NCBI RefSeq assembly: GCF_029867415.1
Contig: NC_081185.1
Coordinates: 124,748,920-124,812,919 of the forward strand
Origin: Vicia villosa
Lineage: Eukaryota; Streptophyta; Magnoliopsida; Fabales; Fabaceae
Length of the DNA: 64,000 nt
Reading direction: 5' to 3'
A program made the translations under genes and the position numbers. The notes beneath the pieces were generated by a model, which had not been told where the DNA came from, made no database searches, and saw only the letters and a list, made by a program, of their open reading frames with translations. This document shows, piece after piece, positions 1 to 64,000 of the stretch (position 1 is the first letter of the stretch; every line of letters starts with the position of its first letter).

Positions 1-2511
1 TTATAATTTATAAATAAAGTTAGGGAAATGCTAACCAGTGCCCTCAGATAAAGTTAGGGAAATACTAACCAGTGTCCTTAGGGCAAAGGTTAAAACTTTA
101 AAATAGTAACTTTATCTCGGTAATCTGCGTATTTAAGCCTTGGAAATTGAAATATTAAATTATATTACATTATAATCTGTCTTTGTTATTAGTTGCACAC
201 AATTTTTTTATCAATAATAAATTATATTTTGTTTATAAAAATATCTTTATAACTTAAAAATTTAATTTATTTAACTATAAAACATTTTTTAAATTATGAT
301 GCCAATTTAAAAAGAATAGAATTTGTTAAAAAAAATTGTAAGTTATAAAAAAAAATCATTTAATCTTTAAATATATAATATCAATTAAAAAATTAAAACG
401 ATTTTTTTTTAAGTTGATCGATATGAAATAAATAAATAAGATCTCATTTTAAAGATGACCTTTATTTTTGAGAAACAACCTATATGAAATCAATTTTAAT
501 TTAGAAAACTTATATATTTATAGTTTTTGTGAAAAAAATGATAAAGATTAGAATCCAATCAAAGAAATTATAGAAATTAAAAGTTTAAATAATTATAGTA
601 TGTTATGATTTGAAGAGATTTAGTTTTTGAAAAACAATTTAGTTTTATTATTCTTTGTTTGAAATAATTTATAAGATTTAAAATGTCAAAACGTCTTAAT
701 TAATTTAAAATTAGTATGTCAAAATAATAATTTTTTAATTTTTTTTTAGAATCCTAGATTAGTTGAGGTTATTATCTATTACAAAAGTGGATTGATATAA
801 CTTTAAATGATATTTAGTTTTTCTATCATCAATTTTTGTGTTAGAACTTAATAAAACAATTATGATTTTTTATGGTAAAAATAAAAGCATTAATTTTTTT
901 AAAGCAAAAGTTCTAGAAATTTTCCTATTTAGTTTGAAATAATTATTATTTTTCATTTGACGCTCGTATATTATAATGATTCAATATGTGTATGGTAATT
1001 AGAGCTCTCAAAATGGCCTAGTCCATATGAGCCATCCTGCTAGGCTCGAAAAATCATAGGACTTAGGCTTTAAAATTTGAGTCCATATTTTTCAGGACTT
1101 TTTTAGCCCAGCCCTAAAAAAGTCTGCTTCCCATTTAGGCTAACCCAAATGGGCGGGGGGTGGTCCATTAGATCCGCATAATTATTAATTTTAAAAATAT
1201 ATATTAATACTTATATTGTCTCATTAAATTTTCTCATCTCATTAAACTTTATCTCTATTCTATTCAATCTTTCTCTTTTAATTATTATATATTAATATAA
1301 TCAACTTTCTTTCATCGTATTATATTAGTTTTTCTCTTATGCTAAATATTCAAGTATTATTTTATACAATTTAGACATATATTATATTTTGAAACACATT
1401 ATTGTATTTATAAGGTATAATATAATACTTAAAAATGTATTATGTCTAAAATCCTAATAAATACTCATTAGAAAAATCTAAAATCATAATCGTAATAAAT
1501 GTGTATTATAATATAAAAAATAATAGTAATAAATGTGTAATAATAATAATATACAAAAATAATAGTAATAAATGTGTAATAATAATATAAAAAAAAATAA
1601 TAATAAATGTGTATTATAAACATTGATTGTTTTTTTTACAATATTAATATTAAAAGTGTATTATTATTATTATCACATTTTTAACTCAAATACCATATTA
1701 ATATAAAAAAATCGAATATAAATAATATTTTTTCTTTTATAAAAGTAAACATGTAAATAGAATAATATTCCAAACAAATATTTTAAAACTTCATTATAAA
1801 CAAAATATATATCGAAGTAGTAAAAATAGTTAGTAATAACAAATATAATATATATTTAATGATTGTATAATCATATATTATAAAGTGCATGTTTGAACGT
1901 GTATATTTTACAAATTAAATAATAATGTTAATCTTTAATATAATTAAATTTAAAAATTAAAGAAATATTTTTTGTTAGTTATTAGATTTGAAATAAAAAT
2001 AAATTACCTTATTTCTTATTAAAACATATTAGAAAAAATGTGCAATTGTACTTAGCATCAAAATCAAGTTTAAATGGTTAGATTTTATTAGAAGGAATTA
2101 TGTTAATTATCGTATATGATTTTCCATCAAATATATCATATAAACAAAATAATCTGGTAAAATAATTTTCTGTTGTAGGTAAAAAAAATTCTTAAAAACA
2201 AAATAAAATTGAATTTCATTGATTAATTATTTTTTTTAAAACGCACTCAAATTGAATTTCGTTAATAAATTTTTTCTACAAAATTTTTCATTATAGGTCG
2301 AAACAAATTTTAAAAGATAAAATTAAATTAAATATCATTAATTAAATCCATTATAAAAGAAATAATCAATTTGAATTTCATTAATTAATATTCACTAATT
2401 ATGCCTATAAAAAAATATTCACTAATTATTATTAATACCCATTGAATACACAAAAACATATAATACACATTAAACCCTAAAATAAATTAGATAAAAAAAT
2501 TAGAGAAAATA
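1..2511. other. AT-rich intergenic DNA
   Basis: No gene is recognised here. The first 83 bases hold two near-identical copies of a unit containing AAAGTTAGGGAAAT and CTAACCAGTG, starting near 16 and 50, so a short tandem duplication. Bases 1010-1160 are a GC-richer island with GGCTC, GGCTT and GCCCAGCCC words typical of dispersed legume repeats, but I cannot assign a family. The rest is homopolymer-rich AT sequence with stops in every frame. Confidence 0.6.
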
Positions 2512-2676
2512 GGTGATGCACAGACAGTGTAAAATAGTTTTACACTTTCAACCAATCACAACCATGTATCCAATTAAAACATTTTTTTATTTTAAAATTT
2601 TTTTAATGACATGGCAAATTGGTGGTTGTTTATTGGATGACAATGTAAAACTATTTTACACTGTCAGTGCATATCC
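2512..2676. mobile_element. MITE, about 165 bp, inverted ends (copy 1)
   Basis: The ends are long imperfect inverted repeats: GCACAGACAGTGTAAAATAG on the left and the complement of CTATTTTACACTGTCAGTGC on the right. The short AT-rich core contains ACCAATCA facing TTGGTGGTTG, so almost the whole unit can fold into a hairpin. A second related copy lies at 6051-6204. It has no coding capacity. The superfamily is not clear because I cannot define a target duplication. Confidence 0.6.
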
Positions 2677-2849
2677 ATTAAACCCAAAAAATTATCAATG
2701 GGTATTAATAATTGAATAAATTGTCAATACTTGGGAAATTTTTAAAGTGCAGTTTTTATTCCTCCATAATTTGAAGGTCTTATATATATTATAAAGAAAA
2801 TAAATAATAAATAAAAAATATATATCTCTCAAAGGATTACTCGCTAAAT

Positions 2850-2935
2850 TGAATTCCTCAAGCCTCTCTGTCTCTTGAAATCGTTTTTTCTCACCTATTT
2901 TTTTGATTTCATTGATTCTCTCTGTTCATAAAAGA

Positions 2936-2971
<36 letters not shown>

Positions 2972-3663
2972 ATCTTGCAATCTTTGAATCCCCCTTCCCA
3001 TGTATCACTGCTTTTCAAAACAACCATACACAACTTAAACACGCCTCAAAATAATGATTCAAACAACATGATGCAAACAAAAGCCCTAACCCCAATCAGT
3101 TTCCAAATTCCCCATTTTCATTAATTTTTGAGGCATTACAGATTACATAAATGATAGAATGCAAAAATCTAAACCACAAATTAAATGGAGACAACACAAA
3201 TCAGGTACACTGTGGTCTTCTCTGCTTCTATCTCTCTTGAAACTTCTTCGTTTCATTTTTCCTCATGCGGGTCACATTTCTGGATTTGATGTGTTATGCG
3301 GCTACTATTGTGGGTTGTGGTAGGCTTTGAGTGTGTTGTTAGTTGTGCGTGTGTCTGTTGATGCATTGCGATTTGGTCGATGCGTCGGTGTTGGTATGAG
3401 AGAGATCGAGGATTTAGAGGTAAAGGTGAGATTCTATTGTTTTGTTGAAGGTGAGGGTGTAGTCGGGTTCTATAGATTATATGGCGAATTTGGTGATGGC
3501 TTATGCGGATTTGAGGGAGAGGTTTGTGAATAATTTGAGCAGGGATTAGTTGGGAATATTGTTGGTGATTTTAGAGATGAATGAAGTGTGATTTATAGGT
3601 GGATTAAGGGATTGTTTTTGAGAATGCAAACAAAAATCAATGAATGACTTGGATTCTGTGGGA
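2850..3663. other. Unassigned region, possible UTR or gene remnant
   Basis: Composition is less AT-rich than the surroundings. The left part is pyrimidine-rich and leader-like, followed by a CAA microsatellite. The stretch 3300-3540 is TG-rich with short open frames but no recognisable domain, and an in-frame stop follows at about 3550. It could be an untranslated leader or a decayed exon. No function is proposed. Confidence 0.25.
2937..2972 (+). repeat. CAA trinucleotide microsatellite
   Basis: About 12 uninterrupted CAA units. One short frame reads this as polyglutamine, but no other coding evidence supports that. Confidence 0.9.
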
Positions 3664-3671
3664 AGGAAAAC

Positions 3672-4478
3672 CAGTGTTTTAAAAACCGGACCGGTCATCG
3701 AACCGGTAAGGGTACTGGGTCACTGGTTTATCGGTCGAATCACTGGGTCACTGGTCGAACCGCACGACCAAACCGGATTAAACCGAATTAAACCGGATAA
3801 CTCGGTTGAATAGACCTGTCATTATATAGGTATAAAACCGGTCGAACCGGATGATTCAGTCTCTAAAAAAATATAACTAGATTTTAAATTTTTTAAAAAT
3901 ATCATATCATAAATTCACAATTTCATAACTTAAATTCAAATTTTAAACAAATATATCACACATAATAAAATAGTAAAAAATTACAAAGTTTAATTGCAAA
4001 CGAAGTCTAATTACAACATAATCTAAATAAAGTCTAATTACAACATAATCTAATTGAATAGTTTATAACAAAATAACTTCAATGTGTACCAAATTTAATT
4101 CAAAATAGGATCCTCCTAAAAAGAAAATCAAATAAAATTCAATATGTTTATGCTATTTAAGAAAATTTATTAGCAAATATAACAAATAGACAATAAAGTT
4201 TTTAATTTGTCACTAACGAAAAAAACTATGTGAGAATGCTATTTAAGTAATACACTACTAAATATAATAAAAAAAAAGTTTAAAAGAAATGTTAAAAAAA
4301 AAGTTTAAAAAAAAAACAAAAACAAAAAAGCAATTAAACCGCCGGTTTTCTGGTTTTCCCGGTTTTTCCGGTTTTCACCGGTTCCCACCGGTTTGATGGC
4401 ATATCCGATCCGACTATTGAACCAGACCGGTTACCGATTCAACCGGTCCAACCGGCCGGTCCGGTTTTTAAAACACTG
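3672..4478. mobile_element. Non-autonomous hAT-type transposon, 807 bp
   Basis: Both ends begin CAGTGTTTTAAAA and the terminal inverted repeat is perfect over 23 bp. The element is flanked by perfect 8-bp direct repeats AGGAAAAC at 3664-3671 and 4479-4486. An 8-bp duplication and CAGTG-type ends fit the hAT superfamily. Subterminal regions are packed with ACCGG/CCGGT words in both orientations, and the AT-rich centre has no transposase. The perfect target duplication suggests a fairly recent insertion or good preservation. Confidence 0.85.
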
Positions 4479-4486
4479 AGGAAAAC

Positions 4487-5533
4487 CAAAAGCCAAGGAA
4501 TTAGTTGGAAAACACAATGGTTAAACGTGAGAATTTATTTTGCCGTAAAAATTGGTTGGTATCATGCATTTGATTGATTAATTCCAATAATTCTATTAAT
4601 TGTTTATGTTTTAATGATAGTTTTATGGGAAATCAAAAATGAATTTGAAACACGTATATTGAAAAATGAGAAACAATGGATATTGGGTACTTATAATTAT
4701 AGTTTTTAATTAATAAAGTTAACAAATTTAAAAAAATAATTCAGGTGTGATATTTTAATATGAAAACAAATTTAACACCAATACAAATTTACATAAGTTT
4801 TATCCTATCTAATAATAAAAAATAAAATTTATCAACAAAAAATTAAATGAAGAAAATTAAACGGGTTTTGTTATTGCTACTCCCAAGTTACTAATTACTA
4901 CTATTAATTATTCTTTTTAATAAATAACAAAATAAAAAATAGAGTTGTTAGGAACTGATAAATTAAATAATTAAAAAATAAATTAAAGATATATATAGAA
5001 AGTTTTCTATTAATAGAAAATTTAAAAATAGTAAGCTCTCTATAATTGTGACACTTGTCAAAATTGCCAAAAATCTCATTTTACTTTATTATATTGTATG
5101 ATTGAAAAAAAAATCCACAAATAATCATATTTTCGAGAAAATTATGCAAATAATTATGTTTCAAGAAAACGTTAACATGCAACAGTCAAGTAAGATTGGG
5201 CCTAGGTACATGTGATTTGCAATTTTCAAATACACTTAGGCGCCATCTCATTTCACGCATCCTTTAAAAAATTACATGGAGGCATCATTTCACTTGATTA
5301 TTGCATGTTAACGTTTTATAAAACATGAATATTTGTGTAATTTTCTCTAAAACGTGGTTATTTATGTTTTTTTTAATACTTATTATTACAAAAAAAAATA
5401 TTACGATATTAAAGTGAATGGAGAAAGGTTGTCTTTGAAGAAATATTCACTTTTCTTTTTTAATTTTCTAATAGTTAAATTAATTAGTTTTATTAATATA
5501 ATGTTTAAAAAAACTTGTATCAATTTTTTTAAA
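4487..5533. other. AT-rich intergenic DNA
   Basis: I see no gene, RNA or clear transposon in this stretch. It has short AT tracts and stops in all frames. Confidence 0.6.
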
Positions 5534-6021
5534 GGTTAAGTATGTTTTTGGTCCCTACAAATATCTCAAATTTTATTTATAGTCTTATTTTAGTCCTTAT
5601 AAAAATTTTATGCATGCAGTTTTAGTCCCTGTTATTTTTTAAAATTTTGAAAACTGTTTAAATACCTTTAAAATTTTAAATTTTTGAATTTTACGTGTTT
5701 AGAATATTATAAAATATTTTTTTACCAAATTATAAAAAAAATTATAATGAGAAGAATTATATATGAATTTTTTAAATTTCAAAAGATAATGATAAAAGTA
5801 AACCAAATCTCAACTTAGAAATCAAATTTTAAGTTTCTTTTTTTCCGAAGAACTTTTTATAACGTTCTAAACATGCCTGTAAAATAATCATTCAAAAATA
5901 CACATAGTAGGAACTAAAACTACAAGCATAATAATTTTATGGGATCAAAATATGTCATTTTTTTAATGGGGACTAAAAATGAAATTTGAGATACTTATAG
6001 GGACCAAAAGTATACTTAACC
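5534..6021. mobile_element. Mutator-like MITE, about 488 bp
   Basis: The ends GGTTAAGTATGTTTTTGGTC and its inverted counterpart (GGGACCAAAAGTATACTTAACC) match over more than 30 bp including the AAATATCTCAAATTT segment. The flanks are T-runs, so the target duplication cannot be read. It is the same family as the element at 23502-23795, which has a clean 9-bp duplication. Confidence 0.65.
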
Positions 6022-6050
6022 TTTTTTTTTAATTTGAAAGAAGAGAAAAT

Positions 6051-6204
6051 GAGTGATGCACGAAATTGTAAAATATTTTTACACTATCAATCAATCAGAA
6101 CCATGCATTTAATTAAATCATTCTTTTATTTTAAAAATATTTAATAATATGATAGATTGATGGTTTTTTATTGGATGACATGTAAAACTATTTTACATAT
6201 ATCC
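6051..6204. mobile_element. MITE, inverted ends (copy 2, right end shortened)
   Basis: It is related to 2512-2676 with GTGATGCAC at the left, an inner TTTTACACTATCAATCAATCA and an inverted partner. The right end has lost the CTGTCAGTGC part. No coding capacity. Confidence 0.55.
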
Positions 6205-8860
6205 ATTAAATCCTTAAAAAAAATAGTATTTTACTATTTTAAAAATTGAGAAAATGAATAATAATTAAAAGGTTTAAATAGTTGATTTGTCTTTAATTAA
6301 CATGTTTTTTATTTTCGTCTCCGTATTTTTTTTAAATGAATCTTAAATTTTAATATCCACTTGGTTTTAATCCTTGACGTTAACGTTTTGTGGACGTGGT
6401 CTAGAAGGACTAAATTCAAAAAAACAAAAATTCAAGTTCATATTCTTCTTTCTCATTCCCTCTCCAACATCCAACCTCCTTTTATTTTTTCTCATCTCCT
6501 ACCTCCAATTTCCATTTTTCTCATATCGGACCTTTATTTTTTATTTAATTTCGAACCTTCATTTTTCTTCATCTTCAACCTCTGTTAAAAGTATATTTGA
6601 GTACCTTTTAATTATCGTTTTCACAGGGATTGATGAGATATTACCGCCATTCTATAATTTATAGTGTCGTGAGCTAGAGTTACTTTGGGTTTGGTTTTGT
6701 CAAAGTTCATTCACAAGTTTTTAGTAGCAAAGAGTAAATAAAGGAAAGTTTTAAGGGTTTAAAGAAGTATCAACTATCAAGACTTGATTTCATCAACCTA
6801 ATTCGTATGTCTTCTACTAATCATGCATATGAACTAGTTATCAATCAATATTATCACGTATCGTTCGTCTATATAGTCCGTGTCCGAAACGGTATAGCAA
6901 GTTTTACTGTATTTTTCAACCAATAATTTCTCAACCGATCAAACAAGACAAATAACATTTATAAACTAATACAAAGTGAATATCAAACACTAAATCCATG
7001 TCTAGACTTAGTCTTTGATAGATGATAAGTTAGGTCAAGATATAAAAGTTATATTTCATAAACATTTAAACCATATAAATCCAAGATAAAGCACATTATA
7101 TCATCTATATTGATTAGTAACTTGTTCATACACAATGATCAAAGGAAAAACATACAAAATGAAAAGAAGATTACATCTTGTCTTGCACAAGAAGGAAGAG
7201 ATGAAGATGATCAAGCATCAAAGGTGATCTCTCGACTATTAATGCTCATGATCTTCGATTATATTATGCAACAGTGCAATATTGCTCTTTTCAGCTCTCA
7301 AAAGTGTCTAGCCTCTCAAAAAAACTGATCTGATCTATTTGTAGAGAAGTTAAATATTGCAAAGCGTGTGTCGCGCCCTCTAGCGCGCTATCATTAATTG
7401 ATCAAACCGTCCAAAAACGTGCCACGCGCCCTCCTTTCCGCGCCAAGCGCGCTACCTTCTGCCAGAGGCCTTGAAAATATCCCAGACCGTGCTACGCGCG
7501 TTACCAGTGCACGACGCGCCCTTGAAGCTTTCAGAAACTTTATCTTTTCTTCTTTAAATCCATCTCTTCTTCAAAGCTCCAAGTTCCAAAAAGACAAAAC
7601 CTGAAATAAAATTACCTAAAAAGAAGATGAAAAGGAAATATAAACATGATTAACTAAACTTCAAATATATGTATCAAAACAAAAGGAATTAATACGAAAA
7701 TGCTAAAAAATGAATCGAAAGGTACCCCAAACTATACTACTTATTAACACAATTCGGTACCTAGCAACCTCCAACTTCCATTTTTTTCATTTTCAACCCG
7801 TATTTTTTCTTCATCTCCAACTTCCAACCTCCATTTTTTTCATCTCCAACCTCTATCTCCCCCACTCTTCATCTTTAACCTCTAATTTCTATCAAGCATA
7901 ATAACAAAAGTTCAACTTCAAGTACAACAACACGCAATAGAGCAACATATGCTTCGTAATGAATCAGATATACATGACTCTGAAAATACGATCCCTCGAC
8001 AATAAACGACGATTCTCCAACCGCATGTCATGGGGTCAAGCTTTGTCCCTACGCACTAAAACATGTTGGGTCACTCTACCATGTCTCAAACTTTGTCGGT
8101 TGTCAATCATTATTCTTGCAATCAAACAAAAAAAATGTATACCATAATCATCAAAGTGAAAACAATGTAATAGCAAACCAAAATTCAAAACAAAGAAATC
8201 TGGATTTTGTTATCACGATTAATGGTCTGAATTTCAAATTTTGAATTGCACATAATCAAAAAGATCATGTATTACGAACCTTAAGCTCAAAAGATTAAAA
8301 TTTTAACCAAATCTAATTAGGATAAAACAAATACATCATCTATATTGCATATAACCTATAACTATAACCTATTTGGAAAATGCAGTCATCACAATTAAAA
8401 GTGTCAGAAAATGAGAAACATATCAAATATGAGGGATGAATGAACCTGACTTAGATGTAGTAGATTAGAACGACAATGTAGTGAAGCAGAAGTTGTGAGA
8501 AAAATTGAAAAATGTTGAAATATAAGATTTTTATTAAAAAATCCAATAAACTACAATATTTTTTTAAAAAATTCAATAGTGTTAACAAATTGTTTTTGCT
8601 TATTGAATATAAAATATCGATTTTTTTAAAAATTCAAAAAATCATAAAAAATATCGAATTTATAAAAAAAAAACCCATGTGTTAAATTTATTTTTTAACA
8701 AAATAGTAAAAGTGAATATCGAACTTTCAAAATACACTACCATATTTTTCTATTCAAATTAAAATTTTCAATTCCACCACTAAAATTTTTTGTTAATTCG
8801 TTTTTATTAAATTTTAACAAGGATATTTTTACCATTATAAAATCTCCTCTCACACTCTGT
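6205..8860. other. Intergenic DNA, possible old retroelement debris
   Basis: No convincing gene. Two CT-rich blocks at 6440-6580 and 7765-7880 share words such as CCAACCTCC and CTTCATCT, and flank a distinct middle part. In the middle, 7365-7530 is a GC-rich patch repeating CGCGCC, CGCGCT and GCGCGCTA words, unlike anything nearby. This resembles a decayed LTR-type insertion, but no ends or primer site are visible. Confidence 0.35.
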
Positions 8861-10249
8861 GAACTGAAGAAATCCCACGCAGGAGAAACGAAAAGGGGAA
8901 AAATCGAAAACGCAAGCCACGCCACCGGCCGGCCACCACATTACCGCACACGCCTCTGACGACAGTGCTGGCGTCTCTCCTCCCTTCTTCTTTCTTTGGT
9001 AATTGCTAATTTATTCTCCTTCTCCATTTGCTAATTGCTCTAATCTCTGAAATTTCTTCTGGCATGGAATACTATTTAGTAGTATTTGTTAACACTGTTG
9101 TTGTTGAAGAAACCATTAATGTGCTCCCTAGTTTTCAGTTTTCAATTTCTTGTGCTCTTTGGTTTTCAATTTTCAATTTCTAGTGGCTGCTGCAATAGCG
9201 ATAGTTATGGTCGATATTTTCATTTCCTCGGATTCAGTTTCAAATTTCAATGTTTCATGGTCATAATTTTTAGTTTTAAGTTATGAATGTAATTTACTAA
9301 TTTTATTTTCATTTGAGGTAGTTATGGTTGAATAGGTGATTTTCGGTACAAAAGTAATTTTGGAGATAGTTATTATGGTTAAAACCATAACTGCTGAAAT
9401 CTTGTCATTGAAACCATAATCGGTGCAATTTTTGTTGGAATCATACTGTTAGGTAACCCATAATGTTAGTTATAGTTGGCTAAAGGGGATAAGAAAATGT
9501 GAGTAATAGGAGTGAAAGAGAAGGGAGGGCAACTAGGCATTAAAAGAAATTGGCGCAATGGGAGGTGTAGATCCTAGAAGTTTGCGAGATTGTAGCAGTT
9601 TTGAATTTGATAATATATGTAGAGGTCTGTGTAATGAAAAGCTCTGCAAACTCTTTGGCAATGTAGCACCGACACCTTTGAAAAAAGGCGTGTCTGTGTT
9701 CGTGTCGGACACCTACACCGACACTTGTGATTACATTTACTTTATTCATTTTTTCAAATTATCACCGGTGTTGCCATGTCAGTGTCAATGTCTTGTTTGG
9801 GGTGTCCGTGCTTCATAGTTCTTTGGGTCATATTAATGGGAAAAAAATGTATGTAGTCTCTCTGACATGTTTCCTCTGATTTTTAAGTGCAAGTTTTACT
9901 TCAATTTCATTTTCTTTGCTTTTAGTCATTCTTATGTTGCCCCTTAGATGAAAGAGCTTTGTTGATAGAATGCTGATAACTTGCAGAAGAATCTTAGGAT
10001 TAGATGTTGGAATGTATTTATTCATAATATTTAGATTGAACAAAATTAATTGTGGGCTCAGCCATCCAATTTAATTTTGTTTAACTTAAGGCCCACAGGC
10101 CAGCCTTAGTGCACAGTGTTTATAGACTTTTTTTTTACCATGATTGGCTACGGTCCTATATTAAGGCTCTATGAATTGGTTCCTAACAAAAAGTTGTTTG
10201 TTTCTTTACAATTGCAAAGTCAAGTGGTTCTAAGAGGCGTTCCAATTCA
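8861..10249 (+). promoter_or_regulatory. HISN2 upstream region and probable 5' leader
   Basis: Around 8860-8990 the composition shifts to the purine-rich then GC-rich leader style seen at plant transcription starts. A possible donor (CTTTGGTAATTG) at about 9000 suggests a spliced leader reaching exon 1 at about 10240, but the acceptor is not clear. The start codon context, AATTCAATGGCT, is good. This is an inference from composition and position. Confidence 0.35.
9650..9830. repeat. Dispersed GTGTCGG/GACAC-type repeat
   Basis: The segment is rich in complementary words GTGTCGGACACC, CACCGACAC and GTCAGTGTC around an AT-rich core, so it can pair with itself. A related, diverged copy lies in SNM1 intron 1 at about 59540-59650. 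It looks like a small non-autonomous element in the HISN2 leader region. Confidence 0.45.
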
Positions 10250-12286
10250 ATGGCTATTTCCAACGTTCACATGCTTCAATCTGCCAGAGGTTTCCAGAAG
10301 TGCAATCTCTCCTTTTCTAGCCATGGCTATCCCAGATGCGGTTACAGGACCAACCACTTAGCTTTTGCTTCTATGCACACATCTGACCCTAAGGTACTTT
10401 CAGGTGATCTAACTAGTTATTTTCTTAGATTTGGACATTTGATTGGTTATTTAGATAACGAGCAATTAGAGCCCTTGAAAAAAGTAAGGTGTATTGACTA
10501 ATTACAGTGCATTCTCCTTACTTTAATGTTTGGCCTTGATGTTAAATGTTAGATCTCATGTTAGAATTTATCAATGTGACCTTGAAAAAGACAGTATCAG
10601 TATGATTTGTTGTGTGCACTGTTATATAAAAAAAATCAGGAACAAGGTTCATGCACAGGCTTGTATAAACTGTTAACACGTGAACATCCGCTAACCTGGT
10701 TATAAATGTTACTGTCTGAGAGATATTGTTAGTATAAGAATAAACAAGTCCTTTGAGACACCAATGCATGCAAACAGAGGAATTACCACTTTTGCTTACT
10801 ATCCATTCCAGATATACGAGGCCTAGGATTTCCTGTTATAAATTATCTAGTGGTAGTGAACATGCAATGTGACTCTGCATTTGGTTTTATTGATAATTAG
10901 ACTGTGTAGAAGTATCTTGTACAAGCATCCACCTTGCTCTTGATTTTAAAAAATGATTGACTGCATAAGCATCTATTATAGTAATCATGCATATTTCTAA
11001 ATGGAGTTGGTCTGTCACATGATTGTAACTTTTTCCCTTTCATCACTTGGTTGAAAATGCTCTAAATACTTTACACTTTTTTGGTTATTGTAAATATGCC
11101 GTTAATACTAGCAAGAATGTTCATCAAATCATCATTTGATTGCTTATGAAATATCATGGCACTTGTTCTTTTCATTCGTTATCTCTCTTGATGTTCTTTT
11201 TGATGTTATAAATTCTTGTTTTCATATTAAAAAGCTAAACTTTTGTCAGGCAGACTCATTGCTGGACGGTGTAAAATGGGATGATAAAGGTTTGGCTGTG
11301 GCAATAGCTCAGAATGTTGACACAGGTGCCATACTAATGCAAGGCTTTGCAAATAGAGAAGCTGTGGCTACAACAATATCTTCTCGCAAGGCCACATTCT
11401 TTAGCCGGTCAAGATCATCATTGTGGACCAAAGGAGAGACCTCCAATAATTTTATCAATGTCCATGACGTCTTTCTTGATTGTGACCGTGATTCTGTAAG
11501 CTCTCGCCACTTTTCTCCGTTGACCTTTTTTTATCTTTTTACATTTTCAGTTTTTTGTTATGGAATGTTGAGTACCTTTTCTTTTTCCTTGGTAACAACT
11601 TAGATAATCTACCTTGGGAAACCTGATGGCCCTACCTGCCACACGGGGGCTGAAACATGCTACTATACACCAGTCTTTGACTTGTTAAAAGAGGAAGAGG
11701 TTTGCTTCAACCAATTAAAACTAGCATGTCATTGACTCCTGTGTTCCTTGTGAGAAAGGTCAGCAACATTTAAATTGATTTGGTTATCTGTTACAGGCTG
11801 AAGGAAACAAATTGGCATTAACCTCTCTGTATGCATTAGAGTCAACAATTTCCCAGCGTAAGGCAGAGTTAGTAGAAGAAGAAAATGGAAAGCCTTCATG
11901 GACAAAGCGGTTATTGCTTAATGATAAGTTACTGTGCTCTAAAATCAGGTATGGTATATTAAAAGTGTTTCCTTGAAACTCAAATTTTATTACAATAAGT
12001 CACATTTGAGAAAATAGATGAACTATTTAACGCCTCTCACTTTGATTGTAACTGTATTTCTACTTGCAGAGAAGAAGCAAATGAGTTGTGTCAAACACTT
12101 GAGAATAATGAGGACAAGTCACGCACTGCTTCAGAAATGGCTGATGTACTCTATCATGCAATGGTTCTGTTGGCACTGAAAGATGTTAAAGTAGAAGATG
12201 TTTTGCAGGTTCTGCGCCAGAGATTTTCCAAGTCTGGTATTGAGGAAAAGAAAAGTCGCACAACCCAGAAACCGGTGGAAAATTGA
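10250..12286 (+). CDS. HISN2: Phosphoribosyl-AMP cyclohydrolase / phosphoribosyl-ATP pyrophosphatase (bifunctional)
   Basis: Five coding exons: 10250-10393, 11250-11495, 11604-11699, 11797-11948 and 12070-12286. All introns are GT..AG and together they give 284 aa. The enzyme catalyses the second and third steps of histidine synthesis: pyrophosphate removal from PR-ATP, then hydrolytic opening of the PR-AMP ring. Exon 1 encodes a 48-aa Ser/Arg-containing N-terminus that fits a plastid transit peptide. Exons 2-3 hold the cyclohydrolase domain with KWDDKGL, SRSRSSLWTKGETS, DCDRD (125-129), Cys142 in CHTG and Cys149, the expected metal-binding residues. Exons 4-5 hold the pyrophosphatase domain, with REEANELCQTLE and the EMADVLYHAMVLL helix. 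Length agrees with plant HISN2 proteins of about 280 aa. No lesions are seen, so the gene looks functional. Only the upstream leader is uncertain. Confidence 0.95.
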
Positions 12287-12857
12287 ATGTTCTTTGTCAA
12301 GTCTGTATTTTAAACAACATATTTAGCTTCTGGTGTCATATTCGGATGTACAAGATACGCAGTTGCCGTGTGACTGTGTCAGCCTAGGGGTAACTCTGGC
12401 ACATAAAGCAAACTGCAGGTCTGTAATACCCTGCCTGAGTTGTTCTTCTCTTGTCCTCTTAGTCTTTATTTGCTTAACTTAGATTGTAAAACCTGTTTAC
12501 TCCTGTAATGCTGTTAATTTATTGATTTTAGCTTTGACTCTTGTTTGATTCCATACTGTCATCTCAAGAATAAGTGAAAAGCATGTGATTTTAAATAATT
12601 ACATATTAAATGTTATGTTTTTAAATAATTATATTGATATTTTAATCATTGTTATTAAGCCACTTTTACAGATACATTCTTAGAAAAAGCTAGTGGATCT
12701 ACAATTACTAATTCTTATAGCCATAATATAGTTATTACATGCCAAAAGGCAGATTACAGTAGACAAGTATGCACGCTTGCATCTGCGGTCTGAATATGAT
12801 TCAACAATACTTTCTCTGAAATTATTCCCTGATAAATTAGAAGCAGAGATGAACAGA
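12287..12857. other. Convergent intergenic spacer with 3' UTRs
   Basis: This is the spacer between the 3' end of HISN2 (+) and the 3' end of the peptide gene (-), so it should hold both 3' UTRs. Nothing else is recognised. Confidence 0.5.
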
Positions 12858-13172
12858 TTATGACAGTGGATCTGGGTTAGGAGAAAGTGAAGGAATAACA
12901 GTACTTGTGCAATGGGTCATGCACAATGCATTAGCTCCTCCACAGTTCATAGCACAACCCAAGAAATTCACAACCTTCTTACCGTAACATCCAACCACAC
13001 AAGAAAAAACATCATCTCCACATTTACCAAGGCATTGCCCCAGATGGCCTATCTGGCTAACATCTTGAGCAGTTGATATTGAAATCAGCATAAGCATCCC
13101 AATAATTTGGATCATTTTCTTGACTTTTAGATTCATTGTTACACCAAGCTTGCTTTTGTTGGTTAATTTCAC
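12858..13172 (-). CDS. Small secreted cysteine-rich peptide with two CX3C-X6-CX3C modules
   Basis: The intronless frame encodes up to 104 aa. The second Met, at 13136 (residue 13), is the more likely start because a hydrophobic signal peptide (IIGMLMLISISTA) follows it directly, with likely cleavage near STA-QD. The mature part has exactly eight cysteines spaced C-X3-C-X6-C-X3-C, then X10, then C-X3-C-X6-C-X3-C: the same module twice. A TATA box (minus strand, 13225-13232) lies about 55-60 bp upstream of the longer start. Such peptides belong broadly to the plant cysteine-rich secreted peptides (thionin-like or hairpinin-like), with possible roles in defence or signalling. The exact family is not recognised. 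No lesion is seen. Confidence 0.7.
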   Translation of the reverse strand: MKLTNKSKLGVTMNLKVKKMIQIIGMLMLISISTAQDVSQIGHLGQCLGKCGDDVFSCVVGCYGKKVVNFLGCAMNCGGANALCMTHCTSTVIPSLSPNPDPLS

Positions 13173-13224
13173 AAGTTACTCCAAGCTAGCTGTTTGTTAA
13201 TGAAGTTTATTGAAGCAATCTACA

Positions 13225-13232
13225 TTTATATA
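13225..13232 (-). promoter_or_regulatory. TATA box of the cysteine-rich peptide gene
   Basis: The minus strand reads TATATAAA upstream of the peptide gene. A start site about 30 bp downstream would give a leader of only some tens of bases. Confidence 0.55.
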
Positions 13233-13464
13233 CTAGTTGATATGGAGAAAGTGGTGGTCATCTTCACGATTGAAAAATGTGTCATAAGTATTGTATGATA
13301 TAGGAGTTTGGTTTTTAAATTGAGGATGCTTGAAATATGCTATTTCTAAGTTTCAAAAAACATCTTTCATGGACACAATTGCATGATTAACATTTTAGAT
13401 TTACTTGGTCAAGATCAAAATAAAATTCTTACACATTTTCAAAACATTTCAATGTTTACGCGCA

Positions 13465-13870
13465 CAGAAAATGTGTGAAAAATTAATGAAACGGATCAGA
13501 ACATCGCATTTATTAAAAAATTAATGTTAAATTATTTTTTTGCAATTGTGGTTACAAAAATTAATGTCCATCCCAAGCCCGAACTTAATCGAGTCAGACG
13601 ACTACACAACGGCGGTTGCACACACATATGATGGTCATGACAAGAGTGTTGTCTCCCATTTTCAAAATTTCCTACCCGTTAAGACACGCCCTAAAAGTTC
13701 ACCATCCAATATATAAATTTTACTAGAGTGTGTTGTTCCTTCAATGTGTGATTTATTGAACTTTTCAGATTCACACTTCGCGTAATAGTTCAAACTTGTG
13801 CTTATTTCTTGTCAAGTTCTACCAAACTCTCCATTCAATTTTAAACAATCCTCCATTTGAATTTTAAAAG
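13465..13870. repeat. Left copy of a diverged direct repeat flanking the copia relic
   Basis: It shares AAATTAATGAAACG, GTGTTGTCTC, CACACCCTAAA-type and AGAGTGTGTTG words in the same order with 16805-17085. The pair is diverged by many substitutions and small indels. The two copies lie either side of the copia LTR and gag remains at 13972-16620. Confidence 0.6.
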
Positions 13871-13971
13871 TTTTTTAGAAGTAAAGTCAAACGTTTGTAA
13901 GATTGTGCATAAACACAATGTGGATCTATGTGCTTGCAAGTACTATCAAAATGATTAAAGGTGATGAAATT

Positions 13972-15020
13972 TGTTGATAGCAAAACTACAATTAAGTGTT
14001 CGGTTTTGATGATGACAGCACCTAATATCCAACGATATCTAGTAAAGTCCTTATCTCTTGAAGATAGCTCAAGTGATCGAAGATGCTCTACTTAAAGAGT
14101 CAAGTTATCTCTTTGAATTCAACACTGATGTCCAATGACATTCAAGTGAAAACTCATGTTTCAAGGTTCTCAGGTGGTTTGGTCTCTCTAATGTCTAATG
14201 ATCGTGATTAACTTGAAGACATCTCAAGTCTCATCAAGCTAAAGATTCAAAGTTCTCATGTGATTCTAAAGTCAAAGTTAATGATGCCAAAACTTGAATT
14301 TTAGAATTATGAAGAGAAGAAGTATGAAAGCTCGTCTGGTTGTATATGTCTGAGTGACAAGTGTCCTGTGTAGGCATAAATACCTCTGGAATTACTAACA
14401 CAATCACACACACATAAAACCTTTGAAGAGTCTCTCTTATTTTGTTAAGAGCACCTAAAAATATTTTTAAGATCTAGCTAACTGATTATGAAATTGTTTG
14501 ATCAATTGTGAGTTGTTTTACAACTGAATAATCGATTAGCCCTAGTGCTCTAATGGATTATTTTCACTTTGTAACACCTATAATCGATTAGAACAATCTC
14601 TTAATGATTGGCAATGATTAAATATCAAAATCTTTCATTTATCGTTTAAACAATCAATTATTCACATGTAATAATCGCTCGGCCTAATCTATTATGACAC
14701 TCATTTCGCCCATGCATTATTTCCAAATTTAAGTCACGTTTCGGCCTATAAATACAAAGTCTCTATCAATTTAAATCACTAAAAAAAACTGTAATCCTAC
14801 TTTTTCATTCTCCCATCTTTTACTATAACTCTCTCATTTTTCTCACATTTTTTTTGCCTTAGTGCTTTAAGAGTGTTCTTGTGCTTAGTGATTATCATTA
14901 TTCTAGGTAAGGGTGTAATTGTAATTTAAACTCTGATATTTGCAAAGACTTTTTTTAGTCAATTTTTTTTTAAATCTACACAATTCACACACTCTTGTGT
15001 TTTGAGTTACATGTCTAACA
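13972..15020 (+). mobile_element. 5' LTR of a SIRE-like copia retrotransposon
   Basis: It starts TGTTGATAGC, ends GTCTAACA (TGTT..AACA), and is followed after two bases by a tRNA-Met primer site. It contains the GGTTTTGATGATGACA motif near the start and repeated ATAATCGATTAG palindromes around 14520-14600, both common in this LTR group. Length is about 1.05 kb. A related LTR fragment lies at 24080-24410. No matching 3' LTR is present. Confidence 0.7.
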
Positions 15021-15022
15021 AG

Positions 15023-15035
15023 TGGTATCAAAGCC
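15023..15035 (+). other. Primer-binding site, tRNA-iMet type
   Basis: TGGTATCAAAGCC lies two bases after the LTR end, the standard position for initiating minus-strand DNA synthesis in plant LTR elements. Canonical sites read TGGTATCA[A/G]AGC. Confidence 0.75.
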
Positions 15036-15059
15036 AAACTCTTATTTAAAGACTGATTG

Positions 15060-16620
15060 TCTCAGCAGAATGATGACTTCAAACATTTCTTATAATAAGA
15101 GGTTTTTTTCTAAACACACCTCCATCATTTAATGGTGACAGATTTAATATATGTAAAGCTAGATTTAAAGTTTTCATTGAAAGTATTGATCTCCAATGAT
15201 GAGAAACTATAGTCAATTGTTTATTTATCCCTACTCACTGTATTAATAGTGAAGTAGTAGATAAACCTGATTTTCTTTGAACCAAAAAAGACAGTTCCAA
15301 CTTGATTTCAAAGGTAAACAACTTGTTGGTTACGTCATTGAGTAAAAATTAATTCTTTTATGTCCATGATAATAATTCTGACAAAGAAGTGTGAGACACT
15401 TTTGAGATAATCTATGGAGTCTCTCCAAGTATGAAACAAGAGGGAATCAACACATACGACAAATAATTTGAAACGCTAGATGAATGTGAATGTTATCTTC
15501 ATAACTAGTGTTCAACCATTGGAAATCTTGGAAGACATGTTAGAACTTTTATAACTAATAAATATCTAAGAGTTAAGAATTCAAAGTAGAAATATGATTC
15601 AATCCTTAAATCAAGAGATGAAAATGTTTATGATTTCCAAGAAAAATCTAGAAAGAAATAAATATTCAAAAAAATTAACGAGTTGATTCAACTGTTGAAA
15701 GATGAATGAATAAGCTCAAGAAACCTAAAAGAATCATTATCACATCAATAAACTCTTTTGAAGAAGAACGAAAGTCAACTATAATGGTTTCAATTGACAA
15801 AACAATATCGGTAGACAAATTATCCTTATAATATTTATCGTCTAACAACAAAGAAACTTCATCAAAATGAATATTTTCTTCCATCAACGAAGAAGATGAA
15901 TAAGCTTTATCTAGTGGAATATTTGAAAGAAGAAATGAGGAGGAAGTCTCAACAAGGCATATCTTTATAAATTCAACATCACAAATAATTCTTGAAGAAT
16001 CAACCTCTTGGATAATGTTCAAAGGTCCTTCATATCTATTATCTGATGAAGAAGATGAACATGTTTGTTTGTAAGTCTTTGACAAAGAAGATGGTTGGGA
16101 GGTAACAACTTTATTGTTCAAGAAATTATTTAAATTGAATGCTAAATTAATCATGAAACATGATAAAATGGAAAAGAGCATTGTAGAGCTTAAGTATTAT
16201 ATTGAATTTCTAGAGAATAACAGTGAAACCATTAAAGTATGAAAACGCTAATATTAGAAACAAAGCTAATAATTGTGAAACTTGTGTTTTAATGAAGAAG
16301 GAAGTGAATAATTTACATGAAACCCTAAGTAAATTTACTAAGGGGAAAGAAAACCTAAATTTGATTTTATCAAATCAAATAATTTCCTTAAATAAAATGG
16401 ATTATGGTTTAAATCAAATAGATCACATAGTAAATGTTTCAATAATAGGAAGAAATTGAATCGTCCTATTTATAAATGCTCTTTATGTAATAATTTTGGC
16501 AACTTAAAGTTGTTTTTATATGATAAACTAAGAAGGTTTAAAGGTAATAACTCTAAACCTATTAGAGCTACTAATGCACCAGGACCTAAAAAGATTAGGG
16601 TACCAAAGGTAGAAATTTGA
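15060..16620 (+). pseudogene. Decayed copia (SIRE-like) gag
   Basis: Remains of a gag polyprotein follow the primer site. The clearest open piece, 16223-16459, reads through a charged coiled-coil segment (CETCVLMKKEVNNLHETLSK) typical of the C-terminal half of SIRE-type gag. It is followed by a broken zinc knuckle that keeps CSLC but has lost the His and last Cys. Several frameshifts and stops separate the pieces. Similarity ends at about 16620, before protease, integrase and RT, so the element is truncated. The open frame on the other strand at 15675-16181 is a shadow. Confidence 0.65.
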
Positions 16621-16804
16621 TTTGTTTTGCAGCAATACTTTGCAGCTTTGATGAACCCTTAGTGCAAATTAACTGAAGATGTGTAAAGCAAGATGTACAC
16701 CTTGAGTATACAATAAAAGGTTTTTCTAATAGATTTTAATGAATTTAGTACTTATGATCAAAGTATGCTCAATGATGCTTATTAAGCTTGGTCAAACATC
16801 TAGA

Positions 16805-17085
16805 AAACATGTGGGAAATTAATGAAACGATCGAACTAAGTCAAATTGACTAGACAACGACGCGTGTGACTGTTATTAGAGATGTGTGTTGTCTCTTGTT
16901 TACAAAATTACATATCCCTTAAGGGCACACCCTAAACGATCACCCTCCCCTATATGATTATTATTAGAGTGTGTTGGCCATGTGGAATTTATTGAATTTT
17001 TAAAATTTTACACTTCACACAATATTTTAAGCTTAGTTATACCAAACTCTCTATTCAATTTTTAACATGTGCACATTGAAAACTC
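16805..17085. repeat. Right copy of the diverged direct repeat
   Basis: Partner of 13465-13870. The order of shared words is preserved, including AAATTAATGAAACGA and GAGTGTGTTGGCC. Confidence 0.6.
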
Positions 17086-18360
17086 CTTTGACCAATTTAT
17101 TTTAAGGGCATTTATCTTCTAATAACGACTCATTATAGAGATACATCAAATTACGATCTTACATTTGAGAGATTTTTTATTTTTATTTTCAAAGTGACCT
17201 AAGAAATATATTTTTAAAACACATTTTTATTTCATCCAACATCAATTGATAAATTATTACTAAATTAATGATTAACTTTATAGAACATTGTCAAATAGTT
17301 CAATAAGATGATTGATATTTTAAAATGTTCACAACTCTATTATCCAATAAAAAATTAGTGGTGAATTTTCTGTTTCTCTTTTGAGGAGACCTAATCTATT
17401 GATCATTGATCTGGTTGATTTGAGATTTAACGTGTGAGTAGCGAGTTAGTTCTTAATAGCTACAGTCTGATTCTGGACGATCCCTTCCTCAATAACGTCG
17501 TTTGATTGTTTGTCTTGTTTGTTGTTCTATGTTATATCTTGTTTATTGTTAGTAGTTTCCTAACCCTTCTTGTGTTTTGTGGATATTTCTATTAAGCTTT
17601 AAAATTTACCTTTCTTTTTTTAGTATATTATGTTTGATATTAAAAAAAATGTTGAGTTATTATAGTACTCACTTACTATCAATTAAATCTCTATATATAA
17701 AAAAATCTATAACATTTGAAAAAATATCTATAACTTTTAAAAGAACTAATATGAGTAAACAACTAATATGAGAATCAGATAGATTTAAATATTTTTTTTA
17801 TAAATATTTACAATCTAGAATAAATTTGATTAAAAGACCAGGTGAAATTATTTATTATGAGCAATTCTTGCATGGAAACGACCATATATCTATATTCTTA
17901 GGCACAAGTGCACAACCAATAAGAAGAGAATAATTTTTAATTTATTTTTATTTTAATTTTGTTTTTAATTAGATTCATAGTGTGATTGAGACTATGAAGG
18001 AGAGAAAAAATTCTTAATTTATTTTTTAATTAATTAAAATTATATAATTGGTTGTGTTAAAACAATTTCTTAGGTCCGTGTCCACCTAAGAATTTTCCTT
18101 ATTTGAATGATTGACAAGTAGTATAAATAAAGAAGAATCAATGCGAAATAGGGGTAGAAAATTAAAAAATAATTTACTTTAAGGACTGAATTGCAATATT
18201 ATCCGTTGCGTGTTGTGCGTAAGATATTTAGTTTCTTTCTTGGTCCAAATTCCAAACAAAACCTCTCAAAAACCTCCATTTTCATCTCTGTTATCTTCTC
18301 CAAAGCCTCAAACTTTCCAATGCCACACTGAATTCCCAAACACCCATCACCTTCATTTCA
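17086..18360. other. Intergenic DNA and upstream region of the TRCF-like gene
   Basis: AT-rich, with no recognised gene or repeat end. The last 150 bases become C-rich and pyrimidine-rich, consistent with the 5' UTR of the gene starting at 18361. Confidence 0.5.
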
Positions 18361-21300
18361 ATGGCTTCTTTCCTCTCCACCCCTCAACCCATTCCCACAC
18401 CCTTCCTCACCAAACTCACCTCTTCCCCAAAACCATGGAAGAACTTCTTCATCCTCAACCACCCTCTTCACCGCAAAACCTTCAAAAACCTACCACCCTT
18501 CCCACCTCTCAATGCAGTCCACACTCAACGACTCTATGCCCCTCCTCCCCCCTCCAAAATCGACCCTGAAAACGACCCTATTGCGGTCCTCAACGACAGG
18601 ATTCGTCGCGAGTATAGCGAAAGGAAGGTTTCCAGGACGGTTATGGACGCTAAAGAAGCTGATAAGTATATACAAATGGTTAAGGAGCAACAGCAGAGGG
18701 GGCTTCAGAAGCTTAAGGGTGATAGAGAGGCTAAAGATGGTACCATTAGTTATAAGGTGGACCCTTATACTCTTCGGTCTGGGGACTATGTTGTGCATAA
18801 GAAAGTTGGTATTGGGAGGTTTGTTGGGATTAAATTGGATGTTTCGAAGAATTCGACTGAACATATTGAGTATGTTTTCATTGAGTATGCTGATGGAATG
18901 GCTAAGCTTCCTGCTAAACAAGCTTCTAAAATGCTATATAGATATTGTCTGTGAGTTTTCTTTTTCATCCTTAAATTAATCTTTATTTTGTAACTTTGAT
19001 GCATTCTAGGACAATAGTGACAGTGCCTTACACATTTAGGGACAATAGATTATTTTGTAACTTTGATGCATTCTAGGACAATAGTGATTAGTGACGGTGC
19101 CTTACACATTTAGGGACCAAAGAGACCCCAGGGGTTGACCTGTAAGTGAAGGTTTGAGTCTTGAGAGTGTGTTCCTCTCTAGGTTTCAGTTCGAATCCCA
19201 CTAAGTGCTAACAATTCTTGTATTGGGTTAGACCATACAAAGCTTTGCTAGTGGAAGGTGGGTTTGGTTCTGTTGGATTAGGGACAAAAAAGACTATTAA
19301 CTTCTTTTTAATTTGTTGAACTTTAGAAGATGGTTAAATAGGAATTTGAATTGCTTCAATAATATATGAATGATTTTGTTAATTGATGAGTGGACTTTGG
19401 GGTGTGCTTTTCTTTACAGTCCAAATGAAAGCAAAAAGCCTAGGACATTGAGCAAGTTGAATGATATTAGTGCATGGGAGAAAAGAAAGATTAAAGGGAA
19501 GGTTGCCATACAGAAAATGGTTGTTGACTTGATGGAACTCTATCTGCATAGGCTTAGACAAAGAAGGCCTCCTTATCCCAGAAGTCCCGCTGTGGCTGAA
19601 TTCGCAGCAAAATTTGCTTATGAACCTACGCCGGATCAGAAACAGGTGGCGTCATTATAAATGCTATGTGTTTTGGTCGAAAGGGATTGGTTACTTAAAT
19701 ACATTGAAGTTCACATCTTCATATTACTTGTTTCGATTTTGATATTGTATGTTTATGTGATGATTATTTTGTTATATCATCTCTTCCAATTGCATATATT
19801 CTTGCAGGCTTTTATTGATGTTGAAAATGATTTGACAAAGCGAGAGACTCCAATGGACAGATTAATATGTGGAGATGTTGGTTTTGGTAAAACCGAGGTC
19901 GCGCTGCGTGCTATCCACTGTGTTATTGCAGCTAAAAAACAAGCAATGGTTCTTGCACCGACAATAGTTCTAGCAAAGCAACATTTTGATACTATTTCAG
20001 AGCGATTTTCTGTATATCCTGATATCAAAGTTGGACTACTAAGCAGGTTTCAGGTATGACTATGATTATTTTTCACATTTTAGTCATAGTTTTGGCAACA
20101 TAATCACGGTTAAATAAATATAGCTAAATGCTTCTAGTTCTTCTAGGTGGATATTTGTGAGTAAACTTCACTTTTATACCAATTACAACCATTTCACTTA
20201 TTCACTCTACTTGCAGACCAAATCAGAGAAGGAAACGTACTTGGAAAGGATTAAGAATGGTGACCTAGATATTATTGTTGGAACTCACGCACTCCTTGGA
20301 AACCGTGTTGTTTATAGCAATCTTGGCCTGCTTGTGGTTGATGAGGAACAGGTTTGCAAAATATCTGCAATAAATATTTTACTTCTTGCGATTATACTGT
20401 AACTCTCCCCCTCATTACGCAATGATTTATCGCACCACAGAGGTTTGGTGTCAAACAGAAGGAGAGGATTGCTTCTTTTAAAACTTCCGTCGACGTACTT
20501 ACTTTATCTGCAACTCCTATTCCACGGACTCTTTATTTAGCGCTGACAGGATTTCGTGATGCTAGGTAACAAACCTTTCCATAAAGTTGAACTATCTTGC
20601 GAGCATAGGTAAAATACAATTGTAATTTCTGTCGTTGATTTCTATTTTCAGTTTAATTTCAACTCCACCGCCAGAAAGAGTTCCTATAAAGACTCAACTT
20701 TCTTCATTCAGTAAGGAAAACGCAATATCAGCCATCAAGTATGAGCTGGACCGTGGTGGTCAAGTTTTTTATGTTCTTCCACGTATTAAAGGTAATTCTC
20801 AGCTGATCATTTCTGAATAGAGATCCATATTTATATTGGTTTATCATCCAAGTCTAATCGTTGTTGTCGAATCACACAAAAAAGTGGTGCCAATAAGAAT
20901 ATTAATGCGCCTCTGTTATAGTATTGACTCTGGCTTCTCAACAATTGTTTTTCTTACAGGACTTGATGAAGCAATGGAGTTTCTTCAAGAGGCATTCCCC
21001 GATGTGGAAATAGCCGTTGCCCATGGGAAGGTATTTATCAAAAGTATACGTGTATTATCGCATACTTAGTTTACAAATAATGATATTTTGTCTATGCACT
21101 AGTTTGAGTTTATTTCTTGTGCAGCAATACTCGAAGCAATTAGAGGATACGATGGAGAAGTTTGCTCTAGGTGAAATAAAAATCCTTATCAGCACAAATA
21201 TAGTTGAAAGTGGGCTTGATATTCAAAATGCAAACACTATCATCATTCAGGATGTTCAACAATTTGGTCTTGCGCAGTTGTATCAGGTTTTGTTCTTCCT

Positions 21301-22765
21301 AATCTTATCCAAACTCTTTTTTAAAGATGTTGATCATATTTTCTGTTGTTGACTCCAAGCCTTGTATAGAATTGATCATCGTTATTATGTTTGAAATGTG
21401 TTTTGATGCAATGTCTTGGAATTTGGGATATGGTAAACACAACCCTAACAACTAACTGAAAGAGTGAGGAGGCTGGGATTTCTCAAGTGTCTCATATTTT
21501 TCTTGGAACAACGAAAGGAAGACTTGATCATTTATTTATGTTTCACTAATATTGGCAATTTTTTCTGTTTTCAATACACTGTTAGTTGCGTGGAAGGGTT
21601 GGGCGAGCAGACAAGGAAGCATACGCATACTTATTTTATCCTGATAAGAAGCTGCTCTCTGAACAAGCATTGGTATGTTTCTGATCAATCTTTAGCTTTT
21701 AGTTCTGAAACATATTGCATGAAGAAAAACTCAATTAATCAGAAACGATAAATGAATATCATGCAACAAAGTGTATTCCATATACTACTAGAGTAGTAGA
21801 GTATTATTTCTAAACTTAACTTTATACTTTTATTTGAAACATCGAGGACTGTTGCAATATTATGCCTAAAAGGCTAAAACTAACATCTCCTTAGTGGTTT
21901 CCTATAGGAGAGACTTGTAGCCCTTGAAGAATGTCGTGAACTTGGTCAAGGCTTCCAACTAGCTGAGAGAGACATGGGTATAAGAGGTTTTGGTACTATT
22001 TTCGGGGAGCAACAAACAGGAGATATTGGAAATGTCGGCATTGATCTTTTCTTTGAGATGCTCTTTGAGAGTTTATCCAAGGTTGAAGATCACCGTGTTG
22101 TATCAGTTCCTTATCACTCAGTGCAGGTATGCATATTCAAGAACAAATTACAAGTGGATTAAAGAAATGAGTGTTAACGTTAACATTACAGATGATGTGT
22201 TTTATTCTTCTTTGTTATTTAGGTTGACTTAAATATCAATCCGCACCTTCCTTCTGAATACATAAATCATCTCGAGAACCCTATGGAAATAATAAACGAG
22301 GCCGAGCAAGTTGCTGAGAAAGACATCTGGAGTCTGATGCAATTTACCGAGAATTTGCGCCGCCAATATGGCAAAGAGCCTCAACCCATGGAGGTGATCT
22401 TAAAGATGCTTTATTTGAGGAGAATGGCAGCTGATATCGGGGTAACCAAAATTTACTCTTCAGGGAAGACAGTGTGTATGAAAACAAACATGACTAAAAC
22501 GATTTTCAAGATGATGACAGAATCTATGACATCGGATCTATATAAAGATTCATTGGTTTTTGAAGGGAACCAAATTAAGGTAACTATCTCCGTTTCTCGG
22601 TTTTTCTAATCAGTGACGTTTATCAACTACTTTTGTATTTCGACTTCTATATTTCTGGTGCAGGCTGAACTTCTACTAGAGCTACCGAAAGAACAACTTC
22701 TTAATTGGACCTTTAATTGCATGGCTGAACTTCATGCTTCACTAGCTTCCCTCATAAAGTACTAG
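18361..22765 (+). CDS. Plastid-type transcription-repair-coupling-factor-like (Mfd-like) DEAD/DEAH helicase
   Basis: Twelve coding exons: 18361-18950, 19420-19645, 19808-20053, 20217-20351, 20441-20565, 20652-20791, 20960-21030, 21125-21286, 21586-21672, 21908-22126, 22223-22579 and 22664-22765. All phases agree and give 819 aa. Residues 1-60 are Ser/Pro/Leu-rich and nearly acid-free, a plastid transit peptide. A CarD-like RNA-polymerase-contact domain follows ([14 protein letters not shown] at 141-154). Then come Walker A GDVGFGKT (294-301), DEEQ at the DEAD position (396-399), TLSATP (420-425), and motif [14 protein letters not shown] (from 566). The TRCF C-terminal domain closes the protein. 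The UvrB-like N-terminal part of bacterial Mfd is absent, as in the Arabidopsis homologue At3g02060 (about 820 aa). It should be an ATP-driven DNA translocase acting with plastid RNA polymerase; that role is inferred from the family. No lesions are seen. Confidence 0.93.
18984..19125. repeat. Tandem duplication in intron 1 of the TRCF-like gene
   Basis: Two copies of a 67-75 bp unit (TATTTTGTAACTTTGATGCA onward to ACACATTTAGGGAC) lie head to tail. They differ by a small insertion in the second copy. Confidence 0.8.
19126..19275 (+). mobile_element. SINE-like element in intron 1
   Basis: The segment has a Pol III-like layout: an A-box region (GGGGTTGACCTGTAAGTG, from 19131) and about 50 bp later a B-box-like TTCGAATCCCA (19190-19200). 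CACTAAGTGCTAACAATTC follows, as in tRNA-derived plant SINEs of the Au or legume type. Target duplications and the 3' tail are not clear. Confidence 0.5.
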
Positions 22766-23501
22766 TTTCTTCACCCGTTCGATCCTACCGACATGTAAGT
22801 TGGATACTTAACTCATTGCATACATCATATTTTACAAACATGGAGCGGATTTACTATGTTTACCGGCCGCAAACTAATCATGGTAGACACAACAAGATTT
22901 GTATCGCGTGATTGTCTTTGCAGTGCAAGACATCTGGACAAGTTGAGACAATCAGAGCAGAGCCATAGTATGGTCCTTACAAGCTGCAAGCTCGTTGGTT
23001 TTGTCAAAATCGTGCTTCTGGTTTTCGTGCATTATACAGGACATGGACGGGAAATACAAGAAGGCGAATAGTTATCGAGTATCGACTTGATTAGCTTAAA
23101 TCTTGCCTCATAAATCAACTTCACTTTCAAGAGTTACATTATAATGGCCTAAAATTCTTATCCAGTAAAACTTTAACCAAAATGTCCATAATTTACCTTT
23201 TGTATATGTCAAGGAGTAGAGCATTCTATTACCACATTTTTGTTGTCTTTAATTTCATTAGTTATCTGATATAGAGAAATTTAATGTAAAGATTTGGAGC
23301 ATTGATGAATGGTGCATTTTTGTAGCATGTTGTTAAGAAATTTTCTATTGTTAGTTCTTGAAATGGCAAGTTTATTTTATATAATAAGTTTTAGTATATC
23401 CCAAATTTTCAATTAATGAATAATTATTATCACGGTGCGTGAATAAATATAATCTTTCACCCAAAACTAATAAATATCAATTTTTTTCTATTTTAATTTT
23501 A
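22766..23501. other. 3' flank of the TRCF-like gene
   Basis: It probably includes the 3' UTR. The open frame at 22856-23071 has no recognised domain. Nothing else is seen. Confidence 0.45.
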
Positions 23502-23795
23502 GGGTTAATGAACTTTTTCGTTCCTTTAAATATTTCAAATTTCGTTTTTAGTCCCTCCAAAATTTTCCTTCAAGAAATCGTCCCTTCAAAATTTTTCTTT
23601 CGAACTATTGGTCCCTAACGTCAAATTTCGTAGCTAATCAGTGGCTAAAGTCGTAGCTAATCTCTAGCAAATTTGACGTTAGGGACCAATAATTTAGACG
23701 AAAAATTTTGGAGGGACGATTTCTTAAAGGAAAATTTTCGAGGGACTAAAAACGAAATCTGCAATATTTAGAGGGACCAAAAAGTTTATTAACCC
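23502..23795. mobile_element. Mutator-like MITE, 294 bp, with 9-bp target duplication
   Basis: The ends GGGTTAATGAACTTTTT and their inverted partner are followed by long inverted arms (TTCGTTTTTAGTCCCTCC facing GGGACTAAAAACGAA), so the element is a near-complete hairpin. Perfect 9-bp direct repeats TTAATTTTA flank it at 23493-23501 and 23796-23804. A 9-bp duplication points to the Mutator superfamily. Related to 5534-6021. Confidence 0.82.
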
Positions 23796-24079
23796 TTAAT
23801 TTTATTAAGTTTTCTCTAATTTTAAACCATCTAATATCGCATTTAAGGGAGGAGGGACTCTAAATTTGGATGGTGCATAGAGGTTGCTTCCACGTCTAGT
23901 TCAGTAATATGGCTTGAACTTTTTCGTAGTTAAACGTGATCTCACGATAGGTAGGAATATGAGCATACAAAATAGAAAAAGAAAAATTCCCCTTCCCATT
24001 CTTAGTGGTAAAGAGTCAATTTATAAAAATCTAAAAATACTTTTGGAATTATATGGAAATTAACTTCTTTCAAAACACA

Positions 24080-24410
24080 TTAACTTTCTGATGGCAGAGA
24101 TTCTTATGTAGAGTTATCTCAAGCTTTATTAGAAGAAGTTTCAAGGTTACAGATAAATGTTAAAAGTAAAAGATAATGAAAGATAAATGTTAAAAGTAAA
24201 AGATAATGAAATAAGAAATCTGACGCTTTAGGATTGTAAGAGAGAGGAAGTGTGAAAACTCGTCTATCTATGTTGAGTGATTAGTGTTTGTAAAGATATG
24301 AGACTAACTTTTGATTTTACAAAGGAAAATCACACACACATACTTAAAACTCTTGAAAACCCTCTCTTGATTTTATGAAATCACCTAAAAATATTTTAAA
24401 AGATGTAGTG
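24080..24410 (+). mobile_element. Fragment of a SIRE-like copia LTR
   Basis: It matches, in the same order, words of the LTR at 14230-14480: AAAACTCGTCT, GAGTGA.AAGTGT, AATCACACACACA, AAAACTCTTGA and CACCTAAAAATATTTT. The rest of that LTR is missing, and a different repeat begins at about 24412. A 30-bp unit (AAAGATAATGAAAGATAAAT) is duplicated at 24165-24220. Confidence 0.5.
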
Positions 24411-24411
24411 T

Positions 24412-24977
24412 TATATTTGTGATAGTCCTAAACTAGGGCACTCGCGCCCGAGAATCGTATCGCCCAGGCGATAACTTGGAGACTCGCCTGGGGATAAAAT
24501 GACGTGTAAGGACGTTAGTCAAGGGAGGGGAGTTTTCACTAACTCCTTAAAGATATATGGTCAATAATCTCTCCTAATTAGAGGGGAGTTGTTGTCGTCA
24601 CTCAGGGTTATTCAAACCCTAGATTCAAAAGGCCTTTATAAATACTCTCCCCCTAGGAAGATGAGAGATCATTACACCTTTAAGCATAACACTTAACATG
24701 GTCATAACGAATACTGACCATAACCCATACACTTATACCTAATCATGCCAATTATCTCCAGAGCCTCTCACCTCACGTGAGCAAGACTCCTAAAACCACA
24801 GTAAAACACCATTGTATATGACTTCTCGCCCCCATGGGAAAGCTGTAACCACCATATAACATAATATACCTGCAAAGGCCTTTGAGTCTCCTTGCCCTTT
24901 TAGGAGGGAGACACTGTTTGCATAGATTTCTGGAAAATAATCTCTAGTCTCTTATTAAAGTTAACTTGCAGGATCAG
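24412..24977 (+). mobile_element. Putative gypsy-type LTR
   Basis: The segment has LTR-like architecture: a GC-rich block with CGCCCGAG, CGCCCAGGCG and CTCGCCTGGGG words, then a TATA box in CTTTATAAATACTCTCCCC (about 24635) and a short leader-like sequence. Boundaries and family are uncertain. It abuts the truncated copia gag at 24978. Confidence 0.35.
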
Positions 24978-26921
24978 TTACAAAATCCTAGAACTTAGTG
25001 TTAAGTTTAAAATGGTTTTTTGTGTTTGAATTGGATATAAAAACTGGGTAAAAGCTAAAAAAATGCATACAAAAGAAGTAAAGTAAAAAAATTTGACAAG
25101 GATATATGCAACATATATTATCTCATCCTTATGTATCCACTTTCTGGGTCCTTTCTTGTTAGTAGTTCCAGAGGTTCTGACACGTTTGGACTCTTGTGCC
25201 AAAACATAAACAAGTGGAATTTGTGCATGATATTTAGGCTTAGAAGTTTCCTTCTGTGTCTGTGGTTGTGATGTATTAAAATCAGAACTTTCTTGTTCAG
25301 AATATTTCAGTTCAGTACCAACAAGCACGAAATGTCAGAGAGGGGTTTTGGTAGAACAATCAGAGTCTCATCTATTTTCTTTGATGGTCCTGAATATCCC
25401 AAGCCTCTACTTCCATTTTTGCTAACACCATAGATCATTGAAGCCATTTTGCTTCTATATATGCTTTTAGCTAATAAATGCTGAAAAGTTCTATCGTATA
25501 TAATTACTTCATCAGTAACAGATGCTATAGAAGTAATCTCTTCTTCTAACTTTGAGACTTTACTTTTGAGAACAAGATTTGATTTTTCTAAAGCAAAACC
25601 CTTTTTGTTTAAATCATAATTGTCTTGCTCATACTTAGCAGAGTCTTCAGAAGCAACTACAAACTTCTTTTTCAAAGTTTTGTATTTACCGAGAAGAAGG
25701 TGATGTCTTTTCATCATTTCTGATAAACAAGATTCAAGTTCAGTGTGTGATATAGAAGACAATTCCTCTATTTTGTCTTTAGAGTCTGACTCCTCCTCTG
25801 TTGTCGGCTCACATTCTGAGATGACTTCACTTGTGATTGTTTTAGCCATGAGGGCCACGTTTGCATATTCTTCATCAGAATCTTCCTCTTCTGACTCTGA
25901 ATCATCTCATGTTGCCATGAGACCCTTCTTAGCTTTGAAAAATTTCTTAGGTTTCTTGTCTTTTTTGAGCTTTGGACATTCATTCTTGTAGTGTCCAGGC
26001 TCTTTGCACTCGTAACATGTAACTTATTTTTTCAGAAGCTTTCTTCTAACCAGATGAAGATTCAGATCTTCCTTTTGTTCTTTTTGGTCCTCTGAACTTG
26101 CTTTGTCTATGTTTCTATATCTAACTTATCCTTCTGGATTTCAGAGATAGTTCATCTTCACTTGAATCTTCAGATTCTTCATATTTTTCTTCTTCAGCTT
26201 GAAAAGCCTTTGTCTTTTTAGACCTACACTTCAGAGCCACAGATTTACCTTTCCTCTGAGGTTCATCTTTTTGAAGTTCAATCTCGTGACTTTTTAAAGA
26301 ACATATTAGTTCCTCAAGAATAATATTGTTGAAATCCTTGGACAACTTCAAGGAAGTTACCATCGGTCTCCATTTCTTAGGCATACTTCTAATAACCTTT
26401 TTGATATGATCAGAAGTAGAATATCCTTTGTTCAGAATCTTGAGTCCTGATACAAGCATCTAGAATCTTGAAAATATAGTTTCAACAGATTCATTATCTT
26501 CCATCTTGAAGGCTTCATATTTATGGATTAAGGCCAGAGCCTTTGTTTCCTTAGCTTGAACATTGTCTTCATGAGTCATATTAAGAGAATCAAAAATAGA
26601 CTTTGTAGTCTCTTTATCTATGATCTTCTCATACTTAGTGTGGAAAATAGCAGATAATAGAATAGACATAACTTTGAAGTGATTCTTGTAAGCCTTCTTT
26701 TGATCATCTGACATTGCACTTCTTGCAATTCTGATACCTTTATCATCTACTGGATAACTGTAGCCATAAACTATCAAATCCCATAGATCCAAATCAAAAG
26801 CCATGAAGTAAGTTTCAATTTTGTGCTTCCAATACTTAAAATTTTCTCCATCAAGCATAGAAGGTTTTGAACTATATTTATCTCTATCCTTAATATCAAC
26901 AACGACAATTTTCTTAGCCAT
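24978..26921 (-). pseudogene. Copia gag, minus strand, broken and truncated
   Basis: Reading leftward from 26921, gag starts MAKKIVVVDIKDRDKYSSKP and runs through a retrotransposon gag region with WKHKIETYF. A stop near 26460 breaks the frame. Gag then continues (26459-26121) with GLKILNKGYS and PKKWRPMVTSL, and an intact zinc knuckle C-X2-C-X4-H-X4-C (CYECKEPGHYKNEC) lies at about 26020-25980. Further pieces at 25858-25307 and 25328-24978 hold coiled-coil sequence and the linker before protease. At least three stops or frameshifts are present. Protease, integrase and RT are missing. Confidence 0.75.
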
Positions 26922-27000
26922 TGTTTTTCACAAAGTATGGATCGATACTGAACACTGTTAAGTGCTTGATAAAAATTCAAACTTTTTATCACTCAGAATC

Positions 27001-27015
27001 GGAGCTCTAATACCA
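27001..27015 (-). other. Primer-binding site of the minus-strand copia element
   Basis: The minus strand reads TGGTATTAGAGCTCC, a slightly altered tRNA-iMet site, between the LTR and gag. Confidence 0.7.
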
Positions 27016-27019
27016 ACTA

Positions 27020-28163
27020 AAGGTGTGAAAAACACTAGAAAGGGCAGTTTGAACAGGGTTTTTAAAAACAACTCTTCTCTAAGAAAATCCCCTTTTAAAA
27101 ACTTCACTATTGATAAGAAAGATAAAAATGCAAGAAGTAAAGAACAAGGTATGTTTGTACTAGTTCACTTGAAAAATATCAAGCTAATCTAGACCACCCG
27201 CCAAGGTGATTTTGCCTTATCTTATCAAACAAGGTCTTAATCCAATAATCTCAAGATTATTACAATGCACAAGCTAACCACGAGTGACTCACTTACACAC
27301 TCTAAGACACACTAATCTTAAGGCATTCTGATCAACTGGTCCCTTAAGGCACAATCAAACTACAGTTTGAAAAGATTTTGTTTACAATATAATGCTTCTG
27401 CACAAGCTGAAGTAAATAGTAATTTAAGAGTAATAGACAAAAGAGAATAAGGGAGCTTATGAAAAATATTTCAAGAATGTGTGAAATGAGCAAACTTTTT
27501 CTTTGGTCTTCAAGCCTATTTACAGCCAAGTAAAATAATATATTCGTTGGAGGGAATTTCTAGAATTTCCAGAAAGCTGGCAGCTTGAACAACGTGGGAG
27601 ACAAGATTGTACGACGCGTCTGTCCTTTCATGGTAGTGGAATGAAACATTTGCTTGTACTTTATATCTTGTACCACATAATATTATCTTCTATTCTTCTT
27701 AGACTTCAGAGGCGTTTTATGAGCATGAGTTAGAAGAAAGAGAATAAACCTTGGGTCATTAGAACTTCAAGTCTTCAGAGTCTGCAGAACTTCGTCTTGA
27801 GAGTCTTCAGCACTTGGTCTTCAGTACCCCTTATCTTCAAAAAATAAGTCTTCAGCATCTGGACTGTTCCGCGGAACTTTTGTCTTCAGATCTCCAAAAC
27901 TTGGTTTCTTTGATAGCGTATCAGAGTCACAGTTTCAAAGTCTTCTGAAGTGGTTTGCTACTGCTCAGCAAAACTTGTGTAGCGCAGAAACGGAACTTGG
28001 TTTCTTCTGATGGTTTGGCACTGTCTTTCATCAGATTTAGAACTTGTTTGTTAAATACTCAAAATAACAAACATTAGAGTACCAAAATGGATCATACAAA
28101 CATAATCATTGTTATCATCAAAACTCAGAGATATTATTGCAGAACCAAATCTTGTTCTAACAA
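27020..28163 (-). mobile_element. 5' LTR of the minus-strand copia element
   Basis: On the minus strand it starts TGTTAGAACAAGATTTGGTT at 28163 with TTTTGATGATAACAATGA close behind, and ends in a CACACC-type border just before the primer site. Length is about 1.1 kb. The middle is rich in repeated CTTCAG/CTGAAG words (27760-28010). Its outer edge falls inside gypsy pol sequence, which dates it as the later insertion. Confidence 0.7.
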
Positions 28164-29302
28164 TCAATATACATCTTCCATTTGCCTGACGTTTTCGTAA
28201 CCAGGGTGATATTGGACAACCATTCAAAGTACTTTAGTTCAAAAAATAAAATTATCCTAAAGAACCCCTTAAACGGTGTCCCTAGTAGCCTCGAAATTTT
28301 TGGAGGATTGACGAGTCTCCTTTGGTCCACATACCAGATCGAGGGGTTGGTGTTTAACTGATGACAAGCCACGCTAGGATCATTGTCGGGAATCACATTC
28401 AGAAAAATGGAGAAGAGGTCGAAATTGGATTTGAGGTACTTTATGAGGTCTCTTTCTACGGAGTAAGGAAGGCCGACTCTTATCAATACTATTATGGTTA
28501 TATTTTTATCTAATTAGATGACTATAAATTCTCCTTCTGAAGTTGGCCTTGGGATCTTCCTTCTTTCCTCGTTCTGGAAGTCTTGCTCATCATTTGTCAT
28601 GGTTTCATATAAGCGCGCATTGGGATCTATAGTGTTGATGTCTAACCGACTTTGTTTAGAAATGTCAGGCTTTTTACCTTCCTCTTTTGATGGGGGTTGT
28701 TGTAGGATAACCAAGAACTTGCATGTCTATCACCTTATATCTCTTCCTTCTCCAAAAGAGACCATCAATTTTATACTTCCTAAATGGCATGTCATAAAGT
28801 CATTGAGCGCATGCAAATCGGTCCCCTTTGTAAGGTGATAATCTTCCTATTTTAAACTCCGATTCTTCGAAGATAATTGAATACATGATGCCACATAAAC
28901 TTCTCTCATCGATCAAGAATCTTAACACCTCATAATAGACTACTTTGGTCGGAACCCTAAAATGAGTTTTTCGTCTTCTAAGTTCCTTTCTTCATATTTC
29001 TCCTTTGATTACGAAGCCAATGTACTTGTGGGGTTTTTTGGTCGGTTCCTTTGCACATGATAACCCTCCAGTTATCGAGGATATGATGAAAATTGACGAA
29101 GTAAAAGATGATATATCTATATAAGATGTTCTATGACGAGTGATTGAACGAGTTTGAAGTAGCCATTGACAACAATTATGCAAATCCAAAGTAATATGAT
29201 TGTTTAATAGAAACAGTTGTGGTGGCGAAATGAAAAAGATCAGATGAATTTATCGTAGGATTTCATAAGAATCACAAAACTATTCCCACAGACAACACCA
29301 AT
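28164..29302 (-). pseudogene. Gypsy (Tat/Athila-like) pol remnant, minus strand
   Basis: At 28486-28164 the minus strand has the region just before reverse transcriptase: DPSVACHQLNTNP, then WLSNITLVTK and GKWKMYID, in order. Farther right come weaker pieces of the gag-protease linker, with stops. Only about 1.1 kb separates the primer-site-like sequence from RT, so gag is mostly deleted. RT is cut by the copia LTR at 28163 and its remainder is not seen on the other side. Confidence 0.65.
29281..29302 (-). other. Degenerate gypsy primer-binding site
   Basis: The minus strand reads ATTGGTGTTGTCTGTGGGAA, resembling the TGGCGCC(G)TCTGTGGG site common in plant gypsy elements with several C-to-T changes. 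Confidence 0.5.
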
Positions 29303-29700
29303 ATTTCGGCTTGGAACATGAGAATTGGTGAGGTATTGAGGAAGGCCGCCGTAGAAGCTCTCTGGTCTGACGGCAAGAATCTCCGATGGGCAGAGAATGA
29401 AGTGCACCTGCAAAGTTAGCATTTCAATGTCAGCATTTCAATGTCTAAGGAGTGAGATTAGAGAGATGTAACTTGCAAGAATGAATGAAATCATATCTAG
29501 TTATATCGCCCGATCATGTTTATATATAAGCAATGGTTAAAACTGTCCCAATGAACGCGGCGCAGAGTACTAAAAATCATTGGATTGATTCCAACGACTA
29601 TGATGAGCATAACACCGAATTTCAGTGTATAGTCTTTTGTCGAGTGTTTACCTATTCGTCATCTTTAAACAAGTAAAAACTCTGAATTGAGGTTTCACAT
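29303..29700 (-). mobile_element. Putative gypsy 5' LTR remnant
   Basis: It lies immediately upstream of the degenerate primer site. It includes a TATATATAAGC-like element near 29520. The outer end is uncertain (about 29697, TTTCACA). Confidence 0.35.
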
Positions 29701-30379
29701 TTGACCAATTTTGTTGGGCCGTTTGACCAATTCAAAACAATATTATAATCACATTAAACTATTTAAAAACTACAAAATTAGAGAAAATTTAAACTAAAAA
29801 GGAGCTACGTGTATATATGAAAAAGAATGGGAGGGGCTACCTACTACTACACATTCCATTCCATCCTCAGAAATAAATAAAGGAATGGAACTCTAGAACA
29901 CTCCCACGAGCAACACGTTACACGCAGTAGAAGGAGGACAACTCTAACCAATTTCATTTTCCTCTTTCTACCAACTAACTATTAACTAGGACTACTAGTA
30001 CTACGCTTCAAAATATAAAACTACAACTATCTTTTGTTTTTTTAGTATTATTATGCGAAAGGAAAGAATATACACATTATTCTCTCACGGCATTACAAAA
30101 AACTAATCACTTGCAAAACTTAACAGGTATCCCAAATATATTAATTTTTCTTTAGAAGAGAGAATTTTAATAAAATTGTTATATAATTAATTATATATTA
30201 GAGATATTTTATTCAAAAATACAAATTGAATTAATTAACTTTTTAATTTAACGACCCAAAGACAGGTCAGGTGTAGGGACTAGACAGTGCTCAGTCGTTA
30301 CTTTCGAGTACTCAATTCATTCAAACAATAATTCACATTTCACATTTTCATTTCACGAATTTAGAAGATCACTTCAACC
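29701..30379 (+). promoter_or_regulatory. SYP22-like upstream region
   Basis: No gene is seen. The stretch 30295-30379 looks like a 5' UTR, with the start codon in the context TTCAACCATGAG. No specific regulatory motif can be assigned. Confidence 0.4.
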
Positions 30380-32801
30380 ATGAGTTTTCAAGATATTCAA
30401 AGTGGTTCAAATCCTCCTTCCCGTCGAACCCAGTCGCCATCGCAAGCCGTCGCTGCCGGAATTTTCCAGATCAACACCGCCGTCGGTACTTTCCGGCGAC
30501 TCGTTGACTCTGTCGGAACCGTTAAAGATACTCCAGAGCACCGTCAGAAACTGTAAGTTCACGTTTCGTATTTTAGGTTAATTTTTTGAGTTTACCTTTT
30601 TTTATATATAGTTTTGGTTAATTTTATTCTATCATCACTGTGCTATGGTTTGTAGGCACAATACGAGACAGAGGATATTGCAGCTTGTGAAGGATACATC
30701 TGCCAAACTCAAATCCTTGCCTGAAACTAATCGTGATGCTAATGCCAATGTATGCTTCATTCATTTCTCTCTTTTTTAAATTTTTCATGAGTGACTTTGA
30801 ATTTTGATTACACAAATTCATCATATCACGTTGTTTTACGGTTTCTGAAAAAATTGTCACTGAAGAAATTGATGGTTGGGTCGCCGACTAGGTCACTCTT
30901 TGGGTTTGTGTTTAGTTGTCGAATTTGTTTGTATCTTTTTCGTGGTTGAAAATTAGGATTGCTAGCTAAAGTTGAATGTTGGTTATGTTATGCCCTCATT
31001 ATTTGTTGTACTTTGATTAAGCAGACTAGTAAGAAAATTGAAGATGCTAAGTTGGCAAGAGATTTCCAAACCACATTGCAAGAGTTTCAGAAAGTTCAAC
31101 AGCTTGCTTCTGAGCGTGAATCAACTTACACTCCGGCTGCCCCTGCTTCTAACTTACCAACAAGGTCAACCATTCTTTGTATAGATGTAAATTAATTTGG
31201 GAAAATTATGTTTTTAGTGCATAAGAAATCATGATGATCAAGTTTAATTCCTGTAAAATCTTCATTCATTTTTAATTTCTGTGATCTCGATAGAGACTCA
31301 GTATTTAGAGACAAATGTTGATGAGTGGTGATTTTATAGGGACTATGAACAGCAAATTATACCTACTTTTTGTATCTGATTCTCCTTCAGATTACCTTAT
31401 TTATCTTCATTATCAAATATTGAGCTTTCCTATATCATTTGTGTGTTTGTAAGCAGCTCTGGCCCTGGTCATGAATCGATTGAGATAGACCCCGAAAGCC
31501 AACCTTTTATCAGAGGGCAGATGAGGTTAGTCTGCAACATTACAGCTATTTCCCGGGACCAATTGAATTCTATTCAATCTTAATCTTATTATTGTAAATT
31601 TGTAAACAATTTGTATCATTATAATACAAAGATGCATAGCTTATTATTGGCTTATTTAACTTTTGTTTTTTTTCAGAAAGATTTGTGAGATAGTATTTTA
31701 TGGTCTGATTTGCTTGATCACTGAAATAAAACTGCAGGCAAGAGATAGTTCTATTGGATAATGAAATATCCTTCAATGAAGCCATGATTGAAGAAAGAGA
31801 TCAGGGTCTTAGAGAGATAGAAGAGCAAATTGGAGAAGCAAATGAAATATTCAAGGACCTTGCTGTTTTGGTTCATGATCAGGGGATTGTTATTGGTAAA
31901 AAAATTACCATTCTACATAATAGAAATATATATATAGCTTGCTTTTTGTTGCTACAAAATTTAGCTATTCTTTTTATTCATATTTTGTTTGCGACATTCT
32001 GGCAGATGACATTCAATCAAATATAGATACTTCTGCTGGTGCAACAGCTCAAGGTAAGGTCCAGCTTGCCAAAGCTTCCAAAAGTGTGAAATCCAAAAAT
32101 AAATGGGTGAGTCATAACGATTCTAATATAATGCTGGCAATTTACTGCTTGATATTGCAAATTATTTCCAGAATATGATTGTTTTATCTAATAGATCCTA
32201 CGAATCGCATTATTTGCATACTACACATGTAAAATTCCCTTATTTCTTGTCATGTCATACATAACATCTGCACAAATTTCATTTGCTGCTTATAGCTAAA
32301 TATGTCAAACTTGAAAAGATGCCATGCAAGGGTAGTATGTAGGGGAGGGAGTATGCTAGACTTTGTAAGTTTCGAGTATTTCCTACTATGAAATTGTTTG
32401 GCCTGAGTCTAACAAATCACCTGTCGTAAACTCATTTTTAAAGTCTGGTCTAGCCTTTTTGAAAGGTTAACACAGTCTGAAAGCTTGAAAGCTTGTTTAA
32501 AAGCCTACTCTATTTTTTAGAGAAACCCGCTTTCGTCAATAGACTAATAAGCTAACAGGTCTTTGAAATTAAGTTATATTTTGAGATCTAATATGACCTT
32601 TTAGAGAATCTGACTTTATATAACATCATAATTTAAATTCTACTTTATAACTTCAGTTAAACTATTATATAATCACCAGCATGTAAGTAGACCATTCTGA
32701 TATATAACTTCAATTTAACTTTTCTTACATTGCAGTGTTGGTGGATGCTTTTAATATTTGTGGCAGTCCTGGTCATCGTACTCATTGTACTCCTTGTTTA
32801 A
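30380..32801 (+). CDS. SYP22: Qa-SNARE (syntaxin), SYP22/VAM3-like
   Basis: Seven coding exons: 30380-30552, 30656-30749, 31025-31164, 31457-31525, 31738-31895, 32006-32106 and 32736-32801. Phases agree and give 266 aa, close to Arabidopsis SYP22 (268 aa). The protein is a tail-anchored t-SNARE that drives membrane fusion at the prevacuolar compartment and vacuole. It opens MSFQDIQSG, and the Habc region runs through exons 1-3 ([20 protein letters not shown]). The SNARE helix covers about residues 170-235 with [14 protein letters not shown]; the Gln before Gly is the zero-layer residue. A basic linker (KSVKSKNKW) precedes the C-terminal membrane anchor [20 protein letters not shown]. No lesions are seen. 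SYP21 or SYP23 are close paralogues, so the exact symbol is a best guess. Confidence 0.93.
32320..32720. repeat. Dispersed repeat fragment in SYP22 intron 6
   Basis: The long last intron holds purine/pyrimidine-biased words (GAAAGCTTGAAAGCTTG, AAAAGCCTACTC) and a GGGAGGGAGTATG border resembling small legume repeats. No ends could be defined. Confidence 0.3.
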
Positions 32802-34423
32802 TTTGGAATGAACAATAAGTTGGACAAATTTTTTACTCCCTCATTATTACATTTTCAAGATTGATTTAAATTGATGAATCTCCTCATATTCTATTGGTGT
32901 CCAAATGTGTTGTGGTGTGAAGTGTGTTTGTTTGGACCAAAAGAAATGTGTTAAAAGAGTGTTATTGCGGCCTTTTCAAGTCCAGTAGCCAGCAGTTTGA
33001 TGTGTTAAGTGAACATTAGCAAGTGAAAGTTGGAAGAAATGACTTATATGTATAGCAATTTTAGGAAAAACTATCTTGTATTTTTATATCTATTTATAAT
33101 ATTGAATTTGTTGTTGCTATTGAAATATTAGTTTGCAATGGAAATTTTGTACACCAAATAACCAAATTCTTTAATAGCAAACTGTTTGTGTGTATTTTGA
33201 CATCCCTTCTTGAGCCGCATCCAATTTCAACAGGAAAAAAATATTGTTTTTGTTAGATATAAATAAAGATTTATTGAGAAATTTATAATGAAATTGTGAT
33301 ATAAGACAGTGTATTTATTGAATTTATTTAAAGATTTATAGTGAGGTAAATCTTAGCCTCTGATTGGTTGCCCAGTGAATCACCGCCACCGTGCGTTCAC
33401 AATCATTTTTACCGTGATTTCAAGAAGCAATTAAGTGTAGTTTCTAGTTTAACGTGACTTTTCACCGTGATTTCCTTTATCTCCAAACACATACTTAGTT
33501 CAATTAGTAAAAAATAAAAATTATTAAATTGAATATTATTACTAAGGTTGGTTCAATTAATTATTAAATTGAATATTATTACTAAGGTTGGTTCAATTAG
33601 TAAAAAGCTGATATTAATAAATTGAATGTTTTTACTAAGATTTGAACTTCGGTATTATAGATAGATTTGTGTGAGTGATTATTTTCACTTCGTCTATAGA
33701 TAATTTTTTTATTTATAGTGAGCTTGTGTTTAAATTTAGTCATTGTTTACTTAAGTTCCAAGCTTCTTTTTTTAGAGAATTAAAAAGTCAAGACAAAAAA
33801 AATACAGATTAAATGGTTATACACTTACTATACTTATGGGTGGTAACTGGTAATGGACTCCCTCAAAATTTTCTTTAATTTATTTTTTACATATCTTCAT
33901 CTTTGAATCCCTCTCCTTTTGATATTTAAGTAACTATATGCTTCAATGTATATATTTAATTCAACCTCTTTCCTTAAATATAAGATATATTTATAATAAA
34001 ATGAAATGTGAGGAGAGTCTTATAAAAATAGATAAAAAGAAAAAGTTAAGATAGTTTTTAATAATGGATAGAGGTAGTAATATATATAAAAAACTCCTTA
34101 AAAAAAATCTGAATATTTATTTATTTGTATATATTTATTTATTTAAATATTTAATATAACATTAATAAAATATACTGAGATTCGTAAATACTTGCCACTT
34201 TCTCTGCACTACTTTTTGGTAGAAAAAAAAGAGAGAACAAAATGATGAAAAGAAAATGAAGATCCAAAAGAATGATCCATCATCACTTTCTCTTGTTTGT
34301 TTCACTTGACCAAGCTTCAATCAAAAAACAAAGAAAGAACAAATAATAATCAATCCACCAATCACAATCTCTTCTCCTCATTACTACTCCAAACACTACC
34401 ACCATCATCATCACCAAATCAAA
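32802..34423. other. Intergenic DNA between SYP22 and the TMEM45-like gene
   Basis: It contains the SYP22 3' UTR, the tandem repeat at 33520-33599, and from about 34220 a purine-rich leader-like stretch for the next gene. Nothing else is recognised. Confidence 0.5.
33520..33599 (+). repeat. Perfect 40-bp tandem duplication
   Basis: Two identical 40-bp units, 33520-33559 and 33560-33599, ending AAGGTTGGTTCAATTA. A partial third copy follows. Confidence 0.9.
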
Positions 34424-35326
34424 ATGGGAAGTTTATTATACCAAGCATTATCATCCTCTGCACTCCTCTCCTTAGGTCTCTACCACTTCATTCTCACAAC
34501 CCTAAACTACCTCAAATCTCCCCACACCTACACATCCAAACCCTACCACCCTCTCCCCTCCTCCAACCACCCCCGTCTCCGCCCAATCCAGCTCTACTTC
34601 ATCATCTTCTCTCTCTCCATCGCCATCATCCACCACCTCATCCTCGCCACCGATTCCGATCCCTTAATCAAAGGCGCCACCCCCGTCCACCGCCTCACTT
34701 CTCTCCAATCCGCCTCCCTCCTTTTCCTCTTCCTAATCCTCTCCATCTCCCTCCTCCTCCCTCTCCCCCTCTCCCCCGATTTCTCCTTCTCTCTCCTCTC
34801 TCTACTCTTCCTCCTCCACTCCTCCCTCCAAACCTCCCTCTCCTCCCTCCAAAACTCCGCCCTCGAAGCCAAATGCGACTCCGTCTCCTCCAATCTCTCC
34901 GCTCTCTCCTCCTTCCTCTGTCTCCTCCTCGCTTGTTTCCCTCGTCTCTACCCCGCTGACGCCGCACTCGCCGCATCCATCTGTCTCCGAGGACTATGGG
35001 CTCTTCAGACCGGACTCTCTCTATACGCCGAAGCGTTTATCCCGGAAGGCTGTCATCGTCTCCTCGACGTCGTTAACGGCGTCGAAGGATCGACGCAGTG
35101 TGATCTCGATGAGTCTAAGTTTCGCGCGCTGGCGATTCTTGATCTGGCTTTTGTTGTTCATGTAATGCTGGTTATGATCATTGTTTTGGTTGCTTATGCT
35201 GCTGTTGCCACTACTGTTGGGACTGTTAGAAGGGTTGGATCCTATGAGGCATTGCCTACTGCTACGACTTCGCCTACGGATTCAAATCATATTCAGATGA
35301 AAGCTTTGGCTGGAACACAGGCTTGA
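34424..35326 (+). CDS. DUF716 / TMEM45-family membrane protein
   Basis: A single exon of 300 aa. It starts MGSLLYQALSSSALLSLGLY and has about six to seven hydrophobic segments: 8-30, 56-75, 93-118, 120-145, 158-175 and 232-262. The conserved features of the plant TMEM45/DUF716 family are visible: FIPEGCHRLLDVV, LRGLWALQTGLSLYAE, and a C-terminal segment LAILDLAFVVHVMLVM. The soluble C-tail is Thr/Ser-rich. Members are predicted multipass membrane proteins with poorly defined roles in plants. Intronless structure is usual for the family. The first half of the gene is strongly pyrimidine-biased on the sense strand. The start is supported by the upstream purine-rich leader and the ATGGGA context. 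Confidence 0.88.
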   Translation: MGSLLYQALSSSALLSLGLYHFILTTLNYLKSPHTYTSKPYHPLPSSNHPRLRPIQLYFIIFSLSIAIIHHLILATDSDPLIKGATPVHRLTSLQSASLLFLFLILSISLLLPLPLSPDFSFSLLSLLFLLHSSLQTSLSSLQNSALEAKCDSVSSNLSALSSFLCLLLACFPRLYPADAALAASICLRGLWALQTGLSLYAEAFIPEGCHRLLDVVNGVEGSTQCDLDESKFRALAILDLAFVVHVMLVMIIVLVAYAAVATTVGTVRRVGSYEALPTATTSPTDSNHIQMKALAGTQA

Positions 35327-38300
35327 ATCTTTATCTTTCTCTTTGCTCTTATTAGGATTTTATTTTTAAACTTCATTTTTTTGAGTTTTATTTGGTTTTC
35401 GCTATTGTAGTAGGGTATAATCTGGGATTGTGAGCAGAGTTACTTACAATGTGTTGTTAATTGTTATCATCAGAAATGTAGGGACTTTGTGAATATACAT
35501 CGAATGCTTATTTAATGATAATGAATGAGATCACGGTCTAGTTGCTGGCTACTTTATGATTTTTTTCTGTTAATTACTTATGTTGCATATTCCTTAAGAA
35601 GCATTTGAATGATTGATATGGAACCTGTTATCTGAGTTTTTTGTTTTCCTTTTCAACAATTGGCTTGATTGTACTTTGATATGGTGTAGTGCGTATTCTT
35701 ATCTAAGATATGATTTTACTGGTTATACTGTATTGCACTTCTCTTTTTCTTGTTGGACTCGGGCAATTCATTTGCTGGACTATTTGTTTTGCATTCGCAT
35801 ATTATAGCTTATCTAGTTTTTGATTGGAGCTTTTGAATTTAGTTAATTGTGACTCTAAAATTTTGATAATGGCTAGATTCTCTGTCGCGTCTCACTAATA
35901 TTGTCATGAGACTTAAGATTTGATTGTGTTTTTGTGGGACCTTGATTCCCTGCAGTTGGGATTATCCCATAATTACTCGTTGATGTAGCTTTGTTGTTAA
36001 TCTTAGATAGTGTTGCGTAGCACCGACCTCCTAAAATGCTATAGCAGATATTGGGATAGCCGCAATTGCAAAGACTAAAACTAGCTTACAAAGTAAGCGT
36101 AAATATTCAAAAATAGAATAATACACAAAATCAAAAAGATCGTGGTACGTAATTGTTAAAGAACCTAAAGTATTGAGTAAAAAGACTTAAGCAGAGAAGA
36201 AGAATAACACAAATGAATTAAAAGTAGGAACATGAATGGAGCGATAGTTAGTGAGAGAATATATCAGAATGAAGAACATAACATTAATCTTAAAAGGGTT
36301 CAGATTGAAATTCCAATTTTAAAAAAGACAACGGTTTCAAATAATAGTTTGAGGAATCTATCCCCAAAATTGTATTAGTGGGCGCCATAGTAGTTTGGGA
36401 CTGTAATTTCACCGTCATTGCTGACAGGGGCTTGCAGGCCAAAAGTGTCACGCCAAACTTGTACCCCTGCTACGCTATTGACAACAAAATTGTTTAGTCT
36501 AAGTCTTTAAATTTAAATTGGACAGTTCATAATTTGACTAGGCAAAATGGGTTCAAAACACGCAGTTAAAATGTGAACTGCTCGATAAAGGCTAGACAGT
36601 TAAGATTCACAATAGCATAAATGTGAGATTGCACCCCATCTATTTTTGCTTTTGTGGGAGGAAAAGATATGATGTGTGTTATATGTTGGTGGAGATAAAA
36701 CTGTACTATCCAGTAGTGTTTGAACTTTGAAGAGCTCGTGCTCTACAGTCGTGGTTGAGCCAGCTTGGGGTATATGACTGCTTCATACAGAAAATATTGA
36801 TAAATATATCCAATTTGGTGGGTAAATGAACATAATTGGAATCATGGGTTCTGTGTTCTTTAACAATCCTTTCAGATGGATAACTGTGGCTAATCTTTCA
36901 TGGACTGTCAAGTTATATAAAGTGCATGGAATTAGTACATGTTTGGTTTGCATTTAAAATATACCAGACTATGGTTTCAGCAAAAGTTTGCATTTTGGTC
37001 TTTTGAAACGTCAGACCAAATACATTCTTAGTGATTTGTCCAGCTTAAGGTCATATCTGCCATTATTTTCTCTTTGGTCTTAGGTTATTCTGGAATCATA
37101 TGTTGCAGTTTACTTATGTAGTAGTGGGTATCAAAGCAAGTAAAGACTCAAAAACAGTTTGAATTATTTGATTATGTACTCGTTACATGATAGAAGCATA
37201 GGTTCACACTATACAATTTATCATTATACTTTAAAACACTGGACCTCAAGCTCAAACTTATAGCTCTGTTCAATGTTTGTCCCCGACTTCTAGATGATTA
37301 ATGTACAATGTAGATAATCAACCTATTCTTTCATGGTTTCGCATGTTAAATTAAGGACGAGAAATTATACACGGGTTTTGGGTTTTAGTTAAAAATATGT
37401 CTTTTGTAGTCTTGTACTCCATATTATTAATACGATGGCATGTCGATGTCTCAGGTTTTACCAAATATCATAGCTAGTAAAGGGTCACAAAAGATTTGGA
37501 AATTTGAAACGGTATATTAAACCAATGATTTTGGTTCGGTTCGGTTTTTAATAAATTGAAACGGTTCGGTTCAGTTAGAGTAAATTTTAATATGGTTTGT
37601 TTGATTTAGTTTCAATTTTCTCACGAAGTGTACCATGAACAACACTACATATGAGACATGTGTTTCTGTCCAGATCCTGATGATCACTAGGCTGCCTGTG
37701 TGATACATCTTTTCCACTGAATGCTCTGGTGTAAATTTTAATCTAAGTGTGAATCACTGTGATGCGGCAGTGCCAAGCTCTGAAAAATAATAACATTTCT
37801 TGTGGGTAGAAACTAATAATCATATCATTATCTTTAGTTTGATAAATATAAATAATATCCTCTCAAAAGAAAATTAGATTAATTTTTATTTTCTTAATAT
37901 TTATTTCATACAAAAAGTCTCACAATGGTTAATTATAATGATATGATTATCACCCCTAGTGCAATTGTTCCCTCGAGTCAATGAGAACATTAGTTAAACC
38001 TATGAACAATCATACTTCTCCAAGTTTTGATATTCATGATTGTTTTCTTTTACTTTCTGATGTTGTTTTCTTGTCTTAAATATATTAATGAAAATATTTA
38101 TTTTACCTACGAGAGAATAAGATGAGAAAAGTTAATTGTACAAACAAAATAGAACAATAACTAAATTTTATCCCACCTATCATTAATCTTGGGATTTTTT
38201 CAATAACTTTTCTTATAATCTTTTTGAATCTTTCTCTTTATTGAATAGTTTGTCTTCTCCATCTAATATACTCTTCTAACTAAATTTACAGGCCTTCTTT

Positions 38301-38770
38301 ATATATTTTCAAATCATATAAGTCTATTTTTCACAATTTTCTCTATTATAGGCGATATCCCAACATTCTAATAATTTCATTTTTAATTTTATTTTGTTGA
38401 ATCTTACCACACAATCCACTGCAACATCCTATCTCTGTTTCACTTATTTTATTCTTGTGCTAATACTTAACTACTCAACTATCTGTCTCGTACAAAATCG
38501 TAAATTTTACCGCAGTCCGATAAAACTTTTCCTTTAGTTTGAGTAGGACATTTGCATCACTTTATACATCTTATGTCTTTCTTCATTTCAACCCTCCAAC
38601 TTAAATTTGATGGTTATTATCCCCTTTTATTTTAATAATATAAAATAACGAGAGAAAGGCGCGACAACCGATGCTATTTTAATAATTTCTAAAATAAAAG
38701 GATTAAGGTTTTAATAATTATTTCACTAGATAATATACCTCTTACAAAATCACTCGATAGATCTTCCTAT
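35327..38770. other. Intergenic DNA
   Basis: It holds the 3' UTR of the TMEM45-like gene, then no recognised gene. Patches of dispersed repeat occur at 36005-36070 (TGTTGCGTAGCACCGAC) and 37535-37580 (GGTTCGGTTCGGTTTTTAAT and AAACGGTTCGGTTCAG). No ends or duplications could be defined. Confidence 0.5.
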
Positions 38771-38832
38771 CTCAGGATGCTCTTCTAATTCACTATTAGT
38801 TGTCACCAACAGAGAAGAAGACATGCCCTCCA

Positions 38833-40191
38833 TAGTTCAGATTCCAAGAAGGATCACAAGGGAAGAATTAACTCAACTAATTCCCCTTGAATGAATAACC
38901 AACTACGAGAGACTCCATGCTGACAAAAGACCTATCCAATCTCAAGAAGCTACTTTTAGAAGATCCGTTGACAAGAGGGTCAAGACGATTTTCAAGAAGC
39001 CAGACGAAGGATCGAGCTCGATATCTCCGATCTTTCAGACAATGATGATTCAACCAATTCTCAAAGAAGACTGGTGTACTGTCTATGCTGTTACAACAGA
39101 AGGAAAACCCATATACACTGATAAAATAGATGACCACTTCATTTGAGATGTTGATCCAACAAGGTGCGACCCAGATTGTGACTGTTGGATGCACGATAAT
39201 GATATTGACCGAGATATCATTCTTCCCAAGACTAAGAAAAAGGGAAGGTGTAAACCCTCCCCATCTCCCCAAAGGAGATCTGATCCAGACAATGGTCCAT
39301 GGGTAGGAATTCATGGGAAAAAGAAACCTGTATGCATCTATGAGGAAGGACTTAAAATTCTTAGGAAAGAAGGGTTGTTGCCACCCGATGATCCAACTCT
39401 TATTACATGGTCACCAGCAGACTATTGTAAGCCACTACATTCTCCAGCTGTTGCTCAGCCAATTCCTTGCTTTATGTATTCCACCGTAACTCAGGAGTAC
39501 GACCAGAAATTTCCAGCTTTGGAAAGAAAGATGGATCCAATCACAGGAAAAACTTCTAAGCCCTTCATTCATCCGAGTGAAGTCTAGCCTGATGGGAAAC
39601 TTAAACCATTAACTCAAGCTAAAGAAGTTCTCAATTGGCAATCGGAAAATATGGTTTCTCAAAATGAAATTCTCCAAAACCTTGACAAAAAGGTATATAA
39701 AATTGCTAAAAAAATAGACGAAATTAATGAGAACCTCATAGTCTTATCCCAAAAAAATACAAAAACATTACAGAATCCTGAAAGCCCAAGTATCCCAGCT
39801 AGATCGAGATTTGCGACAGATGTTAGAAGAAAGAACTTTTGGCAAAACATTTGACCAAAAGGAAAGAGAAATCAGAAGTCTACAAGGCCAAGTAAAAGAG
39901 ATAGATGATTTCTTAAGAGCCTCTCATAAAGGAAAGCCCAAGCCAGTTGAAAACTCGTTCTTTAACCCTCCTGCTTTTTTCAAAAAACTAGAAAGGCCTT
40001 CTCCTTTCTACCCCGCCTATATTTCTCCATCTCCAGACCAAGCCAAATACATACCTACAACCTACAGACCAAAATCTGCCAGAATTACCACTAACTCAAC
40101 CTTCAAGACAAAGGGGAAAGCTACCTGCTTGAGGACTAAACCAAATGGCGGTCCTTGGTTCACCTTTGGTGATATACCACCGAGCCGTTGA
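38833..40191 (+). pseudogene. N-terminal polyprotein region of the pararetrovirus relic
   Basis: Open pieces at 39189-39587, 39651-39854 and 39811-40191 follow a first segment that starts near 38823 and carries two stops. They include a Lys/Pro-rich stretch, a Trp-containing WVGIHGKKKP motif and a coiled-coil segment at about 39655-39760. Stops separate the pieces. The function of this region is not clear; it precedes the coat-like domain in the same reading direction. Confidence 0.55.
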
Positions 40192-40476
40192 AGAAAGAGA
40201 CTGCTTGAATTTGGAGCCTGGCTTGACACCCAAATGATGAAAACAAGTGCGGACAGCTATAAAAATCTCTTCTTTCTCCCTCAAAGCTTTAGAGGAAGAA
40301 TCTTATTTTGAAGAAGAGACTCCTGAAGAAACCCTAGTCCCTGAAAGGACTAAACCAAATGGCGGTCCTTGGTTCACCTTTGGTGATATACCACCGAGCC
40401 GTTGAAGAAAGAGACTACTTGAATTTGGAGCCTGGCTTGACACCCAAATGATGAAAACAAGTGCGGACAGCTATAA
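40132..40476 (+). repeat. Internal duplication with leader-derived segment in the relic
   Basis: A unit of about 131 bp (40132-40262, beginning AGGACTAAACCAAATGGCGG) recurs at 40346-40476 with about one mismatch. Directly after the first copy, 40261-40292 matches 44434-44465 in the transcribed leader (TCTTTCTCCCTCAAAGCTTT) with one mismatch. The order is coding unit, leader piece, short unique piece, coding unit again, so coding and leader sequences are joined out of order. Confidence 0.85.
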
Positions 40477-40501
40477 GATCATTGAAGAATTTTGTTGAAG
40501 A

Positions 40502-41710
40502 ATGACAGGCACTATGAAAGAATGGTATCACAATCTTGGAGCTTTCAAACAAGATGAGTTACATCGTCTAGAGACTACAACTAATGTTCTTGGAGTTCTT
40601 CACCGAGAATTTATCGGTGACATGGAGATATTTAATAGGAAAAACAGACAAGAATTCTTTGAGATGAAGTGTTGTTCTCTCAAAACAAAGGATCTCGACA
40701 AATATTATCACAGGATGGCACAGAGGTATTACGTCCTTAATGGATACAATGACCCTAGTCTCAAGAATACCTATGTATCCTCCCTACCACAAGAACTCCA
40801 GCCAGAAATTCATAGGATGTTAGCCATAGCTCAAAAGGATATTAAAACCATGAGTCTTTGACAGATTCACCAGGTGACGTTAGAAGCACTTGAAAAGCTT
40901 TGTAGTTTTCATCACCAATTTTCAGAAGTGATAGAACAGAAGTCAAAGTTCACCCAAGCATGTAAGAAGCCCTACCTGGAGATTAAATGTGAAGACAAAA
41001 GGTGTAGTTGTACAACAAAAAAGAAATATAAGAAACACATCAAATCTCACAGGACCTTCAAGGGAAAGAAAAGAAAGGATGTGAAGTTCTTTAGAAGAAA
41101 GCCTTTCAGAGGAAAAGGGAAAAATCATAGATGTTTTATCTGTGGGAGAAAGGGGCATTTCTCTAAAGAATGTCCTAATAATACCCATAAAGCTGCAAAA
41201 CTGATTAACTCTCTTCAGCCTCTAGAAGGAGATTTGGAATCTTTATACTTTGAACAAAGCTCGGCTGATGAAGAATCGGTCTTTGCCCTTCAAGACTCTT
41301 CGTCTGATGAAGCATCATTTTCAGAGTCAAAAGATGACAAATATCTCCTTGTTTACTCCTTGAAAGAGATAAGCAGTTCCCTTCCTACTACACCACTTCC
41401 TTGTGTTGAAGTTCATGTCCTTGCAACAAAGTATTCTCGTCCGAAGAAGGTTATAGCTTATATGGACACTGGAGCTCAAATTACAATGATGAATCCCAAC
41501 ATTCTCCCAACAGAATCATGGGAGACACATGCCGCATACTTTGTAGCAGCAGATGGAAAAGTTTTCAAGACAAACTTAATGACCAAGGAAAAAATAGGAA
41601 TCAAATTTTTCCCGGACTGCATAGTCTGGACCAAGGTCATTGGCAGTAATCTCCCTAACAAAGATATTGTGGTAGGAATGGATGTCTACTCAGCAGCAAG
41701 TAAACTTTAG
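40502..41710 (+). pseudogene. Coat-like domain, zinc knuckle and aspartic protease of the relic
   Basis: Two open pieces, 40502-40861 and 40874-41710, are separated by one stop. The first has a gag/coat-like region with a conserved WYHNLGAF start. The second has a Lys/Arg-rich tract and then a zinc knuckle CFICGRKGHFSKEC (C-X2-C-X4-H-X4-C) at about 41135. After an acidic linker comes a retroviral-type protease motif MDTGAQ at about 41462. The frame ends at a stop at 41708. Confidence 0.75.
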
Positions 41711-41949
41711 ACTCTCCCCACCGGAATCAAATTCAAATCCTATTCTGGGATATTGAAGCTATATTCACTGTCTAAGATTCCTGCTGGCTATGAAGAAATC
41801 AAGACCAAGCTTCTCAAACTATGTGCAGATAGCCATGAAAAATTCCAACATCCAAAACCTCTATGGAAGAATAAAGACTTCTTCGTTCAACTTCCCTTCA
41901 AGCTCAATGAAGATGTTAATCCAACCAAGGCCACTCATCCTGGAATGAG

Positions 41950-42440
41950 TCCTTCAGATTAAAAATTAGCTAGGGAAGAATGCAACCAGCTGCTCAAACA
42001 AGGCTTCATAGAACCCACCAAATCAGAATGGGCTTGCCAAGCATTCTATGTAGAAAACAGGTCTGAAAAGTTGAGGGGAAAAAAGAGGCTAGTAATTGAT
42101 TACAAACCTCTAAATCATTTTCTCAAGGATGATAAATTTCCCATTCCAAAGGCATCATCCTTAAACATTTTCATCAAAGATGCTCATATTTATTCTAAGT
42201 TCGGCCTTAAGTCAGGATTTTGGCAATTGGGTATTAATCCCGAGGATCGTTAGAAGACGGCGTTTTGCATTCCTAACGCTCAGTACCAGTGGACTGTGTT
42301 ACCATTTGGGCTTAAGGTAGCACCATCACTTTTTCAAAAGGCCATGACTAGAATTTTTGAGTCCATCCTCAACAATATCCTCATCTATATTGATGATGTG
42401 CTTTTATTCTCAAAAGATAAAAAAAACCCATAAACAATTA
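41950..42440 (+). pseudogene. Reverse transcriptase region of the relic
   Basis: Key landmarks are visible in order: an Arg-rich segment before VIDYKPLN (about 42090), a stop at 42251-42253, then YIDD of the polymerase active site at about 42384. A frameshift occurs in the A-run at 42417-42426, after which the frame changes. This copy cannot encode an intact enzyme. Confidence 0.75.
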
Positions 42441-44042
42441 TTGTGCCAATTTCTTCAAATAGCCCAACAACATGGAATGATGCTCCCTGAAAAGAAAAGT
42501 CAATTAGGACAGACAAAAATTGATTTTTTAGGCATGCACTTCTCCCAAGGGAAATACCAACCCCAACCTCATTTTGCTCAAGAATTGTTAAACTTTCATG
42601 ATGAAAATCTCACAGTCAAACAAATCCAACAATTTCTTGAAATAATTAATTATATCCGGGATTTCCTGCCGAAACTGGCGAGGTACACTAGTCCTCTATC
42701 CCAAATGCTGAAGAAAAAACCTCCACCGTGGGGAACACAACAAACTGAGGCGGTGAACGCTTTAAAGAAGATCGCACAAACTCCTCTTGCACTGAAAAAT
42801 CCCTGGAAATGGCAAAAGAATTCTACAGACTGATGCCAGTGATTACTATTGGGGAGCAGTTCTGATAGAAGAACTCGAAGGGAAAATATACTATTGTGGT
42901 CATATGCCAGTGGCCAAATCAAAGAAGTTTAAAAACATTATCACACCACCTACAAAGAAGACCTCGCAGTAAAAATGGGAATCCAAAAGTTTGACTTCCA
43001 CCTGAGAGGCTACCAATTTGAAGTCCAGATGGACAATTCTTCATCCTCTAAGATCCTTGAATTCAAAAATAAGATGCCCCCGGATCCTCAAACTCTCAGG
43101 CTCAAAGATTGGTTTTCCAGATATGATTTCACTGTAAAACATATCAAAGGAACCCAGTACGTAATCCCTGATCTACTATCTCGACCCATGAAACCCATCC
43201 AAATCATCACGGCCAAGCACACTTTCCCTCTAATTCTTATGGTCAAACCACTACCAACCCGTGCATCCACAATAAAGAATCTTCCTCCAGGAATAACAAT
43301 GTCTTCTTCACCGTCTCAGCTCAAACAGTATGTCAGGAACAATCTCTTTTATTACATGACAAAGATCATAAGGAATAAACTGCCAGATCATAGCCCTTAT
43401 TTCCCAAATACACCTTTTCTCCTACCAATCTTGATAAACCCTAATACTAAATTCACAAAGAATCATTTGTGGTATATCTGGTGTGCCACCTGTTTGTATT
43501 ATATGCCTGTTCTCATTCCCACTGAGGCCATGTATCAACACATAATGGACCCTAAGAAACACAAGTCTTTGATTTGGACTACTCTTGAATGGTACTCTCC
43601 ATTACAATGGTGGAGAGATCAATTAAAACCAGTCATGGACGAGGTCACAGAACGAAGATTATCTTCAAAAGATATTGGCAAACTCAAGTCTGTTTTCTTT
43701 CTACACGGGCCCTATATGACAGATCCTACAACAAAGCTGCTTAATTACAAGAGTTATGTTCACATATGGGAAACCATTGATGAATATCCTCCCAGTCTAA
43801 AAGTCACAAGGGAATTATTAGAGTATGTTAACTGCATCAATCTCTATGATCCAAAAAGTTACGATAATACTTCAACTTTCATACATCATGAAAAGTTTAA
43901 AAAACCAAAAATTGGAGAAAGCTCGGCCCAAGCTACACAGGAAAAACCAGATTCGCCAATGGAAGCTAAATTCTCTGAAGGTCGGGTGTTAGAAGCTAAT
44001 ACGAGATTAGCGGATCACACTTACATGATGGATGACATCTGA
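42430..44042 (+). pseudogene. RT thumb/RNase H and distal ORF of the relic
   Basis: The piece 42430-42833 (in another frame from the YIDD box) covers the RT connection region. RNase H begins with a TDAS motif at about 42830 after a further frame change, and continues in 42975-44042 with the MDNSS and LKDWFSRYDF landmarks. The rest of this last 355-codon frame, about 230 residues, has no integrase HHCC or DDE pattern and is unrecognised. It ends in an acidic tail. Confidence 0.65.
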
Positions 44043-44350
44043 CTGAGTGAGTCATCTCGATATGGAGACTGTTTTTCTGATGGAAATTTATCCGATCAGA
44101 ATATGTTCCCCTCTCATGAATCCATTTTCAAAGACTAAATGGACAAGTGTCCATTAAAGATCACAATAAATGAACAAGTGTCCTTCAAAAATCTCTAGCA
44201 TGTTCATGAATAGTAACTTTTGTCTTTTTGTATAATAAAACTACAATAATGTAATCCATAAGGGATAAGTGTGTCGTAAAAGGCATTCATATAATTTAGA
44301 ATGTCATGTTTGTGAATAGTGTTGCTTTTGTCCTATTTGCCCTTCTTGAC

Positions 44351-44401
44351 TATAAAAGGAGCACTCTTGTAACATATTTTCATCAAGAAATCACAAATAA
44401 A
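44351..44401 (+). promoter_or_regulatory. Pararetrovirus-type promoter and poly(A) signal
   Basis: A TATA box TATAAAAG (44351-44358) is followed about 45 bp later by AATAAA (44396-44401) and a leader ending CCCTCAAAGCTTTAG. TATA box and poly(A) signal this close together is the layout of caulimovirid pregenomic RNA control regions. Activity is unknown. Confidence 0.55.
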
Positions 44402-44516
44402 TTCTCTTGTGTGCTTAAGAAAAAATATGTTCTAAAAATCTTTTCTTTCTCCCTCAAAGCTTTAGTTATTATATTCATATCATAATTCCCCCATAGATGG
44501 AAGCATGCTCTACACC

Positions 44517-44764
44517 TGCCTCTTAATGAGGATCTTGTGTATCAGAAAACATCTAACTATTGATCCATACTACGGTCCTTGTTGTTATGGAAGTTCAATT
44601 TTAATTGTTAGTCTATATTATGCCTATGGTTGACTTTTGATGCCTCTTAATGAGGATCTTGTGTATCAAAAAACATCTAACTATTGATCTATACTACGGT
44701 CCTTGTTGTTATGGAAGTTCAATTTTAATTGTTAGTCTATATTATGCCTATGGTTGACTTTTGA
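44517..44764 (+). repeat. 124-bp tandem duplication
   Basis: Units 44517-44640 and 44641-44764 are nearly identical, each beginning TGCCTCTTAATGAGGATCTT. They lie just downstream of the relic's leader. Confidence 0.9.
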
Positions 44765-44881
44765 TGACGAAACAGTTAAAGCTGTGTTTCATGATATGTA
44801 AGGGGAGACTCCCCTTGTAAGGGTACAAGTAAATGCTTCAAATATTTTTTTTTTCATTTCAGTGAACACTTCCACCTTGTA

Positions 44882-44945
44882 GAAAATCATTTTTCATTGC
44901 CTCTAATCATGTTGAAAATCATTTTTCATTGCCTCTAATCATGTT
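44882..44945 (+). repeat. 32-bp tandem duplication
   Basis: Two identical units starting GAAAATCATTTTTCATTGCC, at 44882-44913 and 44914-44945. Confidence 0.9.
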
Positions 44946-46757
44946 TTGCTAACACAATTTTTTGTATCAACAATCGATAATAGATATCAACACTCAAACC
45001 CTAATGACATGTTATCAGCAGTTGACATGAAAATTGATAATGGGCATCAACATTTGAATAAAACGCAATATCAACGTTTGAATAACGACACAGTATCAAC
45101 ATTTGAATTGTCGCACTATCAACAGAATAATACAAAACCGTTTGTTCAAATGTACAATTGTCATGAGTAGTATGCAGAATCAAATCATGTTAATACATAA
45201 TGAATCATACCGATTTTATTAGAACGCCTCAATTTTGATTTTATTAGAACGCCTCAATTCCAATAGTGTATATCGGATTCACATTAATTGAAAGGAGACA
45301 ACACATATTTCTTAAACATATAAATGTGTCATTTTAACAGATTCATTTTTTTAACAAACATGACAACATACGATTCACAATCATCTAAAAGCATGTAGTC
45401 ACCAATGACCAATCCATGGTTTTGTAAGTCACTTTGTTACCAAGTCACTTTGTTACCACTTAACGGAAATTGCGAGTAAACAAAGAAAACGCAACAGATA
45501 AAATACAAAAGTTTGCTTTGTGATGAATCCTTTACAAATGGTCACGAGTCAAAGATTGATTGATTGATTACATCTTGTCGCGTGGAACCGTTGATTGTCT
45601 AAATTGATTGATCACAAGTGCTAGACAAATGACAACACACCTACCTAGTCCACACGAACAAAACCTGCAATACGTGAGTCTTCTATCTAAAATGCTAGTT
45701 GTGAATGAACAGAAGCCTAGGAGAAAACATACTCATAATCCATAATCCTAGTGGGTAGAGTTTTGAGAACACAAGAATGATTGACCATCACTTGTAGAAG
45801 GGTTCGATTTATAGAACATTTATATGCACCATAGCTTACGACGAATTATGTTTTTGTAACCAACGATAGTGTTTCGTAAGAATTCACCATCGATTCATGA
45901 ATGAATCATATTCATTAATTTAACTTCTTATTTATTTGTCCTTATGTGTATGTAGGCTCTAATAACTTGACATGAAAATAACATGGACGAAGTAGTTTCA
46001 TCTTGACCCAAAAGATATTTTGTTCTGATGACTACAATCGGCACAAAGACAATGGCTTCACTAAACTTAATAACTACCAATCTAGTGACAATAGAATTTC
46101 AACGCGAACATAGCACACGAATAAGAACTCACAAATTCATTTTGCATCAGAGGAGCACATAAATAAGAACTCACCTTGCAACAGCTGTATTGAGCAAAAC
46201 GATATATTCCATCTTTTATTTAAGTCTTTAACGATCTCACTATTTTCTTGATCAAAACCTACCATGTCTTTATCATGCAAAAGAATCTTGTAGAAGACAA
46301 AGAGGCTTTACCATCAAAACCTACCATGTCTTTAGCATGCAAAAGAATCTTTTAGAAGACAAAGAGGCTTTACCTTTGTGTGCTGACGTAAGGCAACAAG
46401 GTTATGCATGCACTATAAACAGTCATAACATACAGTACTCACTGCGTGATCAACTGAGCCAATGTCCGATTCAACATTTAGAATTCAGTTCCACAAGTTA
46501 GTTGATAAAAAGATTGTATATAAACACTTTCTTCAGTTGTAAATGCATTCTGAAAAGTTGAATACATAATTGATATTCAATTTCTCTCAAATTCCTGTAA
46601 CTGAACGAGAGAGAATCATTTCTCTCAAGTTCCTATTCTAGACTTGTTTCACAAACTACCGACTGTAACTTCTCTTATAAGAAATACAATCTCAGGACCT
46701 GTTTCACAAAGTACATTACAATCGGTGCTTGCTTGGCAAAGAATGTTAACCATAATC
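44946..46757. other. Left flank of the snRNA cluster, repeat-rich
   Basis: No gene is recognised. It contains short tandem repeats (TTTTATTAGAACGCCTCAAT twice near 45215-45260, a 19-bp repeat near 45422-45460, a 62-bp one at 46251-46374). A first copy of a spacer block found three more times inside the cluster lies at about 45965-46200. An LTR-like TATA region (TTGTATATAAACACTTTC) occurs near 46515. Confidence 0.5.
46251..46374 (+). repeat. 62-bp tandem duplication
   Basis: Units 46251-46312 and 46313-46374 both begin ATCAAAACCTACCATGTCTT. Confidence 0.85.
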
Positions 46758-46771
46758 TTGAACTAACATTG
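46758..46771 (-). terminator. Plant snRNA 3' box of U5 copy A
   Basis: The minus strand reads CAATGTTAGTTCAA, matching the plant 3'-end signal CA(N)3-10AGTNNAA immediately after the U5 3' stem. Confidence 0.8.
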
Positions 46772-46891
46772 CAGAGCCCTCAATAAAGAGGACTCTTCCA
46801 AAAACTAGCGCATGCCGCTAAAAGTGACGCTGACACGGTATTCTTTAGTAAAAGGCGAAAGAATAGTTCGCTAAGTCATCATCACACGGCT
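46772..46891 (-). ncRNA. U5 snRNA, copy A (intact)
   Basis: About 120 nt on the minus strand. The 5' end AGCCGTGTGATGATGA leads into stem-loop I: TATTCTTT pairs with AAAGAATA and encloses the invariant loop CGCCTTTTACT, which aligns both exons at the spliceosome core. An Sm site (AGTTTTTGG) and a terminal hairpin, GAGTCCTC facing GAGGGCTC, complete the RNA. Upstream are a TATA box and a perfect USE; downstream is a consensus 3' box. All elements of a functional plant Pol II snRNA gene are present. The 5' end is inferred by family similarity. Confidence 0.92.
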
Positions 46892-46921
46892 TCGTGATTG
46901 TTAAATGAGGAGGTCCTTTCA

Positions 46922-46970
46922 TTTTATATGCGATTAGCTTAGTTTTTTAACGCATTAGACAATGTGGGAC
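46922..46970 (-). promoter_or_regulatory. U5 copy A promoter: TATA box and USE
   Basis: The minus strand has the USE GTCCCACATTG (46960-46970) and an ATATAAAA TATA element (46922-46929), about 30 bp upstream of the RNA start. The wide USE-TATA spacing is the plant Pol II snRNA type; Pol III types are about one helical turn closer. Confidence 0.82.
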
Positions 46971-47216
46971 TTTAGTCAGATACCCACTCATTTGACCTCT
47001 GCCTTTTCTACCTTCTACGATGAATAAACAAATGAAGCTTTCGTTGGAAAGTCTTTGGAAGACAAAGACAGCGTTGATAGAATCGTGAAGGACGGGTCTT
47101 GGATAAGCTGACGACAATATAAATCCTAACCCGAAGCTAATCTAATCTAACACCTTTACATGATCCAGTGTCTTAAAACATTCTTCCAATAATTGAAAAT
47201 AACAAGGATAAATTAG

Positions 47217-47400
47217 TTTCATCTTGACCCAAAAGAAATGTTGTTCAGATGACAACATTAATGTAAAGACAATGGCTTCACTAAATTTAATAACTAAAAA
47301 TTCAATCTAGCAACAACTGAATTTCAATGCAAAAGTAGAAGATGAAACAACATGAATAAGAACTCACCTTGCAAGTTGCAACAAAAGAATTGTATTGAAC
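47217..47400. repeat. Duplicated spacer block of the snRNA cluster (copy 2)
   Basis: It shares TTTCATCTTGACCC, CAAAGACAATGGCTTCA and GAATAAGAACTCACCTTGCA in order with blocks at about 45965-46200, 50725-50910 and 53280-53470. The block lies upstream (higher coordinates) of a U5 gene in three cases, so it marks the duplicated unit. Confidence 0.75.
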
Positions 47401-47913
47401 TAATTGATCTATTCCCTCTTTTGTTCAAGCATATAGGGTGTACAGACCGAGCTAAAAAGCAACAGTTTCTGTGGGAAGGAGACAACTCAATAAGGATAAC
47501 TTTGTCTTTGTTTATTGAAATTGAGAGTGCAATATCAGTATGTCAAACTGCTTGTAAACAACATACACTTGAATCATCATTTAGATATGCACAATCAGTA
47601 AAGATAGAACCTAACACATATTAGAAGCATTTTTATATAAATAAATCCCAAAGCAGGAGTTAAAAAACGATTATATTACTTGAATGTGATTATTGTGTCC
47701 TTGAATTCTAAGGAGACGAGAACATAAGTTTAGTGGATGAATCACGACGTGTGATTAGCGTCTAGGATGTTCACCATGTTGCGATTAATGGAAATATCTT
47801 CAAGACATAATGACGGAAGTACTGTTACAGATTCTCTCCCTAAAAAACTAAGTATGCGGACAGTAGTTGACAATTAGCTTTGTTTCAAAATAATCCTTAA
47901 AAACTCAATTATG

Positions 47914-48072
47914 AGGGGCTGCGCGAACGCAAGCCCCCACAGCAACAAATTATGATGTAGGCTCCACCACTTGGGTAGACCTTAGGCTAGCGCCCCTCCT
48001 GAGTGCAATGGAGGTCACTAGCCTAGGCCATGGGCCTTCATGATCACCCATTGACCCCATCCAGGTAAGTAA
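47914..48072 (-). ncRNA. U1 snRNA gene
   Basis: About 159 nt on the minus strand. The 5' splice-site recognition sequence ACTTACCTG is at the 5' end (48061-48070 on the plus strand as CCAGGTAAGT). Stem-loop I has GATCATGAAG, the U1-70K site. Stem-loop II has CCATTGCACTC, matching the U1A-type loop. An Sm-like site lies in ATAATTTGTTG, and the last hairpin is GGGGGCTTGCGTTCGC..GCAGCCCC. The RNA appears complete. The first base reads T where plant U1 has A, if the start is assigned correctly. Confidence 0.92.
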
Positions 48073-48096
48073 CTTATAATGAATCACACACTTCTA

Positions 48097-48147
48097 TTTT
48101 ATACTTGATGCTCCATACTATTCTCTCTAACAATTCCGATGCGGGAC
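48097..48147 (-). promoter_or_regulatory. U1 promoter: TATA box and USE
   Basis: The minus strand has GTCCCGCATCG (48137-48147), one base off the USE consensus RTCCCACATCG, and a TATAAAA element at 48097-48103, about 25-31 bp upstream of the RNA start. The spacing is of Pol II type. Confidence 0.78.
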
Positions 48148-48451
48148 TATGATAACACGAGACAATTTAAGTATCAGCGTCGGCATTCTTTTTGTGAAAG
48201 ATACTCATCACTGTCCTGTTTTTCAGTACAGTTACTTACATGTATAATTTTGCTCTCATTATGAAATTAACTGAGATCCAATCTTATCTTTCATATCAAT
48301 CTTTATTTGTTTCAAGTTAATGTTTTTAGTCTGGAAAAAGTAGTCGAAGAGAAAACCAAGCAGTTCTGGGAGTTGAAGATTTTTTTGTGGCTTGATGAGA
48401 ATGAAGTAAATTCAAAAAATTTGGTACTGGTTTAATGACCGGGCTATTTTA

Positions 48452-48596
48452 CTACTCTGGTCCTATTTATAAGAAAGAGTTAGCTTTTTAGATTCATTGG
48501 ATAATCAATATATCTAATTTATATATTGTCCAAATACATTAGTTATTCAATGAATTTAAAAGGCAAACTTTTTCTTATATATAGGACCAAAGGAAG
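48452..48596. mobile_element. Stowaway-type MITE, about 145 bp
   Basis: The ends CTACTCTGGTCCTATTTATA and the inverted CTTCCTTTGGTCCTATATAT are flanked by TA on both sides (48450-48451 and 48597-48598). The whole unit folds as a hairpin. The TA target and CTNCNCTGGTCC-like ends fit Tc1/mariner Stowaway elements. Confidence 0.65.
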
Positions 48597-48635
48597 TACT
48601 TCTTAGAACAAATATTAAAATTGAACTTAATTTAT

Positions 48636-48740
48636 AGGACTTTACCCCCTAAGAGTAGGTTTGGAGATAATTTTTAACCAACAATAGACATGCCTCGGTT
48701 AGAATCTCACTAGCAGTGTCATTGCCCCAAGCGCAAAGAC
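48636..48740 (-). pseudogene. U4 snRNA pseudogene 1 (Sm region deleted)
   Basis: The minus strand begins with the U4 5' part: TCTTTGCGCTTGGGGCAATG, the 5' stem-loop (CTAGTGAGATTCTAACCGAGG) and the GTCTATTG..GGTT region. Compared with the intact U4 at 53826-53978 it then jumps from CTCTTA straight to GGGGTAAAGTCC. The segment with the Sm site and half of the 3' hairpin is missing. No USE occurs at the expected distance upstream. It is therefore very unlikely to yield a stable snRNP. Confidence 0.85.
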
Positions 48741-48869
48741 AAGCAAATATTTAAAGCAAAAAATAGTATTATAGTAGTAAAAAAATCCAGTCACCAAACC
48801 AGTACCAAATTTTTTGAATTTACTTCCTTCTAATCCAGCCACATATTGACAATCTTCAACTCCCAACAA

Positions 48870-50279
48870 AAAATATTATAAGCAACTTATCCAGCTACTT
48901 GGTCTCTTTAGTTTTACAGTACATTTCCCACTCCCAGTTGCAGTTATATACACGACAGAGTGCCTAGCTACAGATACTCTCAGATTCATACAGTGAAAAT
49001 TTAGCCGAAGAGTGATAACCCTTCTAAGGTGCATACAGTGAAAATTTAACCGAAGAGTGATAACCTGGTTTCATCTAAAAGGAGATAGTTTAGATTTCCA
49101 TCGGGTGTAGGAGCAGAACTAGAATTAAGTATAATTCTAAAAGTCAATTGTGGAGAAACCTTATATTTCTTAAATTTTTAGTCATGCCTAATAAAAGGTT
49201 GTATATAAACACTTTCTTAAGTTGTAATATGCATTTTAAAAAGCTGAATAGATAATTGATATTCAGTGTCAATTTCTCTCTCAAATTTCTTCCAATTTTA
49301 TCCTCTATCTGGTTCAGTTTCATTCACTAAGTACAGATGTTGCCTCACAGTGATCTCCACACAAGGTATCAAATCTGTTTCGTATTATTATGTAGTCGGA
49401 TAATTAGATTTATGGATTTTCGATAGTGGAACTACTTTCCACATATGCTCTACTTTGGACATATTTTCTACATATAAAACGACAAATTCAATACACGTTA
49501 AATTACCTGATGGTAATAAGACCACAGCAGAATTTTGTAGTTAAGTGCATCTCACTGACTCTATTGTCTTAATTGATGTTTCTATATCGAAATTGGCAAA
49601 AGATTCTGCATATATTGCAACTGAGCTCTTGTGTTTTTGATTCAGTTAACAAAAGTTTGTTTATTAATTCCTTTGTGAGTTTATATTTATTCTGCATATG
49701 TTGCAACTGAGATTCTGTAGTTTTATACTTTTATTCTTTTTCGGCTTCAGTTGATCTAAATTTGCCTTTTGAGGCCACTATGTAAGTTTCTTGTAATGAA
49801 ACATGTTAGTAGCATGGAAAAATTGCATAGAAACTTCTTTTTGTTGGTATACGGAGACTAATCCTTGAACCGTGTAGAACATATCAAGCTTAAGCAACTG
49901 AGCCACTGTCGAACATATCAGGATTAGAATTCAGTTCCAATTAGGTTCTTACAACTGTAGAATTCAGTTCCAATTAGGTTCTTACAACTGGGCCGAACAT
50001 ATCATCAAGATTAGAAATCAGTTCCGATTAGGTTCTTACAACTGGGCAGACTCCGCACTTGTGGTTAAAATTTAGTTCTACAAGTTAGTTGAGAACAAGC
50101 TTGTATATAAACACTTTGTTTAGTTTCATTCACTAATATAGTATAAAAGCTCAGAATAGCACTGAGCTGTGCTTGTTAATGGCCACAATCATAACATGGA
50201 ACCTACTGATCCTACATAAAATCCATAATGCCAGCATCCCGCTAATTATGAGGCATGGCAAAGAATGTGAACTAGAATC
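48870..50279. other. Spacer between U4 pseudogene 1 and U5 copy B
   Basis: It has duplicated stretches: CATACAGTGAAAATTTA.CCGAAGAGTGATAACC twice (48988 and 49032), and a GAATTCAGTTCCAATTAGGTT-type unit three times at 49935-50045. LTR-like TATA regions (GTATATAAACACTTT) sit at 49200 and 50100, related to those near 46515 and 52870. No gene is recognised. Confidence 0.55.
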
Positions 50280-50293
50280 TTGAACTAACATTG

Positions 50294-50413
50294 CAGAGCC
50301 CTCAATAAAGAGGACTCTTCCAAAGACTAGCGCATGCCGCAAATTGTAACGCTGACACGGTATTCTTTAGTAAAAGGCGAAAGAATAGTTCGCTATGTCA
50401 TCATCACACGGCT
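50294..50413 (-). pseudogene. U5 snRNA, copy B (full length, probably inactive)
   Basis: About 120 nt, with the complete stem-loop I and CGCCTTTTACT loop and a matching 3' box (50280-50293). Two likely damaging changes set it apart from copy A. The Sm site reads AGTCTTTGG instead of AGTTTTTGG. The USE at 50482-50492 reads GTTCCACATTG instead of GTCCCACATTG. A TATA element remains (TATAAAA, 50444-50450). A variant U5 is possible, but decay is the simpler reading. Confidence 0.75.
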
Positions 50414-50724
50414 TCGTGACTATCGTATGTAGAGGTCTTTTCATTTTATAGGTGATCAGCTATGTTTTTTAATGCAATAGACAATGTGGAACTTTAGTCA
50501 GATACCCACTCATTTGACCTCTACCTTTTCTACCCTCTCCAATGAATAGACATATGAAGCTTTCATTGGAAACTCTTTGGAAGACAAAGACAGAGTTGAT
50601 AGAATCGTGAAGGACGGGTCTCGGATAAGCCGGTGACTATAAATCCTGACCCAAAACTAATCTAACACCTATATATGATCTAGTGTCTTACAACATTCGT
50701 CCAAACATAGACATAAAAATAACA

Positions 50725-50910
50725 GGGACAAATTAGTTTCATCTAGAGACCCAAGAGATACATTGTTTCGATGAAAACATCAACACAAAGACAATGGCTT
50801 CACCATATTTAATAACTAAAAATTCAATCTAGAAACAGTTGCATTTCAACGCAAATATAGAAGATGAAACAACATGAATAAGAACTCACCTTGCAACAAA
50901 CGAATTGTAT
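50725..50910. repeat. Duplicated spacer block of the snRNA cluster (copy 3)
   Basis: The same order of words as 47217-47400, including CAAAGACAATGGCTTCA and AACATGAATAAGAACTCACC. Confidence 0.75.
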
Positions 50911-51056
50911 GGAGCTAATCGATCTATTCCATCATTTGTTTAAGCATATATATATAGGGTGCACAGACCGAGCTACAGCCAAACATCAGATTTCACTTGG
51001 AGAATAAAAAGCAACAGCTTCTGTGGGAAGGAGACAACTCAATAAACGTAACACCA

Positions 51057-51350
51057 TGATAGGGAGCTTAATAGAATAATTTATTATTAGTTTTATTAGT
51101 ATTTTGATGTATTAGAGGAAATTATATTTTCTAGAATATTCTTAAGATATTTTGGGCTTTTAAATAGCTTTTGGGCTTTTAGTTATTTATCCATTAGGAG
51201 TACTATATATGTAGTGTCTATGACACATTAAAGAATATCAAAGAAAAGAAATCAAAGTTTATCTTTATCTTTTATTTACTTTTAGTGTTCTTCCCCTTTT
51301 AGTGTAGAAAACTCTAATTTCATATTCTTGGTAGGAATAGCTTCCTATCA
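51057..51350 (+). mobile_element. Solo LTR, 294 bp, copia-like
   Basis: It begins TGATAGGGAG and ends CTTCCTATCA (TGATAGG..CCTATCA). Perfect 5-bp direct repeats CACCA flank it at 51052-51056 and 51351-51355. It interrupts a spacer region shared with the first unit of the cluster. A TGGTATCAAAAT sequence 20-odd bases downstream resembles a primer site, so a truncated element rather than a solo LTR is an alternative. Confidence 0.65.
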
Positions 51351-51851
51351 CACCACCAGAGCTGCTTTTTATGGTATCAAAATCTGGAAAAATTACAAGA
51401 CTTATTTGAAAAAAAAAAATTATATAAATAAATCCCAAGCAAGAGTTATATAAAAAACAATCATATTACTTGATCGTGATCTGTACTATAGGCTCATACT
51501 ATTGTGTCCTTGAATTCTAAGGAGATGAGAACATAAGTCTGGTGGATGAATCATGACCGTGTGATGAGAGTATGATTAACGCCAAGAATGGTCTCCATGT
51601 TGTGGGCATCATCTTCAGCTGTAGATGATGGTTCTCAGTTGGTTCTACTCACCTAGCCAGCATTTGGGTCCTTTCAATGGAAATTTCCTTAGGACGCAAA
51701 AACAGTGTTTATGGAACTGTGAAGGATGTGTCCAGGATTAACTGATGGCTTTATAAATTCTGACTGGAATTACTGTTACGGATTCTCTACCTAAAAAAAT
51801 AAGAATCATTGTGGATAGTAGTTGACAACTAGCTTAGCTCACTAAATTTGT

Positions 51852-51953
51852 AGGACTTTACCTCTAATAAGGGGTTTAGAAATAGTTTTCAACCTGCAAT
51901 AGACGTGCCTCGGTTAGAATCTCACTAGCTGCGTCGGTGTCCCAAGCCCAGAC
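51852..51953 (-). pseudogene. U4 snRNA pseudogene 2 (Sm region deleted, 5' end damaged)
   Basis: The central U4 part is clear (GCAGCTAGTGAGATTCTAACC, CGAGGCACGTCTATTG, GGTTGAAAACTATTTC). The 5' end, GTCTGGGCTTGGGACACC, has lost and changed bases relative to TCTTTGCGCTTGGGGC. As in pseudogene 1 the Sm-bearing segment is missing. It shares its upstream flank with pseudogene 1, so the two descend from one already promoter-less copy. Confidence 0.82.
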
Positions 51954-52329
51954 AAGCAAATATTTACAGCAAAACATAATATTATAGTAAAAAAAATCCA
52001 ATCACTAAACCAGTACCAAAGTTCTTGAATTTTACTGCCTTCTAATCCAGCCACATATTGACAATCTTCAACTCCCAACAGAAAATACAAAATGCAAGCA
52101 ACTTATCCAGCTACTTGATCTCTGTAGTTTCTCAATACATTTTCAAAGTATAATTCTGAACGTCAGTCAATCGCAACTGAAACCAAAAAACATAACATAA
52201 TAGTAAGCAAAATAAGCAAAGAGAATTCAAAGATAAAAATCAAATCAAATGATAAAACAAAACTAAAATTCAACACAAATGATCAAATCTAAATGAGAGC
52301 CAAATATAGACAAACTTGAACTAAGATTG

Positions 52330-52449
52330 CAGAGCCCTCAATCAGGAGGACTCTTCCAAAAACTATCGTATGCCGCTAAATGTGACGCTGACACGGTATT
52401 CTTTAGTAAAAGGCGAAAGAATAGTTCGCTATGTCATCATCACACGGCT
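52330..52449 (-). ncRNA. U5 snRNA, copy C (weak TATA)
   Basis: About 120 nt. Stem-loop I, the CGCCTTTTACT loop and the Sm site AGTTTTTGG are intact, with small changes in the lower stem (GGCATACGATAG versus GGCATGCGCTAG in copy A). The 3' box, CAATCTTAGTTCAA, fits. The USE GTCCCACATTG (52519-52529) is perfect, but the TATA position reads ACATACATAATG, a poor match. It may be expressed weakly. Confidence 0.8.
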
Positions 52450-52518
52450 CCGTGAATGTTTGAAATAGAGGTCCTTTCATTATGTATGTGAGCAGCTTAG
52501 CTTGTTTTATGCATTAGA

Positions 52519-52529
52519 CAATGTGGGAC
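52519..52529 (-). promoter_or_regulatory. USE of U5 copy C
   Basis: GTCCCACATTG on the minus strand, about 70 bp upstream of the RNA start. Identical to the USE of copy A and of the intact U4. Confidence 0.75.
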
Positions 52530-52699
52530 TTCCGTTACAGACCCCCTCAATTTACCCTACTTTTTCAATATTTGAAGACCCTTTCAGTGGAAAATTCTTT
52601 GGGAGACAAAGACAGTGTTGATGGAATCGTGAAGGACGAGTGCAAGATAAGCTGATAACTTTATAGATCCTGACCGAAGCTAATCTAACCTTTCTTCGG

Positions 52700-53101
52700 C
52701 CAAATATTGACATGAAAATAACATGGCCAAAGTAGTTTCATGTTGACCCAAGAGACAAACGATACCCCACCAGGATGCTTAAGCATACATAGTATACAGA
52801 CTGAGCCACCCAACTCAGCATTCGTAGTTAGAATTCAGTTTCACAAGTTAGTTGATAACAAGCATGTTATATAAACACTTTCTTCCGTTGTAACTTGCAA
52901 TATGTGTTTTGAAAAGTTGATTGCATAATCAATCTTCAATGTCAATTTATCTCTCAAATTCCTTTCAATTTGATCCTCTAGACAAAATCCATAATACAAG
53001 AATCCTGCTAAAGCGAATTATTTTCAATCCTACCTATAAGGCTTGGCAAAGAATGTGAAATATAAAATTGCAAAGACTTGCAAAGAATGTGAAATACAAA
53101 A
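52700..53101. other. Spacer with LTR-like fragment between U5 copies C and D
   Basis: It contains the recurring LTR-like stretch (GTTATATAAACACTTTCTTC near 52865, then TCTCTCAAATTCCTTTCAAT). A duplicated TGCAAAGAATGTGAAATA unit lies at 53045-53098. Confidence 0.5.
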
Positions 53102-53115
53102 TTGAACTAAAATTG

Positions 53116-53231
53116 CCGAGCCCTCAAAAAAGAGGACTCTTCCAAAAACTAGCGCATGCCGCTAAATATGATGCTGACACGGTATTCTTTAGTAAAAGGC
53201 GAAAGAATAGTTCGCTTTGTCATCATCACAC
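53116..53231 (-). pseudogene. U5 snRNA pseudogene, copy D (5' end and promoter lost)
   Basis: The 3' part, Sm site and stem-loop I are present and the 3' box fits (53102-53115). Similarity stops within TGTGTGATGATG; the first bases (AGCCG) are gone. The next sequence, CCAGTGTCATCATACAACATT, is spacer that lies some 250 bp further upstream in copy A. A deletion therefore removed the 5' end, TATA box and USE together. Confidence 0.88.
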
Positions 53232-53279
53232 AGGGACTAATTATATGATCCAGTGTCATCATACAACATTCGTCTAAAC

Positions 53280-53470
53280 ATTGACATGAAAAATGACATG
53301 GACTAATTAATTTCATCTTGACCCAAAAGATATATATTGTTCTGGTGACAACATCAACCCAAAGACAATGGCTTCAGCAAATTTAATAGCTAAAAATTCA
53401 ATCTAGCAACAATTGAATTTCAACATAACATAGCAGATGAAACAACATGAATAAGAACTCACCTTATCAT
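53280..53470. repeat. Duplicated spacer block of the snRNA cluster (copy 4)
   Basis: It corresponds to 47217-47400 and 50725-50910, with TTTCATCTTGACCC and CAAAGACAATGGCTTCA in order. Confidence 0.72.
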
Positions 53471-53810
53471 CAATTGGATTTTTTCCTCAATCGAAAAGGT
53501 TCACCGCAAGAATCTGGCCCATTAACCAAACACTCATTCATGTCATACACGTAAACGAAAGTCCAAGTACAGTTATGGATTCTCTTCCTAAAAAATTAGG
53601 TATCATGTTGACAGTAGTTGACAACTAGCTTAACTCACTCACCAGCTATTCACAGCCTAAATTTCAAACTGCTTGTAAACAGAAGAAAGACATTCAAATA
53701 AGTCAAACTCAAAACAGGAAACAAAAACAGAGTTATATTAATCTTTATATTGTTACAGCTTAAAATATAAAATATGGAAAAAGTAGTGTAAGAGAAAACT
53801 AAGATGAAAA

Positions 53811-53824
53811 TTGAACTAAATTTG
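53811..53824 (-). terminator. Plant snRNA 3' box of the U4 gene
   Basis: The minus strand reads CAAATTTAGTTCAA, matching CA(N)3-10AGTNNAA. Confidence 0.8.
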
Positions 53825-53825
53825 T

Positions 53826-53978
53826 AGGACTTTACCCCAAAGGGAGTCCTTTCAAAAATTCTCAAAGGCTCAAGTTGAACTCAAGCCTAAGAGGGGGTTT
53901 GGAAATAGTTTTCAACCAGCAATAGACGCGCCTCGGTTAGAACCTCATTAGCTGCGTCATTGCCCCAAGCGCAAAGAT
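53826..53978 (-). ncRNA. U4 snRNA gene (intact)
   Basis: About 153 nt on the minus strand, starting ATCTTTGCGCTTGGGGCAAT, where U4 pairs with U6. The 5' stem-loop with its K-turn region (CAATGACGCAGCTAATGAGG) follows, then the central region, an Sm site (AATTTTTGA), and a 3' hairpin, GGACTCCC..GGGGTAAAGTCC. The upstream TATA box and USE and the downstream 3' box are all consensus. U4 chaperones U6 in the tri-snRNP until activation. This is the only U4 copy in the cluster with all parts. Confidence 0.92.
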
Positions 53979-54003
53979 ACTTTTTAATAAACAGTAAACC
54001 TCG

Positions 54004-54053
54004 TTTTATATATCTTGAAAGTCATCAAATTTCTCTCATTAGCAATGTGGGAC
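54004..54053 (-). promoter_or_regulatory. U4 promoter: TATA box and USE
   Basis: The minus strand has the USE GTCCCACATTG (54043-54053) and the TATA element ATATATAAAA (54004-54013), about 27-35 bp upstream of the RNA start, with Pol II-type spacing. Confidence 0.82.
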
Positions 54054-54059
54054 TGGGAA

Positions 54060-55287
54060 ATTTTGCTTGCAAAGTCTCCACTCGACATTCTTTTCCTTAA
54101 ACAACAAACCTGGGTGGGGGGAATTTTGGCAACAACTGATACATGCAAAAAAATAAAGTTGAGAGAGATTTAACATATTCAAAAACTTTCTACATTGGGT
54201 TTGTATACACTGATTGTGAATATAGCAAACATGGAATTGCATAAACTACCATCACCAGAACACTAGTAATCAACAGATAACAAATCATTATAATCAATAA
54301 ATCAAGACAACAATGGTCTATGAAGTTATACACCTTATTTTGTAATAATCAGATAGTGCTTTGATTATGATTTTCAAAGTCCAAGAAAACGCTGCTCCGA
54401 AATGATTCCCGAATAAAAACGCCCAAAAAATCAGAAAGAAATAGATTTTTTTGAGAAGGGAATGAGATTTGTTTACCTTGCTTCACAAAGAAAACATGGA
54501 AGAATCTTGTAGCTTCGCGCTCCATATTGCCTTTTCTATTTATTTTTTCCCTCTATTTGTTGGTTTCGTAAAGTGTTTTACTATTTTCGTTTGTGATTTA
54601 CCACTTGCCACGTAGTAACTATATTCAAAACAACAATGATTTTAATATTGTTACTTATGATCCTTATATTGAAATTATATAATATATAAATATATTTTAT
54701 GAAATTGATTTGAGTAAAAGTGTTTTGGATTACAACGTTTAAAACATATATTCAATATCATGCTATTATTTAATTTGAGGTTTTGAGAGGAGCATAGTCT
54801 CAAGACGTAAGACTTCACCAGTAGGTCACACACCTATTGGTTTATTAGACTTTGTATCTTTAAACCCATGCATTCTTAGACCATGGCAATGGATTTGAAC
54901 CGGACGGAGCATGAAAGATCAAGTAAAAAAGTCTTTTAAGAAATTAAACTCTAATGACTACAAAATATGCATCCATAAGTGGAGTGTGTGCTTATTTTGA
55001 TTCATCTTTTAATCATTTTAGTTCATGTGATTCATCAATGGTGCTGTTTAGTATATCCCATGTAGTGATCATACATTTACGCAAATTTAAAATGTCATTA
55101 ATATAGTTTGTATTCTAATATCCAAGCACATTCATTTTACATCAAAATTACTTGATGATTGAGATACATCCATTTTTGTTAAAAATATGTTTGAAGTTTA
55201 ATCTCCGACCAAAGTCTGACTATTAATATCCGAAATTTCAAGTATGAAAATGAATTTGGTTGTCACTTTACATTTGCATGTACATCA
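54060..55287. other. Intergenic DNA right of the snRNA cluster
   Basis: No gene is recognised. A SINE-like segment on the minus strand at about 54780-54870 (GTGACCTACTGGTGAAGTCT, then GACTATGCTCCTCTC) resembles the intron element at 19126-19275, but its B box is not preserved. Confidence 0.4.
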
Positions 55288-56225
55288 TGTTAGAACATAT
55301 TTGGTTCTACATCTTCGAAAGAGTTTTGATGATAACAAACTCATAATTTTCAATAAGAACAAATATGCACTCTAATCGTATTGTTTAAATTGCAGAAGTT
55401 CTGAAGAATGTAAAAGTGATTTCTCAGAACCAGAAGGCTGCATTGAGAGAAATTTACAAGAATAAGAAGTTATGGACGTTGAGAGAAGTATACAGGCACA
55501 AGAAGTTCTAGAGATCAAAGTAAGTTTACAAGAACAAGAAGTTCTGAAGACAAATGAGAAGGTCATAAAATCTGTTATTTAAAACGATTCAAGCACCAAC
55601 AAAAGCTGCAAAGAAATCTCTGATGATCAGAAGATCTAACGTTACAATCGTCAAATACAAGATCATCTCGTAACGGTTGAAAATTAATTACAGCGGGCAG
55701 AATCTTTATTTTTGGAAACAACATTAATCAACAATTCATCAAACATTCCAAAACAAGAAAAGTTGTCTCTCAACGGATCAAAAAGTTCACACTATATAAA
55801 GAGGACATCGATGAAGAAAAAGATAACTTACGCACGCACGAGTTCAAGAGCTCTAAATTTTCATTATCATTTTATTGTATTCATATTTATATATTGCGCT
55901 TAAAATTATGTACACATCACAGTTGTGATATAGCTTATTATAAGCAATTCTTTAAACACAAAGTTGTAATCGTATAAGTGTTACCTTAAGAAAACCGGAT
56001 TGTGGTTGTTCTTGAGAAGACTTAAACAGTAGTTTAAGTGATTTTGTAGTCATCGTTTTGATTAGTGGATTAAGACCTCGTAAGAGAGAGGCGAAATCAT
56101 CTTAATAGGATGGAGTGGAGTAGTTTGAGTTCAAATGAATCAGGATAACCAAATGTGTCATAAGTTTTTAATTTGTTCAAAAATCCAATCCAACCCCCCT
56201 TATTGTGTTTTTCGTTTCTTCGTAT
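55288..56225 (+). mobile_element. SIRE-like copia LTR, probably solo
   Basis: It starts TGTTAGAACATATTTGGTTC, with GAGTTTTGATGATAACAA shortly after. This matches the start of the minus-strand copia LTR at 28163 (TGTTAGAACAAGATTTGGTT), so it is the same family. It contains repeated AGAAGTTCTGAAGA words. No internal region follows, and the right border and target duplication are not clear. Confidence 0.55.
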
Positions 56226-57460
56226 CACTCTTCATGTTTTTCATGATCATGACACATTTTTTCTTAAAAATCCCATAATATTCTCCTTCCATTTGTCCCT
56301 CAAAAATTTTCCTTCAAAATAATATTCTTTTGTATTTTGGCATTAAAATGAACAAAGGGAGTTGAAATTTTAGATAATATGTGTTACAATAATTATTGCT
56401 TTGGATCACCTCGTTTATGTTGATAAAATATGTATGTTGTATTCGGATTTTAAAATCGATGTTCTGTCACACTATGTCCCAAAATTGAAATCCAAACTAC
56501 TCATATTGAATTTGAATTGTCTTCTATTATGATTAGTTGTAGTTGTGGTGCACTCGGTATCTCGGATGATGTCTTTGAGGCTACTCTATCTATAAATTGT
56601 CTTCTAATATGATTAGTTGTAGTTGTGGTGCACTCTATATCTCGGATGCTGTCTTTGAGGCTACTCTATCTATGAATATTAAAATCAAGTGATGGCCGGA
56701 AAAACTACCAGGAGTTTGCTAACATATGCTTCAATGAATTTGCATACCGACTGTCAAATTAAAGTTCTGCATTGTAATTATGAGGTAGTATTCTAGTACA
56801 CCTTGAAGTTTATGAGATCCTTATATCATAAATACCCAAGAAACTCTCCGTTTTAAAACATTAAGAAATTAAAAGCCTCAAAATCCAAGCTATATGCCTT
56901 ACCCTTGTAATAGTCATAAAATTTCGAAGCACGAATATAGAAAAGAAGTTTATATGTTAATGGTGTTTTTCTCAAAATTCTATAAAATAAAAAGTCCACC
57001 CCATACCAATGACTTTAGCCAAAGCAGCCATAAATATAACAAGGTTCTATACAATAGAACTCCTACAATTACTATCTGAGCCTCATTTGGGATTAAATAA
57101 TTGGCATCATTGTAAGAATGTTCAAAATGGGCAAGTTGCTTAATTGCCTAAGTACAATACAACAATTCATTGTATATTTTTCTATTTTGGTTGAGGAAAA
57201 GTTGTTGCATATCCTGCGGAGTAGAATCTTCCAAGGAAACTTTTAGCAGAGACGACAATTGGGAAGAATGATGAAACTCAACCATAAAAGTTTAGGAAAA
57301 CCACCACCATTTGATGAAGCATGCAATCATAACAGTTAAGGGAAGAGGATTTCTTGTCAGTATTCTCTTCAAACAACATTAAAGGTGAAGTCTCCATAAA
57401 TTGGTTTTTAAGAGAAAATCTCATTATAAAATCGATCGTTTTAAAGAACTGTGGAGGACT
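56226..57460. other. Intergenic DNA with the SNM1 3' flank
   Basis: Apart from the tandem repeat at 56515-56674, nothing is recognised. The last few hundred bases probably include the SNM1 3' UTR. Confidence 0.5.
56515..56674 (+). repeat. 80-bp tandem duplication
   Basis: Units 56515-56594 and 56595-56674, both with ATGATTAGTTGTAGTTGTGG and GTCTTTGAGGCTACTCTATC, differ at a few positions. Confidence 0.88.
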
Positions 57461-60315
57461 TTATCCCTTCAACCAGTCTCGAAAGTAAGATTGCATCTTT
57501 TCTCGAGTAGCAGCATTGCCAACATTCACAGTAGGAATTATCTTGTCAGGCCTCAAAAACTGTTGGAAGATAAAGATAAATCCGCTTAAAATCCAAGACA
57601 GAAAATAATGCAACTATACAGATACCATAAAAAAGTAAGTTATCAAATGTGTATAAAAAAAGTAATAATCATATTCAGTTACGGACCTGAACAAAATCTC
57701 GCATTTCTGTGAAGCTGGAATGCTCACTATAGGGAACCCCTAGAAAGAAAGAAAAAGGAGAAAAGGGAGTCGTAAGCAATTTCGTATTTTATATCAAGTG
57801 TGACCCTTGAACCACATTTAATCTTACCATATATCGTGATATTTCCTTTGGAAACAGGTTTAATTAGTTCCAAATCATTGCCTATCTTCTCACTAAAAGT
57901 CCAACCTGAGAATACAAAAGATATAGCATCAAAACTAGAACTACTCTATCCGCACAAATAGCCTCTCTAGAGAATACTTGAAAAAATACGAAGACGATCA
58001 AGAAGTCATTTTCATTAAAATTATTGGTAACATACCGGTTGGACGAAATGCTAATACTGATGTGAATTGGTCCTTGTAGGTTTTCAAATATTCCTTCAAA
58101 GTCTAATGCAACAAGAAAGATATGGATGGTGAATTAAGAGATAACAGAATAGAATTATAAGAAAAACATAAACTTCTTATATTAAAATGTAACGGCACAA
58201 AGTTTAACCTCAATTCTAAGAGATGACATGGGCATAACATGGAGAAGGGTGTTATTTCCATTTGTACAGAGCCTATCTGAATAGTCAGGGCAATCATAAG
58301 CTAGCAAAATCCTTCTTCTTGAAGAATTTGCATAGATTTTTACCTGAATCGGGTAAGAGCCACAGATATGTAATAATGAATCAAACAGTCTAGGAGAACA
58401 CAACCCTAAAGCCATGTATAATTTGGGTGCAAAAACAATCTACAGCCCATGAAGAGGCACCTGATAATTCTTAACAGAAATTTTTCTAGAGAACAAAAAA
58501 ATCACACTTACCCCGAGTGCCTTAGAAATTGCAAGATATACACATTCTTTGCCAATACTGTATGCCCCAACAACCACTAAAGTTCTGGGATGCGTTTTGA
58601 GGTGGTTCTTTGTAATTTTGACAACATAGTTTAGTACATCTTCCTTGAAAGGAAACCTGAAGCAAAAATTTGGTACTAAGAACCATCAATTTATGTTTAA
58701 AGAGCCAAATATATAGTAACCAGATGACAAATTTATTCAAATTTTTAACATGACCAGTGTCTTACTTGTATTTTGGGTTGCAATACGTAGTATCGAGATA
58801 TAGTACATTCACACGTTTATTAACAAAAAGATGGTAGTCTTGCATCATTTTACAAGCTCTAAAGTCCCCAGTATGCAAATAACATTGTCCATTTGGGAGC
58901 TCAAAGTGAATCAAAGCTGCACCAGGGCAATGGTTAGCATCTATCAAAGTCACTTTGACACCATCAATCACATATTCAGTGTCAAATTCCAAAGGGCATA
59001 TGTACCTATACAAACAAATAGTATGAAAAACTAATCACTTTATTGAAATGGAAAAGGAAAAATCATGATCAAGTGCACTTTGATTTTTCGGTTCGTATAA
59101 GTAATCTAAACAGAAGGCATAGAAGATAGAAGAGTTTCCGAGTTCTTACGAAGGATTTACATAGAGACACATTTTAACTAGCCGTCCGGTAAGAGGAGTG
59201 CAATAAATGGGACCATGTGACCATTTCTTGCTAAGACCTCCATAGTGATCCGCATGGAAATGACTAAGAAAGTAAGCCGAGCACCCCTCAACACATCCAT
59301 AACGAAAAGCATCAACTGTGAAGTTTGTTCCTGCATCGGCAAATAGACTAAACTTCAGAAACTACACAGTTTTTTCTTCCCATAACAAACCAAAAAAAAC
59401 ATATCAACGTGTAAATATTGGCTATCTGTTCTTTAGATTTTCTGCACTCACACAATCATCTAGTCTAACACAAGCGACTCAAGATTTAACTCTGCTTTAA
59501 GCTATGTAACATTAACACTTCAGTATGAAGGCATGCCCGAGTGCCCAATTCTACGATACTGACACATGTAGCAACATTCAATCACTTTTGTATTATAATT
59601 ACTTTATCCGTGTTTACATGTTAGTGTCGGTATCGTGTCAGATGTTTAAGCGTCATTCATATGTAACCTAAAAAAGTAACAAAATTGCATCAAACTACAA
59701 ATAAAATAGAAGAAATTCCATTTCACCTGGCATTTTCTTATAAAATGGACACGATCGTGTAACCCTACTCTCTCCATGAAAACTCTTTCTCTTGCTAGAA
59801 GAATTTGATTTCTCAATCACTTTCCCTTTGTGACCCAAAATCGAACCCCAACTTCCAGGTGTAACAATCTTCTTCTTCTCAGATGAAACACTTCCCTCAC
59901 CTATATCACCACAATAACCACCTTGTTTGGATTCAAATTCAACAGAACCAACTGCAACATTTCTCTTGAATCCCCAAATCTGAAACAAATTGGCCTGTTT
60001 CAGTTTCTTCCCGGAAGATAACGAATCAGGCGTGAACGTGAGCGCGAGGTCTCTGTGTCGGTTAACGTCTGGTGTCAACAGAGACGAGCAATCGGATCCG
60101 GAGCGGTAGAAATCGGCGGCGAAACTGCTTTTCTCAGATTCGTTTGGTGAAGCGTCTTCTCCAGGGAGTTGTGACGGGAAGCCCTCATCGTCCAGTAAAA
60201 GGATATCGGACGAAGCGCCTTCGTCGTTTATGTCGTAACGGTCGCCGTCGTGACGTGAGCATCCGTCTTCTAACTCCGGTGGAGGGGAGGCGGTGGATAA
60301 CGACGTCTCTTTCAT
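57461..60315 (-). CDS. SNM1: DNA cross-link repair nuclease, SNM1/Pso2 type
   Basis: Nine coding exons in transcript order: 60315-59727, 59330-59150, 59005-58766, 58656-58512, 58343-58209, 58102-58036, 57905-57828, 57739-57687 and 57559-57461. All borders are GT..AG, phases agree, and the product is 528 aa. It is a 5' exonuclease of the metallo-beta-lactamase/beta-CASP fold that acts on interstrand cross-links and other end lesions. Exon 1 encodes a long acidic, Ser-rich, poorly structured N-terminus, then WGFKRN and CPFYKKMPG at the domain start. Catalytic landmarks are HFHADH (220-225), [36 protein letters not shown] and [10 protein letters not shown]. Arabidopsis SNM1 is about 40 aa shorter, mostly because of a different N-terminus. 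No lesions are seen. Confidence 0.93.
59540..59650. repeat. GTGTCGG-type repeat in SNM1 intron 1
   Basis: A diverged relative of 9650-9830: GATACTGACACATGTAGC on the left faces TAGTGTCGGTATCGTGTCAG on the right around an AT-rich core. Confidence 0.45.
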
Positions 60316-61439
60316 ACCGGCGCGAAAAGCATTGAAAGTGAAAAGGGGATTTAGTTTTTTAAATTAACCAGCGGGAAGAACAATTAATGATTATTTTTCT
60401 CCCGATTTTAGTATCTGAAATATAGTAAAATGTTTAAATTGTCTTATGCTTTTTAGTAGTATTAGTCATTGAGTTATTTTTAAAATATAGAAAAGAAAGT
60501 GAAGTAGTAAGACTAATTTGATACATTAAAATTAGGGGATAATAGTCTATGGAAAATAATTTTACAACTTTATCTAAAAGAAATTCATTATTTTATCGGG
60601 TAGATTTATTTTTGGAAAAAATTTACCTATAGTTGTTTATGTATGGTGTAAACTATTTATGATTATTTATCAATTAAAATATGACAAGTGTACTTGAATT
60701 TCGGTGTTAGTATGTGATTTTCGACTCAAGCATATTCGACAAGAGTGAGGATGTGATATAAATACACAGACTAAGCATAGGTGGCCAAATCTTATTTTCG
60801 ATGCCAAAATCATAAGGATTCGACAATGGGCAAATTGATTCTCGACAAGGACAATTGGAGGACCTGAAGATACGTGGAAGCAAAGAAGATGACAAAAGGC
60901 CACGTAATAATGTACGTATCGAGTGCTAGAGAGTTGATTGTTGTCGAAAATTATTAATGTACATAGTATATAAGTGGATTTCGTCGATGTGCCTGAGGTT
61001 CGCATTTTGCATTGTTGTTCTCTATAGAATTCAAACATCCAAGTTAAAGAGATAAAGAATTTGTGAGAAATGTATGAATCTGCGTCTCACTTTTAACCTA
61101 AACATTTTTACTAGAGTTCTTTTATGGTTTCTCTTCATTAAATTCACCCTTTCAAGCTTCTGCATTTTACTTCTTGAGATTTCTATCCAATTGTTCTACA
61201 TTCAAACGCTAAGTTATCAAGCTGTTTTCTCAAACTGTTTTGTACAAATTGTCTTTAGGATTATTTTAAAACTATTTTGTACAAATTGTCCTTAGGATTT
61301 TTTTGAACTTAATCTCTTAAGTGAACTAAAACGTGTGATTTGTTTACTAAAAATACTAGTAAACTAAAACGTGTGATTTGTGGGACCCTTTTTGCAAGAA
61401 ATTTAAACTTTTGCAGAAAAGTGTTTATGTTTTTATTGA
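60316..61439. other. SNM1 upstream region and LTR-like DNA
   Basis: 60316-60400 is probably the SNM1 5' UTR and promoter. From about 60690 the sequence has LTR-like features (TTTCGACTCAAGC and TTCTCGACAAGGACAATTGG words, TATATAAGTGG near 60970) but no clear ends. Short duplications occur at 61215-61300 (TTTTGTACAAATTGTC) and 61325-61382 (ACTAAAACGTGTGATTTGT). Confidence 0.4.
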
Positions 61440-61811
61440 TTGTTTTGTTCTTCATGCATGCAATATTTTCAACGCCTGGGTGTTTATGCGTCTGAGAGTG
61501 GTAAAGTTCTTGAGATGACTCGTCATTCGTCGAAAAATCCTTCCCTTTCCCAAAACGACGCTCCAAATGTAGAAGAACAACCAAATCGAGTCGACGATTG
61601 GTGGTTCAGGAACTTCAACGTCCGTTGGAGTAACCGTTCTTGTTGTAAGTCAATGGTCAGTTTCAATGATGTTTCTAGAGGTGGTGGTTCCCCCACAACA
61701 ACCAACCACTTTTTCAATTACTCCAAGGGTTACACAAACTACTATAGGAGACCATATACCTTATTTTCTCCCAAGTTGTATGATACCCCTTGTAGCAGGG
61801 AATATTCATAA
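61440..61811 (+). pseudogene. Unrecognised retroelement-like ORF remnant
   Basis: An open frame of 123 codons that probably starts at the inner Met before TRHSSKNPSLSQND. It is Ser/Asn/Arg-rich with YSKGYTNYYRRP. It follows the LTR-like stretch, as a gag would, but there is no diagnostic domain. It could equally be a chance frame. Confidence 0.25.
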
Positions 61812-61967
61812 GGCATGCCAACTGCAATGATGGCATACCTACAAACTAATGCATCTACGTATATGGATAATGCAATGACTATTGCGTCTCCTCTTAATTA
61901 ATACTTAGCATTAGGATCAGCTATAAGGAATCCTAGTCGGATGGCACAACCCCAAGGATGAATAGGC

Positions 61968-62800
61968 ACTACTACTAAAAACACATATAATCACGATTGA
62001 ACAATCATGGTGAGGTAGCTTGTGGTTGTAAGTGTGCTATTTACAACCACGGTCTATTGGTCGTGGTAATAAGATGGAAGCGCGCTACATATAGTCACAA
62101 TTGTAATAAACAACCATGGTGAAACATCAATCAACATTTTTCATCTTTACCACATGTTTTACCTGACTAAATTGAACTTTCATCACAATATATAATATTA
62201 GATATTTTTAACACAACAAGAACAACAACAATAACAATAACAACGACAACAACAACACCAACAAGAAGAAAAATAACAACAAAGTAAATAAATAGAATAA
62301 TTAAACAAGAATATTTTACCTAACAAAACAATAACAACTAACGTTGCTAAGCTAAATCCTTATTTTCCATGTCTCGTTCAATTTGGAGAAGAGACAATGG
62401 AGTTGTGAAACTCGTTAATGGAATAAATTATTTTTAGTTTCATTTATGGAAGAAGTGATGTTTTCAAGTTTGGTTTAATGGAGGAATAATATTTTGTAAA
62501 TGGAATAAATTTAGAGGCAGAAAATGAAGTTTGTCTAAGTACGTCTAGGGCAAAAGTGAATGAATTAAAAGTGTTATATATCTTTAAAAAAATGCCAATT
62601 TTCACCACGGTTGGAATTCCAACTGGGGTGAAAATGGCTTAAAAATAAATAAAAAAACGTCGGTGCTGGAATTCAAACTCATGACTAGACGCCACTTTTC
62701 ACCACAGTTGGAATTCCAACTATGATGAAAAGTGGCTTAAAATAAGTAAAAAACCAAAAATGTTAGTTCTGGGATTTGAACCCGTGAGGATCACTTAACC
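61968..62800. mobile_element. Non-autonomous CACTA-like element or its end
   Basis: It starts CACTACTACTAAAAACACAT, a CACTA-like terminus. It holds subterminal repeats in both orientations: AACCATGGTGA-type words at 62005-62140 and two palindromes at 62597-62630 and 62698-62731 (TTCACCACGGTTGGAATTCC with its inverted half). The second end is not found and no transposase is visible. Microsatellite-like AACAAC repeats lie at 62215-62275. Confidence 0.5.
62597..62731. repeat. Duplicated palindrome (TTTTCACCAC..GTGGTGAAAA type)
   Basis: Two imperfect palindromes of about 34 bp, centred on GGAATTCC, are spaced 101 bp apart, each followed by GGCTTAAAA.AA and AAAAAAC. They can form stable hairpins. 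Confidence 0.75.
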
Positions 62801-64000
62801 TAGTATTGGAACTAACGATGTTATGGCTGATGAATTTGACAATATTACTAAAATTATTAGAATCCTTAATGCATGTGACAATCCAATTAGAACTTAGAAA
62901 AAACAACATTGACAAGCTCTTCAGTCAAGGAACTATTCCTAAAAACCTATGAATGAAACTATGGTTGATATATACCCAAAATTCATTTGTAGGAATGTTG
63001 TTCGTGATGTTGAAAATGTCATGTCTGAAACTATGATAAAAGAATAGGGGTCTAGTGAGGAGTAAATTGAAGCCATTCAAGATGATGGCCACGATGTCTT
63101 AAAGATTGTCAATAATAATGCATATGACCTTTCGCAGACTAAAGAAAATGCACCTAAGGGCGATATTGACGAGAATAAAGAAAATGTCTCTAAAGAAGGT
63201 ACCGAGGATGGTGAAGACAACGATGAAGGGGATGAAGAAGACAACCAAGTGGGTGTTAAAATTGAAGGAAGCAAGGAAGACACCTGTAAAGATGTGAGTA
63301 AAGATTCCAATGACATTATAGGTGTTATTGTGGAAGGTGATGTAACTAATAGTACAAATGTTCTGACAAATGTTAACAATCATTTAGAAAACATGTTGAA
63401 GTCTGAGGTAAATCAGAAGGATGTAGAGAAATATGTCTCTAACATCCATGAAAGTCTTGTTGAAGCTGAAGAATATGTGTCTGATGAAGATCAGAATAAT
63501 GAGATATCAATTGTCAAATGCAATGTCACTAACAATGTTGAAGAAGTTATTTTTGTTGTTTTTAAAGTTGGAACCTCCAAAAGGACTCCTAAAAGGTCCA
63601 ATAAGACATCTGAATAGAAAAAGTTTGTGTTGAAGCCCAAGAAGTCTACCACCAAGAAGTCTGTTACTCAAAGTAAAAAAAAAGAATTTTGAAGGAAAAT
63701 GCATATGTGTTGAAGAAAAATAAATCTAATAAAATGAGAAAGAAAGCTGCAAAAAATAAGATTACCATAGAGGATAGGGTTATTTTGAAAAGGAAGAAGC
63801 TCCCTAAAAAGGAAGTTATTTAAGAGGATCTTACAAAAATTCCTAATGACATATTGGTCCCTACTACTAAAAAGAGCAAGAGAGTTGTAGGTAGAAAGGA
63901 GCTGCCTGTTAATGTACATGTTATGCCTTTAAAAAATGTTTCCTTCCATTCAAAGGAGATTTTCATAAAGTGGAAGTATGTCCTCCATAGGCGTATAACA
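62800..64000 (+). pseudogene. Envelope-like / second-ORF retroelement protein, broken, runs off the window
   Basis: Open pieces, the longest at 63249-63617, are followed in the same frame by a stop at 63615-63617, more Lys-rich sequence, and another stop near 63822. The region is acidic first, then Lys-rich with KPKKSTTKKS repeats. It ends with PLKNVSFHSKE and KWKYVLHRRI at the window edge, a signature I associate with legume LTR-element envelope-like ORFs. The right end lies outside the window. It is at least twice interrupted, so it is probably non-functional. Confidence 0.55.

Follow-up and report, generated by a model that had tools for sequence, protein, structure and literature searches.

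The minus-strand U4, U1 and U5 loci of this region very probably form a mixed snRNA array in which a composite block underwent segmental duplication, followed by birth-and-death, with five genes most likely still transcribed and the rest surviving as relics. They occupy about 7 kb of a legume chromosome, the host probably belonging to the Fabeae, and lie to the right of a DUF716 gene at 34.3-35.3 kb. The array is a U4/U1/U5 composite with embedded U3 relics, and a richer variant of the known two-type plant clusters. Its features are collected in Table 1, with positions in the window, the whole 64-kb stretch of DNA that was analysed.

Composition of the array

A cmscan of the window at Rfam gathering thresholds returned 8 matches, each on the minus strand and inside 46758..54053: one U1 (RF00003), three U4 (RF00015) and four U5 (RF00020; E-values from 1.6e-14 to 2.2e-13), each above its gathering threshold. 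With the Rfam models, no U2 or U6 match was found up to E 1 within the window. The original prediction had proposed eight minus-strand U1/U4/U5 loci, ordered from right to left as U4, U5-D, U5-C, U4 pseudogene 2, U5-B, U4 pseudogene 1, U1 and U5-A; the covariance models scored all eight, in that same order. As a gene set the proposal stands for the eight snRNA loci, but U5-D has no promoter, two U3 relics had been overlooked, and the repeat units run beyond 46758..54053, down to about 45958.

A recognisable promoter precedes five of the eight snRNA loci (1 U1, 1 U4 and 3 U5); decay or the lack of a promoter marks the remaining three as well as both U3 relics. Judged by promoter, U1, U4, U5-A, U5-B and U5-C look like working genes.

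Table 1. Positions of RNA loci, promoter elements and repeated blocks in the window
Feature	Position	Strand	Details
U5-A 3'-box-like motif	46758..46771	-	CAN3-10AGTNNAA
U5-A snRNA gene	46775..46891	-	RF00020, 85.9 bits
U5-A promoter	46922..46970	-	USE GTCCCACATTG (-79), TATAAAA (-37), gap 31 nt
Shorter U3 snoRNA relic	47667..47760	+	RF01847, 32.6 bits, E 6.5e-5
U1 snRNA gene, intact body	47912..48072	-	RF00003, 150.3 bits, E 1.8e-38
U1 promoter	48097..48147	-	USE GTCCCGCATCG (-75), TATAAAA (-31), gap 33 nt
U4 pseudogene 1	48600..48740	-	RF00015, 59.7 bits, E 8.5e-11
U5-B snRNA gene	50297..50413	-	RF00020, 86.2 bits
U5-B promoter	USE from 50492	-	USE GTTCCACATTG (9/11), TATAAAA, gap 31 nt
Larger U3 snoRNA relic	51460..51683	+	RF01847, 67.8 bits, E 1.4e-15
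U4 pseudogene 2	51834..51955	-	RF00015, 50.0 bits, E 3.3e-8
U5-C snRNA gene	52333..52449	-	RF00020, 90.9 bits
U5-C promoter	USE from 52529	-	USE GTCCCACATTG, variant TATA TACATAA, gap 32 nt
U5-D, normal body	53119..53235	-	RF00020, 86.5 bits
U4 snRNA gene, intact	53828..53978	-	RF00015, 113.7 bits, E 4.5e-25
U4 promoter	54004..54053	-	USE GTCCCACATTG 54053-54043 (-75), TATAAAA 54010-54004 (-32)
Other 3'-box-like motif starts	U5-B 50293, U5-C 52329, U5-D 53115, U4 53824	-	4 nt past model end
Block copy I	52800..53977	-	U4, U1-type 3' flank 53565-53639, spacer, U5-D, U5 3' flank; matches II and III
Extra spacer and U5-C unit after copy I	52310..52755	-	self-matches
Block copy II	50050..52142	-	U4 pseudogene 2, U1-type 3' flank 51761-51835, U3 relic, spacer, U5-B, 3' flank
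Further U5 3' flank, no U5 body	49191..49307	-	matches 46508-46596, 52855-52980
Block copy III	46453..48926	-	U4 pseudogene 1, MITE, U1, U3 relic, spacer, U5-A, 3' flank
Truncated further spacer copy, no U5 body	45967..46224	-	matches 50710-50944, 47194-47388, 53273-53462

Promoters and 3' boxes

We took a USE placed about four helical turns from a TATA box as the plant Pol II-type promoter. This arrangement is present at five of the eight loci and lacking at U5-D and at U4 pseudogenes 1 and 2. In all five promoter-bearing loci (U1, U4, U5-A, U5-B and U5-C) the two elements lie 30-33 nt apart, a Pol II arrangement that fits the wide USE-TATA spacing described for Pol II snRNA genes (PMC9845283). 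At U4 the gap is 32 nt, or 30 nt if the overlapping TATATAA is taken instead. USE matches at 10/11 number four in the window, each located between -75 and -80 of a locus; the expectation from shuffles is 0.65. At 9/11 the matches in the window are no more frequent than chance predicts (9 observed, 11.35 expected), and the 9/11 USE of U5-B stands in the same relative place as the others. Two weak points of the set are this weaker USE and the non-canonical TATA of U5-C (TACATAA). Most likely, the five genes would be transcribed separately by Pol II, each from its own USE and TATA, and would yield ordinary, redundant snRNA.

The 3' box of plant snRNA genes has the consensus CAN3-10AGTNNAA. A motif of this kind follows five of the eight loci (the four U5 and U4), with its start exactly 4 nt beyond the end of the model in every case; no such motif was found up to 60 nt from the ends of U1, U4 pseudogene 1 or U4 pseudogene 2. 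At its first base, U1 has T in place of the A of the Rfam consensus. The activity of U1 is less certain because of this substitution and the missing 3'-box motif.

U4 and U1 loci

Of the sequences that were folded, the intact U4 has a 5' domain, a central stem-loop, the Sm-type site AATTTTTG and a 3' stem-loop, and the U1 carries the 5'-splice-site pairing sequence ACTTACCTG. Among the three U4 loci, only that at 53828-53978 retains the central stem-loop and Sm site of a functional U4. In the alignment, both U4 pseudogenes have one common deletion that removes these two elements, and their promoters are absent too. By homology to U4, the body of pseudogene 1 ends near 48638 and the shared 3' flank near 48607. 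Between the two pseudogenes, body identity (82.3%) is lower than upstream identity (90.7%), as expected where constraint is absent.

U5 copies

In all six pairs the U5 bodies resemble each other more closely than the compared flanks do (one-sided Fisher p from 5.7e-5 to 0.049, uncorrected for the six tests), the comparison being with the 5' flank for A-B, A-C and B-C and, in the D pairs, with 45 nt of 3' flank. The alignment indicates that U5-D lost its promoter and first few nucleotides through an internal deletion, with the common upstream spacer kept at 53241-53480, and no USE at 9/11 or better lies in front of it. Since the promoter is absent, U5-D is not an equal gene copy. It is nevertheless as similar to the other copies as the promoter-bearing ones are among themselves (92.7-94.5%), a sustained similarity that points to gene conversion, to decay that is recent, or to a function.

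Across the four copies, 95.8% of the cells in the covariation set are paired, with three further pair types and no double-sided change; one pair is broken in U5-D or U5-A, and one position lacks a partner in every copy. Shuffled sets give the same result, so a set of four is too small to inform on covariation. No exact U5 pattern matched in prokaryote or viral contig collections, as expected of such collections.

U3 snoRNA relics

The two plus-strand U3 loci appear to be homologous relics that are no longer in working order, both scoring below the Plant_U3 gathering threshold of 80 bits. The larger has a recognisable 5' part, which agrees with the Rfam consensus at 92 of the model's first 121 positions, and a degenerate 3' end and box D region. 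The shorter is homologous to it and lies in the same context; its box A region is partly deleted in the alignment. U3 in plants belongs to the Pol III class. On the plus strand within the cluster, no USE at 9/11 or better was found upstream of the larger relic.

Repeated blocks

Within 45.0-55.5 kb we counted 37 self-matches at E<=0.05 after removal of self, mirror-image and overlapping rows, compared with 0 to 3 for each of 10 shuffled queries. They outline three copies of a composite block made of U4, a U1-type 3' flank, antisense U3 (in two of the three copies), spacer and U5. The common spacers measure from about 190 to several hundred bp and include those upstream of U5-D and of both U4 pseudogenes. 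Inter-copy matches are collinear and on the same strand in 17 of 20 cases (III-II 5/7, III-I 6/7, II-I 6/6), which bears out the earlier proposal that spacers recur with the genes and that the cluster grew by segmental duplication. Three matches depart from simple block duplication. Two are out of order, one between 47038-47135 and 51671-51769, the other between 47540-47638 and 53661-53750 (the latter at E 0.017, yet with an exact 18-nt match inside); the third, between 48367-48454 and 51985-52077, is inverted. The Rfam models found no U5 body at 49191..49307 or 45967..46224.

The compared flanks differ by 9-23% between copies; divergences of 9-21% would place the duplications roughly 5-20 million years ago, at assumed substitution rates of 6e-9 to 1e-8. 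Matches to MIR2593 and MIR6224 at 48451-48597, below the cut-off and on both strands, are not microRNA genes and belong to an AT-rich MITE-type inverted repeat, whose self-complementary match spans 48455-48592.

Taken as sequence evidence, these patterns indicate growth of the array through segmental duplication, with decay now under way. A U4-...-U3(antisense)-U5 block, of which U1 may have been part unless it joined copy III only, would have been duplicated, after which one copy's U4 would have been stripped of promoter, central stem-loop and Sm site. This copy, with its defective U4, may then have been duplicated again to give copies II and III, and the U5-D promoter would have been lost afterwards. 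U5-D, two U4 copies and the two U3 copies would be read as relics.

Alternative explanations

An array kept under selection for coordinated dosage, its linkage maintained for joint expression of U1, U4, U5 and once U3, could draw on the single strand of all eight snRNA loci, the one promoter class of five of them and the conserved U5 bodies. We consider it improbable: the promoter-bearing genes are unbalanced in number (1 U1, 1 U4, 3 U5), each stands under its own promoter, U2 and U6 are missing from the matches, and the decay of three snRNA loci and both U3 copies argues against it. Scattered retroposition would account for the promoterless state of U5-D and both U4 pseudogenes; the spacers common to the copies, even upstream of these very loci, and the absence of a poly(A) tail in the sequence next to U5-D make it very improbable. 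Duplicated regions are prone to misassembly, but flank differences of this size lie far above assembly error, and the copies have private changes (the MITE in copy III, different deletions), so that an assembly artefact is hardly credible.

Segmental duplication with decay might also be extended backwards, to an ancient block in which U4, U1, antisense U3 and U5 were already linked before duplication and which other legumes would share. U4, the U1-type 3' flank and U5 recur in three copies and U3 in two, and the U4-U1 intergenic stretch of copy III (48293-48360) matches the region 3' of the copy I U4 (53735-53803; E 2.3e-9). U1 itself, however, is present in one copy of three, and its acquisition once by copy III is more parsimonious than its loss from two copies, which leaves the extension rather unlikely. 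Equally tentative is the wider idea that an ancestral U4 - U1 - U3 (antisense) - U5 block exists in legumes, or in dicots at large, and that the window holds decaying descendants of it. If so, spliceosomal and ribosome-processing RNA genes would once have been linked and duplicated together; we know of no earlier plant linkage of U3 to Pol II snRNA genes.

Relation to known snRNA gene clusters

Mixed plant snRNA clusters are a kind already published; this one differs in the three types, U4 before U1, and the U3 relics. The locus shows how a composite block carrying several types of plant snRNA gene can spread as a unit and afterwards decay piecemeal, which may help explain the many snRNA copies and pseudogenes in plant genomes. 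Apart from this mode of spread, it is ordinary gene-family evolution.

The Drosophila snRNA genes at 38AB lie close together. Four snRNA gene clusters are described in Drosophila (PMC545797), and the paralogue names at 38AB include U2, U4 and U5 (PMC4291461); these resemble our array in holding several snRNA types at one locus, although in another kingdom. Euglena gracilis has linked U3-U5 genes in many duplicated versions, a U3 snoRNA gene adjoining U5 on the opposite strand, and as of 2009 such linkage was described as known nowhere else (PMC2784804). In Euglena the pair is convergent, whereas here the U3 relics stand head-to-head to U5 and converge with U4/U1. The same paper cites a 2.7-kb Leishmania region with U3, U1, 5S and ten tRNA genes.

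In the open-licence literature, among the matches listed, we found no report of a plant cluster that combines U1, U4 and U5 or contains U3. A coffee ncRNA survey (PMC7549347) describes snoRNA clusters and, in 12 of its 16 relevant places, no mixed snRNA cluster. Close parallels are known from Arabidopsis, where seven clusters combine U1 with U4 and one combines U2 with U5 (Wang and Brendel 2004, PMC545797); there, linked major-snRNA genes of different types are likewise duplicated and some pairs include pseudogenes. Those clusters hold two types each, whereas ours holds three, in composite blocks repeated over 7 kb, plus the U3 relics. Their U1 lies 180-300 nt upstream of U4, a placement not found here; the order is reversed, with U4 pseudogene 1 about 530 nt upstream of U1 in model coordinates.

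Structure and duplication of the snRNA cluster

The original prediction recognized a U1/U4/U5 cluster in the raw sequence and proposed Rfam covariance models as a check. The cluster is sound: at gathering thresholds, the only loci that cmscan reports anywhere in the 64-kb window are one U1, three of U4 type and four U5 (U5-A to U5-D), eight in all, and each lies on the minus strand within 46775-53978. No further spliceosomal RNA appeared in the window when the threshold was lowered to E≤1 (17 matches). Besides two U3 relics, the sub-threshold matches consist of microRNA models hitting a MITE-like inverted repeat and of four weak hits in other parts of the window.

Features of the cluster (window positions; the array runs 5' to 3' from high to low coordinates)
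Feature	Position	Strand	Remarks
U4	53828-53978	-	
U5-D	53119-53235	-	
U5-C	52333-52449	-	
U4 pseudogene 2	51834-51955	-	
U5-B	50297-50413	-	
U4 pseudogene 1	48600-48740	-	
U1	47912-48072	-	
U5-A	46775-46891	-	
Block copy I	~53977 down to 52800	-	self-comparison
Extra spacer and U5 unit	after copy I		U5-C
Block copy II	52142-50050	-	self-comparison
Block copy III	48926-46453	-	self-comparison
Lone U5 3' flank	49191-49307		
Spacer remnant	45967-46224		without U5
U3 snoRNA relic, larger	51460-51683	+	67.8 bits, E 1.4e-15; inside cluster; cmscan, E≤1
U3 snoRNA relic, smaller	47667-47760	+	32.6 bits, E 6.5e-5; inside cluster; cmscan, E≤1

Self-comparison of 45.0-55.5 kb returned 37 matches, not counting self, mirror and overlapping rows, versus 0 to 3 per shuffled query (10 shuffles). 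It reveals three copies (I, II and III), in one orientation, of a composite block. Seventeen of the 20 inter-copy matches keep both collinear order and strand (III-II, 5/7; III-I, 6/7; II-I, 6/6), which supports the earlier proposal that the array grew through segmental duplication. Two of the others are out of order (47038-47135 with 51671-51769; 47540-47638 with 53661-53750) and one is inverted (48367-48454 with 51985-52077); these non-collinear matches point to later internal rearrangement. An 18-nt exact fragment shared out of collinear order by 47543-47560 and 53664-53681 also hints at such rearrangement.

Shared by all three copies are U4-type sequence, U5 with its spacer and 3' flank, and a stretch found in copy III on the 3' side of U1; copies II and III also carry a U3 relic. 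U1 itself is found in copy III only, where the sequence on its 5' side matches the one that follows U4 in copy I. This places U1 at the position that a U4-U1 intergenic region would occupy. U1 may have belonged to the ancestral block, but its gain in copy III would take fewer events than two losses. The two U4 pseudogenes have a deletion and upstream sequence in common, so the loss in U4 probably predates the II/III duplication. Copy III additionally holds a MITE-type AT-rich inverted repeat (48455-48592) with sub-threshold MIR2593/MIR6224 matches on both strands. Sequence from just ahead of U4 pseudogene 1 is duplicated in inverted orientation on the far side of that pseudogene and the MITE (48367-48468 and 48761-48865, ~105 nt, 83%).

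Candidate active genes and constraint

Plant snRNA promoters combine an upstream element, the USE (RTCCCACATCG), with a TATA box, spaced by about four helical turns in Pol II genes and one turn closer in U3 and U6 (Pol III), according to PMC9845283. The window contains four USE matches at 10/11 positions (0.65 expected from shuffling), each preceding an snRNA locus (U5-A, U1, U5-C and U4). U5-B has a 9/11 match at the corresponding place, a level at which matches overall are no more frequent than chance (9 seen, 11.35 expected). In these five loci, 30-33 nt separate the USE from the TATA box, which takes the form TACATAA in U5-C. Using the consensus CAN3-10AGTNNAA, we located a 3'-box-like motif beginning exactly 4 nt past the model end in U4 and all four U5 loci, and found none after U1 or the U4 pseudogenes. 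Alignment with A, B and C shows that U5-D keeps its body and 3' box and lacks their promoter region, the shared upstream spacer abutting its 5' end directly. The motif scan of the window found no USE before either U4 pseudogene; both share one deletion spanning the central stem-loop, the Sm site and the 5' arm of the 3' stem-loop. Five of the eight loci (U1, U4, U5-A, U5-B and U5-C) are thus candidate active genes.

Across the six U5 pairs, bodies (first 7 nt excluded) are 92.7-94.5% identical and flanks 77.3-88.9%. Testing body against flank gives one-sided Fisher p 5.7e-5 to 0.049, uncorrected; this test used ~450 nt of 5' flank for A-B, A-C and B-C, but for the three D pairs no more than 45 nt on the 3' side. 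The U4 pseudogenes show the reverse pattern, with bodies 82.3% and upstream sequence 90.7% identical. This fits constraint or gene conversion acting on the U5 bodies, and neither on the U4 pseudogenes. Most observations are explained by birth-and-death evolution in a mixed cluster that grew by segmental duplication; the loose ends are the three out-of-place matches and promoterless U5-D, which is kept as well as the other U5 copies. The dosage interpretation of the array lacks support.

U3 relics and comparison with known clusters

The one really unexpected element of the cluster is the pair of U3 relics, which lie antisense to the snRNA array and were absent from the original prediction. Both score below the Rfam cut-off for U3 (80 bits). 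Over the first 121 positions, the larger carries the Rfam consensus base at 92, whereas degeneration has affected its 3' part and the box D region. Since the two align with each other and have common flanks, they represent duplicates of one former U3 gene.

Linkage of different plant snRNA types is already known from Arabidopsis: PMC545797 describes seven U1-U4 clusters, in which U1 lies 180-300 nt upstream of U4, together with a single U2-U5 cluster and with U2 and U5 copies duplicated in tandem. Compared with these arrangements, the Vicia villosa cluster, a variant of this mixed linkage, has a U4-type copy ahead of U1, three snRNA types and a composite duplication unit. In Euglena, U3 is linked to U5, an association that PMC2784804 states was then unknown elsewhere; the same paper also cites a Leishmania region in which U3 occurs with U1, 5S and tRNA genes. 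In our searches of open-licence papers, we found no report of a plant cluster combining three snRNA types with U3.

Surroundings of the cluster

Recent tandem duplications adjoin the array at 44517-44766 (period 124, 98%) and 46251-46374 (period 62, 96%). Beside the cluster, 39147-44042 (+) is a retroelement or pararetrovirus-like relic: of five ORFs scanned, one has a CCHC zinc knuckle, two give weak matches under the Pfam cut-off (reverse transcriptase in one, RNase H in the other), and two have no match. Farther away are a Copia-type LTR retrotransposon gag ORF (PF14223; 26460-26927, -) and pieces of ordinary plant genes encoding phosphoribosyl-AMP cyclohydrolase (11112-11603, +) and DEAD-box helicase (19661-20059, +) domains. 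Another such piece encodes a DUF716 membrane protein (34310-35326, +). Judged from this one protein, the host is probably a member of tribe Fabeae distinct from the pea in the database: the best match is pea (Lathyrus oleraceus / Pisum sativum; tribe Fabeae; 96% identity), followed by Trifolium (90%), Cicer (89%) and Medicago (85%) in a database clustered at 90%.
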